From assembly GCF_900220975.1 (NCBI RefSeq), contig NZ_OBQD01000002.1:310001-374000 (forward strand): a stretch of DNA of 64,000 nt, read 5' to 3'. This stretch comes from Rhizobium subbaraonis (GTDB taxonomy: Bacteria; Pseudomonadota; Alphaproteobacteria; Rhizobiales; Rhizobiaceae). Below the pieces are notes generated by a model, which had not been told where the DNA came from, did no database searches, and saw only the letters and a list, made by a program, of their open reading frames with translations. Shown one piece after another: positions 1 through 64,000 of this stretch. The translations under genes were made by a program, and so were the position numbers. Each line of letters starts with the position of its first letter. The first letter of the stretch is position 1.

Positions 1-1409
1 CCGAGATCGCCTCCGGCAATGCGCCGGTCTACGGTATTAACACCGGATTCGGTAAGCTCGCCTCGATCAAGATCGACAGCGCCGATCTCGCCGCCCTGCA
101 ACGCAACCTGATCCTGTCGCATTGCTGCGGGCTAGGTGCGCCGCTGCCGGAAAACGTCGTGCGCCTGATCATGGCGCTGAAGCTCATTTCTCTCGGCCGC
201 GGCGCTTCCGGCGTCCGCATAGATCTTATCCGGCTCATCGAGGGGATGCTCGAGAGGGGCGTCATCCCTGTCATCCCGGAAAAGGGATCGGTCGGCGCTT
301 CGGGCGACCTTGCGCCACTGGCGCATATGTCGGCGACGATGATGGGCGAAGGCGAGGCCTTCTTCGATGGCGAGCGTATGGCCTCCCGCCAGGCCCTGGA
401 CCAGGCCGGGTTGGTGCCGGTGGTGCTGGCAGCCAAGGAAGGGCTCGCACTGATCAACGGCACGCAAACCTCGACGGCGCTGGCGCTCGCCGGCCTGTTC
501 CGCGCCCATCGCGCAGCCCAGACGGCGCTGGTCACCGGTGCTCTGTCCACCGATGCGGCCATGGGTTCGTCTGCGCCCTTCCATCCCGACATTCATGCCC
601 TGCGCGGCCACCGGGGCCAAATCGACGCTGGCGCAGCCCTGCGCCGGTTGCTCGAAGGCTCTGAGATCCGCGAAAGCCATATCGAGGGCGACGAACGGGT
701 ACAGGACCCCTATTGCATCCGGTGCCAGCCGCAAGTCGACGGCGCCTGCCTCGATCTTCTGCGCTCGGTCGCCCGGACACTGGAAATCGAAGCCAATGCG
801 GTTACTGACAATCCGCTCGTGCTCTCCGACAATGAGGTCGTTTCGGGCGGCAATTTCCATGCGGAGCCAGTGGCGTTCGCCGCCGACCAGATGGCGCTCG
901 CCATATGCGAGATCGGCGCAATCGCGCAGCGGCGTATCGCCCTTCTCGTCGATCCCGCCCTTTCCTATGGCCTGCCGGCATTTCTGTCGAAGAAGCCGGG
1001 CCTGAACTCGGGTCTGATGATCGCCGAAGTCACCTCGGCAGCCCTGATGAGCGAAAACAAGCAGATGTCGCATCCGGCCTCGGTCGATTCGACGCCGACC
1101 TCCGCCAATCAGGAAGACCACGTGTCGATGGCCTGCCACGGTGCGCGCCGCATTCTGGCCATGACGGAAAACCTGTTCGGTATTCTCGGCATCGAGGCGC
1201 TGGCGGCCGTGCAGGGCGTCGAGCTGCGCGGGCCGCTCAAGACCAGCCCGGAGCTGGAGAAGGCCGTCGCGGTGATGCGTTCGGCGGTCCCCACGCTCGA
1301 AGGGGACCGCTATATGGCGCCGGACCTGGCCGCCGCGACCAATCTCGTTGCATCCGGCGCGCTCGCCGCCTCCATTTCCGACGGCATCCTGCCGGTACTG
1401 GAGGGTTGA
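1..1409 (+). CDS. hutH: Histidine ammonia-lyase, 5' end cut by window
   Basis: First enzyme of histidine degradation: it removes ammonia from L-histidine to give urocanate in the cytoplasm. The reading frame is open from base 3, and about 468 residues are present against roughly 510 in the family, so only some 40 N-terminal residues lie outside the window. The [10 protein letters not shown] block near the start and the [15 protein letters not shown] block are hallmark sequences. The Ala-Ser-Gly triad that cyclises to the MIO cofactor is encoded at 297-305. The stop is followed 4 bases later by hutG, so the genes are almost certainly cotranscribed. Aromatic ammonia-lyases share the fold, but the hutG-hutU-hutD context settles the call. 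Confidence 0.96.
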
Positions 1410-1413
1410 GGGA

Positions 1414-2214
1414 ATGGAGAGCTTCGAGGTCAAACAGGGCACGTCACCGGTCATTCTCGGACTGCCGCATACCGGAACGCAGGTCCCGCCGGACATCTGG
1501 GAGCGCCTGAACGACAACGGGCGGGTACTGGCCGATACCGACTGGCATATTCACGAGCTTTACGACGGCCTGCTTGCCGACGTGACAACGGTTCGGGCGA
1601 CGTTTCATCGCTACGTCATCGATGCGAACCGGGACCCGTCGGGCGCCAGTCTCTACCCGGGCCAGAACACGACCGGCCTTGTGCCGGAGACGGATTTCGA
1701 CGGCAAGCCGATCTGGAGGGATGGCGCCGAGCCTACGATGGAGGATATCGCCGCACGGACCGCGGCCTTCCACGCCCCCTATCACACAGCGCTCGCGGCG
1801 GAGATCGAACGGGTCAGGGCGATCCACGGCATAGCCATTCTCTACGACTGCCATTCCATCCGCTCGCACATACCCTTCCTCTTCGAGGGCAGGCTTGCCG
1901 ATTTCAATATCGGCACCGACAAGGGCGCAACCTGTGATCCGGCGATCGAGCGCGCCGCCGTCGAGGTCACGGCGGCTGCAAGCGGCTACACGAGCGTTCT
2001 CAACGGCCGCTTCAAGGGCGGCTGGACGACCCGGCACTACGGGCGACCGGAACTGGGCGTTCATGCCATTCAGATGGAGCTGGCGCAATCCACCCATCTT
2101 TCGACCGAGGCACCGCCTTTCGCTTACGAAGCGAACAAGGCTGCGCGCCTGCGCATCCATCTCAAGGACATCCTTTCCGGTATCGAGCGCCTGGCGCCCG
2201 AACTTGCGAAATAA
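1414..2214 (+). CDS. hutG: N-formylglutamate deformylase
   Basis: Hydrolyses N-formyl-L-glutamate to glutamate and formate, the last step of the five-step histidine route in which formiminoglutamate is first deaminated. The start at 1414 is chosen because MESFEV begins just after hutH stops and sits behind a GAGG-like site; the longer open frame only covers hutH sequence. The 266 residues carry the family motifs GLPHTGT near residue 18, DCHS near residue 145, and a GRFKGGWTTRHYG block near residue 195. Length fits the N-formylglutamate amidohydrolase family. The formiminoglutamate deiminase (hutF) that this route needs is not in the window and may lie upstream. Confidence 0.93.
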   Translation: MESFEVKQGTSPVILGLPHTGTQVPPDIWERLNDNGRVLADTDWHIHELYDGLLADVTTVRATFHRYVIDANRDPSGASLYPGQNTTGLVPETDFDGKPIWRDGAEPTMEDIAARTAAFHAPYHTALAAEIERVRAIHGIAILYDCHSIRSHIPFLFEGRLADFNIGTDKGATCDPAIERAAVEVTAAASGYTSVLNGRFKGGWTTRHYGRPELGVHAIQMELAQSTHLSTEAPPFAYEANKAARLRIHLKDILSGIERLAPELAK

Positions 2215-2232
2215 TTTCTGGAGCAAGACGTC

Positions 2233-3918
2233 ATGACGAACCCACGCCACAATATCCGCGACGTTCGCGCACCGCGCGGAAACGAGCTCAACGCAAAGAG
2301 CTGGATGACCGAAGCGCCGCTGCGCATGCTGATGAACAATCTTGATCCGGATGTCGCCGAGAACCCGCATGAGCTGGTCGTCTATGGCGGGATCGGCCGC
2401 GCCGCCCGCACCTGGGAGGATTTCGACCGCATCGTCGCGACCCTGAAGACGTTGACCGAGGAGGAGACGCTTCTCGTCCAGTCCGGCAAACCGGTCGGCG
2501 TGTTCCGGACGCACAAGGATGCGCCGCGCGTTCTCATCGCCAATTCCAACCTCGTGCCGCACTGGGCCACCTGGGACCATTTCAACGAATTGGACAAGAA
2601 GGGGCTGGCCATGTACGGCCAGATGACTGCCGGTTCGTGGATCTACATCGGCACGCAGGGCATCGTGCAGGGCACGTACGAGACCTTCGTCGAGGCGGGC
2701 CGCCAGCACTACAATGGCGATCTCAAGGGCAAGTGGATCCTCACCGGCGGCCTCGGGGGCATGGGTGGCGCCCAGCCGCTCGCCGCTGTGATGGCCGGCG
2801 CCTGCTGCCTGGCCGTCGAGTGCGACGAGACACGCATCGATTTCCGCCTGCGCACCCGCTACGTCGATGAAAAGGCGAAGACGCTCGACGAGGCGCTGGC
2901 CCTGATAGACAAGTGGACGATGGCCGGCGAGGCCAAATCCGTCGGCCTGCTCGGTAACGCCGCGGAAATCTTCCCGCAACTGGTCGAACGCATGAAGGCT
3001 GGCGGGCCGCGTCCTGACATCGTGACCGACCAGACCTCCGCGCACGATCCACGCAACGGCTATCTGCCGATCGGCTGGACGGTCGAAGAGGCAAAGGCCA
3101 AGCGCGAAAGCGATCCCAAGGCTGTCGAGGCGGCCGCCCGCACCTCAATGAAGAGGCATGTCGAGGCCATGGTCGCCTTCTGGGATGCCGGCGTGCCCAC
3201 GCTCGACTACGGCAACAACATCCGCCAGGTGGCGAAGGACGAGGGCCTGGAAAACGCGTTCGCCTTCCCGGGCTTCGTGCCGGCCTATATCCGCCCGCTG
3301 TTCTGCCGCGGCATCGGTCCCTTCCGCTGGGCCGCCCTTTCAGGCGATCCGCAGGACATCTACAAGACCGATGCCAAGGTGAAGGAACTGCTGCCGGACA
3401 ACAAGCACCTGCACAATTGGCTGGACATGGCACGAGAGCGGATTTCCTTCCAGGGTCTGCCGGCGCGCATCTGCTGGGTCGGCCTCGGCGACCGCCACCG
3501 CCTGGCGCTGGCCTTCAACGACATGGTCAAGAGCGGGGAGCTTTCGGCCCCGATCGTCATCGGCCGCGACCACCTCGATTCGGGTTCCGTCGCCTCGCCC
3601 AACCGCGAAACGGAAGCGATGAAGGACGGCTCGGATGCCGTATCCGACTGGCCGCTGCTGAACGCCCTGCTCAACACCGCCTCGGGCGCCACTTGGGTTT
3701 CGCTCCATCATGGCGGCGGCGTCGGTATGGGCTTTTCCCAGCACTCCGGCGTCGTGATCTGCGCCGACGGCAGCGACGATGCGGCCAGGCGCCTGGAGCG
3801 CGTGTTGTGGAACGACCCGGCGACCGGCGTCATGCGCCACGCCGATGCCGGCTACGATATCGCGCTTGACTGCGCCAGGGACAAGGGTCTCCACCTGCCG
3901 GGCATCCTCGGCAACTGA
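2233..3918 (+). CDS. hutU: Urocanate hydratase
   Basis: Converts urocanate to 4-imidazolone-5-propionate using tightly bound NAD+. The 561-residue product has the typical length. It shows the opening block [16 protein letters not shown], the NAD-binding glycine stretch [10 protein letters not shown] near residues 170-180, and the [15 protein letters not shown] block near residue 495, all characteristic of urocanases. It starts 18 bases after hutG and continues the same operon. Order here is H-G-U-D. The imidazolonepropionase (hutI) needed downstream of this step is not in the window. No frameshift or missing block was seen. Confidence 0.97.
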
Positions 3919-3932
3919 TGAGCGAGCACGAA

Positions 3933-3952
3933 GGCCCTCCAGCCGGAGGGCC
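3933..3952 (+). other. Inverted repeat in the hutU-hutD gap
   Basis: Eight-base arms GGCCCTCC and GGAGGGCC flank a 4-base loop (AGCC), 14 bases after the hutU stop. No T-tract follows, so this may be an mRNA-stabilising or attenuating hairpin rather than an intrinsic terminator. hutD starts 20 bases later with its own GGAGGAG ribosome site. Confidence 0.4.
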
Positions 3953-3972
3953 AGTCCTGACGGAGGAGCCCC

Positions 3973-4545
3973 GTGAAAATTCTGCGCTACGAGGATCAAC
4001 GGGCCACCCCTTGGAAGAACGGGGGCGGCGTGACACGCGAAATCGCGGTCTACTCGGACCCCGCCGTCCATCCGGAGTTCCTTTGGCGCGTCAGCATGGC
4101 AACCGTGAACGAGCCCGGCCCGTTCTCGCGATTTGAGGGCGTCGATCGCACGATTGCGGTTCTCAAGGGGGCCGGTATCGTCCTGCACGCGGCCGATGGC
4201 GACACGCTGCTGACCCGCGAGGCAGGTCCTCATTCGTTCGATGGCGAAGCGGACGTCACGGCGTCGATCGTCAGCGGCGAAACGACCGATCTTAACGTCA
4301 TGACCCGGCGGGGACAGTTCGAACACCGGATCGAACAGCTGGTCTTCGACCGATCGATCGCGATTGACGGCGAGACGGACGAGACGCTGATCGTCTTCAA
4401 CAACAATGCCACGGCCACACTGGCGGAACGGCGTTTCGCGGGCCATGCGCTCGACGGGATTGGCGACATCCCGCGGGGCGCCCGGGTGTATTTGACGCCG
4501 GAGGACCGCGGGGAAGTCTACGTCATACGGATCAAGCGACGTTGA
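3973..4545 (+). CDS. hutD: HutD family protein
   Basis: Member of the HutD family, small cupin-like proteins encoded in histidine operons and thought to limit flux or sense a pathway intermediate; no enzyme activity is established for the family. The product has 190 residues and starts with GTG at 3973 behind a clear GGAGGAG site. The N-terminal MKILRYEDQRATPWKNGGGVT is the family signature (the TPWKNGGG core). The rest is rich in short beta-type segments, as expected for a double cupin. It is the last gene of the block; the next gene belongs to a toxin-antitoxin pair with its own promoter. Confidence 0.88.
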   Translation: MKILRYEDQRATPWKNGGGVTREIAVYSDPAVHPEFLWRVSMATVNEPGPFSRFEGVDRTIAVLKGAGIVLHAADGDTLLTREAGPHSFDGEADVTASIVSGETTDLNVMTRRGQFEHRIEQLVFDRSIAIDGETDETLIVFNNNATATLAERRFAGHALDGIGDIPRGARVYLTPEDRGEVYVIRIKRR

Positions 4546-4687
4546 CAGCGGCCGAGCCGCGATCCTTTCTTGGGAAAACTGGGTGCGCGGTAGCATTTCG
4601 AGCAAAGCGTGCCACCATGGCCGCTGCAGCCATGTTCTCCCCGCGAACCGATCATCCGACCCCTCTCCATATTGAATGCCGCACCAA

Positions 4688-4716
4688 TTGACGCTACATT
4701 GCGTCTGAATTAAAGA
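4688..4716 (+). promoter_or_regulatory. Promoter and probable autoregulatory operator of the Xre/RES pair
   Basis: A TTGACG box (4688-4693) is separated by 17 bases from TAAAGA (4711-4716), a reasonable sigma-70 arrangement. Between the boxes lies a perfect inverted repeat, GACGC-6-GCGTC (4690-4705). An operator lying inside the promoter is what one expects for an Xre antitoxin that represses its own operon. An AGGAG ribosome site follows at 4723-4727, six bases before the antitoxin ATG. Confidence 0.55.
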
Positions 4717-4733
4717 CATTGCAGGAGCAACGG

Positions 4734-5084
4734 ATGGGACTCGCCCAGTATGCGGACAACGGTTTGTTCGCTCCGCGCAAGATCGCGGAAGCCTTTCGCA
4801 CCACAAGCGAAGAGGTCGCGCGCACGGCAGGCCTTGGCAGGGATGCCATCCAGCGCAAGGACCGGGTGAAGTCTGACCGGACCCAGCGACGCCTGCGCGA
4901 GATGATCGAGATCGTCAACAAGGTCGAGGTCCGCTTCGGCTCGGCCCTCATCGCCTATGCCTGGTATCGCTCCGAGCCCCTGCCCGGATTTTCCGGGCAG
5001 ACGGCCATGCAACTGGTGCAGAGCGGCCGTGCCGACGAGGTGCTGGAATATATCGACGCGGTCGACGCCGGCATCCACGCCTAG
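4734..5084 (+). CDS. Xre/MbcA/ParS-family antitoxin
   Basis: Antitoxin of a type II RES/Xre pair; it should bind and neutralise the RES toxin encoded next and bind the operator upstream. The start at 4734 is preferred over an ATG 15 bases earlier because AGGAG lies 6 bases before it. The 116 residues have a helical N-terminal DNA-binding part and a C-terminal toxin-binding domain of the DUF2384 (MbcA/ParS) type, visible as VEVRFGSALIAYAWYRSEPL followed by GFSGQTAMQLVQSGRADEV (about residues 65-105). The RES gene begins 10 bases after the stop. Confidence 0.87.
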   Translation: MGLAQYADNGLFAPRKIAEAFRTTSEEVARTAGLGRDAIQRKDRVKSDRTQRRLREMIEIVNKVEVRFGSALIAYAWYRSEPLPGFSGQTAMQLVQSGRADEVLEYIDAVDAGIHA

Positions 5085-5094
5085 GATCGCAGCC

Positions 5095-5592
5095 TTGCAC
5101 TACGTCGGAATGCTCTATCGCGCATTGAACCCGGTCTATGCCCGCCAGCCGCTCTCCGGCCGCGGCGCCGCCTTGTATGGCGGCCGGTTCAATGCGAAGG
5201 GCGTGCCCGCGCTGTACACCTCGCTCTCCGTCATGATTGCGCTTCGGGAAGCCAACCAGGTCGGAAATCTCCAGCCGACGACGCTGGTCTCCTACGAGGC
5301 TGACATCGACCACGTGTTCGACAGCCGCGACGAAACTGGGCTTGCAGCGTTCGGCATGGACGCCACGAGCCTCGCCGATACGACATGGCGCGATCAGATG
5401 AGGCATGTCGGCGAAGCCCGTACCCAGAGCTTCGCCCGACGCCTTGCGCAGGAAGGCTTTTTCGGCCTGCTGGTGCGCAGCTATGCCCCAGGCGCCACGA
5501 CCAGCGATCTCAACCTCGTGCTCTGGTCCTGGAGCGACAGCGCCCCGTCGCGCCTGCGTCTCATCGACGACGAGAACCGGCTTTCCCGATAG
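5095..5592 (+). CDS. RES-domain toxin (probable NAD+-consuming)
   Basis: RES toxins characterised elsewhere degrade NAD+ by phosphorolysis or hydrolysis, or ADP-ribosylate a target; which applies here cannot be read from sequence. The product is 165 residues if started at TTG 5095 (AGGA site 6 bases upstream); ATG 5110 is the alternative. Family features are YRALNPVYA near the start, SGRGAALYGGRFNAKG (about 22-37), ALYTSLS, and the ALREANQ glutamate near residue 60. These cover the conserved Arg, Tyr, Glu and Ser positions of the fold, so the toxin looks intact. Its start 10 bases after the antitoxin gene implies coupled expression. Confidence 0.86.
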   Translation: MHYVGMLYRALNPVYARQPLSGRGAALYGGRFNAKGVPALYTSLSVMIALREANQVGNLQPTTLVSYEADIDHVFDSRDETGLAAFGMDATSLADTTWRDQMRHVGEARTQSFARRLAQEGFFGLLVRSYAPGATTSDLNLVLWSWSDSAPSRLRLIDDENRLSR

Positions 5593-5706
5593 CCGGGACT
5601 TGCCAGTGCCCCTCCCCTGACCTTCTGCGCGGCAAGTTCGCGGATGACAGCCGCGCGATGCAACAATATACAGTCAATTTGTACGGCACGACCCAAGGGC
5701 GCAGCA

Positions 5707-7113
5707 ATGACCGACTGGCTTCCCGACCTCACCCGCAGCAGCAGCCCGCGCTACATTGCCATCGCCGATCTCATCGAGATGGACCTGCGCGAGGGCACGC
5801 TTGCAGCCGGTGACCGGCTGCCGCCGCAGCGCGAGCTTGCGCGCCGCCTGAACATCGACTTCACCACGGTTGCGCGCGGTTACGTCGAGGCACGCAATCG
5901 CGGCCTGGTCGATACGCAGGTCGGCCGGGGCACCTTCGTGACCGGGCGCACGCCGCACAAGGGATGGCATGGCGACATCGGCACCTTCGATCCCGATCCT
6001 CGTCGCGCCGCAGCCGCCGACCTTTCGATGAACCTGCCGCCGGAACCGGAAGATCCCGGCTTGCTGGATCGGATGCGCGCGGGACTTGGGGCGGTCGCCG
6101 CCGATCTCGTGCCGCTGCTGCGCTATCAGGAGTTCGGGGGCGGCGCGATGGACAAGGAGGCGGCGGCCCTGTGGCTGACCCGCCGCGGCGTCTCCGCACC
6201 GACTGAGCGAATCTTCATCACACCAGGCGCGCATCCGGCGCTCCTGGCGGTCGTCGGCACGTTGACAAAGCCCGGCGAGACGATCCTGTCGGAACAGATC
6301 ACCTATCCCGGCATCCGCTCCATTGCCGCGCAGTTGCGCCTGCAGATCGCGGGATTGCCAATGGACGAACAAGGCATCTTGCCCGATGCGTTGGAAGCAG
6401 CGTGTCGGGACAAAGCCCCCAAAGCCCTCTATCTTAATCCGACGCTGCAGAACCCGACAACGCTGACGGTGCCCGACGCGCGCCGGGCAGCGATATCCGC
6501 CATTGCGGACCGCTTCGGCATTCCGATCGTGGAAGACGACGCCTATGGTTTCGTGTCCCCCGATGCGCCTCCGCCGCTCGCCGCCTTCGCGCCGCACCTC
6601 ACCTGGCACATTGCCGGGCTGTCCAAGTCCATAGGCGCCGGTCTCCGGCTTGCCTATGTCTTAGCGCCGGCAACGAAGGCGGCTTGGCCCTTCGTCGCCG
6701 CCATGCGCGCCGCCAACGTCATGGCCTCGCCCTTGAACATCGCGCTGTTGACGCGCTGGATCGAGGACGGCACGGCCGACGACCTGCTGCGATTTGTCCG
6801 GACCGAAGCCGCTCACCGGCAGGAAATTGCAGCCAGCCTGCTGGTGGCAGAAACATATCGCGCCTCCCCCCAAAGCTTCAATATCTGGCTGACGCTGAGA
6901 AATGGCTGGAACCGGTCGAACTTCACCGCACACATGCGCTCGTCCGGCCTTGGTGTCGTGTCGAGCGACGCCTTCACGGTCGAAGGCCCCGCGCCGGAAA
7001 CAGTTCGCGTGTGCCTGGGCGGGCCGATCGGCCGCGACCGCCTCGCCAGTTCGCTCGGGTTCATGTCCCATGCGCTTGCGGGACCGCCGGAGATGACCGG
7101 ATCGTTCTTCTGA
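5707..7113 (+). CDS. MocR-type GntR regulator with aminotransferase-like domain
   Basis: Transcription factor with a winged-helix GntR domain (about residues 11-80, including RLPPQRELARRLNIDFTTVA) fused to a fold-type I PLP domain. The expected PLP-binding lysine is K307 in HIAGLSKSIGAGLR. Start 5707 (MTDWLP) is preferred because the 21 extra residues upstream look non-coding. Length, 468 residues, is normal for MocR proteins, which usually sense an amine or vitamin B6 compound and control a neighbouring gene. No PLP-biosynthetic or aminotransferase gene is adjacent, so the target is unknown; the DUF983 gene downstream is one possibility. Confidence 0.88.
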   Translation: MTDWLPDLTRSSSPRYIAIADLIEMDLREGTLAAGDRLPPQRELARRLNIDFTTVARGYVEARNRGLVDTQVGRGTFVTGRTPHKGWHGDIGTFDPDPRRAAAADLSMNLPPEPEDPGLLDRMRAGLGAVAADLVPLLRYQEFGGGAMDKEAAALWLTRRGVSAPTERIFITPGAHPALLAVVGTLTKPGETILSEQITYPGIRSIAAQLRLQIAGLPMDEQGILPDALEAACRDKAPKALYLNPTLQNPTTLTVPDARRAAISAIADRFGIPIVEDDAYGFVSPDAPPPLAAFAPHLTWHIAGLSKSIGAGLRLAYVLAPATKAAWPFVAAMRAANVMASPLNIALLTRWIEDGTADDLLRFVRTEAAHRQEIAASLLVAETYRASPQSFNIWLTLRNGWNRSNFTAHMRSSGLGVVSSDAFTVEGPAPETVRVCLGGPIGRDRLASSLGFMSHALAGPPEMTGSFF

Positions 7114-7160
7114 CCCGACGGACTTAGCCCGCCACCGGTCACGCTGCGACATTATCGCAG

Positions 7161-7199
7161 ATTTGAATGCATTCATTATATGTTAGTATGCATTCAAAT
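7161..7199 (+). promoter_or_regulatory. Perfect 12-bp inverted repeat before the DUF983 gene
   Basis: Arms ATTTGAATGCAT (7161-7172) and ATGCATTCAAAT (7188-7199) are exact reverse complements with a 15-base AT-rich spacer. The left half also contains the self-palindrome GAATGCATTC. The repeat lies 20 bases before the DUF983 start and has no T-run on the far side, so an operator for a dimeric regulator is more likely than a terminator. The MocR protein encoded upstream is a candidate binder, by proximity only. Confidence 0.5.
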
Positions 7200-7218
7200 T
7201 TGACGGAGACATACGATC

Positions 7219-7605
7219 ATGTCCATGCAATATCCCGCCCTGCCGCCGATGCAAACCGGCGTTCGTGGCCGTTGTCCGCGTTGCGGGGAAGGCCATCTGT
7301 TCGACGGCTTTTTGACGTTGCGTCCCTCCTGCGAGGCCTGCGGGCTCGACTATTCCTTCGCCGACCCGGCCGACGGGCCGGCGTTCTTCGTGATCTGCTT
7401 TGCCTGTGTTCCCAGCGTGCTGCTCGGCGTGTGGCTGGAGGTCACCTTCTCGCCAGCCCTTTGGGTGCACTTGCTGGTCACTGCGCCATTCATGCTTCTG
7501 ACCTGCATTCCGCCCCTGCGGCCGCTGAAGGGCTGGCTCGTTGCCAGCCAGTATTTCTACAAGGCAGAGGAGGGCAAGCTCGCACGGCGGGAGAGTGCCG
7601 GCTAA
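7219..7605 (+). CDS. DUF983 family small membrane protein
   Basis: Protein of unknown function, 128 residues. The N-terminal part has two CxxC pairs (C19/C22 and C38/C41), which probably form a zinc ribbon. Two hydrophobic spans, about residues 55-76 and 80-100, suggest two membrane helices. Length and layout match the DUF983 family, which is common in alphaproteobacteria. It is preceded by a strong inverted repeat and faces oxyR tail to tail with 13 bases between the stops. A GCCGGC-7-GCCGGC hairpin spans its stop codon (7597-7615) and may help terminate transcription. Confidence 0.85.
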   Translation: MSMQYPALPPMQTGVRGRCPRCGEGHLFDGFLTLRPSCEACGLDYSFADPADGPAFFVICFACVPSVLLGVWLEVTFSPALWVHLLVTAPFMLLTCIPPLRPLKGWLVASQYFYKAEEGKLARRESAG

Positions 7606-7618
7606 ACCTGCCGGCGTT

Positions 7619-8533
7619 TCAGGTGGGGTTGTGCTCACCATCAGAAAGAAGCTCTGCGGAAACATCGCGGAGCAGCGCCGCCATCTGCTTCAGGAAATGG
7701 CTCATCGCCGAGCTGCGGCGCCAGCATAGCGCCAGACGCCGGCTCGGCGCCGGATCGCTGAACCGCAACAGGCTTATCTGCGCCGACGCGGGGCTGCGGG
7801 TGGCGAGCTCGGGAAGCAAAGTCATCCCCACCTCCGCCCCGACCATCTGGCGCAATGTCTCAAGGCTGGTAGCGCGGAACGACGCCCGCTCGGCTGCACC
7901 CGAGACGCGGCACACGTCGAGCGCCTGGTCCCGCAGGCAATGCCCCTCCTCCAGCAGCATCAGGTCGTAGCCGCCGAGTTCGTTCAGCGCGAGCGTATCG
8001 CGGCGCGCCAACGCGTGCCTCGCCGGCACGGCCAGCAGGAATTGTTCCTCGAACAGAAACTCCACCTGCAGCCGCTCATCCTCGAGCGGCAGCGCCAACA
8101 CGGCCGCGTCGAGCTTGCCTTCGCGCAGGCGCGCAAGCAGGTTCTCGCTCTTCTCCTCCAGAAGGAGGAGTTCGAGCTGCGGATAGCGCTCCCGCAGGCG
8201 GGGCACGACGTGCGGCAGCAGATAGGGCCCGAGCGTCGGGAAGATTCCGAGCCGAAGCGATCCCATCTCCGGGTTGCGGCAGCTCAGTGCTGCCCGCCGC
8301 ATTTCCTCGACCTCCCCCATGATGCACCGCGCCCGCGCCACGGCATCGCGGCCGAACGGGGTCAGCATGACCGAACGCGGGGTGCGTTCGATCAACGCCG
8401 CTCCGAGATGGTCCTCCAGCTTGCGGATCTGCGTCGAAAGCGTCGGCTGGCTGACCCGGCAGACCTCGGCCGCCCGGCCGAAATGCCGGTGGTCGGCAAG
8501 GGCGATGAGATATTCCAGCTCGCGCAGGGTCAT
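7619..8533 (-). CDS. oxyR: Hydrogen peroxide-sensing regulator OxyR
   Basis: LysR-type activator that switches on peroxide defence genes when an intramolecular disulfide forms. With the start at 8533 (MTLRELEYL) the product has 304 residues. The N-terminal winged helix includes FGRAAEVCRVSQPTLSTQIR. The two redox cysteines fall at C199 (GHC) and C208, exactly the numbering of the Escherichia coli protein, so the sensor is intact. The gene lies downstream of ahpC and ahpF on the same strand, and a canonical OxyR site is found upstream of ahpC. Feedback control of its own operon is therefore likely. Confidence 0.93.
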   Translation of the reverse strand: MTLRELEYLIALADHRHFGRAAEVCRVSQPTLSTQIRKLEDHLGAALIERTPRSVMLTPFGRDAVARARCIMGEVEEMRRAALSCRNPEMGSLRLGIFPTLGPYLLPHVVPRLRERYPQLELLLLEEKSENLLARLREGKLDAAVLALPLEDERLQVEFLFEEQFLLAVPARHALARRDTLALNELGGYDLMLLEEGHCLRDQALDVCRVSGAAERASFRATSLETLRQMVGAEVGMTLLPELATRSPASAQISLLRFSDPAPSRRLALCWRRSSAMSHFLKQMAALLRDVSAELLSDGEHNPT

Positions 8534-8646
8534 GGCAGCATCATTCCTTCGCACGCAGGCGCGCCCGCAGGATCCGGTCCGGCGGGCGCCGAGCGCGACC
8601 GTTCATACAGCTAAGCGCCGCGTCCAAGGGTTGGCGCGCCGATCGA

Positions 8647-10227
8647 TCACGCGGCCTTGGCGTTGTCCGTATCCGGCGCCGAAGTCCGCATCAGGTGATC
8701 GAACGCCGAGAGCGATGCCTTCGCCCCTTCCCCGACCGCAATGACGATCTGCTTGTAGGGAACCGTGGTGCAGTCGCCTGCCGCAAACACGCCGGGCACA
8801 GACGTCTGGCCGGAATGGTCGATGACAACCTCGCCGCGCGAGGAAAGCTCCACCGTCCCCTTCAGCCACTCGGTGTTCGGCAAGAGGCCGATCTGCACGA
8901 AGATCCCTTCGAGCGAAAGCGTGTGGCGCTGGCCGGCAATCCTGTTCTCGTAGACGAGGCCGGTGACCTTCTTGCCGTCGCCCAGAACCTCCGACGTCCT
9001 GGCATTGAGCAGAACATCGACGTTCGGCAGGCTGCGAAGCTTGCGCTGCAGCACGTCGTCCGCGCGCAGCTTGCCGTCGAACTCGATCAGCGTCACATGG
9101 CTGACGATGTTGGCGAGATCGATCGCAGCCTCCACGCCGGAATTGCCGCCACCGATCACCGCGACGCGCTTGCCCTTGAACAGCGGCCCGTCGCAATGCG
9201 GGCAGTAGGCAACACCCTTGTTGCGGTACTGGTCCTCACCGGGAACGCCCATCTGCCGCCAGCGGGCGCCGGTGGAGAGGATCACGGTCTTGGAGCGCAG
9301 CGTGGCGCCGTTGGCGAGTTCGACCGCAACATGATCCGTTCCCGGCACCAGCTTTTCGGCGCGCTGCAGGTTCATGACGTCGACGTCGTAATCCTTCACA
9401 TGCGCCTCGAGCGAGGTTGCCAGTTGCGGGCCTTCGGTGTGGCGCACGGAGATGAAATTCTCGATCGCCATCGTGTCTAGCACCTGGCCGCCGAAACGCT
9501 CCGCGGCAATTCCGGTGCGGATGCCCTTGCGTGCCGCATAGATCGCGGCCGCCGCGCCCGCCGGGCCACCGCCGATCACGAGCACGTCGTAAGGCTCGCG
9601 CTCGTTGAGCTTCTCCGCCGCCCGCGCGGCCGAATTGGTGTCGAGCTTCGCAACGATCTCCTCGATCTCCATCCGGCCCTGCGCAAAGATCTCGCCATTG
9701 AGATAGACGGTCGGGACAGACATCACCTGGCGGCTTTCGACTTCGGCCGGGAAGACGCCGCCATCGATCGCCACGTGCTTGATGCGCGGGTTGAGCACGG
9801 CCATCAGGTTCAGTGCCTGCACCACATCCGGGCAGTTCTGGCACGACAGCGAAAAATAGGTCTCGAAGGTCAGGTCGCCGTCGAGCTCGCGGATCTGGTC
9901 GATGATCGCCTGCTCTGTGCGCGGTGGATGCCCGCCGACCTGCAGCAACGCCAGCACCAGCGAGGTGAACTCATGCCCGAGCGGAATGCCGGCAAAACGC
10001 AAGCTGATATCGTGGCCGGGGCTGTTCAGGGCGAAGGATGGCGCACGCTCGCCGTCGCCGCTGCGCCGGCTTACGGTGATCTTGTCGCTGAGGGCGACCA
10101 GATCGTCCAGCAGCGCGATCATCTCGCCGGACTTCGCGCTGTCGTCGGTCGAGGCGACGATCTCGACTGGCCGGACGAGCTTTTCGAGATAGGCTTTGAG
10201 CTGGGCTTTGAGATTGTCGTCGAGCAT
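8647..10227 (-). CDS. ahpF: Alkyl hydroperoxide reductase subunit F
   Basis: NADH-dependent flavoprotein that re-reduces AhpC. The 526-residue product starts at 10227 ([17 protein letters not shown]) behind a GGAG site; the longer frame adds 34 unlikely residues. The N-terminal double thioredoxin-like region carries the CQNC pair near residue 130. [14 protein letters not shown] motif follows near residue 220, the YCPHCDGP redox centre near 345, and a second nucleotide-binding [10 protein letters not shown] beyond it. All three redox elements are present. It lies 111 bases after ahpC in the ahpC-ahpF-oxyR order. Confidence 0.96.
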
Positions 10228-10338
10228 CTGGTACTCCGGGAATTCAGGAATATCGCGGCCGCGGTCTTGGGAGGAGGCACGGCAAGTTTGGCTCGCCGCC
10301 CCGAATGGTCGGGGCGGCTGTTCGTTCATGGCGTTGCG

Positions 10339-10902
10339 TCAGATCTTGCCGACGAGGTGCAGCGAGGGGGCAAGCGTCTTTTCGCCCTCTTCCCACTTGG
10401 CCGGGCAGACTTCGCCCGGATGCGCGCGCACGTACTGCGCGGCCTTGACCTTGCGCAGCAGGTCGGCAGCGTTGCGGCCGATGCCTTCTGCGGTGATTTC
10501 CATGGCCTGGATCACGCCGTCCGGATCGACGATGAAGGTGCCGCGGTCGGCAAGGCCTTCGCCTTCACGCATCACTTCGAAGTTCCGGGTGATCGTGCCG
10601 GTCGGATCGCCGATCATGGCATATTCGATCTTGCCGATCGTTTCGGAGGCGTCGTGCCAGCCCTTGTGGGAGAAATGCGTGTCCGTCGAGACGGAGAACA
10701 CCTCCACGCCGAGACGCTGCAGTTCGCCGTAGTGATCGGCAAGGTCGCCAAGCTCGGTGGGGCAGACGAAGGTGAAGTCGGCCGGATAGAAGAAGAAGAT
10801 CGCCCACTTGCCCTGGATATCGGCTTCGGTCACTTCGATGAATTTGCCCTGCTTGAAGGCCTGCGCCTTGAATGGCTTGATGGTGGTGTTGAGGACGGAC
10901 AT
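10339..10902 (-). CDS. ahpC: Alkyl hydroperoxide reductase subunit C (peroxiredoxin)
   Basis: Typical 2-Cys peroxiredoxin that reduces hydrogen peroxide and organic hydroperoxides, recycled by AhpF. The start at 10902 follows an AGGAG site. The 187-residue product has the peroxidatic cysteine C47 in FTFVCPTE and the resolving cysteine C166 in GEVCPAKW, at the same positions as the enterobacterial protein. It is the first gene of the peroxide cluster, and the OxyR site lies 81 bases upstream of its start. Confidence 0.97.
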
Positions 10903-11399
10903 AGGGATCTCCTGTACGAATTGCTGCAAAGCGAAAGCTCGCCTTCGCGGCGCAACATAGACAGGCGACCCCCATAAATGAAATAGATAAATTCTGTAAT
11001 TTCGATAGATGCGAACTATCGCCGCAGTCGGAAAGGCAATCAACATCCGGCGGGGAATGGCCAACCGCGTGGCGCACTTTTTGCCGATCGCGAGGAGAGC
11101 ATACTTCTCTGGCGAATGGCTGGGCGGGAACGACCGAGGAGATTTCTCCAATCCGGATCCTCTCTATAAGATACTTTTGATTCGGCAGCTCCCCGGCCCG
11201 ATCCGCATCCGGGAAATGCGAAAGACCGATGCTGGCCGGCGACATTCCGACCGGTGAACCCCACCATCAGGATGCTGGTACGCGCTGACCCCATACCCAG
11301 GCGATCGGTCCCGAGCGAAGGGGCGGTATGGCACGACTGCGGCGGCCTCCCCAGGTCGCTGGTCGGGGGGCGGCGCAAGTTCAAGGAAGGAGTTTGGAG
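10903..11399. other. Divergent control region between ahpC and the YkuD gene
   Basis: About 500 bases without a convincing gene. The left third is AT-rich and carries the OxyR site. The rest is ordinary GC-rich sequence in which I found no terminator, repeat or RNA gene. An 82-codon open frame on the plus strand (11009-11257) overlaps the OxyR site and shows no recognisable motif or ribosome site. Confidence 0.6.
10983..11019 (-). promoter_or_regulatory. OxyR binding site upstream of ahpC
   Basis: Four elements fall at exact 11-base intervals: ATAG (10983), CTGT (10994), ATAG (11005) and CTAT (11016), each separated by 7 bases. This matches the ATAG-N7-CTAT-N7-ATAG-N7-CTAT consensus of the OxyR tetramer with one mismatch. 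It lies 81-117 bases upstream of the ahpC start, as expected for activation of ahpC-ahpF-oxyR. Confidence 0.85.
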
Positions 11400-11918
11400 T
11401 TGGATCTGATCGTATCCCGTGACGGAGATGGCTGGCAGGCGACGTATGGAGATAAGCGCTGGCGCTGCGCCATCGGCCGTGGCGGGTTGCGCGCGGCAAG
11501 AGAGAAGGTCGAAGGCGACGGCGCGAGCCCGATCGGGCGCTGGCCGATCCGCCGGGTTTTCTACCGCGCCGACAGGATCGCCCAGCCGGCGTCCCCCTTT
11601 CCCGTGTCTGCCATTGACCGCCTGGACGGCTGGTGTGACGCTCCTTCGCACCCGGAATACAATCGGCAGATAAGGCTGCCCTTTGCGGCAAGCCACGAAG
11701 AACTCTGGATGGAGGACGATATCTACGACATCGTTGTCGTGCTGGGTCACAATGACGATCCGCCAGTCCCGGGTGCGGGCAGTGCGGTTTTCCTGCATAT
11801 CGCCCGACCCGGCTACACGCCGACGGCGGGATGCGCAGCGCTTTCGCGCGAGGACCTTCTCGCTTTCCTGGCGCTTGCCGACCCATCCAGCCACCTCGTC
11901 TTCTCCGATGCCGCTTGA
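11400..11918 (+). CDS. L,D-transpeptidase-like (YkuD domain) protein
   Basis: Small YkuD-fold protein, 172 residues if translation starts at TTG 11400; TTG 11394 behind AAGGAAG is equally possible, and no ATG is well placed. The C-terminal half has the cysteine-protease-like centre: GHND near residue 115, HIARPGY, and TAGCAALS with the catalytic cysteine near residue 143. The more usual SHGC motif is thus TAGC. Such proteins crosslink peptidoglycan or attach proteins to it, but this one has no visible signal peptide. A stand-alone YkuD domain of unproved activity is the safest call. Confidence 0.72.
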   Translation: MDLIVSRDGDGWQATYGDKRWRCAIGRGGLRAAREKVEGDGASPIGRWPIRRVFYRADRIAQPASPFPVSAIDRLDGWCDAPSHPEYNRQIRLPFAASHEELWMEDDIYDIVVVLGHNDDPPVPGAGSAVFLHIARPGYTPTAGCAALSREDLLAFLALADPSSHLVFSDAA

Positions 11919-12107
11919 GATGAGCCGTCCGGGCCGCCGCCCATGAGAGCAAACCGGGCGCTGATCTTAGGGCCTGAAGGTCCACTGGCGTCGCGGGCGG
12001 GACAGCAGCAAGCCACATCACTTTCAGGACGCGACCTCCGTTGGCGTTAGCCCGGCCTAAAAAAGCATCGGGAGACTTTCTGAACTGATGGCCAGCAGTT
12101 CGCCTCG

Positions 12108-12698
12108 TCAAAAAGCGTCTCGCCGGCGAAACGCGGCGATCATCCCGCATGCGGCTCGCGCCATCTCAAGCATGGCGGGCTGCGGCTGGGTCGTGTCCAG
12201 CCCCCGCGCGCGCCTGACATGGTCGACGGCGGCCTCGATCGTTTCGAACCGATCGGCATGATACATGTGCAAATACAGTGCGATCGCCGTTGCGGAACGG
12301 CTCCGCCCTCCCCGGCAGTGAACCAGAAGATTGCCGCGACGGTGCGCCGGATAGTGCGGTTTTCCCGGGCTCTCCTGTTCGACGATACCTGAGATTGCAA
12401 AGGCGGCCGCCAGCAGGTGTTCGGGGGTGTTGCCTGGCCCGTCGATCAGTCCGATATGCGTGCGGCGAACACGCGTGCCGTCCGGCAGCGAGAGCGGCGC
12501 GATCTCGATATTGACCGCGAGGTTCATTGTCGAGGTGATGTTTTTCGCCTGCAGGAGAACAGGATTTTCTGCTGCGACCCTGTTGCCGATGAACAATGTC
12601 AGTCCGTGCGAGCCGGTTTGTTCCAGCACGGGAAAGAGAACGGCAAGCTCGTCTTCCTGTTCTTCGGTGAGGTTGGCGGTGTGCGGCTTTACGTTCAT
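12108..12698 (-). CDS. Dual-specificity/tyrosine phosphatase-like protein
   Basis: Cysteine-dependent phosphatase of the HCX5R superfamily. The signature HCRGGRSRSA places the catalytic cysteine at C128 and the arginine at R134. The 196-residue length fits a single-domain dual-specificity phosphatase, and an upstream aspartate in GLIDGPG could be the general acid. The gene overlaps the preceding MBL-fold gene by 4 bases and is the last gene of the ABC importer operon. That setting suggests a small phosphorylated molecule as substrate rather than a signalling protein, but this is inference. Confidence 0.8.
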   Translation of the reverse strand: MNVKPHTANLTEEQEDELAVLFPVLEQTGSHGLTLFIGNRVAAENPVLLQAKNITSTMNLAVNIEIAPLSLPDGTRVRRTHIGLIDGPGNTPEHLLAAAFAISGIVEQESPGKPHYPAHRRGNLLVHCRGGRSRSATAIALYLHMYHADRFETIEAAVDHVRRARGLDTTQPQPAMLEMARAACGMIAAFRRRDAF

Positions 12699-13813
12699 GC
12701 GGCATTTCCATGGTTCAGGGATTGGTGAGCATAGGTCTCGACGGATGTGTCGAGCACGAGGCGGTCCCCCAGTCTCTCGGCCAGAAGCGTCATGGCCTTC
12801 GGCCCGACGAAGACCGGCATGACACGGCGTGCACCGGTCATGTCCGCCAGATGAAGCACATCGTCAAGCCGGGGATGAACGTTCCAGCCGAACCAGACCG
12901 CCCTCCCTTCGCCAATCAGCCGCTCCGCCGGCGTGCCATGCGGGACATGGCTTGAAAAAATGAAACGGAAACCTTCGTCGATTCTCGCCACAAGGTTCGC
13001 GGCGGCGCCCGCCTCCCCGTTTGCTTCGGTGACGATGAGAATGTCGGACGGCCGCCAGTCCGCTTCGCTCATCTCCGGCAGGTCACAAAGCAGGCCCTTG
13101 AGCCTATCCCGCATCTGCGCTCCGAGCGTCTCGGCCATTTCCGCAAGGCACGCAATTTCATTGCGTATCTGTGCGTCGACCTTCACTGGCAGCCCACGCG
13201 CGGCAAGGGCAAGCGCCATTTCCGGCCCACGCCCGCTCGAGGGAACCGGCAGCACCGCGCCCTGTCCCGCGAAGGCGGCAATGGCGTCGATCTGGTCGCA
13301 AAGGCTCGTCTGCCTGTCGCCGTAGGAGGCATCGGTAACGATGAGCTCGGCCTGCGGGGGCATGTCGAACGGCAGGAGCTGCGATTCCATGCTCCAGTCG
13401 CCTGTATAGAGAACACCGCCGTCCATGGCGAAATGAAGCCAGATGCCGCCCGGTGCATGACCGCAGCGTCCGACGGACACGGGAACTGTTTCCACGCTCG
13501 TCTGCCCCTGTTCCGGCAGGAGACGACAGCGCTCATCGACAAAAGGGTCGATGCCGATCTGCCGGAACGTGGTGCGTGTCGCATAGAGCGGTGGATTGCC
13601 GATTCTTTCGGCCAGATGCAGCGCGCCGGCGTGATCGACATGGGCATGCGACAGGCAGATCGCATCGATCTCGCCCAGATCACTCACGTCAGGAAAAACG
13701 CCCGGCTCCGGCCCCTCGCCCAGATCGAGCAACAGGCGCTTTTTGCCCACTTCCAGCAGGAAGGCAGCGGGAAGCTTGCCGCCCAACCCACTGATTGCCG
13801 TCAATCGCGCCAT
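12695..13813 (-). CDS. MBL-fold metallo-hydrolase
   Basis: Metallo-beta-lactamase-fold hydrolase of 372 residues. The metal motif HAHVDH is at residues 56-61, with GRCGHAPG and YTGDWS further along giving the other likely ligands. Its two-domain layout resembles the RNase J / CPSF-type branch more than short lactamase-like hydrolases, but no substrate can be assigned. It overlaps the permease gene by 13 bases and the phosphatase gene by 4, so it belongs to the transport operon. A phosphodiesterase acting on an imported phosphate ester is a reasonable hypothesis. Confidence 0.82.
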   Translation of the reverse strand: MARLTAISGLGGKLPAAFLLEVGKKRLLLDLGEGPEPGVFPDVSDLGEIDAICLSHAHVDHAGALHLAERIGNPPLYATRTTFRQIGIDPFVDERCRLLPEQGQTSVETVPVSVGRCGHAPGGIWLHFAMDGGVLYTGDWSMESQLLPFDMPPQAELIVTDASYGDRQTSLCDQIDAIAAFAGQGAVLPVPSSGRGPEMALALAARGLPVKVDAQIRNEIACLAEMAETLGAQMRDRLKGLLCDLPEMSEADWRPSDILIVTEANGEAGAAANLVARIDEGFRFIFSSHVPHGTPAERLIGEGRAVWFGWNVHPRLDDVLHLADMTGARRVMPVFVGPKAMTLLAERLGDRLVLDTSVETYAHQSLNHGNAA

Positions 13814-15534
13814 GGCAGCGCTCCCTTCGGCAGGCGACCGGCAAATAGCGAGGCGATTCCCATCAGCGCAAGGACGATCAGGATCATCAGGCAGCCGACT
13901 GCTGCGGCAAGCGTCGAGGAGCCACCTTCCTCGAGGAAGACGATCATCGGACCGATGGTGCGCGCGCTGGAGGATACGAGCAGGATCGACACCTGGATTT
14001 CGTTGAGCGCCGACATGAAGACGATGATGCCACCGGCGATGACGGCAGGCGCCAGCATCGGCAGGATGATGTCTCGCATGCGCTGGAAGAAGCCGGCGCC
14101 GGCCACGCGCGCCGCATCTTCGAGCGACCGGTCGATCTGGGAGAACCCGCCCAGCAGCGGGCGCAGCGACAGCGCCAGGAAGTTGGAGAGGTAGGCGGCC
14201 AGAATGATCCAGACCGTGCCATAGATGCTGAAGCCCACAAGCGGCAATGGACGAAGGAAGAACAGGATCATGGCGACGCCGAGAACAATCCCCGGCAGGA
14301 CATAGGAAAGCTCGGCCGCCATCTGAATCAGCCGCACGAGGGCGCCCTTCTTCCAGCTGATGAAATAGGCCAGCACAAGCGAAATGACGCTGAGGAGCAG
14401 GACGGCGGTCACGGTCAGAAGGAGACTCGTCGCAAACGCGTCCCGGATGGAGGCGTGATGGAACAGCGCATTGACGTAGTTGGTCAGCGTCAGCGTGTCC
14501 CAGCCGAGCTGCTGCCCGAAACCCTTCACCAGCGAGGTGGCGAAGAGGGCGGAGAGCGGTAGCAGCAAGGTCGCCGCCAGGTAGAGCCATGCGCCGGCCT
14601 CCACCGGCATTTTCCAGCGTCCAAGGCCTATTTCCGCCGGTCGCCCACCCTCCTCCACGCGCACGTCGCCTCGGCCGCCGAGCCAGTTGCTGAGGCCAAG
14701 CGCGATCACCGTAATCAGCGACAGCAGCATGGACAACGCCGCCATGTCGGACAGTCCGGACGGGCCATAGCTGTTCAGCTGCTGGTAGATCAGGGTGATG
14801 AGGGTCGGAAAGCGGGCGGGAATGCCGAGCATTGCCTGAATGCCGAAATTGCCGATCGCCGAGACGAAGGCGATGGCCGCACCGGCGAAGATACCGGCCC
14901 GGGCAAGCGGAAGCAGCACCGTAAAGATGAGCTGGAGGTTTCCGGCGCCCGATGCGCGGGCGGCTTCGGCAAGGTTGGCCGGCAGTCGGCGCAGCGCCGC
15001 ACGCACGGTGAGAAACACCAGCGGTGCATTGTAGATACCGAGTAGGAAGATGATGCCACCGGCCGAGAACAACGGATGCCGCGCACCGGGTGTCATGGCC
15101 AGGCCAAAAAGGCCGAGGACCGGGCTGGTCGGCGAAAAGGCCTGCACCCAGGCAAGTGCCGTGACCTGCGGCGGGATCATCAGCGGCAGGACGAAACCGA
15201 AAACCCATGCGGCCTTGAAGCGTATATTGCCATGCACCGTCAGAAGGGCTGCGACACTGCCCAGCACGACGGCAAGCAGCGTCGACGCCAGAGCCACGTA
15301 AAGAGAATTCATCGCCGCCGTGAAGACACGCGGCCGCGCAAGGACGCTCCATGTACCGGCGAGATCGAGCGTGCCATCCGGGGCGATGGCGGTCAGCGCC
15401 AGACGGCCGAGCGGTGCCAGCGAGATCGTTGCCACGAAGATGGCGAGAATGCCGAGCGTGAGCGTTTCGGGACCAAGGCGGAACGCCGGCGCAGGCCGGC
15501 GCTCCCTTGGCATCACAGCCGCGATATCTGTCAT
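13801..15534 (-). CDS. ABC transporter permease, two-domain ferric/phosphonate type
   Basis: Inner-membrane permease of 577 residues made of two homologous halves, as in the FbpB/SfuB (ferric iron) and related phosphonate permeases. About 12 hydrophobic helices are visible. Each half has an EAA-type loop, for example LAEAARASGAGNLQLIFTVL in the first half and LEDAARVAGAGFFQRMRDII in the second. The start is 15534 (MTDIAAVMPR). It lies 3 bases after the binding-protein gene and overlaps the MBL gene. Confidence 0.87.
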   Translation of the reverse strand: MTDIAAVMPRERRPAPAFRLGPETLTLGILAIFVATISLAPLGRLALTAIAPDGTLDLAGTWSVLARPRVFTAAMNSLYVALASTLLAVVLGSVAALLTVHGNIRFKAAWVFGFVLPLMIPPQVTALAWVQAFSPTSPVLGLFGLAMTPGARHPLFSAGGIIFLLGIYNAPLVFLTVRAALRRLPANLAEAARASGAGNLQLIFTVLLPLARAGIFAGAAIAFVSAIGNFGIQAMLGIPARFPTLITLIYQQLNSYGPSGLSDMAALSMLLSLITVIALGLSNWLGGRGDVRVEEGGRPAEIGLGRWKMPVEAGAWLYLAATLLLPLSALFATSLVKGFGQQLGWDTLTLTNYVNALFHHASIRDAFATSLLLTVTAVLLLSVISLVLAYFISWKKGALVRLIQMAAELSYVLPGIVLGVAMILFFLRPLPLVGFSIYGTVWIILAAYLSNFLALSLRPLLGGFSQIDRSLEDAARVAGAGFFQRMRDIILPMLAPAVIAGGIIVFMSALNEIQVSILLVSSSARTIGPMIVFLEEGGSSTLAAAVGCLMILIVLALMGIASLFAGRLPKGALPWRD

Positions 15535-15537
15535 GGA

Positions 15538-16500
15538 TCAGCCGCCGAAGACGTCCGTGAACTGCTTGCGCACGTCCTGGTCGTTCTTGACGGCCTTGTC
15601 GGCATCCATCGGCAGGAGCTTGATCTCGGAGAGCTTCGGGAAACCGGCAGGCGGCGCTACCGATGCGTCGATCGGCAGGTTGCCCTGCTTGGCGACCAGT
15701 TCCTGGCCTTCCTTGGACAGGAGGAAGTCGACGAAACGCTTGGCGGCTTCCGGCTCCTTCGCCGTGGACATGATGGCGACCGGCTCGGTGATGAAGGACA
15801 CGCCATCCTTCGGAAAGATCAGGTCGACCGGCGAACCGCTGGCCTTGGCGCGGATCACGTCGGCATCGGCGATGATGCCGTACTTGGCAAGCCCGCTTGC
15901 GACAGCCTTGAGCGCCGGGCCGTTGCCGCCTTCAGGCGCGATGTCGAGTTCGGCAAGTTTCTTGTAGAAATCCCAGCCGATGGTGTCGACGTCGATGACG
16001 CTGTGCAGGTGGTTGAGAGCCGCGCCCGAATAGAGCGGGCTCGGAACGGCGATCTGGCCCTTGTTGGCTTCGACGAGAAGGTCGTTCCAGGTCTCGACCG
16101 GCTGAGCGGTCTGCGTGTTGTAGGCGATGCCGGTGGAGATGATCTTAGTGCCGAAGAAGGTCTTGTCCTTGTCGTAGGTGCCGGCGTCGTAACCGTCGAC
16201 CTTGGCTTCCGGATAGGCCATCAGACGGCCCTCCGCCTTGAGCTGACCGAGATTGATCGTGTCGGCAACCAGCAGCACGTCCGGCTTGACGTCACCGGCC
16301 GTGATTTCGGCGCGCAGGATGTTGAGCAGCTGGCTGGTGCCGTTGCGGGTCCACTCGACCTTGATGTCCGGGTACTTTGCCTGGAAGGCATCGACGGTCT
16401 GCTGTGCGATTTCCGGAGACTGGGAGGTGTAGAGCGTGATCGTTTCGGCGCTTGCCGTCCCCGCCATGAGGACGAGCGCGAGGGTGGAGAGAAGACGCAT
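15538..16500 (-). CDS. ABC transporter substrate-binding protein, FutA/FbpA-like
   Basis: Periplasmic binding protein of 320 residues with a signal peptide (MRLLSTLALVLMAGTASA). The mature protein opens with ETITLYTSQSPEIAQQTVDAF, typical of the ferric iron and 2-aminoethylphosphonate binding protein group. Start 16500 is chosen because the signal peptide begins there and AGGAACATCTC lies just upstream; the longer frame reads into the ATPase gene. Iron is the default ligand, but linkage to a phosphatase and an MBL hydrolase favours a phosphate ester or phosphonate. Confidence 0.85.
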   Translation of the reverse strand: MRLLSTLALVLMAGTASAETITLYTSQSPEIAQQTVDAFQAKYPDIKVEWTRNGTSQLLNILRAEITAGDVKPDVLLVADTINLGQLKAEGRLMAYPEAKVDGYDAGTYDKDKTFFGTKIISTGIAYNTQTAQPVETWNDLLVEANKGQIAVPSPLYSGAALNHLHSVIDVDTIGWDFYKKLAELDIAPEGGNGPALKAVASGLAKYGIIADADVIRAKASGSPVDLIFPKDGVSFITEPVAIMSTAKEPEAAKRFVDFLLSKEGQELVAKQGNLPIDASVAPPAGFPKLSEIKLLPMDADKAVKNDQDVRKQFTDVFGG

Positions 16501-16537
16501 GAGATGTTCCTTGATTGGATGTTGGAAAAGGTGGAGG

Positions 16538-17614
16538 TCAAGCCGCCTCGGGGATGACCCAGCCATCGCCGACGCAAACTGAAATCGTGTCGCCCGCCGA
16601 GACGCGTCGATCGTGAGAAGCGTGCAGACTGAGCGACAGATCCGGCGCGTGGCGCGGACGAAAATGGACCTGCACATGGCTGCCGCGATAGGTGATGCGC
16701 TCCACTTCGGCGGCAAAACCTTCGGCGGGGCTGTCGGCCAGCTTCAGATCGTCCGGATGCACGCCGATGCTCGCACCGGCGAGCCTTGCCTGATCCTTGC
16801 GAGCGCGCACTTCGCTGCGGTGACCGAAAATATCGACATTGACCGTTCCATCGGCACGACCGCGCTGAAGATCGGCAACCGGCAGCACAAGGCCATTGCC
16901 GATGAAGCGCGCCACCATCTCGTTCCGCGGCTCGCGGTAAAGCTCGTGCGGGCGCGCGAACTGCATGACACGGCCGCCGTCCATCACCGCGATCCTGTCC
17001 GCCAGCGCCATCGCTTCCGACTGGTCATGCGTGATGTAGATCATCGTCGCACGGGTGCGACGATGGAAATCGGAGAACTCGCGTTCCATCGAGGCGCGCA
17101 GATGGACGTCGAGATTTGCAAGCGGCTCGTCGAGCAGCATGACGGAGGGATTTGCCGCCAGGCAGCGGGCGAGCGCCACGCGCTGCCGCTGGCCGCCGGA
17201 GAGATCGGCCGGCGCCCGCCCGGCGAAATTTTCCATGGCGACGGTGGCGAGCGCATCAAGGCTCCGCCTGCGTCGTTCGTCGGAAGACACACCGGCGATC
17301 TTCAGCGCATAGCCGACATTCTGCTCGACATTCATATGTGGCCACAGCGCATAGTTCTGGAAAACGATGCCGACATTGCGCTTTTCCGGCGGCAGATTTT
17401 TTTCCGGCGAAGCGATGATTTCGTCATTGAAATGGATCGTGCCGGAATTCATCTGCTCGAACCCGGCGATCAGCCGCAGCATGGTGGTCTTGCCGCAACC
17501 GGACGGTCCAAGAATGGCGACGAACTCTCCGTTTTCGACCTGCAACGAAACATCGTCCAGGACGCGCTTCTTCGCAAAATCCTTCGTAATTCGCTTGAGA
17601 GCGATCGAAACCAT
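16538..17614 (-). CDS. ABC transporter ATP-binding protein
   Basis: ATPase of 358 residues that powers the importer encoded downstream. It shows Walker A GPSGCGKTT near residue 40, the signature LSGGQRQRVALARCL near 140, Walker B VMLLDEPLANLD, and a C-terminal TOBE-like region with GVHPDDLKL. Start 17614 (MVSIALKRI) is chosen because the 26 extra upstream residues look non-coding. It is the first gene of the five-gene operon and is divergent from a LacI-type regulator. Confidence 0.92.
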   Translation of the reverse strand: MVSIALKRITKDFAKKRVLDDVSLQVENGEFVAILGPSGCGKTTMLRLIAGFEQMNSGTIHFNDEIIASPEKNLPPEKRNVGIVFQNYALWPHMNVEQNVGYALKIAGVSSDERRRRSLDALATVAMENFAGRAPADLSGGQRQRVALARCLAANPSVMLLDEPLANLDVHLRASMEREFSDFHRRTRATMIYITHDQSEAMALADRIAVMDGGRVMQFARPHELYREPRNEMVARFIGNGLVLPVADLQRGRADGTVNVDIFGHRSEVRARKDQARLAGASIGVHPDDLKLADSPAEGFAAEVERITYRGSHVQVHFRPRHAPDLSLSLHASHDRRVSAGDTISVCVGDGWVIPEAA

Positions 17615-17675
17615 AGCACTCCGTATCCTGCCCGTATCCGCCGCAACCGCATTGTCTCTCAGCCGTTGCGCCATC

Positions 17676-17689
17676 TGCACTCGTGTGCA
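17676..17689. promoter_or_regulatory. Candidate LacI-type operator
   Basis: TGCAC-TCGT-GTGCA is a near-perfect 14-base palindrome with a central CG, the usual form of LacI-family operators. It lies between the divergent ATPase gene (start 17614) and the LacI gene (start 17756), so one site could control both. Confidence 0.45.
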
Positions 17690-17755
17690 CAATAGGAACG
17701 CCGTGCTTCAGTTTTATGACGACGGAGCACGGCGATCGAACCTTGGGTGGGGAAG

Positions 17756-18748
17756 ATGAAGAGAAACTTTGTGACGTCAGCGCAGGTGGCGGACCGGGCG
17801 GGCGTGTCGCGCTCGGCGGTGTCACGCACCTTCACCCCCGGCGCCTATGTGTCCCCCGAAGTGCGGGAAAAGGTGCTGCTGGCCGCAGAAGAGATGGGGT
17901 ACCGGATCAACCGGCTGGCGAAGTCGCTGCTGACCTCGGAGTCCAGCCTTGTGGCGATCCTCGCCTCCAGGCTGTCAGAGCCCTTCATCGCCACGCAGAT
18001 CGATGCCCTCAGCGCGATGTTGGCGGACCGGGAGCTGCAGACTCTTCTTCTGAATAGCGGCGCACGGCGCGACATAGCGGCGATGATGAACCTTGTACTC
18101 GAATATCGCGTGAAGGCAGTCATCATCCTGTCGGGCGCGCCATCCGAGAAGCTTGTCGAGCAATGTCTGAAGAGCCGCCAGCGCACCATCCTCATCAACC
18201 GGGTGCAGGAAAGCGGGAACGTAGACATCATCCAGACAGACGACCGTACCGGGGGCAGGCTTGCAGCCTGCCACATGATCGAACGGGGCTATCGCCGCCT
18301 CGCCGTCGTACGCGGGGCATCCGACACGCCAAGCCAGCGCCGCCGCGCACAGGGTTTCGTTGAGGCTGCGGCAGAGCACGGCCTGACGGTACGACACTGG
18401 CTGGGCGGCGACGGGGGCTATGAAAGCGGTCGCGATGCTGCGCGGGAGTTACGAACAAGCAACGCGGTGGACGGCGTCTTCTGCACCACCGACCGCATCG
18501 CACTTGGCTTTCTCAACACGTGCCGTTTCGACCTGGGTCTGGACGTGCCGGCAGAGATCGGAATTGTCGGTTTCGACGACATCGAAGAAGCCGGATGGCC
18601 CTCGCACGCGCTGACGACCATCCGCCAACCGGTGAGCGCCATTGTCAGCGCAGTCGCGTCGATACTGGAAACTGACCCCTCCGATATTTCGGGACATGCC
18701 CATGTCGTGCCGGTGGAACTGATCGCGCGGCAAACAACGCGACCTTGA
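17756..18748 (+). CDS. LacI-family transcriptional regulator
   Basis: Repressor or activator of 330 residues with an N-terminal LacI helix-turn-helix (VTSAQVADRAGVSRSAVSRTF) followed by a periplasmic-binding-protein-like sensor domain; FCTTDRIALGFLN and GFDDIEEAGWPSHALTTIRQP are family blocks. ATG 17756 behind GGGGA is preferred; a GTG nine bases earlier is possible. It is divergent from the ABC-MBL-phosphatase operon and almost certainly controls it. LacI control of an iron importer would be unusual, which again suggests an organic ligand. Confidence 0.88.
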   Translation: MKRNFVTSAQVADRAGVSRSAVSRTFTPGAYVSPEVREKVLLAAEEMGYRINRLAKSLLTSESSLVAILASRLSEPFIATQIDALSAMLADRELQTLLLNSGARRDIAAMMNLVLEYRVKAVIILSGAPSEKLVEQCLKSRQRTILINRVQESGNVDIIQTDDRTGGRLAACHMIERGYRRLAVVRGASDTPSQRRRAQGFVEAAAEHGLTVRHWLGGDGGYESGRDAARELRTSNAVDGVFCTTDRIALGFLNTCRFDLGLDVPAEIGIVGFDDIEEAGWPSHALTTIRQPVSAIVSAVASILETDPSDISGHAHVVPVELIARQTTRP

Positions 18749-18775
18749 ACAGATTCGGTCCATGGCTCCCGCCTG

Positions 18776-21700
18776 CTACTCGGCCGCGATAGCCACCGGG
18801 GAGGGAAGCGTCCGAACTTCGCCGTCCCCGCCAGCAGCACTGTCCACAAGCGGCGCATCGACCGGGCGCTTCTTCTCCCTGCCGAAAAAGAGCGCATAGG
18901 CGGCCGGCAGGACCAGGATGGTCAGAACCGTGGCGACCAGGATGCCGCCCATCATGGCGTAGGCGAGCGGTCCCCAGAAGACGCCGCGCGAGATCGGGAT
19001 CAGCGCCAGAACCGCCACCAGCGCCGTCAGCATGATCGGCCGGAAGCGCCGCACGGCAGCGCCCACGATCGCCTCGGAGCGCTCCATGCCGGCGGCGATG
19101 TCCTGGTCGATCTGGTCGACGAGGATGATGGAGTTGCGGATGATGATGCCAAGCAGCGCGATGACGCCGAGGATCGCCACGAAGCCGAAAGGCGCTCCAC
19201 TGATCAGAAGTGCGGCGGCAGCGCCGATGATTCCGAGCGGACCGGTGGCGAGCACCAGCATCGCCTTGCCGAAGTGCTGCAGTTGCACCATCAGCAGCAG
19301 GACGATGACGAGCAGCATTATCGGCGCCTTCGCCGCAATCGAGGCCTGGCTTTCGGCCGCGTCTTCGGCACCGCCCTGGATCTCGACCTTGTAGCCGGGA
19401 GCCAGCCCGTCGCGCAGGCCCTTCAACTCGTCATAGAGCTTCATCGTCATGTCGTTCGACTGGACGCCATCCGGCAGGGTGGCGCGAACGGTGATCGTCG
19501 GCAGGCGGTCGCGCCGCCATTCGATGCCCTGCTCCAGCACCGGGACGACCTTGGCGACCTGGGATACCGGGACAAAGCCGCCGAAATCGGTTGGAACATA
19601 GATCGAGTTGACGGCCGACAGCAGGCGGCGGTTGGAATCGGGCTCGCGGGCGACGATCGATACGGTTTCCTCGCCGTCGCGGAAATCGTCGAGCGGCACC
19701 CCGGCCATGGCTGCCTGCAGCATCTGGCGGATTCGCTGCGAGGTGACGCCCAGCGCGCGGGCGCGGTCCTGGTCGATCACCAGCTTCATCTCCGGCACGG
19801 GTTCCAGCCAGTCGTCATGGACGGCGCCGAGCAGAGGATTCTCAAGGAACTTCGCTTTCACCGCATCGGCGATGCGACGCACCTCCTGGCGGTCGGGCCC
19901 CATCACGCGCAACTGCACCGGCCAGCCGGTCGGCGGCCCGAGGAACAGGCGATCAACCTTCGCGCGGATCGAGGGGAACTCCTCCGCAAGGACGGTTCTG
20001 AGCTTGACGATCAGCCTCTCGCGCGCGGGCTCGTCGTTGGCCATGACGAGAAGCTGGGCAAAGTTCGGATTGCGCAACTGCTGGTCGAGGGGCAAGAAGA
20101 AGCGCGGCGCGCCTTCGCCGATATAGGTGGCGATGAAGCGCTTGTCCGGGTCGTCCATCATCCGGGCCTCGAGCGCCTTCGCCTGATTTTCGACCTCCTT
20201 GATGCTGGTGCCTTCCGGCAGCCACAGGTCGACGAGGATCTCCGGCCGCGACGATTGCGGGAAGAAGTTTTGCGGAATGAACTGGAAAGCCCAGAGGCTG
20301 GTTGCGAAGGTGCCGAGCGTCAGCAGGAGCACGGCGACGCGATGGCGCACCGCCCAGCCGACGGTAGCCCGCAACCGCTTGTAGAAGCGGGTGTCGAAAA
20401 CGTCGTGATGCTCGCCCGCATGCGCGCGCTGCTTCAGGATCATGTGGCCAAGCCATGGGGTGAAATACACGGCGACGAACCACGAGACGACGAGAGCGAT
20501 GCCGACGACAAAGAACAGCGAGCGGACATACTCGCCGGCGGTCGATTCCGCGAACCCGACGGGAATGAAGCCGGCGGTGGTGATCAGAGTGCCGGTCAGC
20601 ATCGGAAAGGCAGTCGATGAGTAGGCGAAGCTCGCCGCCTCGACCTTATCGAGGCCCTCCTCCAGCTTTCGTTCCATCATCTCGACGACGATCATCGCGT
20701 CATCGACAAGCAGGCCGAGAGCGATGATGAGCGCGCCGAGCGAGATGCGCTGCAGGTCGATGCCGAGCTCGTACATGATGGCGAAGGTGGCGGCGAGCAC
20801 CAGCGGAATGGCGATCGCGATCACCAGGCCCGAGCGCCAGCCGATCGACAGGAAGGACACCACCAGCACGATGACGAGAGCCTCGCCGAGCGCCTTCATG
20901 AATTCGCCGATCGCCTCGGTGACGACCTCGGGCTGATTGGAGATCTGGTCGACGGCGACCCCATAGGGCAAGCTGCTTTCGAACCTGGCGTAGGTTTCGT
21001 CGACTGCCTTTCCAACATCGGTAACGTTGAAGCCCTTGGCCATAACTACGCCGAGCTGCACGCTGTCGTGGCCGTTGAAGCGGTACTTGCGCTGGTAGGG
21101 GTCCTCGAGGCCGGAAGTGACGGTCGCGATATCGCCGAGACGGATCACCTGGCTGCCGGTGCGCAGGCGAAGCTCGCGGATGTCCTCTGCCCGATCGACA
21201 CCGCCTTCGACGGAGATGCGGACCGACCGCGTGCCGGTATCGACGCTGCCGGCCGGGTCGACATTGTTCTGTCCCTTGATGGCGTTTTGCAGGTCAACGA
21301 TCGTTAGCCCGCGCTCGGCCAGCGCCTTTGAGGATACGTCCACATAAATCTTCTCCGGCTGGTCGCCGATGATGACGGCCTTCTCGACGCCGGGTGTCGT
21401 CAGCAGCATGTCGCGCGCCTGGATCGCGAACTGCTTCAGCTCGGGATAACTGTAGCCGTCGCCGCTGAGCGAATGCAGCGTGATGAAGGTGTCGCCGAAC
21501 TCGTCGTTGAAATAGGGGCCGAGCACGCCTTCCGGCAGTTCGCCGGAGATGTCGCTCACCTTCTTGCGGACCTGATAGAACGCGTCGGCGACGTCGGCGG
21601 CATCGGTGTCGCCCTGGACCTGGAGTGTGATGATCGCGCTGCCGGCGCGCGTATAGGACTTCACCCAATCGAGATGGGGGGTTTCCTGCAGCTTGCGCTC

Positions 21701-21931
21701 GATCTTGTTGACCACCTGGTCCTGCATCTCCTCGATGGAGGCGCCCGGCCAGATCGCCTGGACCACCATGATGCGGAAGGTGAAGTCCGGATCCTCCTTC
21801 TGGCCCATGCGCATCAGGCCCAGAACGCCTGTGACAATGATCAGGCCAAAGAGGAAGCGGGCAATGCTCGGATGGCCGATCGCCCAACGGGAGAGGTTGA
21901 ACGGCTTGCGGTCGGAGGTCGAGGCACTCAT
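18776..21931 (-). CDS. RND-family efflux permease
   Basis: Inner-membrane proton-driven exporter of 1051 residues, the normal length for the hydrophobe/amphiphile efflux group. It has a first helix near residues 20-40, a large periplasmic loop, a helix block near 335-480 with GLLVDDAMIVVEMMER, a second large loop, and a final helix block near 860-1010. The VDDAMIV aspartates that carry protons are present. It lies 29 bases after its membrane-fusion partner and downstream of a TetR gene. No outer-membrane channel gene is in the operon, so it probably uses a TolC-type protein encoded elsewhere. Substrate unknown. Confidence 0.93.
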   Translation of the reverse strand: MSASTSDRKPFNLSRWAIGHPSIARFLFGLIIVTGVLGLMRMGQKEDPDFTFRIMVVQAIWPGASIEEMQDQVVNKIERKLQETPHLDWVKSYTRAGSAIITLQVQGDTDAADVADAFYQVRKKVSDISGELPEGVLGPYFNDEFGDTFITLHSLSGDGYSYPELKQFAIQARDMLLTTPGVEKAVIIGDQPEKIYVDVSSKALAERGLTIVDLQNAIKGQNNVDPAGSVDTGTRSVRISVEGGVDRAEDIRELRLRTGSQVIRLGDIATVTSGLEDPYQRKYRFNGHDSVQLGVVMAKGFNVTDVGKAVDETYARFESSLPYGVAVDQISNQPEVVTEAIGEFMKALGEALVIVLVVSFLSIGWRSGLVIAIAIPLVLAATFAIMYELGIDLQRISLGALIIALGLLVDDAMIVVEMMERKLEEGLDKVEAASFAYSSTAFPMLTGTLITTAGFIPVGFAESTAGEYVRSLFFVVGIALVVSWFVAVYFTPWLGHMILKQRAHAGEHHDVFDTRFYKRLRATVGWAVRHRVAVLLLTLGTFATSLWAFQFIPQNFFPQSSRPEILVDLWLPEGTSIKEVENQAKALEARMMDDPDKRFIATYIGEGAPRFFLPLDQQLRNPNFAQLLVMANDEPARERLIVKLRTVLAEEFPSIRAKVDRLFLGPPTGWPVQLRVMGPDRQEVRRIADAVKAKFLENPLLGAVHDDWLEPVPEMKLVIDQDRARALGVTSQRIRQMLQAAMAGVPLDDFRDGEETVSIVAREPDSNRRLLSAVNSIYVPTDFGGFVPVSQVAKVVPVLEQGIEWRRDRLPTITVRATLPDGVQSNDMTMKLYDELKGLRDGLAPGYKVEIQGGAEDAAESQASIAAKAPIMLLVIVLLLMVQLQHFGKAMLVLATGPLGIIGAAAALLISGAPFGFVAILGVIALLGIIIRNSIILVDQIDQDIAAGMERSEAIVGAAVRRFRPIMLTALVAVLALIPISRGVFWGPLAYAMMGGILVATVLTILVLPAAYALFFGREKKRPVDAPLVDSAAGGDGEVRTLPSPVAIAAE

Positions 21932-21960
21932 GGCGTCATTCCGTTCTGTCGATGTCGGGG

Positions 21961-23103
21961 TCAGCGAATGATCTGGTCGGTTTCTGCCCGGGCAGACAAC
22001 GCTTCGGTCGCCGGCAGCTTCACCTTCAGATTCTCGCTCATGAACTGCGTACCGGCGGCAACCACGATGTCGCCGGGCTGAAGGCCTTGCATAACGTTGA
22101 CACCGTCGCCGCTGAAGTCGGCGACAGCGATCTCGCGGGCATGTACCGTCCCGGTCTCACGCTTGACGACCCACACGATCTTCCTACCTTCCTTCTCGGA
22201 AAGCGCGCTGAGGGGAACGGAAATGGGACGGCGTCCGACCTCGCCGGTTGTTTCTATCGTGGCCGTCATGCCAAGAAGCACCCGCTGGTCGTTCGGGAGA
22301 CTGACGCGCACGGCAAAGGTACGCGACTGCCGGTCTGCGCTGCCCGCGACCTCACGGACCTTTCCGTCCAGCACGAGCCCCTCGTCCGACCAGAACCGCG
22401 CCGTGACCGCCTGGCCGGGCCGGAATTTGGCGATGTCCATTTCAGGTACGGCGATTTCCGCTTCCTTCTCGCCGTCGACGGCGACGGCCACCACGGGCGA
22501 TCCTGCACCGATCACCTGTCCGATATCGGCATTGACGGCCGTCACGATGCCGCTCTGCTCGGATGTGAGATCCGTATAGCGCACCTGGTTGACGGCCTGG
22601 TCTAGGGAGGCAATCGCCGCGTCTCGCGTCGAGACTGCCTGCTCCTGCGCAAGCGCTGCTTCTTCGAGCTGGGATTTGGAGGTGACGTTCTTGGCGAAAA
22701 GCTGCTCGGCACGAGCCTTGGCGAGCCCGGCCGTCTCCACCTGCTTCTCTGCGGCGACGAGGTTGGCCTGTGCCGACTTCACGGCGAGCTGGTAGTCCGT
22801 CGGATCGATGCGGGCCAGCAAGTCGCCGGGTTGCACACGATCGCCGATGTTGACGCGCCGCTCTGTAATCTTGCCGGCCACACGGAAGCCGAGGTTCATC
22901 TCGGTCCGGGCCTTGACCGAGCCGGAATATTCGAGTTTTGGTGCTTCGCCGGCGTCCGCAACCACTACGACCTTGACGGGCCGGACAATTTCCTTCGTCT
23001 CGACCTTTTCCTCCGAGCACCCGGAAAGGACGAGACCAAGAGCCATCAGCATCACCATGCTTGGCAACGAAATAGGCACGCGTGTGACCTTCGGCGAAAA
23101 CAT
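21961..23103 (-). CDS. RND efflux membrane-fusion lipoprotein
   Basis: Periplasmic adaptor of 381 residues that links the RND pump to an outer-membrane channel. It starts at 23103 behind AGGAG. The signal peptide ends in the lipobox LSGC with C29, so it is a lipoprotein anchored in the inner membrane. The lipoyl-like halves (YSGSVKARTEMNLGFRVAGK and the matching block after the hairpin) flank an alpha-helical hairpin rich in Ala, Glu and Gln at about residues 105-175. It sits between the TetR gene and the pump gene. Confidence 0.92.
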   Translation of the reverse strand: MFSPKVTRVPISLPSMVMLMALGLVLSGCSEEKVETKEIVRPVKVVVVADAGEAPKLEYSGSVKARTEMNLGFRVAGKITERRVNIGDRVQPGDLLARIDPTDYQLAVKSAQANLVAAEKQVETAGLAKARAEQLFAKNVTSKSQLEEAALAQEQAVSTRDAAIASLDQAVNQVRYTDLTSEQSGIVTAVNADIGQVIGAGSPVVAVAVDGEKEAEIAVPEMDIAKFRPGQAVTARFWSDEGLVLDGKVREVAGSADRQSRTFAVRVSLPNDQRVLLGMTATIETTGEVGRRPISVPLSALSEKEGRKIVWVVKRETGTVHAREIAVADFSGDGVNVMQGLQPGDIVVAAGTQFMSENLKVKLPATEALSARAETDQIIR

Positions 23104-23157
23104 TGTTCGCACTCCTGATTGAATAGCAATGTGTCGGATGGCGGCTTGGCCGCCTGT

Positions 23158-23766
23158 CTACTTCTTCAGTGCCCTGATCGCGAAATCGATCAGTTCGTCG
23201 GGTGTCGCGCGGTTCTCCTTCGCCAGACACTGCGCCACCATTTGCGGATGGCACATCGTCACGGTCGCCGCTCCGAAGCAACGTGCTGCAACATTGGCGT
23301 CCTGCTCGGGAAACTCTCCGGCTGCAATTCCTTCGCGGATGACTTCGGCAAGGAGCGCGTTCATTCGGTCGATATGCTTGTCGATGACATGCCAATCTCG
23401 CTCCAGAGCGACGACGACCATCTCGTGGACCTTTTCCTGGTCCATCATCATCTCGACGGTAAGCCGATACTGGGCCAGGCTGTAGCGACGAAGGCGGTCG
23501 GCCGCACTTTCCTTCGAACGGCAGATTTCCAGTGCCACGGCATAAACGCCATCAAGCATCCGCGCACAGAGCGCCTGGTGAATCTCGGCCTTCGAGGCGA
23601 AGAAACGATAGATATTGGCGGGCGACATGCCGAGATCACGGGCAATGTCGGCCACGTTCGTCTTCGAGTAGCCATAGTGCCGGAACAGGCGCTCGGCTGC
23701 ATCGAGAATACGGGCCACGTTCTCCTGCCGCGCGGCATCTGCGACAGTCTCCATTGCTCCGGCCAT
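23158..23766 (-). CDS. TetR-family regulator of the efflux operon
   Basis: Repressor of 202 residues with an N-terminal TetR helix-turn-helix (ILDAAERLFRHYGYSKTNVA, then DLGMSPANIYRFFASK). The C-terminal part resembles the group that controls RND pumps in rhizobia. ATG 23754, behind GGAG, is an alternative start. It is the first gene of the operon with the fusion protein and the pump, so it is likely autoregulated through the inverted repeat just upstream. The inducer is unknown. Confidence 0.9.
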   Translation of the reverse strand: MAGAMETVADAARQENVARILDAAERLFRHYGYSKTNVADIARDLGMSPANIYRFFASKAEIHQALCARMLDGVYAVALEICRSKESAADRLRRYSLAQYRLTVEMMMDQEKVHEMVVVALERDWHVIDKHIDRMNALLAEVIREGIAAGEFPEQDANVAARCFGAATVTMCHPQMVAQCLAKENRATPDELIDFAIRALKK

Positions 23767-23791
23767 GTCCGATTCAGCCCTTCGTTTCGAA

Positions 23792-23813
23792 TGACGATTT
23801 TCTTATTTCGTCA
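23792..23813. promoter_or_regulatory. Probable TetR operator
   Basis: TGACGA and TCGTCA form a perfect inverted repeat with a 10-base AT-rich spacer (23792-23813), 26 bases upstream of the tetR start. A related ACGTCA half-site follows at about 23822. The size and place fit a TetR dimer covering the promoter. I saw no other feature in the remaining 240 bases before the SorC gene apart from its own operator. Confidence 0.5.
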
Positions 23814-23995
23814 CTATTAATACGTCAGTTGCGTCTCGTCAAGCACGATGGCGAGTACGAGACGCCATGGGCAAACGATTAGCGATAGCGGAGGAAGCGA
23901 CGATCTGATCGACCACGCGATAACTCTCTCGCAAGACCAGCACATGATGCGTCTGCTGCGAAACGACGAGACCGCGCATCTCGCGCCAGGGTCGA

Positions 23996-24028
23996 TTGAC
24001 TTTTGTCAGTGTTGATGAATAATGTCAA
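23996..24028. promoter_or_regulatory. Candidate SorC operator upstream of the regulator gene
   Basis: TGAC-TTTT-GTCA (23997-24008) is followed by TTGA-9-TCAA (24012-24028). The second copy contains AATGTCAA, the same 8 bases that form half of the large palindrome at 30944-30970. Recurrence in both control regions of locus A suggests binding by the SorC protein encoded immediately downstream. Confidence 0.5.
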
Positions 24029-24049
24029 AACGATCTACGAAAGACTCAT

Positions 24050-25030
24050 ATGCCCATCCGCGCCAACGATCAAATCATTCACAAGGCCGCCTGGCTCTAC
24101 TACAACCACGGACTACGCCAGGACGAAGTCGCCCAACGGTTGGAGATCTCGCGCGCCTCCATCGCCATGTATCTGCGCAAGGCACGCGAGATGGGGATCG
24201 TTACCATCTCAACCTCTTCGGAACTCTTCTCCGACGATGTGCTTGCCCGGGAGCTTGAAGACGCGACGGGGCTGAACACGGCATGGCTGGTACCGGAAGA
24301 CCGACAGGCGATGGATCCGGCAGCGGAGATGCCCGTCGTTGCTGCTTCGGTTTTCCTCGAACTCCTCAACAAGGGCGACCGGGTCGGTGTGGCATGGGGC
24401 CGCACCGTCTACCACATCGCCGACGTCATGCCGTTTGCGGACCTGCGCGGCGTTACCGTCGTGCAGCTCTGCGGCAACCTTGGCGCGCCATACTCTTACC
24501 GGCCGGACCAGTGCACCACCGAAATCGCCCGCCGCCTTAATGCGGAAGGTATCAATTTCTATGCGCCGCTCGTCCTCTCCTCCGAGCGCCTCGCCGATGA
24601 ACTGCGCGGCGAACCCGTTATCAAGGAACAGCTTGCGACCATTTCGCACTGCGATCTCGCGCTCTATTCCGTCGGCGGCATCGAGGACGACAGCCATCTC
24701 GTCAAATGTGGCGCGCTTTCGGCCGCCGACATGCATGCGATGGGCGAGAAGGGTGCCGCCGGTGTCATCGCCGGCCAGCTGATCGATCACGACGGCCAGT
24801 CGCTGGATTGCAACCACAACCGCCGCTGTATTTCCGCCGATCTCGAATCCATCCGGGCGATCAGGAAACGCATGCTCGTCGTGCAGGAAGACAACAAGTT
24901 TGAGCCGCTGATGGCAGCGCTGAAGGGCGGCTTTGCCTCGCATCTCGTCATCACCACCTCGATGGCGCGACGGGTCCTTGAACGCTGGACCCGGGAAGGG
25001 CTTGGAAAGACCGGTTCGAGCAAGGCTTGA
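24050..25030 (+). CDS. SorC/DeoR-type sugar-binding transcriptional regulator
   Basis: Regulator of 326 residues with an N-terminal helix-turn-helix (LYYNHGLRQDEVAQRLEISR) and a large SorC-type sugar-phosphate-binding domain. In this domain GDRVGVAWGRTVYHIADVM and SVGGIEDDSHLVKCGALS are typical blocks. Members of the family usually respond to a phosphorylated sugar made by the pathway they control. It is followed after 60 bases by the aldolase/dehydrogenase gene on the same strand, and it probably controls the whole 24-36 kb locus through the shared TTGAC/GTCAA elements. Confidence 0.88.
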   Translation: MPIRANDQIIHKAAWLYYNHGLRQDEVAQRLEISRASIAMYLRKAREMGIVTISTSSELFSDDVLARELEDATGLNTAWLVPEDRQAMDPAAEMPVVAASVFLELLNKGDRVGVAWGRTVYHIADVMPFADLRGVTVVQLCGNLGAPYSYRPDQCTTEIARRLNAEGINFYAPLVLSSERLADELRGEPVIKEQLATISHCDLALYSVGGIEDDSHLVKCGALSAADMHAMGEKGAAGVIAGQLIDHDGQSLDCNHNRRCISADLESIRAIRKRMLVVQEDNKFEPLMAALKGGFASHLVITTSMARRVLERWTREGLGKTGSSKA

Positions 25031-25090
25031 GCCAGCATATCTAGGTCCGCCGATGCCGGCTGGGCCGGTTTATCGGGAGGCTGTAACACG

Positions 25091-27145
25091 ATGGAAAATC
25101 TCTGGCGCGACGACGAGGCGGAAAAGGTCGTCGCAGGCTATGCCGCAAAGGGCGTCGACCGCGACCTGGCGCTGCGCACCTATACGACACGACTGCTCGG
25201 CGGTGAACCGCGGCTGGTGCTGCATGGCGGTGGCAACACCTCCGTAAAAACCGAGGTGACCGATCTCGTGGGTGACACCCATGCCGTCCTCTGCGTCAAG
25301 GGCAGCGGCTGGGACATGGGCACGATCGAGCCGCCGGGCCTGCCCGCCGTCAAGATCGCCCCGCTGCTGAAGAGCCGCAAGCTTGAAAAGCTCTCGGACG
25401 AGGACATGGTGACGCTGCTGCGCGCCAACCTGATCGACCCCGCCGCGCCGAACCCATCGGTGGAAGCGCTGCTGCATGCCTTCCTGCCGCACAAATTCGT
25501 TGACCACACGCATTCGACCGCCATTCTCGCTATCGCCGACCAGTCGAAGAGCCGGGAGATGTGCACCGACCTCTTTGGCAACAGGATGGGCTTCGTGCCC
25601 TATATCATGCCCGGCTTCGCGCTGGCCAAGGCTGCGGCCGAGGTGTTCGAACAGGACCCGACGGTCGAGGGACTTATTCTCGACAAGCACGGCATCTTCA
25701 CCTTCGCCGACACCGCGAAGGAGGCCTATGACCGGATGATCCACTACGTCACGGTCGCCGAAGACCATATTAGGAAAAACGGCCGCACCCCCTTCACGCC
25801 GGCCGCCCTGCCCGCTTCGCTGGCAGGCGCCAACGACATCTCCCCCATGCTGCGCGGCGCCGTCGCCGTCTGCAAGAGCGAAGGTCGCTATGACCGCATG
25901 GTCAACGTCTTCCGCACGTCACCCGCCATTCTCGACTTCGTCAATGCGGTGGAGGTTGCCGACATGGCTGCGCGCGGAGTTTCCACGCCCGATCTTTCCA
26001 TCCGCATCAAGACCGGTCCGATGGTACTGCCGGCACCGGCAAAGGACGATCTCGCCGGCTACCGCGCTGTCATCGACGAACGCGTGGCTGCCTTTGCCGC
26101 CGACTATACCGATTACTTCCGCAGCAACGACGCCCGTGACGACGTCAAGCGTATCATGCTCGACCCCATGCCGCGCCTGACGCTGGTGCCTGGTCTCGGC
26201 ATGTTCGGCCACGGGCGAACCTTCAAGGAAGCAACGATCGCCGTCGACGTCGGCGAGATGTGGATCGAGGCGGCACGGGATGCCGAATCCGTCGGCCGCT
26301 TCGAGCCAGTCAGCCGACCCGATCTCTTCGACCTCGAATATTGGTCGCTGGAGCAGGCGAAGCTGGCGGGTGCCAAACCGAAACCCTTCACCGGGCAGGT
26401 CGCGGTCGTCACCGGCGGTGCCGGCGCCATCGGTGCAGCCGTCGTCAAGGCCTTTGCGACCGAGGGCGCACATGTCGTTGCGCTCGATCTCGATGGCGAG
26501 AAGGCGGCGGCGGTTGCCCAGGCGGCCGGCAACAACTCCATCGGCATTGCCTGCGACATCACCGACCCCGCCTCGGTGCGCGCCGCCTTCGACAAGGCGA
26601 TCGCCGTCTTCGGTGGCGTCGACATCGTCGTTTCCAACGCCGGGGCCGCCTGGGAAAGCCCGATCGCAACGATGGACGACGCGCTGCTGCGCAAGAGCTT
26701 CGAGCTGAACTTCTTCGCCCATCAGACCGTGGCGCAGAACGCCGTGCGGATCATGAAGGCGCAGCAGACGGGCGGCGTGCTGCTCTTCAACGCCTCAAAG
26801 CAGGCGGTCAATCCGGGCGCGAAATTCGGCGCCTACGGCCTGCCGAAGGCGGCGACACTCTTCCTTTCGCGTCAGTACGCGCTGGAACATGGCGCCGACA
26901 ATATCCGCGTCAATGCCGTCAATGCCGATCGCATCCGCTCTGGCCTGCTCAACGACGAGATGATCGCCAACCGCGCAGCGGCCCGCGGCCTCTCCGTCAA
27001 GGAGTACATGGGCGGCAACCTGCTCGGCCTCGAGGTCACAGCAGACGACGTTGCCCGCGCTTTCGTGCACCAAGCACTTGCCGAACGCACCACCGCCGAC
27101 GTGACCACCGTGGACGGCGGCAACATCGCTGCCGCGATGCGGTGA
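25091..27145 (+). CDS. Class II aldolase / short-chain dehydrogenase fusion (RhaD-like)
   Basis: Bifunctional protein of 684 residues. The N-terminal part (about 1-420) is a class II aldolase with the HGGGNTSVK block near residue 45 and the zinc-binding HTHS near 140. The C-terminal part (about 435-684) is a short-chain dehydrogenase with VVTGGAGAIGAA for NAD(P) and YGLPK as the catalytic Tyr-x3-Lys, preceded by serine in NASKQ. Relatives cleave rhamnulose 1-phosphate to dihydroxyacetone phosphate and lactaldehyde and act on the aldehyde. No rhamnose kinase or isomerase is nearby; mtnK and mtnA are. The substrate may therefore be 5-methylthioribulose 1-phosphate or 5-deoxyribulose 1-phosphate (inference). 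Confidence 0.85.
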   Translation: MENLWRDDEAEKVVAGYAAKGVDRDLALRTYTTRLLGGEPRLVLHGGGNTSVKTEVTDLVGDTHAVLCVKGSGWDMGTIEPPGLPAVKIAPLLKSRKLEKLSDEDMVTLLRANLIDPAAPNPSVEALLHAFLPHKFVDHTHSTAILAIADQSKSREMCTDLFGNRMGFVPYIMPGFALAKAAAEVFEQDPTVEGLILDKHGIFTFADTAKEAYDRMIHYVTVAEDHIRKNGRTPFTPAALPASLAGANDISPMLRGAVAVCKSEGRYDRMVNVFRTSPAILDFVNAVEVADMAARGVSTPDLSIRIKTGPMVLPAPAKDDLAGYRAVIDERVAAFAADYTDYFRSNDARDDVKRIMLDPMPRLTLVPGLGMFGHGRTFKEATIAVDVGEMWIEAARDAESVGRFEPVSRPDLFDLEYWSLEQAKLAGAKPKPFTGQVAVVTGGAGAIGAAVVKAFATEGAHVVALDLDGEKAAAVAQAAGNNSIGIACDITDPASVRAAFDKAIAVFGGVDIVVSNAGAAWESPIATMDDALLRKSFELNFFAHQTVAQNAVRIMKAQQTGGVLLFNASKQAVNPGAKFGAYGLPKAATLFLSRQYALEHGADNIRVNAVNADRIRSGLLNDEMIANRAAARGLSVKEYMGGNLLGLEVTADDVARAFVHQALAERTTADVTTVDGGNIAAAMR

Positions 27146-27192
27146 GTTTCCTGGCGGGGCAGGCAAGCTGCTCCGCCCGCTCCACCGGACAT

Positions 27193-27227
27193 AAAAAAGG
27201 GGCGGCCCGATGGACCGCCCCTTCTTC
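27193..27227. terminator. Bidirectional intrinsic terminator
   Basis: GGGGCGG (27199-27205) pairs with CCGCCCC (27215-27221). On the plus strand the stem is followed by TTCTTCATT, and on the minus strand by six Ts (the A-run at 27193-27198). It sits between the convergent aldolase/dehydrogenase gene and the binding-protein gene and should stop transcription from both sides. Confidence 0.85.
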
Positions 27228-27245
27228 ATTCCCTCACCCGACAAA

Positions 27246-28289
27246 TCAGGGTTTCGGCATCCATGCCGGCATGGCGACATCGGCATGGGCGAACTGCGGC
27301 AGCTTCGCGCCAAGTTCTTCCATGTTCTTGATGTCCTGATCGTTGAGATCCTGCTGCGTGATCAGCGTGGGGGGAACGATGACCTGCTTGCCCGGGTCTT
27401 CGCCGGCAAGCAACATGGCGAGCGAACGCACCGACACCTGGCCGACCACCGCCGGGTTCGTCGCAGCGGTGGCAACCCAGGCCGAGCCGGATTCGCGCAT
27501 GGCAGCGATGTCAGAGGTCGAGATGTCGGCCGAGTAGATCTTCACGCTGGAGGACAGGCCCGCTTCGTCGACGGCGATCTTCACGCCCTTGGCGAATTCG
27601 TCATAGGGGGCAAACATCACGGTTATGTCGGGGTTGGCGGAAATCACCGAACGCGCCTGGTTGGCGACGGAATTGGCGATCGGGTTGTCCATCGTGCCGA
27701 ACTGGGCGGCTTCCTTGATACCCGAGTACTTCGCCTTGAACTCCTTCCAGGTCTCGTCGCGACGGTCGAGCGGCGCGATCCCGGCGACATAGACGTAGCC
27801 GGCCTTGAAGCTCTCGCCGTTGTCCTTGACCGCCTGCTCGAGCGCGAGACGGGCCAGGTCACGGTCGGACTGCTCGACCTGGGGGATCTTGTCGTTCTCG
27901 ACGTTCACGTCGAAGGCGACGACCTTGATGCCCGCATCGACCGCACGCTGCGCGGCTTCCTTCATCGATTCCGTCAGGCCGTGCTGGATGATGATGCCAT
28001 CCACACCGAGCGCGATGGCCTGGTCGACCATGTCCGCCTGCAGTGCTGCGTCCTGGCGGCTGTCCAGGACCTGTAGCTGGACGCCGAGCGCCTTGGCCTG
28101 CGCTTCCACGCCGGCAAGGTAGGACTGGAAGAAGTCGCCGGTCGAAAGATAGCGCACGAGCGCGATCTTCACATCGCCGGGCTTGTCGAAGGGTTTCGGC
28201 ATATCGGCGGCAAGGGACGGCACGGCGAATGCCGCCGCACCCATCAGCCCGAGCGTAATCTTGCCCAGGGTTCTGCGCGTAAGGTTCAT
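27246..28289 (-). CDS. Sugar ABC transporter substrate-binding protein, ribose/AI-2 type
   Basis: Periplasmic binding protein of 347 residues of the LacI-like sugar-binding class. A signal peptide covers about residues 1-28 and begins MNLTRRTLGK, so Tat export is possible. Start 28289 is chosen because AGGAG precedes it and the signal peptide begins there. The mature part has the usual two-lobe pattern, for example IALGVDGIIIQHGLTESM and KVVAFDVNVEN. It is the last gene of a three-gene operon transcribed away from mtnK. The ligand is probably the free sugar that MtnK phosphorylates. Confidence 0.88.
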   Translation of the reverse strand: MNLTRRTLGKITLGLMGAAAFAVPSLAADMPKPFDKPGDVKIALVRYLSTGDFFQSYLAGVEAQAKALGVQLQVLDSRQDAALQADMVDQAIALGVDGIIIQHGLTESMKEAAQRAVDAGIKVVAFDVNVENDKIPQVEQSDRDLARLALEQAVKDNGESFKAGYVYVAGIAPLDRRDETWKEFKAKYSGIKEAAQFGTMDNPIANSVANQARSVISANPDITVMFAPYDEFAKGVKIAVDEAGLSSSVKIYSADISTSDIAAMRESGSAWVATAATNPAVVGQVSVRSLAMLLAGEDPGKQVIVPPTLITQQDLNDQDIKNMEELGAKLPQFAHADVAMPAWMPKP

Positions 28290-28340
28290 TTCAGTCTCCT
28301 CCACTGGTGAACGTTCATTATCCGCCGAGCGCTCCCACAC

Positions 28341-29393
28341 TCAGCGTTTGCCTCTTTTCGAGAATGCAAAGGTGAAGATCAGGGCGATGACGAGGACGGC
28401 GCCCTTGACGAAATCCTGGGTGTAGTACGGAGCGTTCATCATCGTCAGGCCCTGCAGGAGGATGCCGACGAACAGCGCGCCGATGGCCGTGCCAAAGGCA
28501 TTCGGCTTGGCGGCCCCGAGCACGGCGAAACCGATGAGCGCTGCGGCGACCGCGTCGAGAAGCAGGTTGTTGCCCGAGGCGATGTCGCCGCGTCCCAGCC
28601 GGGCCGCAAGCAGGATGCCGCCGATCGAGGCGAAGACGCCGGAGATGATGTAGGCCGAGATCTTGTAGGCATTGACCGGCGCGCCGGCGAGGCTTGCCGC
28701 ACGCTCGTTGGAGCCGACGGCATACATCATGCGGCCGAAGCGAGTGTATTCGAGGAAGAACCAGATGACGATCGCAAGCACGATCAGCACCACCACCGAG
28801 ACAGGCACGAGATTGGGCAGGATCAGATCGAAGCGGTGCCGGCCGAGCGCCAGGAAGGCCGGGCTGAAGGCGCCTGTTGCCGTCGAACCATCCGGCAGCG
28901 TCATTCCCGTGGCAATCGAGCGCCCCTCGGTCGGGATGCGCTGGAGACCGAGCAACAGGAACATCATGCCGAGCGTCGCCAGCAGATCCGGCACGCGCAT
29001 GTAGACGATGATGATGCCGTTGATGAGACCGACGAGCACGCCGACCGCAAGGCAGACGAGCGTCGCCGTCACCGCGTCGCCGCCCATCACCACCATCACA
29101 TAGGACGAGGCCATCATGGCGGTCGTGGCAACGGAGCCAATGGAAAGGTCGAAGCCGCCGACGACGAGCGTGGCCGTGACACCCAGCGCCAGAATGCCCG
29201 TGATCGAGACGGATTGCAGGATGAACACCGCGCTCTGCGGCGAGGCGAAGCCGCCGGTGACCACCGAGAAATAGAGCACCATGCCGGCGAGCAGCACGAG
29301 GAAGCCGTACTTGATCGCCGTGTCCCGGATGTTGAGGCCGGCCGGCGGGACGGCGCCGGTGGTAGCGGATTTGCTCTGTTCACTCATCATCAT
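28341..29393 (-). CDS. Sugar ABC transporter permease, RbsC type
   Basis: Single-domain inner-membrane permease of 350 residues with about 9-10 hydrophobic helices. GVTATLVVGGFDLSIGSVA and GSNERAASLAGAPVNAYK are typical of ribose-type permeases, which work as homodimers. Three consecutive ATG codons (29393, 29390, 29387) make the exact start uncertain. It lies between the ATPase and binding-protein genes. Confidence 0.92.
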   Translation of the reverse strand: MMMSEQSKSATTGAVPPAGLNIRDTAIKYGFLVLLAGMVLYFSVVTGGFASPQSAVFILQSVSITGILALGVTATLVVGGFDLSIGSVATTAMMASSYVMVVMGGDAVTATLVCLAVGVLVGLINGIIIVYMRVPDLLATLGMMFLLLGLQRIPTEGRSIATGMTLPDGSTATGAFSPAFLALGRHRFDLILPNLVPVSVVVLIVLAIVIWFFLEYTRFGRMMYAVGSNERAASLAGAPVNAYKISAYIISGVFASIGGILLAARLGRGDIASGNNLLLDAVAAALIGFAVLGAAKPNAFGTAIGALFVGILLQGLTMMNAPYYTQDFVKGAVLVIALIFTFAFSKRGKR

Positions 29394-29407
29394 GCGCTGA
29401 CCCGTTG

Positions 29408-30904
29408 TTAGAATTGACCGGCGATCTCGGACAGCAGCCGTTCGACATCGATGTCGGCATTGCGGTGCTCACCGACGATGGTCTGTTCCGACATCACGAG
29501 GATGCGGTCGGCGACCTCGAAGGCTTCATCGAGTTCCGTCAGGAAGAGAATTGTGGTTCGCCCGGACGCGGACGCCCGCAGCTTCTCGCCGATATCGCGG
29601 CGAGCGGCGATGTCGACGCCCTGGAAGGGCTCGTCGAGAATAAGCAGGCGCGAGGGCTCCGAGAGCCAGCGGCCGACCATGACCTTCTGCTGGTTGCCGC
29701 CCGAAAGGGTCTGCATCTCGTCGCGTTCGCTGCGGCAGACGACGCCGAGCGAGGAAATCTGCTGGCGCGCCTTCGCCTTCTCCGCCCGGCGGCTGGCGAT
29801 GCCGAGGGAGGAAAGCCGGCGCAGGAACGGCAGGCTGATATTCTCGTAGATGTTGAAATCCGGCACGATGCCGCTGATCGCGCGATCCTTGGCGACAAGG
29901 AAGACACCACGGGCAATCGCCTGCCCGGTCGTCTTCGGCGCATAGCGCGCGCCGTCCAGCATCATTTCACCGGCTGCCGGGGCATGGGCGCCAAAAAGCG
30001 TTTCGGCCAGCGCCGTCTTGCCCACACCGACCAGACCGGTGACGGCGACGATCTCGCCTTCCCCCAGATTGAAATCGAAGGGCCGCGTCTGTTCGGAGAG
30101 TTTGAGGCCGCGCACGCTGAAGACCGGACGGCCCGCCTGGCGCACGGCAACGGCGCCGGCGGACACCTTCCGGCCGAGCATGGCATTGACCGCGCCTTCA
30201 TAGTCGAGTTCCGACCCCTCGAAACGCCCGGTGATGCGGCCGTCGCGCAGCGACACGATGCTGTCGGCAAGGCGGCGGATGTCCGACATCCGGTGCGAGA
30301 TATAGAGAATGGCGACGCCGCGTGCCTTCAGGCGATCGACGAGCTCGAACAGTCGGTCCGCCTCCGCGCTGGAGAGCGAGGAGGTCGGCTCGTCGAGGAT
30401 CAGCACCTTCGGCTCATGCGCCATGGCGCGCGCGATCGCCACCATCTGGCGATCGGCAAGCGTGAGATCGTTGATGTCGGCGGCGAGATCAATGGCGAGG
30501 CCCATGCGGAAGGCGACGGCGGCTGCCTCGCGCCGCACCCGCCGTGGATTGAAGAGCAGCCGCGCGCCGCGTCCGTTCAGCCGGTCAAGCGTGAGGTTGG
30601 TCGCGACATCGAGATCGGCGACGACGCCGTCATTGATGTTCTGGTGCACGGTCACGACGCCTGCGCGGATCGCCTCGGCCGGCGTTGCCGGATCAAAGGC
30701 CGCATCGGCAAGCGTGATCTTGCCGGCATCGCGCGTATAGACGCCTGAGAGGATGCGCACGAGCGTGGATTTGCCGGCGCCGTTGGCACCCATCAAGACC
30801 GTTACTGCGCCTGCCTTGAGGTCGAGGTCCACACCCTGAAGTACCGTTACCGGCCCGAAGGACTTGCGCACGCTCTCAATGCGAAACACTGCCTGTTCGC
30901 TCAT
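29408..30904 (-). CDS. Sugar ABC transporter ATP-binding protein, RbsA type
   Basis: Double-cassette ATPase of 498 residues. The first cassette has Walker A GANGAGKST near residue 38 and Walker B VLILDEPTSSLS. The second has a degenerate GLVGVGKTA, the signature LSGGNQQK and LLILDEPFQGVD. It is the first gene of the importer operon, divergent from mtnK with 146 bases between the starts, where a perfect palindrome lies. Confidence 0.93.
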   Translation of the reverse strand: MSEQAVFRIESVRKSFGPVTVLQGVDLDLKAGAVTVLMGANGAGKSTLVRILSGVYTRDAGKITLADAAFDPATPAEAIRAGVVTVHQNINDGVVADLDVATNLTLDRLNGRGARLLFNPRRVRREAAAVAFRMGLAIDLAADINDLTLADRQMVAIARAMAHEPKVLILDEPTSSLSSAEADRLFELVDRLKARGVAILYISHRMSDIRRLADSIVSLRDGRITGRFEGSELDYEGAVNAMLGRKVSAGAVAVRQAGRPVFSVRGLKLSEQTRPFDFNLGEGEIVAVTGLVGVGKTALAETLFGAHAPAAGEMMLDGARYAPKTTGQAIARGVFLVAKDRAISGIVPDFNIYENISLPFLRRLSSLGIASRRAEKAKARQQISSLGVVCRSERDEMQTLSGGNQQKVMVGRWLSEPSRLLILDEPFQGVDIAARRDIGEKLRASASGRTTILFLTELDEAFEVADRILVMSEQTIVGEHRNADIDVERLLSEIAGQF

Positions 30905-30943
30905 TCTCTCCTCCCATTGACGCCACGTTAGGATAGGCTCTCA

Positions 30944-30970
30944 TCAAATGTCAAGGACGTTGACATTTGA
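30944..30970. promoter_or_regulatory. Perfect 27-bp palindromic operator between divergent importer and mtnK operons
   Basis: Arms TCAAATGTCAA (30944-30954) and TTGACATTTGA (30960-30970) are exact reverse complements around the 5-base centre GGACG. The site is 40 bases upstream of the importer operon start and 80 bases upstream of mtnK. Its half-site AATGTCAA also occurs upstream of the SorC gene. Binding by the SorC regulator of this locus is the simplest reading. Confidence 0.75.
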
Positions 30971-31050
30971 CAGAATGATGCCTTAGCTGTTGGCAGAGAC
31001 AGCATGGCGGCCAGCGGTGGAGGCGGCCCCATGTGCAGGAGGAAAGCATC

Positions 31051-32322
31051 ATGGACAGCCACGTCTTCGAGGCGCTGAGCGCAGAGACATTGCCGGTTCG
31101 GCTCGGCGGCAACGCCGCCCTGAAAGAGAAGGTCGGCGACGATTCGTCCCGCTGGAGCATCAAGGAAGTCGGTGACGGCAACCTCAATCTCGTCTTTATC
31201 GTCAGGGGCGAGACAGGGGCGGTGATCGTCAAGCAGGCACTGCCCTACGTGCGCCTCGTCGGCGAGAGCTGGCCGCTGCCGCTCAAGCGCTCCTTCTTTG
31301 AGTATCACGCGCTGAAGCGCCAGGCCGAGCGCGACCCGGGCATGGTTCCCAAAATCCTGTTCTTCGACGAGGCGCAGGCCATCATCGTGATGGAGTACCT
31401 GACGCCACACGTCATCCTGCGCCGTGCGTTGATCGACGGGCGCGAATTGCCGAAGATCGGCCGCGACCTCGGCCTGTTCGTTGCCCGCACGCTGTTCCGC
31501 GGCTCCGACCTTTCCATGGCGACGCGCGACAAGAAGGCGGATGTGGCGTTGTTCTCAGACAATGTCGAACTCTGCGACATCACCGAAAATCTGGTTTTCT
31601 CAGATCCCTATTTCGAAGCGTCGCTCAACCGCCACACCACGCCCCAACTCGACCCGCTCGTTGCCGAACTGCGCGCCGACCGCGACCTCAAGGTGGAGGC
31701 GCAGCGGCTGAAGCACCTGTTCTCCGCCAAGGCCGAAACCCTCTGCCATGGCGACCTGCACACCGGCTCCGTCATGGTCACGGACGACGACACGCGCATC
31801 ATCGATCCGGAGTTCGCCTTCTACGGCCCGATCAGCTTCGACGTCGGCATGCTGATCGCCAATTTCTGGATGAGCTATTTTTCGCAGGCCGGCCACGAGG
31901 CCGCACCCGGCGCACGCGACAGCATGCGCGCCTACCTGCTCGATACGATCGACACGCTGTGGGAGACGTTCCGCGCCGAATTCGCGAACCTCTGGCGCAC
32001 CGAACGCAGGGGCATCCTCTATCAGGCAAGCCTCTTCGAGGACCGCCAGGATCCGCTCGCCGCCGAGCAGGCGCTCGACATCGTCATCGACGAAATCTGG
32101 CGCGAGATGCTGGGCTTTGCCGGCATCGAGATCCACCGCCGCATCCTCGGCCTTGCCCACAATGCAGATTTCGAAACCATCGCCGACCCCGACCGCCGTG
32201 CGTCCTGCGAAAGCAAGGCGTTGAAGCTCGGGCGTCACCTGACCGTCAACCGGCAGCGCATCCACAGCCTGCGGAACATCCGCGAGACGGTGGAGCGTCT
32301 TGAAAAGGAGATTCTCGCGTGA
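31051..32322 (+). CDS. mtnK: S-methyl-5-thioribose kinase family protein
   Basis: Kinase of the MtnK family, which phosphorylates 5-methylthioribose at C1 with ATP. Start 31051 (MDSHVFEAL) follows AGGAGGAAAG. The 423 residues carry the kinase-like fold: [17 protein letters not shown] in the N-lobe, catalytic HGDLH at 233-237 with D235, and the metal-binding [10 protein letters not shown] block near 250. It heads a five-gene operon with mtnA, split transketolase and RLP, and its stop overlaps the mtnA start by 4 bases. The neighbours are not the standard methionine-salvage genes, so a related 5-modified ribose could be the real substrate. Confidence 0.88.
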
Positions 32323-33413
32323 AAGTCGGAGAACGCCACTACCGTACGATCTGGCTGAACGAAGACGGCCGCTCCGTAGACATCATCGACCAGCGCTGGC
32401 TGCCGCACGAATTCCGGGTCGTCACGCTCAAGACCGTGGACGACGTTGCCGTCGCCATCAGGGACATGTGGGTGCGCGGCGCGCCTCTGATCGGCGTCAG
32501 CGCCGCCTATGGCGTTGCGATCGCCATGGCGAAGGATCCCTCCGACGCCCATATTGATTCCGTCTGGGAAGAGCTGAACGAAACCCGCCCCACCGCCATC
32601 AACCTGCGCTGGGCGCTGAACGCTATGCGCGAGCACCTTCGCCCGCTGCCGGAGGGTGAACGGGTGGCCGCCGCCTACAGGCGCGCCGCCGAGATCGCGG
32701 AGGAAGATGTCGAACTCAACCGCGCCATTGGCGCGAACGGCCTCGATGTCATCCGCAAGATCGCATCCCAAAAGAAGCCCGGCGAGCCTGTGCGCATCCT
32801 TACCCATTGCAACGCCGGCTGGCTTGCGACCGTCGACTACGGCACAGCGACTGCGCCAATCTATATGGCCGCCGAAGAAGGCATTCCGGTCCACGTCTAT
32901 GTCGATGAAACCCGGCCGCGCAATCAGGGCGCCTATCTCACCGCCTGGGAAATGAACGGCCATGGCGTGCCACACACGCTGATCGTCGACAATGCCGGCG
33001 GGCATCTCATGCAGCATGGCGATATCGACATGGTAATCGTCGGCACAGATCGCACGACGGCGAACGGGGATGTCTGCAACAAGATCGGGACTTACCTCAA
33101 GGCGCTCGCCGCGCGCGACAACGGCGTACCATTCTATGTCGCGCTCCCCTCGCCCACCATCGACTGGACGGTGCATGATGGCGTCAAGGAAATCCCGATT
33201 GAGGAACGCACCGCCGACGAGGTGAGCTTCGTACAGGGCCGCGCCGCCGACGGCTCGATTGCCAGCGTGCGCATCTCCCCTGAGGGAAGCCCCGCCGCCA
33301 ACCCCGCCTTCGACGTCACTCCCGCGCGCCTCATCACCGGCCTTATCACGGAGCGCGGCATCGCCACGCCGTCACCCGAAGGCCTGAAGGCGCTCTTCCC
33401 GGAACGGAGCTGA
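32319..33413 (+). CDS. mtnA: S-methyl-5-thioribose-1-phosphate isomerase family protein
   Basis: Aldose-ketose isomerase that converts 5-methylthioribose 1-phosphate to the 1-phosphoketose. The 364-residue length is typical. Both catalytic residues known for the family are present: C164 in [11 protein letters not shown] and D244 in [17 protein letters not shown]. It starts with GTG inside the end of mtnK (4-base overlap), so translation is coupled. The product would feed either the aldolase/dehydrogenase or the RLP of this locus. eIF2B-like and ribose-1,5-bisphosphate isomerases share the fold, but mtnK linkage supports the call. Confidence 0.92.
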
Positions 33414-33417
33414 GACG

Positions 33418-34353
33418 ATGAGCCTGCCCAACGAAAAATCCACCGATGAGATCGCGCTCGGCATCCGCCGGCGCGTGTTCTTCCACACGATGAAGCACAA
33501 TGGCGGCTATCTCAGCCAAGCCTGCTCGGCCGCCGAAAGCCTTGCCCTGCTCTATAACGAGTTGCTCAATCTCGGCGAGCCGACCTTGCCGAAGGAGCCG
33601 CTGCCCTTCCGCGGCGTGCCCTCCGCGCACAACCCGAATGCCTTCACGGGCGCCGGTTACCACGGCCCTGTCGGTCCGGATTACGATCGCTTCTTCATCT
33701 CGCCCGCCCACTATGCGCTCGTCATCTACTCCGCGCTGATCGAGACCGGACGCATGGATGAACATGCGCTCGATCATTTCAACAAGGACGGCGGCTCGGT
33801 CGAGATGATCGGCGCAGAGCACAGCCCCGGCATGGAAGTGACAACGGGCTCGCTGGCGCAGGGCCTTTCCATGGCGTCGGGCGTCGCCTGGGCCCGGTTG
33901 AGGAAGAAGGAGCCCGGCAAGGTCTGGGTCTACATGTCCGACGGCGAGTTCCAGGAAGGCCAGACCTGGGAATGCCTAGCGGCGATGAGCTATCACAAGA
34001 TCGACAATATCCGCGTCATCGTCGACGTGAACCGCCAGCAATGCGACGGCGCCATGTCCACGGTGCTCGATCTCGGTGATCTCGCCGCACGCGTTTCCGC
34101 CTTCGGTGTCACTTGCCGCTCGGTGGATGGTCATGATCTCAGCGCTCTGCGTGCAGCAGCCCAAAGCGCCGAAGCCGGCAAACCGCTGGTCATCCTCGCC
34201 AACACCTCGCCCTACCAGGGCATGGTGTTCCTGAAGAAGCGCTTTCCGCGCCTGCACTATGTCCGCTTCAAGAGCGCGGACGAACGGCTGGAAATGCAAA
34301 CAGCACTTGCCGCCGAACTCGGCATCGATCCCACCGCGATGGAAGGGGCCTGA
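33418..34353 (+). CDS. Transketolase N-terminal (TPP-binding) subunit
   Basis: First half of a split transketolase, 311 residues. The thiamine diphosphate motif is SDGEFQEGQTWE with S174-D175-G176 and the downstream asparagine in DVNRQQCDG. GAEHSPGMEVTTGSLAQGLS is the usual block before it. It starts 4 bases after mtnA and is followed by the other half with a 2-base gap. Split transketolases act in specialised sugar pathways, such as D-apulose 4-phosphate cleavage. Here the donor ketose is unknown. Confidence 0.9.
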   Translation: MSLPNEKSTDEIALGIRRRVFFHTMKHNGGYLSQACSAAESLALLYNELLNLGEPTLPKEPLPFRGVPSAHNPNAFTGAGYHGPVGPDYDRFFISPAHYALVIYSALIETGRMDEHALDHFNKDGGSVEMIGAEHSPGMEVTTGSLAQGLSMASGVAWARLRKKEPGKVWVYMSDGEFQEGQTWECLAAMSYHKIDNIRVIVDVNRQQCDGAMSTVLDLGDLAARVSAFGVTCRSVDGHDLSALRAAAQSAEAGKPLVILANTSPYQGMVFLKKRFPRLHYVRFKSADERLEMQTALAAELGIDPTAMEGA

Positions 34354-34355
34354 CC

Positions 34356-35357
34356 ATGGTCGAAATCGTCAACCGCCCCTATGGAAAGGCCTTCGAGGCC
34401 TTCGCCACGGCACGGCCGGAAGTGCTCTGCCTCTCCGCCGACCTCACCTCGTCCTGCGAAGTCGATGGATTTCGCGACCGGCATCCGGAACAATTCCTTT
34501 CGCTCGGCATGGCCGAGCAGAACATGCTCTCCTTCGCCGGCGGCCTTGCCATGCAGGGATACCGTCCGTTCATCCATACCTTCTCGGTCTTTCTCTATCG
34601 CCGGCCCTACGACCAGTTGATCAATTCCATCGCCTATTCCAACCGCAAGGTCAGGCTGATGGGGTTCCTGCCCGGCATCACCACGCCCGGCGGCATCACC
34701 CACCAGGCGATCGAGGACATTGCCGTGCTGCGCGCCGTGCCGAACATGACGATCCTCGAAACGGGTGATGCGACGGAAGTCGAAACCGTGCTCGAAGTCG
34801 CCGACAGCATCGACGGCCCGGTCTATGTGCGCGTCCTGCGCGGCGAGGTGCCCCGTCTCTTCGCGACTCCCTTCGAATTCAACCGGCTGCGCACGCTCTC
34901 GGAGGGCGACGACATCCTCGTCGTCTCCTCCGGCGTGTGCACGGAAGAGGCGCTGCGCGCCACCGGGCCGATCGCGGCACGCGGTGTCGGCATCCACCAT
35001 CTGCATGCATCGACTTTAAAGCCGTTCGACCGGGACGGCCTCCTGAAAGCCGCGCACGGCAAGAAGGGCGTCGTCACGCTGGAGAACCACACCATCGTCG
35101 GCGGCCTCGGCTCGCTGGTCGCCGAAATCCTCGCCGAAGAAGGGCTCGGCATCCGTCTCAAGCGTCTCGGCCTGAACGACACCTTCGCCCATGGCGCCTC
35201 GAAACCCTATCTCATGAAGAAGTACGGGCTCGATGCCGGCGCGCTCGTCGCCGCCATCGAAGCCCTCATCGCCAGGCAACTCGCCATCGGCGAGGAGGAA
35301 CTGGCAGAAGTTCGCCTCGACCATGTGCATTCCGCCCAGAAAGCCGAGGCCCTCTGA
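34356..35357 (+). CDS. Transketolase C-terminal subunit
   Basis: Second half of the split transketolase, 333 residues, with a pyrimidine-binding domain (about 1-190) and the C-terminal transketolase domain. The conserved glutamate that activates the TPP ring is E54 in GMAEQNML, and THTFSVF-like and TPGGITHQAIEDIA blocks are present. Both halves together should make a complete enzyme; no essential TPP residue seems lost. Its stop overlaps the RLP start (ATGA). Confidence 0.9.
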   Translation: MVEIVNRPYGKAFEAFATARPEVLCLSADLTSSCEVDGFRDRHPEQFLSLGMAEQNMLSFAGGLAMQGYRPFIHTFSVFLYRRPYDQLINSIAYSNRKVRLMGFLPGITTPGGITHQAIEDIAVLRAVPNMTILETGDATEVETVLEVADSIDGPVYVRVLRGEVPRLFATPFEFNRLRTLSEGDDILVVSSGVCTEEALRATGPIAARGVGIHHLHASTLKPFDRDGLLKAAHGKKGVVTLENHTIVGGLGSLVAEILAEEGLGIRLKRLGLNDTFAHGASKPYLMKKYGLDAGALVAAIEALIARQLAIGEEELAEVRLDHVHSAQKAEAL

Positions 35358-36475
35358 TGGCAGAGCGCTTCACGGTTACCTATTTCGTGCGTGCCGCCGA
35401 CCAGGCGGAGGCGAAGGCGCGGGCACTGGATATCGCGCTGGAGCAGACCGTGGAGATCCCGCGGAGCGTAGTACCGAAAGGCTATGTCGAAGACGAAATC
35501 CTCGGCCGTCTGGAAGACATGCAGAACGACCCGGAAGGCCGGGCAGGCTATCTCGCGACCATCTCCTATTCGGAGGACGACGTCGGCGGCGACTTCCTGC
35601 AGTTCCTCAACATCGTCTTCGGCAACAGCTCGATCAAGCCCGGCCTCAAGGTGGAGGATATCGGCCTCTCGCCTGGCTTGCTTGCTCTCTGCAAGGGCCC
35701 TCGCCACGGCATCGCCGGCTTGCGCGCGCGCGCCGGCATCGGCGAAGAGCCTTTGCTGATGTCGGCGATCAAGCCGGTGGGCTTGCCTACCGTGGCGCTT
35801 GCCCGCCTCGCCCGTGATTTCGCGCTGGGCGGCATGCATTATGTCAAGGACGACCACGGTCTCGTCGATCAGAAGCCCGCGCCCTTCGGCGAGCGGCTAA
35901 AAGCCTGCGTCGAGGCCGTCGGTGAAGCAAATGCGAAAAGCGGTGGCCGAACGAGCTTCGTTCCCAACATCACCGGCCCTGCAACCGCGATTATCGAGCG
36001 GGCAAGGCAGGCGCAGGAATGCGGGGCCGGCGGCGTCATGCTCGCGCCGGCGCTCGCCGGCTACGATGTCGTGCGCGCCCTTGCTGCCGATCCGGATTTC
36101 ACTTTGCCGATTGTCTCGCATCCGGCCTTTTCCGGCGCCAACGTGGTTTCTCCCGATTGCGGCTTTTCGCACCGGACCTTCTACGGCACGTTGCACCGCC
36201 TGATGGGCGCCGATGCCGTGATCTACCCGAATTTCGGCGGCCGCTTCGGCTTCACCCGCGAAGAATGCCTGTCGATCGCAGCCGCCTGCGCGGTGAACAT
36301 GGGGGGCCGGAAGGCTATCGTCCCCGCCCCGGGCGGCGGCATGACCGTCGCCCGTGTGCCCGAAATGCGCGATGCCTACGGCAACGACGTCATGTACCTC
36401 ATCGGGGGCGCATTGCTTCAGGAATCCCGCCTGACAGACGCCTGCCGCCGACTGGTAGCCGCCGTCCACGCCTGA
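35357..36475 (+). CDS. RuBisCO-like protein (form IV), short and active-site divergent
   Basis: Form IV RuBisCO homologue, 372 residues, about 50-100 shorter than true RuBisCO. Comparing motifs by eye: K139 in SAIKPVGLPT matches RuBisCO K175, but K177 is replaced by V141. The metal/carbamate box is KDDH (164-167) instead of KDDE, so H167 replaces E204. H255 is kept. Loop 6 reads IYPNFGGRFGF and lacks the lysine K334. Carboxylase activity is therefore not expected. Relatives isomerise 5-methylthioribulose 1-phosphate or enolise diketones; here it follows mtnK, mtnA and transketolase in one overlapping operon, so a phosphorylated ketose is the likely substrate. Reaction unknown. Confidence 0.88.
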   Translation: MAERFTVTYFVRAADQAEAKARALDIALEQTVEIPRSVVPKGYVEDEILGRLEDMQNDPEGRAGYLATISYSEDDVGGDFLQFLNIVFGNSSIKPGLKVEDIGLSPGLLALCKGPRHGIAGLRARAGIGEEPLLMSAIKPVGLPTVALARLARDFALGGMHYVKDDHGLVDQKPAPFGERLKACVEAVGEANAKSGGRTSFVPNITGPATAIIERARQAQECGAGGVMLAPALAGYDVVRALAADPDFTLPIVSHPAFSGANVVSPDCGFSHRTFYGTLHRLMGADAVIYPNFGGRFGFTREECLSIAAACAVNMGGRKAIVPAPGGGMTVARVPEMRDAYGNDVMYLIGGALLQESRLTDACRRLVAAVHA

Positions 36476-36920
36476 CCGGCTACAGGCTTCACCCGGCGTT
36501 CTGCGCCGATCAGGCCGCGCGACCGGAGCGTCCGCGCGACGCCCGGTCGGGCAGATCGCTCGTCGGCGCATCCATCAGGGAAGCAAGGCAGGCACGCATG
36601 CGCCGCCACCACCCACAATTTTGGTGGAAGCGGGAACAATTGAACGGGCGGTTAAGATATTGATTTAATGCGGATGGCGCCAGGTTATGAAAGAGAATCG
36701 GGCAATCACTTTCTCTACCAACTGTTAACCATAATCGGGGCAGCCCAAAATAGGTGGTCTTAGAGCCGCAGGCCGGCGCGACGGTATGTTGAAGCCGCGC
36801 TCGGGGAGCACCACGCCCTCCCCTCTCAGGCCGACACCGCGCCCCAAAGAGGCCCGCTTGGAGGGAGGCAGGCGCGGAAGAGGCAGGGAAACCCGCCTCT
36901 CCTCGTCGTCGAGCGTAAGC
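36476..36920. other. Convergent intergenic region between the RLP and aldolase genes
   Basis: A 445-base stretch without a supported gene. The left part is GC-rich, the middle (36610-36780) is more AT-rich, and no open frame has a ribosome site or recognisable product. A stem of GAGGC-A-GGG with CCC-GCCTC (36880-36899), loop AAA, may help end transcription of the aldolase gene on the minus strand; there is no clear T-run. Confidence 0.5.
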
Positions 36921-37967
36921 TTACTTTGCTGACGCGTAGAACTTTGCCATATCCGGAAGCCGCTTCACGCGGATCTTGGAGGCCTTGCCGGCCGTCCGGA
37001 AAGCCTCGAAGCGTTCCTTGCAAACTTCCGCCATCAGCGCGGTCGCAGGCTTCAGGTAGTTGCGCGGGTCGAAATTCTCCGGGGCCTCGGCAAAGCTCTT
37101 GCGGATCGTGCCCGTCATCGCCAGGCGCAGGTCCGTATCGATGTTCACCTTGCGCACGCCGAGAGGGATCGCCTTCTGGATCTCCGAGACCGGCACGCCC
37201 CAGGTCGGCTTCATCTGGCCGCCATAGCTATTGAACAGGTCCTGAAGCTCCTTCGGAACGGAAGACGATCCGTGCATGACGAGATGCGTGTTCGGCAGCT
37301 TCTTGTTGATCCTGGCGATCGTCTCGATCGAGAGGATCTCGCCGTCCGGCTCGCGGGTGAACTTGTAGGCGCCGTGGCTGGTGCCGATGGCGACGGCCAG
37401 AGCATCCACACCGGTCTTGCTGACGAAGTCCAGTGCCTGGTCCGGGTCGGTCAGCAGTTCCTCACGCGACAGCTTTCCCTCAAAGCCGTGGCCGTCTTCC
37501 TTGTCGCCGGCACCGGTCTCGAGGTTGCCGAGACATCCAAGCTCGCCCTCCACGGAGACGCCGGCCGCATGAGCGATTTTCACCACTTCGGCGGTAACGT
37601 CGACGTTGTATTCGTAGCTTGCCACGGTCTTCCCGTCGGCCAGCAGCGATCCGTCCATCATCACCGACGTGAAGCCGTTAGTGATGGCCGAGATGCAGGT
37701 CGAAGGCTGATCGCCGTGGTCGAGGTGAAGGCAGACAGGAATATGCGGATATTCTTCGGCAGCACCGAGGATCAGGTGACGCAGGAAGGCGTCACCGGCA
37801 TAGGCGCGCGCACCGCGGCTTGCCTGAAGGATCACCGGCGAATCGGTCGCGTCGGCGGCGCGCATCACGGCCTGGATGTATTCAAGGTTATTCACGTTGA
37901 ACGCAGGCAGCGCGTAATCGTTCTCCGCAGCATGATCGAGCAACTGCCGCATTGTAATCAACGCCAT
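36921..37967 (-). CDS. fba: Fructose-bisphosphate aldolase class II (Calvin-type)
   Basis: Zinc-dependent aldolase joining dihydroxyacetone phosphate and glyceraldehyde 3-phosphate, or cleaving fructose/sedoheptulose bisphosphates. The 348-residue product starts at 37967 ([10 protein letters not shown]) behind [14 protein letters not shown] (zinc and catalytic Asp), [25 protein letters not shown] and NIDTDLRLA are all present in order. The length matches the CbbA subtype found with Calvin or heterotrophic glycolysis genes. It stands alone, with two AATCGATT boxes upstream. It could use the DHAP released by the aldolases of locus A or the DHA kinases of the right end. Confidence 0.93.
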
Positions 37968-38067
37968 TCCGTATCTCCCTTTTCCAGTCGGATTACCATG
38001 ATGCTTGGCACTAATCACAGAAGCGACGGGCCACGCAACAGCCCCACCGGCAAAACAGTTTAACCCA

Positions 38068-38095
38068 AATCGATTGAAACGATATCAAATCGATT
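38068..38095. promoter_or_regulatory. Paired AATCGATT boxes upstream of fba
   Basis: Two identical 8-base palindromes AATCGATT occur at 38068-38075 and 38088-38095, 20 bases apart (about two helical turns), in an AT-rich stretch 101 bases upstream of the fba start. The spacing suits a regulator binding one face of the DNA. The cognate protein is unknown. Confidence 0.4.
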
Positions 38096-38350
38096 AGTAA
38101 GAAAATTCAAGGCCTTGGTATCCACATGAAGACACATGCCTGTCGCAATTCGGACGTGTCGCTCATCGAGGCGGCGCCCGGAGGCAACGATGTGAAGGTC
38201 ATTTACAGCCCGATCGGCCATTTGCGCGGCCCTTGGTGTTACAGTTGATACGCCGTAGAATTTTTCGCTTTATTTTCAGTGGAATAGGGGCGTTTTACAG
38301 ACTCAGCCCTTGTGCCGCGCGGCGGAATCGGACTCACGGCCTGCCGCAAC

Positions 38351-38375
38351 CGGGCGAGGAGGGGCTCCTCGCCCG
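38351..38375 (-). terminator. Strong hairpin immediately after repB
   Basis: Ten-base perfect arms CGGGCGAGGA and TCCTCGCCCG with a 5-base loop lie 7 bases downstream of the repB stop. No T-run follows on the minus strand, so termination efficiency is uncertain. Its position suggests that repAB forms a complete transcription unit without repC. Confidence 0.55.
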
Positions 38376-38382
38376 CAGACCT

Positions 38383-39414
38383 TTAGCCGCGCTCCTGTTC
38401 GAAGCGCGTCACGAGTGACGGTAGCTCCCGTGCCAGCCATTCCGCAAAGCCCGGATTCTGACGCTCGTCAACCGCGAAACGGGTCACCTGTCCCGCCCGT
38501 TCGATTGCAACGGCCTCCTGCCCTGCCCCGCCCTTGATAATGCTCCTCGCGGGCGCAGGCTTCTCCTTCGCGTCCAGCAGCGACAGCAGCATCGAGAAGC
38601 GTGCATCGCTGTCTGCGGCGAGCCACTTTTCGGAAGACATCAGCCCATTGGCCGCCGAGGAACGCGCGGCCGGAAGCTTGCGGTCGACAAAATGCGCAGC
38701 AAGCTTTTCCCATTTCGGGCGGCCGGTCTTGGGTGCAGGTCCGATCTTGCGAACGATCTCCATCGACAGGTTGCTAGCCAGCGACGTCAGGATCGAGATG
38801 TAGGCCAAGCCCTTGTCCTCGCTGCGGCCCAGGGCGGCCGCGATCGTCTGGCGGTCGAAGCTGCGCTCCTTCAGCTCCTGTGCAAACAGCGCCTGCTCGA
38901 TGAAGGACAGATCCTTGCGTTCGCTGTTCTCCTTGCCCTGCGCAATAACCAGCGCGTCGTCCGAAAGCGGTCGGACGATCGCCTTCACTGCACGGTTCAA
39001 CTGGCCCGCAGCCTTCCATCGGCGATGGCCGTAGGCAATCTGGTAGCGACCGTTCGCAACCGGATGCGGACGGACGAGGATCGGCACCTGCTGCCCATGC
39101 TCGTCGATGCTGCGCACGAGATCGGCGAGACCGGGGTCGACCTGATCCTCCATCCGATCGCGCACGAAGGACGGCTCGATCTGATCCGGCGCAATCTCCA
39201 CCACCGCCTCGGAAGCGGCAAGCTGGTCGCGGAGGCGCGTATTCTCGTCTTCGATCGCCGAAAAGGAGTCCTGCATCGACCGCACGGCGCCGGAGGATAC
39301 GCGACGGCCGGCCTGCGACAGCGGGGAGGGCGCCACAGTAGCGGCAAGCTCCTCGGGATTGATGCCGCCGAACATGGCTTTCATTCTTTTGGAGCGATCA
39401 CTGGCGCTGTTCAT
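38383..39414 (-). CDS. repB: RepB-type (ParB-family) partitioning protein
   Basis: Centromere-binding partition protein of 343 residues. The N-terminal MNSASDRSKRMKAMFGGINP resembles the RepA-contact region of RepB proteins. A ParB nuclease-like domain follows, with VPILVRPHP and the AYGHRRWKAA motif near residue 130. It then has a helix-turn-helix region (QTIAAALGRSEDKGLAYISILTSL) and a RepB C-terminal domain. It overlaps repA by 4 bases. A repC gene, which would follow in a complete repABC replicon, is absent. No clear parS 16-mer of the known rhizobial type was spotted nearby. Confidence 0.92.
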   Translation of the reverse strand: MNSASDRSKRMKAMFGGINPEELAATVAPSPLSQAGRRVSSGAVRSMQDSFSAIEDENTRLRDQLAASEAVVEIAPDQIEPSFVRDRMEDQVDPGLADLVRSIDEHGQQVPILVRPHPVANGRYQIAYGHRRWKAAGQLNRAVKAIVRPLSDDALVIAQGKENSERKDLSFIEQALFAQELKERSFDRQTIAAALGRSEDKGLAYISILTSLASNLSMEIVRKIGPAPKTGRPKWEKLAAHFVDRKLPAARSSAANGLMSSEKWLAADSDARFSMLLSLLDAKEKPAPARSIIKGGAGQEAVAIERAGQVTRFAVDERQNPGFAEWLARELPSLVTRFEQERG

Positions 39415-40628
39415 TTGCGTCCCCAGACTGTCTTGATGTGACGGAAGATTTCGGCGTTGACGGCATCGACCGATTCGAGCGCACGGTTCAGCGTATCACG
39501 ACCGACGCTTCCGCGGGTCATCTCGTACAGGCTCTTCTTCTCCAGGCCCGCACTCGCGATCGCCGTCGTATCGACCACCGAAGCAGCCAGCACGTCCTGG
39601 CCGAACAGGGACCGCAGCAGCGCCACCACATTCACCTGCGGCACGTCATGCGGATTGTGGCGGGTCAGCACGTAACGGATGAAGTCGTGCTCCAGCGAGC
39701 CACCCGCGTCCTCGATGACGCCGAGCAAATCGCTCGTCATCGCGAGGAACTGGTTCATCGAAGCCACGTCGAGCATGGCGGGGTGGACGGTGATGAGGAG
39801 ACCGGTCGCCGCATAGAGTGCGCCCAGCGTCAGGTAGCCAAGCTGCGGCGGCGCGTCGATCAGCACGACGTCATAATTGTCCTCCACCTCCGCAAGCACC
39901 GTCTTCAGCCGGCGGAAGAACATGCCCTCGCCGCGCGAGAGGCCCTTGGCGATCGCCTGCGGGGTCTCGTGCTCGTACTCCATCAGCTCGAGGTTGCCCG
40001 GCACGATGTCGACGCCATCGAAATATGTCCTGCGAATGACCGCGGAGAGGGGAACGCGCTCGTTCTCGTCATAGCGGATCGCCGCATAGAGCGTCTGGTT
40101 GGCATCTACGTCGAATTCCGGCTGGTAGCCGAACATCGTCGAGAGCGACGCCTGCGGATCGAGATCGATCGCCAGGACGCGCAGCCCCTGCAGGGCAAGG
40201 TAGTGCGCCAGGTGCACCGTCGTGGTGGTCTTGGCCGATCCGCCCTTGAAGTTCGCAATCGCCAGCACCTGCAGCTTGTCGCCAGGGCGTCGGCGCGGAA
40301 GGAAATCCAGCCCCTCCGACGGACGACGATTGGCCAGGTAGGCGCGAATTTCGTTCAGCTGCGGCAGCGTGTAGACGCGGCGGCCGTTGTCCTGCCGGTC
40401 CGGAATCACCGCCTCGCCATCCAGCGACATCTGGCGCAGGGTGGATTCGGCAATGCCAAGCAAGGCGGCCGCATCCTTCGACGAAAACGTTCGGAGCGAT
40501 TTCATCGCCTCCGGGGGATACATCTGCTGGCGGAGGTTCTGCAGTTGAACTGAGAGGAGTTGCGAATGCCGCATAATCCGGTCAGCCGAGGAGGGCAGGT
40601 CGGGAGATTGTCTGAGAACGTTGTCCAT
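39411..40628 (-). CDS. repA: RepA-type (ParA-family) partitioning ATPase
   Basis: ParA ATPase of 405 residues, the typical RepA length. The start at 40628 (MDNVLRQSPD) is chosen on family length; the ribosome site is weak. An N-terminal MerR-like DNA-binding part (FSSKDAAALLGIAESTLRQM) indicates autoregulation. The deviant Walker A NFKGGSAKTTTT is near residue 124, and Walker A' and B blocks LRVLAIDLDPQAS and YDVVLIDAPPQLG follow. It is cotranscribed with repB. Together they form a partition system that may serve a chromosome or chromid rather than a self-replicating plasmid. Confidence 0.93.
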   Translation of the reverse strand: MDNVLRQSPDLPSSADRIMRHSQLLSVQLQNLRQQMYPPEAMKSLRTFSSKDAAALLGIAESTLRQMSLDGEAVIPDRQDNGRRVYTLPQLNEIRAYLANRRPSEGLDFLPRRRPGDKLQVLAIANFKGGSAKTTTTVHLAHYLALQGLRVLAIDLDPQASLSTMFGYQPEFDVDANQTLYAAIRYDENERVPLSAVIRRTYFDGVDIVPGNLELMEYEHETPQAIAKGLSRGEGMFFRRLKTVLAEVEDNYDVVLIDAPPQLGYLTLGALYAATGLLITVHPAMLDVASMNQFLAMTSDLLGVIEDAGGSLEHDFIRYVLTRHNPHDVPQVNVVALLRSLFGQDVLAASVVDTTAIASAGLEKKSLYEMTRGSVGRDTLNRALESVDAVNAEIFRHIKTVWGRK

Positions 40629-40995
40629 GATTGTCCGACGGTTAATTGAGGAAAGTCGGGAAAATTCCGTCGCGACCGTTTTCAACTGATTTGCGCGTCT
40701 GGTCAAACAGTTTATCGTTAACGAAAAGTAAAGAGCGCGTTCAACGCGGTCCGAACAAAAGGGGAACACCCAAGTGCCAGAAGGGGAGGGGAGAAACAAG
40801 CTGGCTGCCTGCCAGCACGCATCGTCATTGAGACAAGTCGAGCTTCGCCGTTCACATCGACCGCCGCGCGACCGCCAGCGGCACAAAACATGTGCAGCAA
40901 GTGCCGCCAAGCGCAGGCACGAAAGAGGGGAGGGACGGCGAAGTGTTGCCTTCCGCCACCCGCCGAGGAACAGGCCCTCCAGCGGGTGCCCGTCA
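40629..40995. other. repAB upstream region
   Basis: A 367-base gap between the repA start and the end of the AI-2E-family gene. The first 110 bases are AT-rich and should hold the repAB promoter. A perfect 10-base palindrome TCGTTAACGA lies at 40715-40724, a candidate RepA operator or partition site. The remainder is GC-rich; short open frames on both strands there look like chance frames. Confidence 0.5.
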
Positions 40996-42948
40996 TCATC
41001 GGAGGCTAACCACCTTCGCGCGTTCCGGCACCAGCCGCTTCCTGCTGCGGATCTTCTCCGGCGGCGCCAGCGGGACCGCAGGTGCCTGCGTCAGCGCTGC
41101 AATTGCCGCCTCCGTCATCCCGGCGCAGAGGAAGTCAGCGTCAAGCGCGATACCTGACGGCACTGCGCCAGCGGAACCTTTCGCCTTCTGTTCGTCGGCC
41201 TCACTCCACATCACCACGCCGACGCGCAGGCCCGCGCTGATCCGCTTGAAGCGACGCACCGCGAAACGCGCCTGCCGCGTCGATTCCCGATTGAGGTAGC
41301 AAAGCACGATCGTGTCGAGATCGGCAACCGGCAGGGCCCGAATGTGGGAGGGGTCGATCTGGCGGAAGCTCTCCGCCTTCGCATCCGCCCCTTCCACGCA
41401 AAGTACCTGCGCCAGCATGGCCGCCGTCACGTCATCGAGGTCGCCGCGGCCGCCGACGCAGAGAATGCGAGCCCCCTTGCCGGAGAGCGCCTCGGCGCCC
41501 GTGTCGCCCGTCTCGTCGTCGGTCAGCACGCTCTCGCCGTCATCGTCGTCCGCCTCCTGCGCGGCAATGTCTCCCATGTTGGCCACGAGCGCCATGGCGC
41601 TTTCGGCCAGCCGCAGGCGCTGCTCCTCGCTCATCACGCCACGGGCACGGTCGCGCTCCGCCAGGATCAGCGCGGGAATGGCGACCTTGTCGTAGTAGTC
41701 GATGAGGTAGTCCTCTTCGAGCATCTCTTCGGCCTGGTCCGTGGCCTCATCCGGATCACCCGCGAGCAGCCGCTGGTAGAGGCGCGCATGCGGCGCGAGC
41801 ACCGGGTCACTGCCGAAGAGCACCTGCAGGAAGCCGAATTGCGGAACATGCGTGCCGAGAACCACCAGGCAGACGGTCAAAGGCGTCGACAGATCCAGCC
41901 CCACCGGGCCCCAGATCCACGCCCAGAAGATCGCAGACACGATGATCGCAAGCGGCGACAGACCGGTCTTCGAGCCATAGAGGGTCGGCTCGACGACATT
42001 GTTGATCACAAGTTCCATGACCACGAAAAGAAGCGCCGTCCACACCAGCATCGACCAACCGGGATCGACGGCAACGGCCAGAAACAGCGGCAAGATCATC
42101 GCGATGATCGGCCCGATATAGGGGACGAACCGGAATATGATGGCGAGGAGGCCCCATAGAATCGCATTCGGAATTCCGATCAGCCAGAGGCCTATCGCCA
42201 CCGGAACGCCGTAGAGCACGTTCACGACGAGCTGCATGAGCAGGTAATGTCCGACGCGCGTGCCCGCATCCTCCAGCGCCTCGGTCGTCCGGTGAAGATC
42301 GCCATAGCCCACAAGCCGGATGAACCGGTCGCGCAAGTCCTCGCGCTCCAGCAGCATGAAGATAACGACGACAATAACGAGGCCGGCCATCGCAACTGGC
42401 GCAATCAGCGGAGCGATCAAATTCGTCAAGACCTGGATCGGGTGATCGGGCGCGTAGATCTCGACCAGCACCGGCTCCGCGCGCGTGGCCGCCTCACCGT
42501 CCGGCGCCGCCGTTTCCGACCGGCTCATCTCCCGGCTGATCCGCTCGAAGATCGCTGAAAGCCGTCCCACTATTCCGGTGCCTGAACCGGCCTCGCGCAT
42601 CGCCTCGATCTTCGTCACGACATTGGACTGGTAGGCCGGTATGTTGCGCGCCAGATTGGTCACCTGAAGGGCGATGACAAGGCTGACGACAGCAATCAGC
42701 GAAAACGCCATGAGCGCTGTCGATATCACAGCAAGCAGGCGCGGGAACCCAGCCCTGCGCAGGGCGGTGGCGACCGGCGCCAGAGCGAAGGTGAGAAGAA
42801 GCGCAATCGCGATCGGCAGGAAGACATCGCGCGCGAGATAGAGCATCGCCACGCCGCCGACGAAAGTCAGGAGCGTCGGCATGTTGGGCCGCGCCCCCTG
42901 CAGGCTCGGCACCTCCAGATTGCGGTATGCGTTTGTTCCGTCTGCCAT
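40996..42948 (-). CDS. AI-2E family transporter with long C-terminal extension
   Basis: Membrane protein of 650 residues starting at 42948 behind GGAGGG. The first 380 residues form the AI-2E family core, with about seven to eight hydrophobic helices and a FRFVPYIGPIIAMILPLFLA block typical of the family. Most relatives end near residue 350-400. Here a further 250 soluble residues follow: a helical linker, an acidic stretch (AQEADDDDGES), then an alternating beta/alpha segment ARILCVGGRGDLDDVTAAML resembling a Rossmann-like domain. Substrate unknown; family members export varied small molecules or sodium. Confidence 0.8.
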   Translation of the reverse strand: MADGTNAYRNLEVPSLQGARPNMPTLLTFVGGVAMLYLARDVFLPIAIALLLTFALAPVATALRRAGFPRLLAVISTALMAFSLIAVVSLVIALQVTNLARNIPAYQSNVVTKIEAMREAGSGTGIVGRLSAIFERISREMSRSETAAPDGEAATRAEPVLVEIYAPDHPIQVLTNLIAPLIAPVAMAGLVIVVVIFMLLEREDLRDRFIRLVGYGDLHRTTEALEDAGTRVGHYLLMQLVVNVLYGVPVAIGLWLIGIPNAILWGLLAIIFRFVPYIGPIIAMILPLFLAVAVDPGWSMLVWTALLFVVMELVINNVVEPTLYGSKTGLSPLAIIVSAIFWAWIWGPVGLDLSTPLTVCLVVLGTHVPQFGFLQVLFGSDPVLAPHARLYQRLLAGDPDEATDQAEEMLEEDYLIDYYDKVAIPALILAERDRARGVMSEEQRLRLAESAMALVANMGDIAAQEADDDDGESVLTDDETGDTGAEALSGKGARILCVGGRGDLDDVTAAMLAQVLCVEGADAKAESFRQIDPSHIRALPVADLDTIVLCYLNRESTRQARFAVRRFKRISAGLRVGVVMWSEADEQKAKGSAGAVPSGIALDADFLCAGMTEAAIAALTQAPAVPLAPPEKIRSRKRLVPERAKVVSLR

Positions 42949-43165
42949 GCGGCGCCCTCCGTTCCACGAGCAAATAGAACGACAGGCGCAGCAGGCAAGC
43001 AGGGACCCGCGCATTTGGCTGTAGCGCCGACCCCGGGGCAGAAGAGCTGGGAGCCAGCACGCAGGCCGGCGCACCGGATACCGCGCCTTGAGCGACGAAC
43101 GGCCGCCCGACCGTCCTCAACCCTCATGCGGGGAAGGCCGAAGTACCAGCGCGGGACAGTCCGGT

Positions 43166-45031
43166 CTATCCCGGCAAGGGAATGGTTCTCGTGGCATAGG
43201 CGCCGAGCACGACTTGGGGCCCATCCGTTCCCGCCTCACGCTGAAACGCGCGGAGTTCAACAGTCTGCTCGCGTGGGGTGAGATTGACCAGCAGAAGGCG
43301 CGAGCCACCGTCAGACTGCGCGATCATCGCCTGTACGTCCGACGGCGCCGACGACCGGCATTGCTGCCAGGGCCGTGCGGCAAGCTCAGACAACATCTTC
43401 ACCGTTCGAAACAGCGGCCGCGTCGCTCCAGCCGGCATCGGCTCGCCATCCTGCGCGACGAGGCCGAACGAGCCGGTGAGCGCGGAAAGCGTGAGGCATT
43501 CCAGATCGGCATCCAGCACCCCGATCGCATAACCCAGTGCGAAGGCTTCCGCGAACATCCCATTATGCCTGGGGTCGCGGTTCGCCATGGGGACACGCCC
43601 GAGACGCGGATTATCCATCGTCCGGCTGCCGTAGGGGTTCTGGCGCATCGGAATGGTCGATGGCCCAATCCGGTAAGGCTTGTCGCCGTAGATCGCTCTT
43701 ACCGAGCGGGTGATGAAGGGCAGCGCCTCCAGCGTCTGCATCACGCTCAGGTCGTCGGCTGCGTGCACGATCGGATTTGTGCAGTGGGAGACGAAGGAAA
43801 GGGCTTCAGCGGGCACCCGCTTGCGGTTCAGCTCGGTAAAATAGCTGAGCATGCCGCCGCCGACGCGGATGTCGGGGAATGCGGCATGCGCCGCCGCGTA
43901 GAGCTCTTCGAGGGGAGGGCACTCGGGCCATTTGCTGCCCGGCGGCGTCGACTGCCGATCGGCGGCAGGCGAAATCAGGATCGCGTCAGGCCGGAAGCCG
44001 GCTTCCCGCATCTGCCGTGCGATCTCTGCAGTCTCGGTGGCCGGCGTTGCCCGGCAGGGGAGGGCTATTTCCAGCGTCTTCCGGCCGCCGTGAATGCCGG
44101 CAACAGCAGCAAAATCGGATAGTGCGGTTCTGCCGTGTCCGGCAGCGGGATCGAAATGGAACAGCAACTCCTGCGGAGCGATCTCCGCCAGGAGCGCATG
44201 GGCGGCAAGCGTCGTGCGCGCTTCCTCCGGGGTCACGACCAGACCGATCGCAGGCATTCGGCCGGTCCGTTCACCCGCTTCGACGACAACGGCTCCGGCG
44301 GCCTGCTCCGCCACCGGGACGGTCGCCGCACGCCTGTCTTTGATGGCCAGCACGATCCGCTGGCGCACGGTATCACCCGCGTCAATTCTGTAGGGCCACG
44401 GCAGGGCGAGCGGCCGGACATAGGTCTTGTAGGACGCGTCGGACCAGTTGCGCTGGTCTTCCATCTCGAACGTATCCCCCTCCATCCGGCATTCCGCCGA
44501 AACACCGGCAACCACGGTATGCGTGATCGCGCGCATGTCCTTGAAGGGCTGCCACGGCTCGATGAGATCGGGGAAGCGGGTTTCGTCACGCCTGCCGTCG
44601 ACGTGCTCGACGACAACGGGGCTGCCTGCAACGCCAATGATCGGATGCAGGATGCAGAAGCCGCAACGGTTCGTCTCGAACCCGGTCGGAGAGGTTGCCT
44701 CTGCCTCGAAGGTCAGCTCACTTTCGCTGGCGACAATGCGCACGTCGATCGACAGCTTCGTGCCCTCCGGACCATCGCATTGCGCGCGATAGGTGACGGT
44801 GAAGCCGCCCTCCGATCGGGCGATCGAAAGATCCTCGATCCCGGGGCTGTAGGTTCCCCAATCGGGATCGCGCACGAGATAGGAAACCGCGCGCAGGACC
44901 TCGACGCCGCCATAGGTTATGGTGCGGAGATTGCCGTCCGCGAGATCGGCTGCAAGCCGCCCCGCCGCAAGCCGTACCGCAGGCTTTTCCGCCTCCTTCG
45001 TGCCGTAGAGCTGGAACGGATCTGCGTTCAT
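43166..45031 (-). CDS. apnL: D-apionate lactonase (ApnL-like)
   Basis: Large protein of 621 residues that in the described D-apiose pathway hydrolyses D-apionolactone to D-apionate. The function is assigned from gene context and length, since I recognise no catalytic motif with certainty. The N-terminal half is beta-rich, with GNLRTITYGGVEVLRAVSYL and a FCILHPIIG block. The C-terminal half resembles a barrel domain (AILISPAADRQS, ALSFVSHCTNPIVHAADD). It overlaps apsD by 4 bases and is the last gene of the operon. A glycosidase-like role is the alternative. Confidence 0.75.
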   Translation of the reverse strand: MNADPFQLYGTKEAEKPAVRLAAGRLAADLADGNLRTITYGGVEVLRAVSYLVRDPDWGTYSPGIEDLSIARSEGGFTVTYRAQCDGPEGTKLSIDVRIVASESELTFEAEATSPTGFETNRCGFCILHPIIGVAGSPVVVEHVDGRRDETRFPDLIEPWQPFKDMRAITHTVVAGVSAECRMEGDTFEMEDQRNWSDASYKTYVRPLALPWPYRIDAGDTVRQRIVLAIKDRRAATVPVAEQAAGAVVVEAGERTGRMPAIGLVVTPEEARTTLAAHALLAEIAPQELLFHFDPAAGHGRTALSDFAAVAGIHGGRKTLEIALPCRATPATETAEIARQMREAGFRPDAILISPAADRQSTPPGSKWPECPPLEELYAAAHAAFPDIRVGGGMLSYFTELNRKRVPAEALSFVSHCTNPIVHAADDLSVMQTLEALPFITRSVRAIYGDKPYRIGPSTIPMRQNPYGSRTMDNPRLGRVPMANRDPRHNGMFAEAFALGYAIGVLDADLECLTLSALTGSFGLVAQDGEPMPAGATRPLFRTVKMLSELAARPWQQCRSSAPSDVQAMIAQSDGGSRLLLVNLTPREQTVELRAFQREAGTDGPQVVLGAYATRTIPLPG

Positions 45032-46062
45032 TTCAGCATCGCTTCGATATCGACCGCACCGCCCGAAGCAGCGCTCTCATAGGCCGCCTCAACCAGCGCA
45101 AAGGTCTTGAGATTGTCCGCCCCGGAAGTGGAGGTTTCGCCGCCGTTTCTCAGGCGTTCGGCCCAGTGCTGCTGGATCGCAAAGACGCTCTCCTGGATGT
45201 TGTGCCAGGGCCGCGAGGCCCAGGAGAGAAGCTGCGGCGAAACATCGTAAGCGGTCGTCCCGTCCGCATTGGTGATCTCCAGCCGGTAGCCCTGCGACAA
45301 CCGTATCGTCCCGTCTGTGCCGTCGAGCTCAACGAGCGTTTCGGGGAAGGGCTCCGTGCCGAGTTTCGTCGCATAGCTGACGTCGACGATGGAGGTTGCG
45401 CCGTTTTCGTGGTCGAGCAGGATGGTCGCCACGTCCTCGCCCTTGATCTTCGGGTTGACCCGCCGCGTCCGCGCCGTCAGGCGCGTTACGTCGCCGAGGA
45501 TGTAGCGGGCGATGTCGAGCGTATGGATGCCGAGATCCTCGATGATGAAGCGCTCGCCTTCGGCGAGATAGGGCTGACCGGAAAAGACGTCAAAGCCGGA
45601 GCGGAATGAAAAGCGGCCCCAGAACGGAGTGCCGATCGCACCAGCGTCGAGCGCCTTGCGTACCGCCTGGATCGGCGTCTGCCAGCGGAAGTTCTCATGC
45701 ACCATCAGCGGCACCCCCGCAGCCTTGCAGGCGGCGACCATCGCCTTTGCATCGGTCAGCGTCTTGGCGAACGGCTTCTGGCAGATCGCCGCAATCCTGT
45801 GCGCCGCAGCCATCTCCACCAGCGCGCGGTGGCTGTGGACGGTGGTGGCGATATCGACGAAGTCGAAGCCGCCATCGCCGAACATCTCGGCCGCGTCGCT
45901 GTAGCGACGCTCGATGCCGAACTGGTCGCCGACGAGCTTCAGCCGTTCGGGATCGCGATCGCAGATCGCCACAATTTCCGTATCCGGGACATCGGTCCAG
46001 GCGTGCATCTGGTTGACGGCAAAGAAGCCGCAGCCGATGAGGGCACCACGTAGTCCTGCCAT
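45028..46062 (-). CDS. apsD: D-apiose dehydrogenase (ApsD-like), Gfo/Idh/MocA family
   Basis: NAD(P)-dependent sugar dehydrogenase of 344 residues; in the described pathway it oxidises D-apiose to the lactone. The N-terminal Rossmann fold starts GALIGCGFFAVNQMHAW. The family EKP motif is CQKPFAKT near residue 95, with the catalytic lysine kept, and the IEDLGIHTLDIARYILGD block near 175 provides the conserved histidine. It lies 4 bases after the permease gene. The family is broad, so the substrate call rests on linkage to apnL, apnO, oiaK and the RLP. Confidence 0.82.
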   Translation of the reverse strand: MAGLRGALIGCGFFAVNQMHAWTDVPDTEIVAICDRDPERLKLVGDQFGIERRYSDAAEMFGDGGFDFVDIATTVHSHRALVEMAAAHRIAAICQKPFAKTLTDAKAMVAACKAAGVPLMVHENFRWQTPIQAVRKALDAGAIGTPFWGRFSFRSGFDVFSGQPYLAEGERFIIEDLGIHTLDIARYILGDVTRLTARTRRVNPKIKGEDVATILLDHENGATSIVDVSYATKLGTEPFPETLVELDGTDGTIRLSQGYRLEITNADGTTAYDVSPQLLSWASRPWHNIQESVFAIQQHWAERLRNGGETSTSGADNLKTFALVEAAYESAASGGAVDIEAMLK

Positions 46063-46066
46063 GCGA

Positions 46067-47131
46067 TCAGTCCTTCTTCGCGAGCTGCATCAACGCGACC
46101 CGCTGCTGCAGCCGGCGCTGCGCCTGGTCCACCACGACGGCGACGATGATGACGATACCCTTGATGACCATCTGCCAGAAGGAGGAAACGCCCATCATCA
46201 CCAGGCCATCAGAGAGAATGCCGATGACGAAGGCGCCAATGATCGTGCCGCCGATGGTGCCGCGTCCGCCCGACATCGACGTACCGCCGAGCACAGCCGC
46301 CGCAATGGCGTTCAGCTCGAACGAGTTGCCGGTGGCCGGATGCGACGCCATCAGTTCGGAGGAAATCACGATGCCGACGATCGCGGCGCAGAAGCCGGAG
46401 AACATGTAGACGAACATCTTCACCCGGTCGACCTTGATGCCGGACATGCGGGCGGCGCGTTCATTGCCGCCGACGGCGAAGATCTGGCGGCCGATCGGCG
46501 TGTATTTCGCGATATAGGCGGCGGCAAGCGCGACGACGACGAGGATCCAGACCGACACGGGCAGGCCGAAGATGCGGCCGGAACCGAGGAAGGCAAATCC
46601 GGTTGTTCCGAGATCCGGGTTGCCGACGAGGTTCGGAAAGGTCTGGCCGTCCGACGACAGCAGGGCGAAGCCGCGCGCGACATAGAGCGTGCCGAGCGTC
46701 GCGATGAACGGTGCAACGTTGAGCTTGGTGATCAGAAGGCCGTTGACCGCGCCGATCGCGACGCCGACCAGAAGGGTGATGATCGCCACCTCGACGATGT
46801 TGAAATAGACCGTGTACCCGATCTGCAGATCGATGCCGTGTAGGATCAGGCCGCCCGCCACCATGCCGCACAGGCCGACGATCGAACCGACCGAAAGGTC
46901 GATGCCGCCGGTGATGATGACGAACGTCATGCCCATGGCGAGGAAGGCGTTCAGCGCCACGTGCTTCGACATCAGGATGATGTTCGCCGTCGACAGGAAG
47001 TTCGGGGCGAAGATGGAGAAAAAGGCGATGACGGCGAAAAGCGCGATAAAGGTGCGCAGCTTCATCAGCGTCAGCAGCATCGAACCGCCGTCGCCTGCTT
47101 GAGCGTTCTGGGTCGTGGTTACCGTGGTCAT
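46067..47131 (-). CDS. Apiose-locus ABC transporter permease, RbsC type
   Basis: Inner-membrane permease of 354 residues with about ten hydrophobic helices. MGMTFVIITGGIDLSVGSIVG and GGNERAARMSGIKVDRVKM are typical of ribose-type permeases. Its start overlaps the ATPase stop by one base, so translation is coupled. It forms an importer with the ATPase, a DUF2291 lipoprotein and a binding protein encoded in the same run. Confidence 0.93.
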   Translation of the reverse strand: MTTVTTTQNAQAGDGGSMLLTLMKLRTFIALFAVIAFFSIFAPNFLSTANIILMSKHVALNAFLAMGMTFVIITGGIDLSVGSIVGLCGMVAGGLILHGIDLQIGYTVYFNIVEVAIITLLVGVAIGAVNGLLITKLNVAPFIATLGTLYVARGFALLSSDGQTFPNLVGNPDLGTTGFAFLGSGRIFGLPVSVWILVVVALAAAYIAKYTPIGRQIFAVGGNERAARMSGIKVDRVKMFVYMFSGFCAAIVGIVISSELMASHPATGNSFELNAIAAAVLGGTSMSGGRGTIGGTIIGAFVIGILSDGLVMMGVSSFWQMVIKGIVIIVAVVVDQAQRRLQQRVALMQLAKKD

Positions 47132-48675
47132 CAGGCGAATTCCCTTGTCGATTTATGGCCTTCCGATGCGGCCTTGACGATCATCTCCTCGGTAGCCTCC
47201 GCCCGATCGATGACCTTGGTGATCTTTCCGTTGCTCATCACCGCGATGCGGTCGGAGAGCGCCATGACCTCTTCGAGGTCGGACGTCGAAAACAGGATGG
47301 CCAGACCTTCGCCCGCGAGGCGACGCATGGTGCGGAAGACGTCCGCCTTGGCGCCGACGTCGATGCCGCGGCTCGGCTCGTCCATCAGCAGAACCTTCGG
47401 ATTGGTCATCAGCGCCTTGCCGATAACCACCTTCTGCTGGTTGCCTCCGGACATGGAGGTGACGTCGAATTCCGGGTTCGGCGCCTTGATCGAGAGGTCG
47501 TTGATGGCCTCCCTGATGGCAGCCTGCTCGCGCTGGCCGCTGATGTGGAAACCGAAACGGGTCAGTTTCTGCAGACTTGCAAGCGTGAGATTTGCGGCGA
47601 TGGAAAGAACCTGTACGAGCCCCTCGCGCTGGCGGTCTTCCGGGATAAGCGCAAGGCCGCGCTTGATCCGCGCCGGCGTGTCCCGCTCGATGATCTCCTT
47701 GGCGCCGACGAAGATCCTGCCGGTGGAGTGCGGATGCTGCCCCATGACGCATTCGAAGAACTCGCTGCGCCCGGCCCCCATCAGGCCGTAGATGCCGAGC
47801 ACCTCGCCGGCACGGACGGAAATCGAGACGTGATCGACGGCAAGGCCGCCTGTCTTGCGCGGCAGGCTGATGTCCTCGGCGCGGAAGGCCTCTCCGCCCA
47901 GCTTGTGATCGACCGACTTGGCGAAGTCCTTGGCGTCCGAACCGATCATCGAGCGGACGATCCACTTGGTATCGATGTCCTTCACCATCGCCTGGCCGGT
48001 GATCTGGCCGTCACGCAGCACGGTGATGTAGTCGCCGATCCGCATCAGCTCTTCCAGCCGGTGCGAGATGTAGACGATCGCGACGCCTTGCGCCTTCAAC
48101 TCGCCGATGACCTTGAAGAGGATGTCGACTTCCGCGGCCGACAGCGCCGACGTCGGCTCGTCGAGGATGAGAATGCGGGTGTCGAGGGATATGGCCTTCG
48201 CGATTTCGACCAGCTGTTGCTGCCCGATCGGCAGGTCTTCGACCATCGTTTCAGCGCTGATGCCCGCGTCCAGCTTGTCGAGATAGTGATTGGCCCGCTC
48301 GACCTGTGCCTTGTGGTCAATGCCGCGCACGCCGCGCACGATCTCGCGGGTGGCGAAGATGTTCTCGGCGACCGAAAGATTGCCGAACAGGTTGAGTTCC
48401 TGGAACACCATGCCGATGCCGTGTTTCTGGGCATCGGCCGGAGAGTTGAACTCGACCTCTTTGCCTTCCAGCAGGATGCGGCCGAGGGAAGGCTTCTCCA
48501 CGCCTGCGATCATGCGCATCAGCGTCGACTTGCCCGCGCCGTTCTCGCCGACCAGCACGTTCACGGCGCCGCGCCGCAGGGCAAGGTTTGCATGCTTGAC
48601 GGCGACGATGCCGGAATAGACCTTCGTCACGTCGTCCAGCTTGAGGATGATGTCCCCTTCCTCGATCTCCGCCAT
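47131..48675 (-). CDS. Apiose-locus ABC transporter ATP-binding protein, RbsA type
   Basis: Double ATP-binding cassette of 514 residues. The first cassette has GENGAGKSTLMRMIAG near residue 40 and ILILDEPTSALS. The second has GLMGAGRSEFFE, the signature MSGGNQQKVVIGKAL and KVLLMDEPSRGID. It lies one base after the DUF2291 gene and is cotranscribed with the permease. Ligand specificity is set by the binding protein encoded upstream. Confidence 0.94.
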   Translation of the reverse strand: MAEIEEGDIILKLDDVTKVYSGIVAVKHANLALRRGAVNVLVGENGAGKSTLMRMIAGVEKPSLGRILLEGKEVEFNSPADAQKHGIGMVFQELNLFGNLSVAENIFATREIVRGVRGIDHKAQVERANHYLDKLDAGISAETMVEDLPIGQQQLVEIAKAISLDTRILILDEPTSALSAAEVDILFKVIGELKAQGVAIVYISHRLEELMRIGDYITVLRDGQITGQAMVKDIDTKWIVRSMIGSDAKDFAKSVDHKLGGEAFRAEDISLPRKTGGLAVDHVSISVRAGEVLGIYGLMGAGRSEFFECVMGQHPHSTGRIFVGAKEIIERDTPARIKRGLALIPEDRQREGLVQVLSIAANLTLASLQKLTRFGFHISGQREQAAIREAINDLSIKAPNPEFDVTSMSGGNQQKVVIGKALMTNPKVLLMDEPSRGIDVGAKADVFRTMRRLAGEGLAILFSTSDLEEVMALSDRIAVMSNGKITKVIDRAEATEEMIVKAASEGHKSTREFA

Positions 48676-48676
48676 C

Positions 48677-49324
48677 TCAATCCCCGATCGTGATTGTCGC
48701 CGGCGTCAGAAGCGGTAGCTGTCCCTTCGCCGGAAGCGGATAGGCGCCGACGGCTTCGACCTTCCTGCCTTCCAGCCCTTCGCGCGGGAGCTTGTCCAGC
48801 GTCACCGCGTTCAGGTGGTTGTTGAAGGCCTTGCCGAATTCCGCCCACTGGATCTGGTTCTTGAACTCGTTGAAATTGACGAAGTTCAGGCTGTCGCGGA
48901 TTGCCGTGCCCTTGATGACCGGGCCGATCTGGATGCGCACATCGGCCTTGCCGTCACCATCGATATCGGTGTCGAGGTAGGCAGCGCGCGATTTAGTCTC
49001 GGCCTTGACGACCGTGCCCGACACCTTGGCCGCGAACGTCCACGGCGCACTTCCCTGTTCTTCCTTGTGACCGTACTTGGCGCCTGCGGCAGCGGCATCG
49101 CTGCCCGCCAGCGCAGCAACCTCCTGGAAGTTGCCGGCTCGCTGGTCAAGGTAGGGGAGCACCTTCGGCTCCCAGAGCTCGCTTGCCTGCCGTTCGGGAT
49201 TGAACCCGCCGCTTGCGGCTTCGGCCGCTTCTTCCGCCGTTGGCGTCTTGATGATCTTGCAAGCCGACAAAGCCAGCGCGAGCGCGACCACAGCGGTCAG
49301 CGTCCCAGTCCGGATGAATGGCAT
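48677..49324 (-). CDS. DUF2291 family lipoprotein
   Basis: Lipoprotein of 215 residues. The signal peptide ends in the lipobox LSAC (cysteine near residue 22), and DIDGDGKADVRIQIGPV and FVNFNEFKNQIQWAEFG are family blocks. DUF2291 proteins are encoded between the binding-protein and ATPase genes of several ribose-type importers; their role is not known. The position here, 74 bases after the binding protein and 1 base before the ATPase gene, follows that pattern. Confidence 0.88.
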   Translation of the reverse strand: MPFIRTGTLTAVVALALALSACKIIKTPTAEEAAEAASGGFNPERQASELWEPKVLPYLDQRAGNFQEVAALAGSDAAAAGAKYGHKEEQGSAPWTFAAKVSGTVVKAETKSRAAYLDTDIDGDGKADVRIQIGPVIKGTAIRDSLNFVNFNEFKNQIQWAEFGKAFNNHLNAVTLDKLPREGLEGRKVEAVGAYPLPAKGQLPLLTPATITIGD

Positions 49325-49398
49325 GGAAACTCACTCCGTCATAAAATTATGCGGCCGCGAGGTGGATCGCTCCACCCCGCAGCCTATCCTGGGAGGAT

Positions 49399-50376
<978 letters not shown>

Positions 50377-50422
50377 TCATCGGGGCGAAAGGGGAGGGGC
50401 CCGAAGGCCCCTCCTGAGGGCA

Positions 50423-51250
50423 TCAGGTGATACGACGAATGCTCTCGGCGATCTCCTGAGGTTCGAAAACGTTCTTCCAGTCGTCCCGCATCAGCGCGGG
50501 GATACCGAACTCGATGGCCTTGTTGCAGGCATCCGAGAAGACGCCCGGCGTCTCTTCGAAGATGACCGCGCCGAGCACGTTCATATGGCCGAGCAGGAAG
50601 TCGCGCGCGGCTTCCTTGTCGACGCCGCGGCGGACACACTCGTCCATCGCCTGGCGCATGACGACCAGAAGCGAGGCGCAGACGGTTTCCGACAGGCCCG
50701 GTTCCAGCATCGCCATCTGCCCGACAGTGACGCGGTGCGAGCGCATGACCGGCGCCCAGATGACCTTGGCGATTTCCTCGCCCAGCGCATAGGCTTCTTC
50801 CGGACCCTGCATCAGGGCGGAGACAATGTGCTGCTTGGCCGCGATGCCGCCGAAGAAGTCGCGCTTGGCCGCCGGATCCGTCTCGTCGTTGAAGATCGGC
50901 GGGTGGCAGGGGTGCGTGACGAAGTAGGTGAGGTCGGCACGCTCGGGCAGGTGGCCGGCGAACGGGGCTGCTGCGTCGAGCGCCACGACCATCGTGCCAG
51001 GCTTCAGCTTGTCGACGATGCCGGCCGCAACCTTGCCGATCGCCGTGTCCGGCACCGCGAGGATCACGACCTCGGCACCGTTCAGCGCATCATCAGCAGA
51101 GACGCAGGAAAGGCCGAGATCGTCCTTAAGACGCGCTTTGCCAGCATCGCTGACTTCGACATGCCGCACGTCGAAGCGCGAGCCTTTCAGGTTCTTGGCG
51201 AGCCGGTAACCCATTTTTCCGCCGGCGCCGAAGAGAGCAATTGCAGTCAT
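50423..51250 (-). CDS. apnO: D-apionate oxidoisomerase (ApnO-like)
   Basis: NAD-dependent enzyme of 275 residues; in the described pathway it converts D-apionate to 3-oxo-isoapionate by oxidation with rearrangement. It has an N-terminal Rossmann fold starting ALFGAGGKMGYRLA and a phosphogluconate-dehydrogenase-like C-terminal helical domain (GQMAMLEPGLSETVCASLL, then HMNVLGAVIFEET). Length and fold fit ApnO. Its upstream region carries a copy of the 14-base motif also found before the RLP gene, so a second promoter may drive apnO and the transporter genes. Confidence 0.84.
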   Translation of the reverse strand: MTAIALFGAGGKMGYRLAKNLKGSRFDVRHVEVSDAGKARLKDDLGLSCVSADDALNGAEVVILAVPDTAIGKVAAGIVDKLKPGTMVVALDAAAPFAGHLPERADLTYFVTHPCHPPIFNDETDPAAKRDFFGGIAAKQHIVSALMQGPEEAYALGEEIAKVIWAPVMRSHRVTVGQMAMLEPGLSETVCASLLVVMRQAMDECVRRGVDKEAARDFLLGHMNVLGAVIFEETPGVFSDACNKAIEFGIPALMRDDWKNVFEPQEIAESIRRIT

Positions 51251-51289
51251 GTTTCCTCACCTCAAGGTGTTTTAGATTTGGTAGCGTAA

Positions 51290-51303
51290 CTGGTATGATG
51301 AGT
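51290..51303. promoter_or_regulatory. Candidate FCD-regulator site upstream of apnO
   Basis: CTGGTATGATGAGT at 51290-51303 matches 13 of 14 bases of the site at 54031-54044. It lies 40 bases upstream of the apnO start in the 133-base gap after oiaK, so it marks a likely internal promoter controlled with the first one. Confidence 0.6.
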
Positions 51304-51383
51304 CAATCACCATGCCATTACATGCGCGGTAAAGTTAAGGCATCCTGGCCGATGCAGCCGGGCCGCCGTGCCGAGTTTCTCGT

Positions 51384-52718
51384 TCAAGCTCTCCTTCCAT
51401 CGCGGATCTGCGCGAAGTAGCCGTCCGTGCCGATCTGACCGCCCTTCAGCGCGATCTGCAGGCCGTCCGTCGGCGCATGGCTGCCATGGGCGGTGCACAG
51501 CGGCGAGCCGGGCGTCTGCGGCAGCGGCAGAAGCGTCGTCAAAGCCTCGACGCGCAGTTCCTTCAGGGCATGGCTCGACGTGTCACCGCCGGCGATGACG
51601 GCGCGCGAGAGATCTTCGACCTCGACGAGGCGGCGAAGGATCGTTCCCAGCGCCTGGCCGAGCCGATGGCGGGCGCCCGGCAGGCGGTCGATTTCCGATC
51701 CGCGGTCGGCGGCTGGTCCGAGCGCGGTGTGCAGGATAACACTCCGCCCTGCCTTCAGCCCCTCGAGTCCCGACGCCACGGCTTCCTCGATCGCCCTGTC
51801 GCCGCTCTCGCCGACGAGCGAGACGGGGTCGAGGTCGATGTCCTGGAAACCGTCGGCGATCGCCGTGCGGATCTGTCTTTCCGTCGTAGGCGAGACGCTG
51901 CCGGATACTACGGCCAACCGCTCGACCTTGCCGGGCTCGGCAAATTCGACCGGGTTGCCGATGACGCCGCTCTGGCGCCAGGCACTGAGCAAGGCATATT
52001 CGACCCCGGACGACCCCGCGACGAAATAGCCGCCGTCCTGCTTGAGCCGCCACAGTTGCCGGCCCGCAGCCGCCTGGGATTCGGTCGAATCCACATCAAG
52101 GATCAGGATGCCGGCATCACCTGCAAGGATCGCATCGACACGCGCATCGGCATCGGAAGCCGCAATCGTCGCCAGATCGGCGAGCGCGACGGGGAGGGTC
52201 GTCTGCTTTCCGAGATGCAGCGCAAGGTCGGCCTCGTCCATCGGCGTGACCGGATGGCGGCTCATCACCGGATGGCGGTCGATGCGGTAGACCTGCCCCT
52301 GATAGGCGGCGAAGAGATGGCCGAAGGCGGTGTAGCGCCGCAGTTGCGGAGCGCCCACGATCACTGGCACGGCCGGCTGACCGAACAGGGCCTTGCCGAT
52401 CTCGATCGCCTTGCCGATGTTGCCGACACGCGGGCTGGAATCAAAGGTGGAGCAGACTTTGTAATGGCAGATCGCCGCTCCGAGCGACTTCAGCCAGCCA
52501 AAGGCCGGAACGAGGTGCTCCTGCATCCATTCCGGCGTCTCGCTGCGAGAGGTGCCAGCAATGCCGATCGCACGGCAATCCTTGAAGCGCTCGAGGATGC
52601 CGGCGTCCGGAATCCCGAGAAACAGGACCGTCTCGATGCCGTTCGAGGCAAGCGATTCCATCACGTCGGCCGAACCGGTAAAATCGTCGCCATAGTAGCT
52701 GACGAGGGGGCTGCTCAT
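51384..52718 (-). CDS. oiaK: 3-oxo-isoapionate kinase (OiaK-like), DUF1537 family
   Basis: Four-carbon acid-sugar kinase family protein of 444 residues, starting at 52718 behind AAGGAGT. Family members phosphorylate acid sugars such as threonate, erythronate or 3-oxo-isoapionate. The N-terminal block YYGDDFTGSADVMESLASNG binds the sugar, and the C-terminal AVIAGGDTSSHALKEL contributes to ATP binding; both are intact. It lies 5 bases after the RLP gene, the pairing described for the apionate route, which supports OiaK over threonate kinase. Confidence 0.86.
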   Translation of the reverse strand: MSSPLVSYYGDDFTGSADVMESLASNGIETVLFLGIPDAGILERFKDCRAIGIAGTSRSETPEWMQEHLVPAFGWLKSLGAAICHYKVCSTFDSSPRVGNIGKAIEIGKALFGQPAVPVIVGAPQLRRYTAFGHLFAAYQGQVYRIDRHPVMSRHPVTPMDEADLALHLGKQTTLPVALADLATIAASDADARVDAILAGDAGILILDVDSTESQAAAGRQLWRLKQDGGYFVAGSSGVEYALLSAWRQSGVIGNPVEFAEPGKVERLAVVSGSVSPTTERQIRTAIADGFQDIDLDPVSLVGESGDRAIEEAVASGLEGLKAGRSVILHTALGPAADRGSEIDRLPGARHRLGQALGTILRRLVEVEDLSRAVIAGGDTSSHALKELRVEALTTLLPLPQTPGSPLCTAHGSHAPTDGLQIALKGGQIGTDGYFAQIRDGRRA

Positions 52719-52723
52719 TCCAG

Positions 52724-53974
52724 TTACTCCTTGCCGCCGCCAAACTTTGCGAGCGAGGCGGCAAGTTCGGGGTGGTCCTTCGCATATTCTTCAAGCGGGA
52801 TGTCCGTCACCGCGGCCTGCCAGGCCTGCTGCACCGCGCGTACGCCGGCCGCCGGTCCGCCCGGATGGCTGACGATGCCGCCGCCACAGAGGTAGAGCAG
52901 ATCCGTCGTGCGGCCTGTCCGCTGGTAGGTCTCCGGCGCCTGCCCGCCCCACTGGCCGGAACCAGCGACCGGCAAGGGACAATCGGAGGAATCGAAGAGC
53001 GGCGCGCTGACCGCCTTGAACGATTCGACGAAACTTTCGTCCGGCTCCCAGTACTTGATCCGGATGCCGTTGATCTGGAACTGGTCAACGCCGAGGAGGC
53101 GCCAGAACTGCTGATAGACCTTGAAGTCCATGCCAGCGCCGGGAGCCCTCGTGAGCACGTCCCAGCCGTTGCGGTGAGCGTGCAGCACAAGGCCCGATCG
53201 CTTTCTCAGAAAGCTCATGCCGCCGAAGCCGATCGAATTGATGTTGACGACGGCGCAATTTCCACCCGCCTTCAAGACGAGATCGTGATTGCGCATCATC
53301 TCGTCGGGGTCGGCATGCGAGATGCCGAAAGCGTACATCACCTTCTTGCCCGTCTTTTGCTCGTGATCAAGGATACGGGGCATGATCGCCGCCACACGCT
53401 CGGCAAGTGGCGAATAGGCGGGACTCATCAGCTTCTCGTCGTCCTTGATGAAGTCGACGCCGGACTCGATCAATTCGCCCACGAGTTCGGCAGTCTCGTG
53501 CGGACGCAGCCCGAGGGCGGGCTTGACGATGGTTCCGATGATCGGGCGCTTCTCGACGCCCGCCAGACGCCGGCTCCCCTCGATCCCGAACTGCGGCCCG
53601 GGATGGGCACCGCGAAAGGCTTCCGGCAGCTTCATGTCCACGACACGGATGCCGGTCATGCCCTTGATTGAATAGACGCCGCCTACGGCGATCGTCATCA
53701 GGGCGGCGAGATCCGTTCCGATCGCGTCCAGAGGAAAGGCGATATCGACATCGGCCCGGTTCAGCTTCACGCCGGGGGCCACTTCCGGCCATGTCGGCGC
53801 ATACGTCTCCTCCAGCGGCCGGATCGCCAGAACGCGTGCCGCGACACGCTGCTTCAGCTCCTCGGTCTCTCCGGGGACAGGCACGAATGTACCGGTCGAC
53901 TGGTCGCTGGCGATCTTGTCCGCCATCGCCGCGACACTGCCGGGCGTCTCGATGCGGTAGGTCAGCGTAATCAT
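52724..53974 (-). CDS. RuBisCO-like protein of the apiose pathway (OiaT or OiaX type)
   Basis: Form IV RuBisCO homologue of 416 residues, starting at 53974 (MITLTYRIET) behind GAGGAGGAG. Comparing motifs by eye: K151 in IGTIVKPALGL matches RuBisCO K175, and K177 is replaced by A153. The carbamate/metal box KDDE is complete at 177-180, histidines lie in LVLHAHRNG (265, 267), and loop 6 keeps a lysine at K307 (GIRIKYWE). In the described D-apiose pathways such proteins act on 3-oxo-isoapionate 4-phosphate, giving 3-phosphoglycerate plus glycolate (OiaT) or a decarboxylated erythrulose phosphate (OiaX). No erythrulose-phosphate isomerase is linked, which favours OiaT. Confidence 0.85.
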   Translation of the reverse strand: MITLTYRIETPGSVAAMADKIASDQSTGTFVPVPGETEELKQRVAARVLAIRPLEETYAPTWPEVAPGVKLNRADVDIAFPLDAIGTDLAALMTIAVGGVYSIKGMTGIRVVDMKLPEAFRGAHPGPQFGIEGSRRLAGVEKRPIIGTIVKPALGLRPHETAELVGELIESGVDFIKDDEKLMSPAYSPLAERVAAIMPRILDHEQKTGKKVMYAFGISHADPDEMMRNHDLVLKAGGNCAVVNINSIGFGGMSFLRKRSGLVLHAHRNGWDVLTRAPGAGMDFKVYQQFWRLLGVDQFQINGIRIKYWEPDESFVESFKAVSAPLFDSSDCPLPVAGSGQWGGQAPETYQRTGRTTDLLYLCGGGIVSHPGGPAAGVRAVQQAWQAAVTDIPLEEYAKDHPELAASLAKFGGGKE

Positions 53975-54030
53975 GAAATTGCCGTTGCTCCTCCTCGCCA
54001 CGTCACTTTGCCATGGCGTCAACTCGTGAT

Positions 54031-54044
54031 CTGGTATAATGAGT
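54031..54044. promoter_or_regulatory. Candidate FCD-regulator site between the RLP and regulator genes
   Basis: CTGGTATAATGAGT at 54031-54044 lies 57 bases upstream of the RLP start and 189 bases before the regulator gene. Its near copy precedes apnO. The TGGTAT core fits the GGTnnnACC-like half-sites known for FCD-type GntR proteins. I saw nothing else in the rest of the 258-base divergent gap. Confidence 0.6.
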
Positions 54045-54232
54045 ATTCCAATTTCTGCAACGGAAAATTTCCGGGCGGCCGGATATCCACCGCTGTCCTT
54101 TGCCGTCCGTCTGCGAAAGTGCTAGCGCTTGGCCCCTCAAGGTCGATGTCGATTCAGGGACAGTCAGGCGCACATCGAATGTGTTGCAGCGCCTCCGCAC
54201 TTATGACGGGCGGCGCCGCAGGGGAGGCAAGA

Positions 54233-54955
54233 TTGAGACAGCGAGACGCCATGATCCAGGTCAGCGAACCGATTGTTCGTCGGAAGCTTTCCGACGAAGT
54301 GTTCGACCGACTGGAGCGTATGATCACTTCCGGCGAGTTGAAGCCCGGTGACGAAATGCCTTCGGAGCGGGTTCTCATGGAGCGCTTCGGCGTCGGCAGG
54401 CCTGCCATCCGCGAGGCCATGCAGTCGCTTGCCAACATGGGGCTCGTCAACATCTCGCACGGCGAGCGCGCCAAGGTGCAGAAGGTCACCGCGCGATCGA
54501 TCTTCCGCCAGGTTGATCTGACCGCCAAGATCATGTTGTCGCAATCGACCGACAGCCTCGAGCACCTGAAAAGCGCGCGCATCTTCTTCGAACGCGGCAT
54601 GGCGCGGGAAGCGGCGCAGCGGGCGAAGCAGAGCGACATCGCCGAACTGCACGCCATCATCGAGCAACAGCGCGCGTCGCTCGGAGACGCCGAAGCCTTC
54701 ATCTCCGCCGATATGCAGTTCCACACACGCATAGCGCAGATTTCCGGCAATCCCATCTTCATCGCCGTCAGTGAAGCGATGCTGGCCTGGCTGAGGGAAT
54801 ATCACACAGACATGCTGATCTGGACCGGCAAGGAGAAATTCACGCTGGTCGAGCACGAGGAGATTCTCGCTCGCCTCGCCGCCAACGATGCGGACGGCGC
54901 CGAGGCTGCCATCCTGAAGCACCTGGAGCGGTCACGCTCGCTCTACAACAAGTAG
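54233..54955 (+). CDS. GntR-family (FCD domain) regulator of the apiose operon
   Basis: Repressor of about 240 residues. The N-terminal winged helix reads SDEVFDRLERMITSGELKPG then RVLMERFGVGRPAIREAM; the helical FCD ligand-binding domain has the metal-type pattern D..H...I (ADMQFHTRIAQISGNPIF). TTG 54233 is preferred because GGGGAGG sits 5 bases before it; ATG 54251 (MIQVSEP) has no clear ribosome site. It resembles NanR-like regulators of sugar-acid catabolism. Divergent orientation and shared motifs point to control of the RLP-oiaK and apnO-transporter units. Confidence 0.87.
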   Translation: MRQRDAMIQVSEPIVRRKLSDEVFDRLERMITSGELKPGDEMPSERVLMERFGVGRPAIREAMQSLANMGLVNISHGERAKVQKVTARSIFRQVDLTAKIMLSQSTDSLEHLKSARIFFERGMAREAAQRAKQSDIAELHAIIEQQRASLGDAEAFISADMQFHTRIAQISGNPIFIAVSEAMLAWLREYHTDMLIWTGKEKFTLVEHEEILARLAANDADGAEAAILKHLERSRSLYNK

Positions 54956-54976
54956 CCGGCGACCGCCCCGACGGGT

Positions 54977-55975
54977 TCAACACCCCCAGCGAAGCGCCGG
55001 CGCGGCCACCGGCGCATCCCAGAAATTCAGGCGATCGGCGTCCAGGACCGACAACGTCACGGAAAGTCCGGCCATGTCGAGCGACGTCACATAGGTGCCG
55101 ACCAACGATCGCGCAACGACAAGGCCCCGCGCCTCCACCAGCTTTCGAACGGCGCCATACATCAGATAGAGTTCGGAAACCGGCGTGCCACCGAAGCCGT
55201 TGACGAAGAGCAGCGTCCGGCTGTCTCGCGGAGCCGCGAGTTCGGCGAAGAGCTCTTCACATATCAGTGCCGCAATCGCATCCGCGTCCCGAAACGCGAT
55301 CCGCGACCGACCCGGTTCGCCGTGAATGCCGACACCCAGCTCCATCTCGTCCGGCCCGAGCGAAAAGGTCTGGCGGGCGGATTCCGGCACCGTCGCCCCC
55401 CTGAGCGCGACCCCCATGCTGCGCGTCGCAGCGACCGTCCGCGCCCCGAGCGCCTTCAACTCCTCAAGCGAGTGCCCGGCCTCGGCCGCTGCCCCCACCG
55501 TCTTCTCGACGATCAGCGTGCCCGCGACGCCGCGCCGTCCCGAACTGCGCGCCGCCTCATAGGCCGCGATGTCGTCATTGACGATGACCGTCTCGATGCG
55601 GTGGCCGGCTTCGATCGCCATTTCGGCCGCCATGTCGAAGTTCATCACGTCGCCATCGTAGTTCTTGACGATCAGCAGCACCCCCGCACCGGTATCGCAT
55701 TCCGCGATCGCGTCGAGGATCTGGTTCGGCGTCGGCGAGGTGAAGACATGGCCGACGCAGGCCGCATCGAGCATGCCGTGCCCCACCAGCCCCGCATGCA
55801 TCGGCTCATGTCCGGCACCGCCTCCGGAAATGACGGCAACCTTCCCGGGTTGCAACTGGCGGCGGCGGACATTGCGGCTGCCGTTGCCGAACGTCAGCAC
55901 GTCGTCGTGAGCCCGCACGAAACCCTCCAGGCTCTCGGCAACGATCTGGTCCGCCCGGTTCATGAACTTCTTCAT
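54977..55975 (-). CDS. dhaK: Dihydroxyacetone kinase subunit DhaK
   Basis: Substrate-binding subunit of PEP-dependent dihydroxyacetone kinase, 332 residues, starting at 55975 behind AGGAGGAG. The covalent substrate-binding histidine is H218 in GVGIHGEPG, the same number as in E. coli DhaK. AVISGGGAGHEPMHAGLVG and LLIVKNYDGDVMNFDMA blocks are intact. It is the last gene of the run that begins with the fused kinase and includes DhaL, DhaM, HPr and EI. Close homologues use erythrulose, so a ketotetrose substrate is possible. Confidence 0.91.
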   Translation of the reverse strand: MKKFMNRADQIVAESLEGFVRAHDDVLTFGNGSRNVRRRQLQPGKVAVISGGGAGHEPMHAGLVGHGMLDAACVGHVFTSPTPNQILDAIAECDTGAGVLLIVKNYDGDVMNFDMAAEMAIEAGHRIETVIVNDDIAAYEAARSSGRRGVAGTLIVEKTVGAAAEAGHSLEELKALGARTVAATRSMGVALRGATVPESARQTFSLGPDEMELGVGIHGEPGRSRIAFRDADAIAALICEELFAELAAPRDSRTLLFVNGFGGTPVSELYLMYGAVRKLVEARGLVVARSLVGTYVTSLDMAGLSVTLSVLDADRLNFWDAPVAAPALRWGC

Positions 55976-56056
55976 GCTCCTCCTCCGCGCAGGCACGATC
56001 CTAGATCAAGCCCGCCCTCCACCTCAAGCGGCAGCCGTCCGCCGGCCGGCGCTCGC

Positions 56057-56455
56057 CTAAAGCAGGCCGCCAAGCCTTGCGATGAACTCCGACACCGCCT
56101 CGTCGAATTGCCTGTTCTTCCGTTCGTCCCCCAGATCCGGCACCATCAGCGACAATGTGCGCAAGCCGTCGGTGGCGGCGACTTCGGGCAGCTTGCCGGG
56201 GTGCGCCTGCTCGTAGGCCGTCAGAAATCGTTCCTGCTCCGGCGGGCTCATGTGGCAAACCCGGAAGATTGTCGCCAGGTGGCGGGCGGGCAGGGGGGTC
56301 GGGTAGCCGGGACTGGTGATCTGCGTGACGAAGCTGCGGTGCTTGCCCAAGGCGGCGGCCAGCCGCTGGCGCGTGCCGGAAGGCCGGCTGTCGATGATAT
56401 CAGCCAGGATCGCCTTGTAGGCGACCGTTGCATCGTCGCTTGTCTCGCGTGCCAT
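56057..56455 (-). CDS. Small helix-turn-helix-like protein of the dha operon
   Basis: Protein of 132 residues that I do not recognise at family level. The segment TRQRLAAALGKHRSFVTQIT (about 28-47) reads like an Xre-type helix-turn-helix. The remainder is helical, with FRVCHMSPPEQERFLTAYEQAHPGKLP in the middle. The start at 56455 overlaps the EI stop region, so it is translationally linked to EI, and dhaK follows after 81 bases. A regulator that senses pathway state is plausible but unproved; a structural partner of the kinase cannot be excluded. Confidence 0.68.
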   Translation of the reverse strand: MARETSDDATVAYKAILADIIDSRPSGTRQRLAAALGKHRSFVTQITSPGYPTPLPARHLATIFRVCHMSPPEQERFLTAYEQAHPGKLPEVAATDGLRTLSLMVPDLGDERKNRQFDEAVSEFIARLGGLL

Positions 56456-56456
56456 C

Positions 56457-58070
56457 TCAGCTCCCGGCCTTGCTGCCATCCGCGTTCATGCGCGCAAGCG
56501 TCTCGCGCACAAGCGCCATGCGCGTCGGCGGCATCGAAAACGCGCGGAAGCCGAACGACAGCAGCTCTGGCAGCAGGCTCGGCTCCGTCGCCAGGTCACC
56601 GCACAGCCCGACCGGCTTGCCGGTTGCCAGCGCTGCGGGAACGGTATGCGAGAGGAACCGCATCGTCGCTGCAGTGGAGGCCTCGTGCAGGTGGGAAACG
56701 GCTGCCTCGCCACGTGCCGCGGCTGTGAGATACTGCGCGAGATCGTTGGTCCCGAAGGAGAAGAACGCAGCGTCGGCAAAAGTCTCCGGCATCAGCGCCG
56801 CAGCCGGCACTTCCAGCATGATGCCGAGCGGCGGCATGCCATGCGCGGTGCCCCGCATCGCCAGATCTTCGGCTTCATCGGCGAAAATCTCCATGGTCTG
56901 CGCGAGCTCATCAGGCGACGTCACCATCGGCGCCAGTACCTGAAGATTGCCATAAGGGGCGGCGCGCATCAGGGCGCGCACCTGCACCCGCAATATGTCG
57001 GGCCGGGCCAGCAGCAGCCTGATGCCGCGTAGGCCGAGATAGGATGCCGGGTCCACGGAGGCGCGCGGAAGCGGTTTGTCGCCGCCGAAATCGAAGAGGC
57101 GGATCGTTACCGGCGCCCCCGCGGCCCAAGCCAAAACCTCGGAATAGTAGCGTGCCTGCCGGTCTTCGTCGTCGAAATCGCGGGGCGACGTCACCAGATA
57201 CTCGGTGCGGAAGAGCCCGATGCCATCGCAGGCCGAGGGCGAAAGCCCACGCAGTTCGGATGGATGGCCGATATTCGCCATCACCTGGACGAGCACGCCG
57301 TCCGCCGTCCGCCCCGGTTCGGTCGGTGCGTGCTCACGAGGCGGCGGGGCCGGAGCGCCGATGGCGGCCGCGTTCTCGTTGGCGGCGAGTCGCAACGTTC
57401 CTTCGTCGCGCTCGACCAGGCCTTCCTCACCATCGACAAAAAGTCTCGTCCCGTCTTCGATGGCAAACTCGCCCAGCCCGACCACCATCGGCACGCCGCG
57501 GCTTCGTGCCAGCATCGCCACATGACTGGCCGTACTGCCGCCGGAAAGGACGATGGCTCCGCCTGCAGACCAGTCGTGCGCCAGAAACTGGCTGGGCGCC
57601 ATATCGCGGCCGACGAATACCGAGCCTTTCGGAAAGTCCGCGGGCACCTGACCGAGCAGCATGTCAAGCACCTGGTTGCGAATGTCCAGCATGTCGCTGC
57701 TTCTGGCCCGGATGTGTTCGTCCTCCGACGCCTCGAAGCCATGGACATATTCGTCCATCGACGCCACCCAGGCACGCGAAGCACTCTCGCCCACGCGGAT
57801 GCGCGCGAAGCTCGGCCTGACGATCGCCGGATCGCGCAGCATCTCGATCTGGAATTCCAGAATGGCACCGCTCTGCAAGTCTGCGGTCTCGGCGAGTGCG
57901 CGCAGCCGGTCGATCGTGCCGTTGACGGCATCGGCCAGCCTCTCGACGTCGCGGTCGGTCGGAACCTCGCCCTGCCCTCCGCTCGGCGCAACGGCGGCAG
58001 CTACATGGGCAGGACCACGAGCCCGTCCCGGCGAGGCTCCACGCCCGGCCAGCCTAAGCGCTTCGGGCAT
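56457..58070 (-). CDS. PTS enzyme I paralogue of the dihydroxyacetone kinase system
   Basis: Phosphoenolpyruvate-protein phosphotransferase of 537 residues that should pass phosphate from PEP to the HPr encoded next to it. The phosphorylated histidine is H183 in GGSTASHVAML, the PEP-binding arginines lie in FRTEYLVTS and LGLRGIRLLL, and the catalytic cysteine is C490 in GLCGD. Start 58070 (MPEALRLAG) overlaps the HPr stop by 17 bases. It has no GAF sensor domain, so it is not the nitrogen-PTS type EI-Ntr. It appears to be dedicated to DhaM. Confidence 0.9.
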   Translation of the reverse strand: MPEALRLAGRGASPGRARGPAHVAAAVAPSGGQGEVPTDRDVERLADAVNGTIDRLRALAETADLQSGAILEFQIEMLRDPAIVRPSFARIRVGESASRAWVASMDEYVHGFEASEDEHIRARSSDMLDIRNQVLDMLLGQVPADFPKGSVFVGRDMAPSQFLAHDWSAGGAIVLSGGSTASHVAMLARSRGVPMVVGLGEFAIEDGTRLFVDGEEGLVERDEGTLRLAANENAAAIGAPAPPPREHAPTEPGRTADGVLVQVMANIGHPSELRGLSPSACDGIGLFRTEYLVTSPRDFDDEDRQARYYSEVLAWAAGAPVTIRLFDFGGDKPLPRASVDPASYLGLRGIRLLLARPDILRVQVRALMRAAPYGNLQVLAPMVTSPDELAQTMEIFADEAEDLAMRGTAHGMPPLGIMLEVPAAALMPETFADAAFFSFGTNDLAQYLTAAARGEAAVSHLHEASTAATMRFLSHTVPAALATGKPVGLCGDLATEPSLLPELLSFGFRAFSMPPTRMALVRETLARMNADGSKAGS

Positions 58071-58395
58071 GCGGCTTCTCCTCGTCGAAATTGCGCTCGA
58101 CGAGGGCGCATAGCGCCCGCACCGCCTCGTCTGCCCCGGCACCGTCCGCCTTGATGGAAAGGACGAAGCCCTTGCGGATGCGGGCGCCCATGATTTTGAC
58201 GATGCTCTTGCCGTTCAGCCACACGCCGTCTTCGTTGACTTCGACACCGATCGCGCAGGGAAAAGACTTGGCCAGACGCGTGAAGGCGACCGACGGCCTG
58301 GCGTGAAGGCCGATGTCGTGGGTCACCTCGACCCGCGCGCAGACGGCACGGTTCGTAGGCAACGAACCCTCCGGTTGGCTCACGCGCCGCGTCAT
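58054..58395 (-). CDS. HPr-like phosphocarrier
   Basis: Phosphocarrier of 113 residues with the active-site histidine H31 in DIGLHARPSV and a serine at S64 in NGKSIVKIM, at the position that is regulatory in some HPr proteins. The N-terminal 20 residues are an extension compared with usual HPr of about 85-90 residues. It overlaps the dhaM gene by 4 bases and the EI gene by 17. In many DhaM proteins HPr and EI are fused domains; here they are separate genes in order. Confidence 0.9.
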   Translation of the reverse strand: MTRRVSQPEGSLPTNRAVCARVEVTHDIGLHARPSVAFTRLAKSFPCAIGVEVNEDGVWLNGKSIVKIMGARIRKGFVLSIKADGAGADEAVRALCALVERNFDEEKPHARSA

Positions 58396-58790
58396 GGAGA
58401 AAGCTCCTCCGCCGTCGCGACGACGCGGGCGAGAGCCGCGCCGCCGGAGGCCTCGGCAGCGGCCATCACAGCGCCTTCCACCAGCGGCGCATTGCAGATG
58501 AGCACGCGCCGCGCCCGCGCCGGCTCAAGCATTTCGATCGCCATTTCGCTGTTCGTTTCGGCCCCGCCGAGATCGACGAAGACCGCCACGCCCGCTTCCG
58601 ACCAGGCCGCGGAGATCGCCTCCACGATATCCCCGACATTGGTGCCGAGGCCGCCGTCGGCGTTGCCGCCGCACCATGCGAGCGGCACGCTGTCGCCGAC
58701 CATCTGGCGCACCATGTCCGCCGTGCCGCGCGCGATGAGCGGCGAATGCGACACGATGACGATGCCGACATGTGCACCATTGACCTTCAT
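58392..58790 (-). CDS. dhaM: Dihydroxyacetone kinase phosphotransfer subunit DhaM (EIIA domain)
   Basis: EIIA-like protein of 132 residues, the mannose-type fold, carrying the phosphohistidine H15 in GIVIVSHSPLIARG. It should receive phosphate from HPr and pass it to the ADP bound in DhaL. It is a single-domain DhaM, without the fused HPr and EI of the E. coli protein. Start 58790 overlaps the dhaL stop (ATGA), giving tight coupling. Confidence 0.91.
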   Translation of the reverse strand: MKVNGAHVGIVIVSHSPLIARGTADMVRQMVGDSVPLAWCGGNADGGLGTNVGDIVEAISAAWSEAGVAVFVDLGGAETNSEMAIEMLEPARARRVLICNAPLVEGAVMAAAEASGGAALARVVATAEELSP

Positions 58791-59401
58791 GCGAATTGGG
58801 TCTCCCCGATGTAGCGACAGATCGTATCCGTCAAAAGTGCACAACTGCAGGCCCCGGGATCCATATGTCCGATCGACCTGTCGCCCAGGAAGGCGGCACG
58901 CCCGCGCATGGCCTTCATCGCGATCGTGCCCCGCGCCGCCATGCCGGCGGCTGCCGCAATCCGCGCCGGCGGCTCCTGCTTTAGTACCTCTGACTGAACC
59001 GCGTAAAGCACGTCGAGCAAGGTTTTTTCGCCCGCCTGCGACCGGCCGCGTCGCGCGACCGCGTCCACGGCCGCCGGCAGCGCATGCACCAGCATGTCGC
59101 AGGCGCGCCCGCCCTCCATCCTGCGGCCCATCTCGATCAGCAGCGTTCCGTAGAGCGGGCCGGCGGCTCCGCCCACCGTCATCACCAGCGTCATTCCGAT
59201 CCGTTCCAGCGCGCGCGCCAGCGGCAGCGCATCAAGCTCGTCCCGCTCCGCATAGACGGCCTCGCAGCCTCTTTTCATGTTCGTGCCGTGATCACCGTCG
59301 CCAATTGCCCGATCGAGCGCGCACAGGTGCTCGGCATTCGCGGCGATCGCCTCGCGGCACGCCTCTATCAGGCCGGCAAGTGTCGAACGATCCCCGTGCA
59401 C
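58787..59401 (-). CDS. dhaL: Dihydroxyacetone kinase ADP-binding subunit DhaL
   Basis: Nucleotide-binding subunit of 204 residues in which bound ADP acts as the phosphate relay to DhaK-bound substrate. The metal-binding aspartates are D30, D35 and D37 in ALDRAIGDGDHGTN, the same numbers as in E. coli DhaL. GGAAGPLYGTLL and GDRSIGHMDPGA contact the nucleotide. It follows the fused kinase gene by 15 bases and overlaps dhaM. Confidence 0.92.
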   Translation of the reverse strand: MHGDRSTLAGLIEACREAIAANAEHLCALDRAIGDGDHGTNMKRGCEAVYAERDELDALPLARALERIGMTLVMTVGGAAGPLYGTLLIEMGRRMEGGRACDMLVHALPAAVDAVARRGRSQAGEKTLLDVLYAVQSEVLKQEPPARIAAAAGMAARGTIAMKAMRGRAAFLGDRSIGHMDPGACSCALLTDTICRYIGETQFA

Positions 59402-59416
59402 TCATCCCTCCACCTG

Positions 59417-61072
59417 TCAGACGTGCGCCCCTGCAGCTGCCTCGAAAGCCGCGGCCACGGCTTCCGCACCCGGATCCGGCACGCCCTCCAGATCGCGCGC
59501 GGCGAGATAGGCGGAACGACCCGCCTTGGCCCGCATCATGGACCCGGTGGCGGCGGCCCCCTGCCGCGCCGCCTGAGCGGCAGCCGCAAGACCCTCGCTC
59601 GCCAGCGCCCGGACCGCCGGCGCCAGCGCATCGACCATGGTGCGGTCGCCCGGCACGGCGCCGCCGTAGAAGGTCACCCGTTCCAGCCCGGCCGAGAGCG
59701 CCTGCGCGAAGTCGCCGCCATCGGCCAGCTTCTTTCCCGCAGCCGTGAACAGGATCGACAGCAGCACCCCGCTGGAGCCGCCCATGCTGGTGCCCAGGGT
59801 ATCGCCGATCGCGCCGCAGGTCGCGGCTGGGTCGTCAAGTGGCAGCTTCGGCAAGAGCGCAAGCACGCTGCGGGCGCCGGTCGCGACCGTCGATCCGGTG
59901 TCGCCGTCCCCGGTGCGCGCGTCGAGCCGGTTGAGATCCGCCTCCAGCGAAATCAGCCTGTTGCAGATCGCTTCGACGACCCGGGCGGCGGCGGCATCTC
60001 CGGTAACCTCGCTCCGCCCATTCGAGCCTGCAGGAACAGCGGTGACCGCCTTTGGCGCCGGCAGCACGGAAAGCGCATGCCGTCGCACGGGCTCCACCCA
60101 TGCGCGAGGTGCAACGGGCGCCGTCAAAGCCGCCGCGCGGGCCTCGTCGAGCGCAATCAGAGACAGCGAGAACCCATTCATGTTGAGCGCGGTCATCAGC
60201 GGAGCCGGGCCGAGGATCAGATCGACCCGGTCGGCCAGCGACGAATCGAGCACGGCCTTGGCGATCAGGCCCATTTCCAGCGGCGGCACGGCGCCGAGAT
60301 TGTTGATCAGAAGCGCGTGGCGCCGGCCAGCCGGCATCATCCCGTCAAGCCGTTGTACCATCGTGGCGACGATCGCCGCCGCTTGCTGCAGCGCGATCCG
60401 CTCCGCGCCCGGCTCGCCATGAATGCCCAGGCCGAGCTCGCCTTCGTTCGGGCCGAGCCGGTCCTCGTGCGCCTGCCCCGGGATGGAGCAGGTCGAGAGC
60501 GACATGCCAAGCGAGACGATGTCGGCGGCGGCCGCCCGTGTAGCCACGGCTATCGCGTCCAGTTCTTCGCCGGCTTCGGCCATGTGACCGGCGATCTTGT
60601 GGATGAACAGGGTGCCCGCGACACCGCGGGGCTGCGGCAGGTCGGGAAGGGCGATGTCGTCGGCGACGATCACCATCTCGACCCTGAAACCTTCGGCGCG
60701 CGCTTTTTCCGCGGCCAGGCCGAAGTTCAGCCTGTCTCCAGTGTAGTTCTTCACCACCAGCAGGCAGCCGGGGGCGCCCGTCACGGCGCGGATCGCCGTC
60801 AGGACCGCATCGACGCTGGGCGAGGCGAAGATCTCGCCGGAGACCGCAGCCGTCAGCATGCCTTTACCGACAAAGCCGGCGTGGGAGGGCTCATGGCCGG
60901 CGCCGCCGCCGGAGATGACGGCGACCTTCGACTTGTCCCAGTCGGCGCGGACGATCACCTTGATTGCGGGATAGGTGTCGAGGCGCGCCAGTTGCCCTTC
61001 CGGCGTCGAGAGCAGCAGACCGTCGAGCGCCTCGGTGACGATGTCTTCCCTGCGGTTGAAGAAATGCTTCAT
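59417..61072 (-). CDS. ATP-type dihydroxyacetone kinase, DhaK-DhaL fusion
   Basis: Fused kinase of 551 residues. The DhaK domain spans about 1-330 with substrate histidine H218 in GLGIHGEPG. A linker of about 25 residues follows, then a DhaL domain with DARTGDGDTGST and GGSSGVLLS. Single-chain enzymes like this use ATP directly. The start 61072 (MKHFFNRRED) follows GGATGG; an ATG nine bases earlier is possible. It heads the kinase run, right after the importer ATPases. Close relatives phosphorylate dihydroxyacetone or erythrulose. Confidence 0.9.
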   Translation of the reverse strand: MKHFFNRREDIVTEALDGLLLSTPEGQLARLDTYPAIKVIVRADWDKSKVAVISGGGAGHEPSHAGFVGKGMLTAAVSGEIFASPSVDAVLTAIRAVTGAPGCLLVVKNYTGDRLNFGLAAEKARAEGFRVEMVIVADDIALPDLPQPRGVAGTLFIHKIAGHMAEAGEELDAIAVATRAAAADIVSLGMSLSTCSIPGQAHEDRLGPNEGELGLGIHGEPGAERIALQQAAAIVATMVQRLDGMMPAGRRHALLINNLGAVPPLEMGLIAKAVLDSSLADRVDLILGPAPLMTALNMNGFSLSLIALDEARAAALTAPVAPRAWVEPVRRHALSVLPAPKAVTAVPAGSNGRSEVTGDAAAARVVEAICNRLISLEADLNRLDARTGDGDTGSTVATGARSVLALLPKLPLDDPAATCGAIGDTLGTSMGGSSGVLLSILFTAAGKKLADGGDFAQALSAGLERVTFYGGAVPGDRTMVDALAPAVRALASEGLAAAAQAARQGAAATGSMMRAKAGRSAYLAARDLEGVPDPGAEAVAAAFEAAAGAHV

Positions 61073-61175
61073 CCTGACCATCCGTCCTGTCGTTCGTTGC
61101 ACGGCCTTCAACGGCTGGCCGTGCGGAAGGTTCGGTTCGCAGACGACGCCGGGCTTGCCGCGGCGTCGTCCGATG

Positions 61176-62183
61176 TCACGTCAGCCGCTGTCCGCCGGCA
61201 TCGAAATAGAGCGGGTTGCGAAGTTTCAGATCAATCCGGTCGCCCCGACCGATGGCAAGATAGGGGTCGGCCAGCGTTACCAGCCTGTGTTGGCCGACCT
61301 TGATATGCAGATGGTTCTGGTCGCCCAGATGTTCGATCCAGTCGATCTCGGCATTGCCGCGCTCGGAACGCGCGATCTCCAGATGCTCGGTGCGCGCGCC
61401 GATGGTTTTAGTGCCGGCCGGCGCGCTGCCCCCCGGCAGGAGGCCTTCCGGAATCAGGTTGATGTGCGGCTGGCCGAGGCGGGCGGCGACATGCAGATTG
61501 GCGGGGTTGCTGTAAATCTCGCGCGGCGTGCCCATCTGCACCAGCCTGCCCTCTGCCAGGATGCCGATCCGGTCCGCCATCGTCATCGCCTCGATCTGGT
61601 CGTGGGTGACGTAGAGCAGCGTCGAGCCGAGCTCGCTCTGGATCCGCTTGAGCTCCAGCCGCAGCTCACCGCGCAGCTTGGCGTCGAGCGAGGACAGCGG
61701 TTCGTCCATCAGATAGATCGCCGGCTTGCGCACCAGCGCCCGGCCGATCGCCACACGCTGCATCTCGCCGCCCGAAAGGCGTGTCGAGCGGTTTTCCAGC
61801 TTGTGGTCGATGCGCACCATCTTCGCCACCTCGCGAACACGTCCGTCGATTTCGGTGGCCGGCAGCCGCCGCGCGGGCGAGCGCAGCGGGAAGGCGAGGT
61901 TTTCGTAGACCGTCAGGTGCGGATAGAGCGAGTACTGCTGGAACACGAAGGCGACGTCGCGGCTCGCCGGAGCTTCGCCGACCACGTCGCGGCCGGCAAT
62001 GGTCACCCGCCCGCTGTCCGGCTTCTCCAGCCCGGCGATCAGGCGCAGCGTGGTGGTCTTGCCGGCACCGGTCGGTCCGAGCAGCACGACGAACTCCCCG
62101 TCGCGCACCGTCAGGTTGACGTTCGAGACGGCCTGTGTTTCGCCGAAGGCCTTGCTGATGCCGGCGAGCGTGATCTCAGCCAT
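61176..62183 (-). CDS. Polyol-type ABC transporter ATP-binding protein 2
   Basis: ATPase of 335 residues with Walker A GPTGAGKTTT, signature LSGGEMQRVAIGRAL, Walker B IYLMDEPLSSLD and a C-terminal TOBE-like domain. Start 62183 (MAEITLAGI) is chosen because it overlaps the previous ATPase gene by 8 bases. Two different MalK-type ATPases in tandem are a hallmark of the rhizobial glycerol importer (GlpS/GlpT), which supports a glycerol-like or dihydroxyacetone-like ligand. The kinases encoded downstream would act on the imported compound. Confidence 0.88.
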   Translation of the reverse strand: MAEITLAGISKAFGETQAVSNVNLTVRDGEFVVLLGPTGAGKTTTLRLIAGLEKPDSGRVTIAGRDVVGEAPASRDVAFVFQQYSLYPHLTVYENLAFPLRSPARRLPATEIDGRVREVAKMVRIDHKLENRSTRLSGGEMQRVAIGRALVRKPAIYLMDEPLSSLDAKLRGELRLELKRIQSELGSTLLYVTHDQIEAMTMADRIGILAEGRLVQMGTPREIYSNPANLHVAARLGQPHINLIPEGLLPGGSAPAGTKTIGARTEHLEIARSERGNAEIDWIEHLGDQNHLHIKVGQHRLVTLADPYLAIGRGDRIDLKLRNPLYFDAGGQRLT

Positions 62184-63273
62184 GACGGGCCTCCGCATAG
62201 AGAGAAGAGGGGACGGCCTTGCCGGAGGCGCAATCGAAGAGCGACAGCTTCTCGCTGTCGAGCTCGAGCCCGACATTCTCGCCAATCGCGAAATCCCGGT
62301 CTGCTGGCACGCGCGCCTTCAACACGCCTTGCGCCGTCTCGACCGAGACGATCTGGTTGGTGCCGAGGTACTCGCTGCCGTAGATGGCGCCGCGCAAGGG
62401 GGCCGCTTCACTGAAGCGGACGTGCTCGGGTCGAACCCCGAGCGCAAGCTCGCCCGGCTCCCGCACCACATGCACCTGCGGCACGCGAACCGGGACTTCG
62501 CCGACCGTCACGCTGGTGGAACCGTTTTCCAGGCCGGAATGGAAGCGAAGGAAGTTCATCGGCGGCGAGCCGATGAAGTCGGCAACATACATCGAGGCCG
62601 GGCGGGCGTAGATTTCCTGCGGCGTGCCGTATTGTTCGATGATGCCGTGGTTCATGACGGCGATCTTGTCGGCCATGGCCATCGCCTCGTGCTGGTCGTG
62701 GGTGACGTAGACGGTGGTGGCATGGATGCGGTTATGCAGTTCGCGCAGTTCGTGAACCATCACCTCGCGGAATTCCGCATCCAGCGTGCCGAGCGGCTCG
62801 TCCATCAGGAAGCACTTCGGCCGGCGCACGATCGCGCGGCCGAGCGCGACGCGCTGGCGGTCACCGCCGGCAAGGCCCGAGACGGATCGGTCGAGGATGT
62901 GACCGATTTGCAGGAGCCTTGCCGTCTCCTCCACCCGCTTTTTGATCTCCGCCTTCGGTACGCCCTGCGAGAGCAGCGGAAAGCCGATGTTCTTGCGCAC
63001 GTTCATATGCGGATAGAGCGCGAAAAGCTGGAAGACGAAGGCGATGTCGCGGGCACTTGCCCGATTGAACGTGACGTCCTCGCCATCCAGCAGGATCTTG
63101 CCGCTGGTCGGCAGTTCCAGCCCGGCGATCATGCGCAGCGTCGTCGTCTTGCCGCAACCCGACGGCCCGAGCAGCGCCAGGAACTCCCCGTCCTGCACGG
63201 TGAAGGTGGAATCCTCTACCGCGGCGAAATCGCCGAACTGCTTGCGCAGGTTTTCAACTCTGATCTCCGCCAT
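62176..63273 (-). CDS. Polyol-type ABC transporter ATP-binding protein 1
   Basis: ATPase of 365 residues with Walker A GPSGCGKTTT, Walker B CFLMDEPLGTLD and a TOBE-like C-terminal region with LALGVRPEHV. The signature region reads VSGLAGGDRQRVALGRAI, so the usual LSGGQ is LAGGD, as seen in many MalK-type proteins of such tandem pairs. It starts 3 bases after a small membrane protein gene. With the second ATPase it probably forms a heterodimer. Confidence 0.88.
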   Translation of the reverse strand: MAEIRVENLRKQFGDFAAVEDSTFTVQDGEFLALLGPSGCGKTTTLRMIAGLELPTSGKILLDGEDVTFNRASARDIAFVFQLFALYPHMNVRKNIGFPLLSQGVPKAEIKKRVEETARLLQIGHILDRSVSGLAGGDRQRVALGRAIVRRPKCFLMDEPLGTLDAEFREVMVHELRELHNRIHATTVYVTHDQHEAMAMADKIAVMNHGIIEQYGTPQEIYARPASMYVADFIGSPPMNFLRFHSGLENGSTSVTVGEVPVRVPQVHVVREPGELALGVRPEHVRFSEAAPLRGAIYGSEYLGTNQIVSVETAQGVLKARVPADRDFAIGENVGLELDSEKLSLFDCASGKAVPSSLYAEARHG

Positions 63274-63276
63274 TGC

Positions 63277-63483
63277 CTACTCCGGAAACTTCGAGACGAC
63301 GATGAACATGAGGGTGCCGGCGAGAAGCGTCACCAGCGACCAGGTGTAGAGCACCAGCGCGAACGGCTGGAACAGCATCAAGAATCCGAGCGCGATCAGC
63401 GCGGTGGCGATATTCTCCATCGGCCCGCGACGAAGGAAGAAGGGACGCTTCTTCTTGGGCAGTGGCGAGGTCTCTACTGTCAT
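63277..63483 (-). CDS. Small membrane protein of the polyol ABC importer
   Basis: Protein of 68 residues with a basic N-terminus (LPKKKRPFFLRRG) and two hydrophobic segments, about 24-42 and 45-63. Small DUF2160-like proteins of this kind are encoded between the permease and ATPase genes of glycerol-type importers (GlpU position). It overlaps the permease gene by 4 bases. Function unknown. Confidence 0.72.
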   Translation of the reverse strand: MTVETSPLPKKKRPFFLRRGPMENIATALIALGFLMLFQPFALVLYTWSLVTLLAGTLMFIVVSKFPE

Positions 63484-64000
63484 TTGCGCACCGCTCCGAA
63501 GGTGATGCCGCGCAGAAGCTGTTTTCGCAGCAGGATGGTGAAGACGAGGATCGGGACGAGGAAGATCGTCGTGCCGGCGGCGACCGCGGGCCAGTCCATG
63601 CCGCCCTCGCCGATGATGGTCGGGATGAAGGGGGGCGCGGTCTGCGCCGAGCCTGACGTCAAAAGCACCGCGAAGGCATACTCGTTCCAGGCGAAGATCA
63701 GGCAGAAGATGGCGGTGGCGGCGATTCCGGTCGTCGCCTGCGGCAGCACCACCTTGCGGAAGGCCTGCAGGCGCGTGTAGCCGTCGATCATCGCCGCCTC
63801 CTCGTACTCGCGCGGGATCTCGTCCATGAAGCCCTTGAGCAGCCAGACGGCGAGCGAGACGTTGACCGCCGTGTAGAGCAGGATCATGCCGAGCGCTGTG
63901 TCCGACAGGCCGAGTTCGCGGTACATCAGGTAGATGGGGATGGCGACGGCGATCGGCGGCATCATCCGCGTCGACAGGATGAAGAACAGGAGGTCGTCGG
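63480..64000 (-). CDS. Polyol-type ABC transporter permease, 5' end outside window
   Basis: C-terminal 170 or so residues of a MalG-type permease. The frame stays open to the window edge, so the start lies beyond base 64000. The EAA loop EYEEAAMIDGYTRLQAFRKVVLPQ is intact, with hydrophobic helices on both sides (PIAVAIPIYLMYREL, AIFCLIFAWNEYAFAVLL). A second permease and a binding protein are expected further right. Confidence 0.9.
   Translation of the reverse strand, partial: DDLLFFILSTRMMPPIAVAIPIYLMYRELGLSDTALGMILLYTAVNVSLAVWLLKGFMDEIPREYEEAAMIDGYTRLQAFRKVVLPQATTGIAATAIFCLIFAWNEYAFAVLLTSGSAQTAPPFIPTIIGEGGMDWPAVAAGTTIFLVPILVFTILLRKQLLRGITFGAVRK

Follow-up and report, generated by a model that had tools for sequence, protein, structure and literature searches.

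Methylthioribose (MTR) and methylthioadenosine (MTA) arise as waste products when polyamines and SAM are metabolised. The MTA-isoprenoid shunt, in Rhodospirillum rubrum and Rhodopseudomonas palustris, is made up of MtnP, MtnA, a RuBisCO-like protein (RLP) of the DeepYkr group and a cupin methylsulfurylase. The locus analysed here, within a window of 64,000 nucleotides of Rhizobium subbaraonis DNA, shares with the shunt MtnA, an RLP of the same lineage and, by prediction, a common intermediate, 1-methylthio-D-xylulose-5-phosphate (MTXu-5-P). It differs in having a dedicated split transketolase (TK) where the shunt has the cupin, in using MtnK and an importer, or PNP and a nucleoside importer, rather than MtnP, and in its predicted products, which are central carbon compounds instead of DXP.

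The DHAP shunt and 5-deoxyribose salvage, consisting of MtnK or a phosphorylase, MtnA and Ald2/DrdA, resemble the locus in having MtnK and MtnA together with a class II aldolase domain; here, in contrast, an RLP and a TK are added, and the aldolase, of the RhaD-fusion type, is joined to a short-chain dehydrogenase (SDR) and has no close orthologue in some carriers. Bacillus methionine salvage (MtnK, MtnA, MtnB, MtnW, MtnX, MtnD) also has MtnK, MtnA and an enzyme of the RLP superfamily, but the RLP found here is not MtnW, by score and tree position, no MtnB was found over cut-off and the oxygenase branch was not convincingly found. D-apiose pathways of the OiaX type likewise have an RLP clustered with a sugar importer, and also include a split transketolase, AptA/AptB; they differ in partner genes and in RLP lineage, the OiaX model giving 50 bits for the RLP of this locus and 767 bits for a second RLP of the window. 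The latter is of the OiaX type and lies inside a D-apiose cluster.

No description of an MtnK-MtnA-TK-RLP operon or route was found in open-licence papers, among the matches listed, and no open-licence paper was found dealing with methylthioxylulose together with transketolase. Of the undescribed pathway suggested in an earlier note on this DNA, the RLP step is already known from the MTA-isoprenoid shunt; on the best reading of the sequence data, a transketolase in the cupin's place would be the new element within methionine salvage.

Layout, regulation and salvage partners

The ten genes at 24050-36475 are intact open reading frames, at or near the coordinates given earlier, and HMM search assigned them to the families already named, so that the ten-gene locus is borne out. 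They are listed here along with a predicted operator.

24050..25030, + strand: SorC-family (DeoR/LsrR-like) sugar-binding transcriptional regulator (PF04198, 166.5 bits)
25091..27145, + strand: bifunctional class II aldolase / short-chain dehydrogenase, RhaD-like fusion (NF006192, 1159.7 bits, cut-off 639)
27246..28289, - strand: periplasmic sugar-binding protein, predicted 5-methylthioribose binder (4ry8 similarity)
28341..29393, - strand: ABC importer permease (PF02653, 139 bits)
29408..30904, - strand: ABC importer ATPase, tandem, sugar type (PF00005, two stretches)
30949..30965, no strand: palindrome TGTCAA-N5-TTGACA, predicted operator, in the divergent importer/mtnK promoter
31051..32322, + strand: MtnK, 5-methylthioribose kinase (TIGR01767, 493.6 bits, cut-off 275)
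32319..33413, + strand: MtnA, 5-methylthioribose-1-phosphate isomerase (TIGR00512, 444 bits, cut-off 279)
33418..34353, + strand: TK-A, split transketolase N-terminal ThDP-binding half (PF00456, 62.8 bits; nearest solved 6yak)
34356..35357, + strand: TK-B, split transketolase pyrimidine-binding and C-terminal half (PF02779, PF02780; nearest solved 6yaj)
35357..36475, + strand: RLP, cupin-linked DeepYkr/R. rubrum-type lineage (PF00016, 63 bits; nearest solved 3qfw)

The reading frame of the binding protein is extendable to 28340, M at 28289 being the start in annotated relatives; that of mtnK opens at GTG 31033, the likelier start being ATG 31051, with AGGAGG before it. Since mtnK and mtnA overlap by 4 bases and tkB and rlp by 1, with gaps of 4 bases between mtnA and tkA and of 2 between tkA and tkB, the five genes are likely to form one operon, which diverges from the importer at one shared promoter region. 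Identical gene order was found again in many genomes, and the arrangement is therefore no accident.

The regulator, matched by the DeoR model NF053881 at 158 bits, under cut-off, likely controls the locus, to which its gene stays adjacent in relatives. The palindrome occurs in a single exact copy within the whole window, and in exact form in 69 of 187 loci. Because 19 of 33 loci devoid of the exact form, some of them RLP-fed, have no site with up to two mismatches before any labelled gene, the predicted operator is a non-universal one. Sigma-70 promoter and terminator scans of the locus were uninformative. Coregulation, as claimed earlier for the entire locus, is supported at the divergent importer/mtnK promoter by the palindrome (30949-30965), a support which does not reach the aldolase gene.

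In the genome, mtnK is the sole gene of the TIGR01767 type. Of the salvage partners said to be missing, MtnB is indeed so, nothing in the whole genome scoring over cut-off (best 46 bits versus 137), as is the cupin methylsulfurylase, with zero matches genome-wide at E <= 1e-10; the MtnD/ARD model, in contrast, gives one partial match in the whole genome, barely over cut-off (29.5 bits, cut-off 27, 65 of 157 positions covered), a doubtful candidate for MtnD.

The RLP, the split transketolase and their distribution

The RLP scores 63 bits against Pfam RuBisCO_large, over the cut-off of 30.1, and falls under the equivalog cut-offs of both MtnW (TIGR03332, 155 of 513.6 bits) and OiaX (50.5 of 700 bits). 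In a quick tree, with long branches flagged and the R. rubrum and R. palustris sequences absent, cupin-linked RLPs form a single clade (100) nested among the TK-linked ones (SH-aLRT 90, 87), MtnW and OiaX lying outside the clade of TK-linked and cupin-linked RLPs. An MtnW enolase is excluded by score and tree position, and OiaX by score. The RLP is predicted to be a 1,3-isomerase of 5-methylthioribulose-1-P (MTRu-1-P) yielding MTXu-5-P; RLP1 of R. palustris, a member of the DeepYkr group, is described in PMC5893883 as giving MTXu-5-P and MTRu-5-P, 3:1. The RLP that Rhizobium etli and R. phaseoli reportedly require for growth (PMC8914248) was not assigned to this lineage; R. etli is absent from the 26 RLP-matched plasmid records.

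The top model of both TK-A and TK-B is one transketolase, PRK05899.2-5 (147 and 198 of 488 bits), whose whole-protein cut-off they do not reach, as expected for halves. When 11 rows of the TK clade were aligned with E. coli TktA, equivalents of the ThDP, metal and catalytic residues H66, D155, E160, N185, E411 and H473 were found in all 11. Four positions, which contact the ketose donor in ordinary transketolase, differ in all rows: H26 is replaced by Y, H100 by I or a deletion, H461 by F and D469 by G. H100 of the E. coli enzyme contacts the C1-OH of the donor; since H100 and H26 are replaced also in another split TK of the genome, this change is not specific. H461 and D469 ordinarily contact phosphate and a sugar hydroxyl, and with their loss the aldehyde leaving the TK could differ from glyceraldehyde-3-P. 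A housekeeping role was ruled out, the TK falling in a clade of its own that goes with the RLP; direct action on MTRu-1-P is thought unlikely, RLP-less loci having xylulokinase-type FGGY kinases.

Among 394 genomes of the family, the RLP (E <= 1e-40) was found in 46, the TK clade (E <= 1e-90) in 51 and both in 45: the clade is present in 45 of the 46 RLP genomes versus 6 of the 348 others (Fisher p 2e-51, kinship among genomes ignored). The lone RLP without TK (L182) is a copy with a shortened N-terminus, next to which none of the other locus genes was labelled; in three genomes (G461, G615, G521) the TK is apart from the RLP, the same clade being found elsewhere in the genome. The cupin methylsulfurylase was detected in none of the 46 RLP genomes, cupin-type controls being positive in 8 cases out of 8.

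Variant loci may feed the TK differently. In kinase-type loci, contributed by the 6 RLP-less family genomes and by Marinovum and Paracoccus plasmids, the TK is accompanied by an FGGY xylulokinase-like gene in 8 out of 8 (such kinases score 262 to 302 of 380 bits, sub-cut-off) and by an AraD-like 4-epimerase-like gene in 6 out of 8 (244 of 251 bits in Marinovum, also sub-cut-off), with none seen in two RLP-less family loci up to the end of the stretch covered. Kinase and epimerase could be a second set for making a 1-substituted D-xylulose-5-P; Marinovum-type TKs nest among RLP-fed TKs. Genes for BisC-like S/N-oxide reductases (901 and 810 of 1017.55 bits, sub-cut-off) accompany RLP/MtnA (L047, L142) as well as kinase-type loci, and are absent from 2 of the 6 RLP-less family loci, different ones from the two in which no AraD-like gene was seen; N-oxides may be alternative substrates of BisC relatives. 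In a nucleoside-fed variant, a nucleoside ABC importer, PNP and a deaminase-like gene replace MtnK, and the palindrome is kept.

Some TK loci match no such feeding module: L122, from a Thiomargarita MAG, has TK-B with neither RLP nor kinase seen, and no kinase lies near the unlinked TKs L171 and L172. The sequence of L128 stops right after TK-B. An acyl-CoA ligase by the unlinked TKs was rejected as a means of acetate activation, the L171 protein best fitting a long-chain fatty-acid ligase; glucose-6-phosphate isomerase is a further neighbour in L171. No acetyl phosphate or methanethiol gene was seen as a constant neighbour among the neighbours identified.

Proposed route and alternatives

We propose, with a probability of about 0.6, that the locus imports and degrades MTR via MtnK, MtnA and the RLP, and that the split TK consumes MTXu-5-P instead of the cupin. 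Homology supports the roles of importer, MtnK, MtnA and RLP; co-occurrence and context point to MTXu-5-P as the TK substrate, and chemistry alone suggests the fate of the two-carbon unit. The importer (binding protein, permease, ATPase) would bring in MTR, MtnK would convert it to MTR-1-P and MtnA would convert the latter to MTRu-1-P, from which the RLP would form MTXu-5-P by 1,3-isomerisation, as in the MTA-isoprenoid shunt. In the TK, ThDP would attack C2 of MTXu-5-P and cleavage between C2 and C3 would release glyceraldehyde-3-P, the SCH3-bearing two-carbon unit staying on the thiamin. Most likely, the enamine would expel methanethiolate, leaving acetyl-ThDP and then acetate or acetyl phosphate; otherwise, it would be protonated to methylthioacetaldehyde or handed to an acceptor. 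Sulfoacetaldehyde acetyltransferase and phosphoketolase are ThDP enzymes that expel a group from the neighbouring carbon, sulfite and water respectively, to give acetyl-ThDP; being of different families, they provide an analogy only. The aldolase/SDR would offer a second exit, from MTRu-1-P to DHAP and methylthioacetaldehyde; 5-deoxyribulose-1-P would give acetaldehyde.

Of the sugars offered earlier, MTR is favoured by the closest solved binding protein, the RLP lineage and the sulfoxide-reductase-like genes of sister loci. The solved chain closest to an AlphaFold model of the binding protein (12 sequences, mean pLDDT 79) is 4ry8 (38% identity, E 2.7e-31), the crystal structure of the 5-methylthioribose transporter solute binding protein TLET_1677; the binding protein, for which phmmer gave E 3.5e-68, is predicted to bind MTR. 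It is improbable that the substrate is 5-deoxyribose or another 5-substituted sugar, with the TK taking the matching 1-substituted xylulose-5-P: identity to 4ry8 is indeed just that figure, and MtnK and MtnA homologues also accept 5-deoxyribose according to PMC6079011 and PMC10986504, but the nearest solved protein is of the MTR type, the BisC-like reductases hint at a sulfur substituent and MTRu-1-P is the known substrate of the RLP lineage. Rather unlikely, too, is a DHAP shunt with passengers, in which MtnK and MtnA work with the aldolase/SDR to break down MTR and 5-deoxyribose, while RLP and TK serve another sugar or a side product. Kinase, isomerase and aldolase are an established salvage trio, according to the same two papers; the fusion, whose N-terminal domain is the aldolase, lies within the flank in 52 of 80 loci, fusion-less Pseudovibrio L114 carries a separate rhamnulose-1-P-aldolase-like gene (273 bits, cut-off 170), and in Shinella sp. 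H4-D48 the regulator, aldolase/SDR, importer, mtnK and mtnA occur with neither TK nor RLP. Yet RLP and TK are co-operonic with mtnK-mtnA, their genes overlapping or nearly touching, and 71 of the 80 loci retain importer, mtnK, mtnA, TK and RLP, 19 of them with no fusion in the flank (not every stretch extends as far as its usual position, and three genomes carry it further off). A search of 8 other genomes gave no close orthologue of the fusion in 3 (G442, G558, G548), where the best match, a paralogue at 51-52%, could stand in. S. meliloti pSymB has mtnK-mtnA with no adjacent aldolase, TK or RLP. The aldolase/SDR is best read as a separate, optional exit of the DHAP-shunt type; comparative evidence points to MtnK, MtnA, RLP and TK being joined in the single route suggested earlier, from which this exit, lacking in some genomes, has to be taken out.

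As for the two-carbon unit, it is quite possible, if short of an even chance, that the TK merely transfers it to an acceptor aldose phosphate or frees methylthioacetaldehyde for oxidation or reduction by the SDR domain or a different dehydrogenase, no methanethiol being eliminated. The enzyme is a transketolase by family, the SDR domain is often close, and R. palustris is known to form methylthioacetaldehyde and 2-(methylthio)ethanol as intermediates (PMC5893883); on the other hand, no acceptor-making gene was seen, some TK/RLP loci, such as L075, have no labelled dehydrogenase close by (reference-set labels only), and thiolate at that enamine carbon is, on chemical reasoning, a reasonable leaving group. 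Only tentatively do we advance a joint reading, in which the TK would be a new methylthio-eliminating "thio-phosphoketolase", turning MTXu-5-P and phosphate (or water) into glyceraldehyde-3-P, acetyl phosphate (or acetate) and methanethiol, within an oxygen-independent route from MTR, MTA or methylthio-pentitols to central carbon and methanethiol. At least three interchangeable modules would feed it (importer/MtnK/MtnA/RLP; nucleoside importer/PNP/MtnA/RLP; dehydrogenase/FGGY kinase/AraD-like 4-epimerase, for sugars of the 5-methylthioribitol type), a BisC-like enzyme reducing sulfoxides first.

Possible significance

The prediction is concrete, involving one enzyme, one substrate and products easy to measure. 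If it is true, ThDP chemistry would be extended by a reaction or, failing that, a new donor, and a role would be assigned to this RLP group, to a split TK clade annotated merely as "transketolase" and to the kinase-type loci of marine Rhodobacterales. Bacteria would have a further disposal route for MTR and MTA, requiring neither oxygen nor an isoprenoid sink, which could release methanethiol in soil, in the rhizosphere and in the sea.

The mtnK-mtnA locus and its occurrence

All the genes claimed for this locus in the earlier note were found in the window (G000:C59:310001-374000, in a genome of 6.58 Mb), with intact reading frames and profile matches to the proposed families:

+ strand: SorC-family regulator, then a fused class II aldolase and short-chain dehydrogenase (aldolase/SDR; 25091..27145)
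on the - strand: ABC sugar importer
divergent from the importer: mtnK, mtnA, the N- and C-terminal halves (TK-A, TK-B) of a split transketolase (TK), and a RuBisCO-like protein (RLP)

Adjacent genes of the operon share 4 or 1 bases or leave gaps of 2 to 4 bases. Shinella and Mariluticola show an identical gene order, as do most loci among the 80 top-scoring of 436 TK-B relatives (genome_contigs), a set skewed to close relatives, being the best-scoring fifth of the matches. Within the flank taken for tblastn, where some stretches stop early, these 80 loci contain RLP (77), TK-A (76), MtnA (72), MtnK (71), the binding protein (71) and aldolase/SDR (52); the cupin, i.e. the methylsulfurylase acting on 1-methylthioxylulose-5-P (MTXu-5-P) in the MTA-isoprenoid shunt, was detected in none of them. 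No description of this operon was found in open-licence literature, among the matches listed.

The nearest solved relatives of the binding protein are the chains of 4ry8, titled as a 5-methylthioribose (MTR) transporter binding protein (sequence E 3.5e-68; fold 38% identity, E 2.7e-31); among the 50 fold matches listed, the second entry shows 29% identity and the others 17-25%. MtnK, scoring far over its model cut-off, is the sole MtnK gene in the genome, where the search for an MtnN-type nucleosidase returned only a weak match (32.4 versus a cut-off of 73.8 bits), which fits the use of imported MTR.

Two further gene groups lie downstream in the window:

36921-40910, - strand: plasmid partition genes for RepA (594 bits) and RepB (315 bits), with no space for repC immediately behind them, then directly a class II fructose-bisphosphate aldolase
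43169-53950, - strand: cluster for D-apiose catabolism, including a ribose-type ABC importer and a second RLP, of OiaX type; scores: ApnL 1045 (cut-off 750), OiaX 767 (700), OiaK-like 465 (under 700)

The latter cluster is ordinary, yet it brings two RLPs of distinct lineage to about 16 kb from each other.

A proposed transketolase step in the place of the cupin

According to PMC5893883, the cupin-adjacent DeepYkr RLP1 of R. palustris converts 5-methylthioribulose-1-P into MTXu-5-P and 5-methylthioribulose-5-P, 3:1. In a tree of 39 rows, built by a quick method and with several long branches flagged, cupin-linked RLPs (10 rows, support 100) are placed among TK-linked ones (supports 90 and 87), and the joint group excludes MtnW and OiaX. 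Taken together, the tree and the RLP1 products point to MTXu-5-P as the most likely, though predicted, product of the window RLP. Besides the window, 12 RLP matches were found at class level: 8 adjoin a Terrarubrum-type cupin, one (G202) adjoins TK-B, one (G227) runs into a contig edge, one (G036) clusters with OiaX, and one, on a 3.2-kb contig (G231), was left unclassified. In the G202 locus (L175), a 656-aa MtnA-matching ORF at 2150-4120, which may be a fusion of MtnA or an overextended reading frame, adjoins TK-B, and no separate TK-A is labelled.

Of 394 family genomes, 46 carry the RLP (E <= 1e-40) and 51 a member of the TK clade (E <= 1e-90), 45 having both (Fisher p 2e-51, kinship of genomes ignored). 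At E <= 1e-10 the cupin was found in none of the 46 RLP genomes, and in all 8 cupin-type genomes used as a control. In G561, the lone RLP genome devoid of TK, the RLP is short at its N terminus and no further gene of the locus is labelled next to it (L182, G561:C3), an apparent case of pathway decay. Three genomes (G461, G615, G521) carry RLP, MtnK and MtnA with no adjoining TK, and encode the same TK clade elsewhere: in G615 within a kinase-type locus (L170), where TK accompanies an FGGY xylulokinase-like gene and no RLP, and in G461 and G521 (L171, L172) with no kinase labelled nearby.

On the basis of co-occurrence and context, the transketolase is thus predicted to stand in the cupin's place, with a 1-substituted xylulose-5-P as its substrate (probability about 0.7). 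More tentatively, methanethiol might be eliminated at TK, the fate proposed for the two-carbon unit resting on chemistry. No paper joining methylthioxylulose and transketolase was found among open-licence literature. The single strong match to O-acetylhomoserine sulfhydrylase in the genome (622.7 versus a cut-off of 495 bits) could turn methanethiol into methionine.

In comparison with E. coli TktA, the residues D155, E160, N185, E411, H66, H473, R520 and D381 are kept in all 11 TK clade rows, and S385 in 10 of them, being N in Vibrio. H26, H461 and D469 are replaced by Y, F and G, respectively, in 11 out of 11 rows, and at the position of H100 all 11 rows have either another residue (aligned to I) or a deletion. 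Since H100 presumably touches the C1 hydroxyl of the donor, and Dxs likewise has no equivalent, its loss would fit a donor devoid of this hydroxyl; it remains suggestive, because the other split transketolase of the genome also lacks H100. The latter (L186, G000:C59:23307-24221; 39% to TK-B) is followed by an SDR and has no H26 equivalent either.

Transketolase loci possibly fed by a kinase

In the stretches fetched from the six RLP-less family genomes with TK, an FGGY kinase is always found, accompanied in 4 of 6 by a BisC-like (S/N-oxide reductase-like) protein and in 4 of 6 by a class II protein of AraD-like type; the stretches examined from G605 and G642 stop within the kinase gene. The full set is found in Marinovum and Paracoccus seriniphilus: regulator, AraD-like protein, Zn-dehydrogenase, xylulokinase-like kinase, BisC-like protein and TK. 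Kinases (262-302 bits, model cut-off 380) and BisC-like proteins (901 and 810, cut-off 1017.55) score under their models, while AraD-like proteins lie around the L-ribulose-5-P 4-epimerase subfamily cut-off of 251 bits (Marinovum 244, locus L180 251.5). By stereochemical reasoning, 5-methylthioribitol would be oxidised next to its CH2SCH3 group, and subsequently 5-phosphorylated and 4-epimerised to MTXu-5-P.

In the TK-B tree, Marinovum-type loci are nested within the RLP-fed radiation, the two kinds together making up 18 rows on a branch with support 100; outside it, on long branches, lie L180, L181 and the Vibrio locus L046. BisC-like genes appear beside either feeding module (L047 and L142 have RLP and MtnA), which suggests that one sulfur-bearing skeleton reaches TK from both. 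L180 and L181 additionally encode a xylose-isomerase-like TIM barrel, perhaps a ketose epimerase. L046, on a Vibrio nigripulchritudo plasmid (gammaproteobacterial), contains TK-A, TK-B and RLP, followed by an FGGY kinase; SDR and importer genes are present as well, and the locus is a possible hybrid of the two types. Two of the best 80 of 436 loci fit no feeding module: L122 (Thiomargarita MAG), where neither RLP nor kinase was seen, and L128, whose stretch stops right past TK-B. In records named Thiomargarita and Parabeggiatoa (L121, L124, L127), TK-B is paired with RLP, and MtnK and MtnA were not seen nearby.

Predicted operator and modular variants

The palindrome TGTCAA-N5-TTGACA occurs as a single exact copy in the window, between importer and mtnK, and exactly in 69 of 187 loci, many of the others being different regions or too short for that promoter. 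It is also found in the nucleoside-fed Ponticoccus locus (L047:6531-6547), at the divergent promoter of importer and purine-nucleoside phosphorylase (305 versus a cut-off of 218 bits); this locus encodes a BMP-type nucleoside importer and an amidohydrolase near methylthioadenosine/deoxyadenosine deaminases, under every cut-off. Against a shared operator counts the fact that, among 33 RLP-fed and kinase-type loci with no exact palindrome, 19 have no site within 2 mismatches before a labelled gene.

A close aldolase orthologue lies within the locus in 2 of the 8 other genomes searched (G504, G638), farther off in 3 (G466, G463, G451), and is absent from 3 (G442, G558, G548), where the best match, at 51-52%, is possibly a stand-in. 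In Pseudovibrio (L114), a stand-alone rhamnulose-1-P-aldolase-like gene takes the place of the fusion. A MAG locus (L117) combines MtnK, MtnA, TK, RLP and aldolase/SDR with an LsrF-like thiolase (505 versus a cut-off of 297 bits).

In Shinella oryzae (L201, an unannotated record) and on S. meliloti pSymB (L202), DNA similarity to the mtnK-mtnA locus ends after mtnA and does not extend to TK/RLP; L202 comprises regulator, importer, mtnK and mtnA, with thi genes adjacent and neither aldolase nor TK/RLP adjoining. Sinorhizobium contributes 56 of the 77 plasmid records with near-identical mtnK-mtnA. Of the two proposed exits, Shinella sp. H4-D48 has aldolase/SDR only; in Ensifer/Sinorhizobium loci such as L064, L075 and L079, the stretch contains TK/RLP with no aldolase fusion. 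The locus thus varies module by module, with aldolase/SDR and TK/RLP as two proposed exits; the window has both, resembling R. palustris, which according to PMC5893883 has one route through its RLP and, alongside it, another through Ald2.
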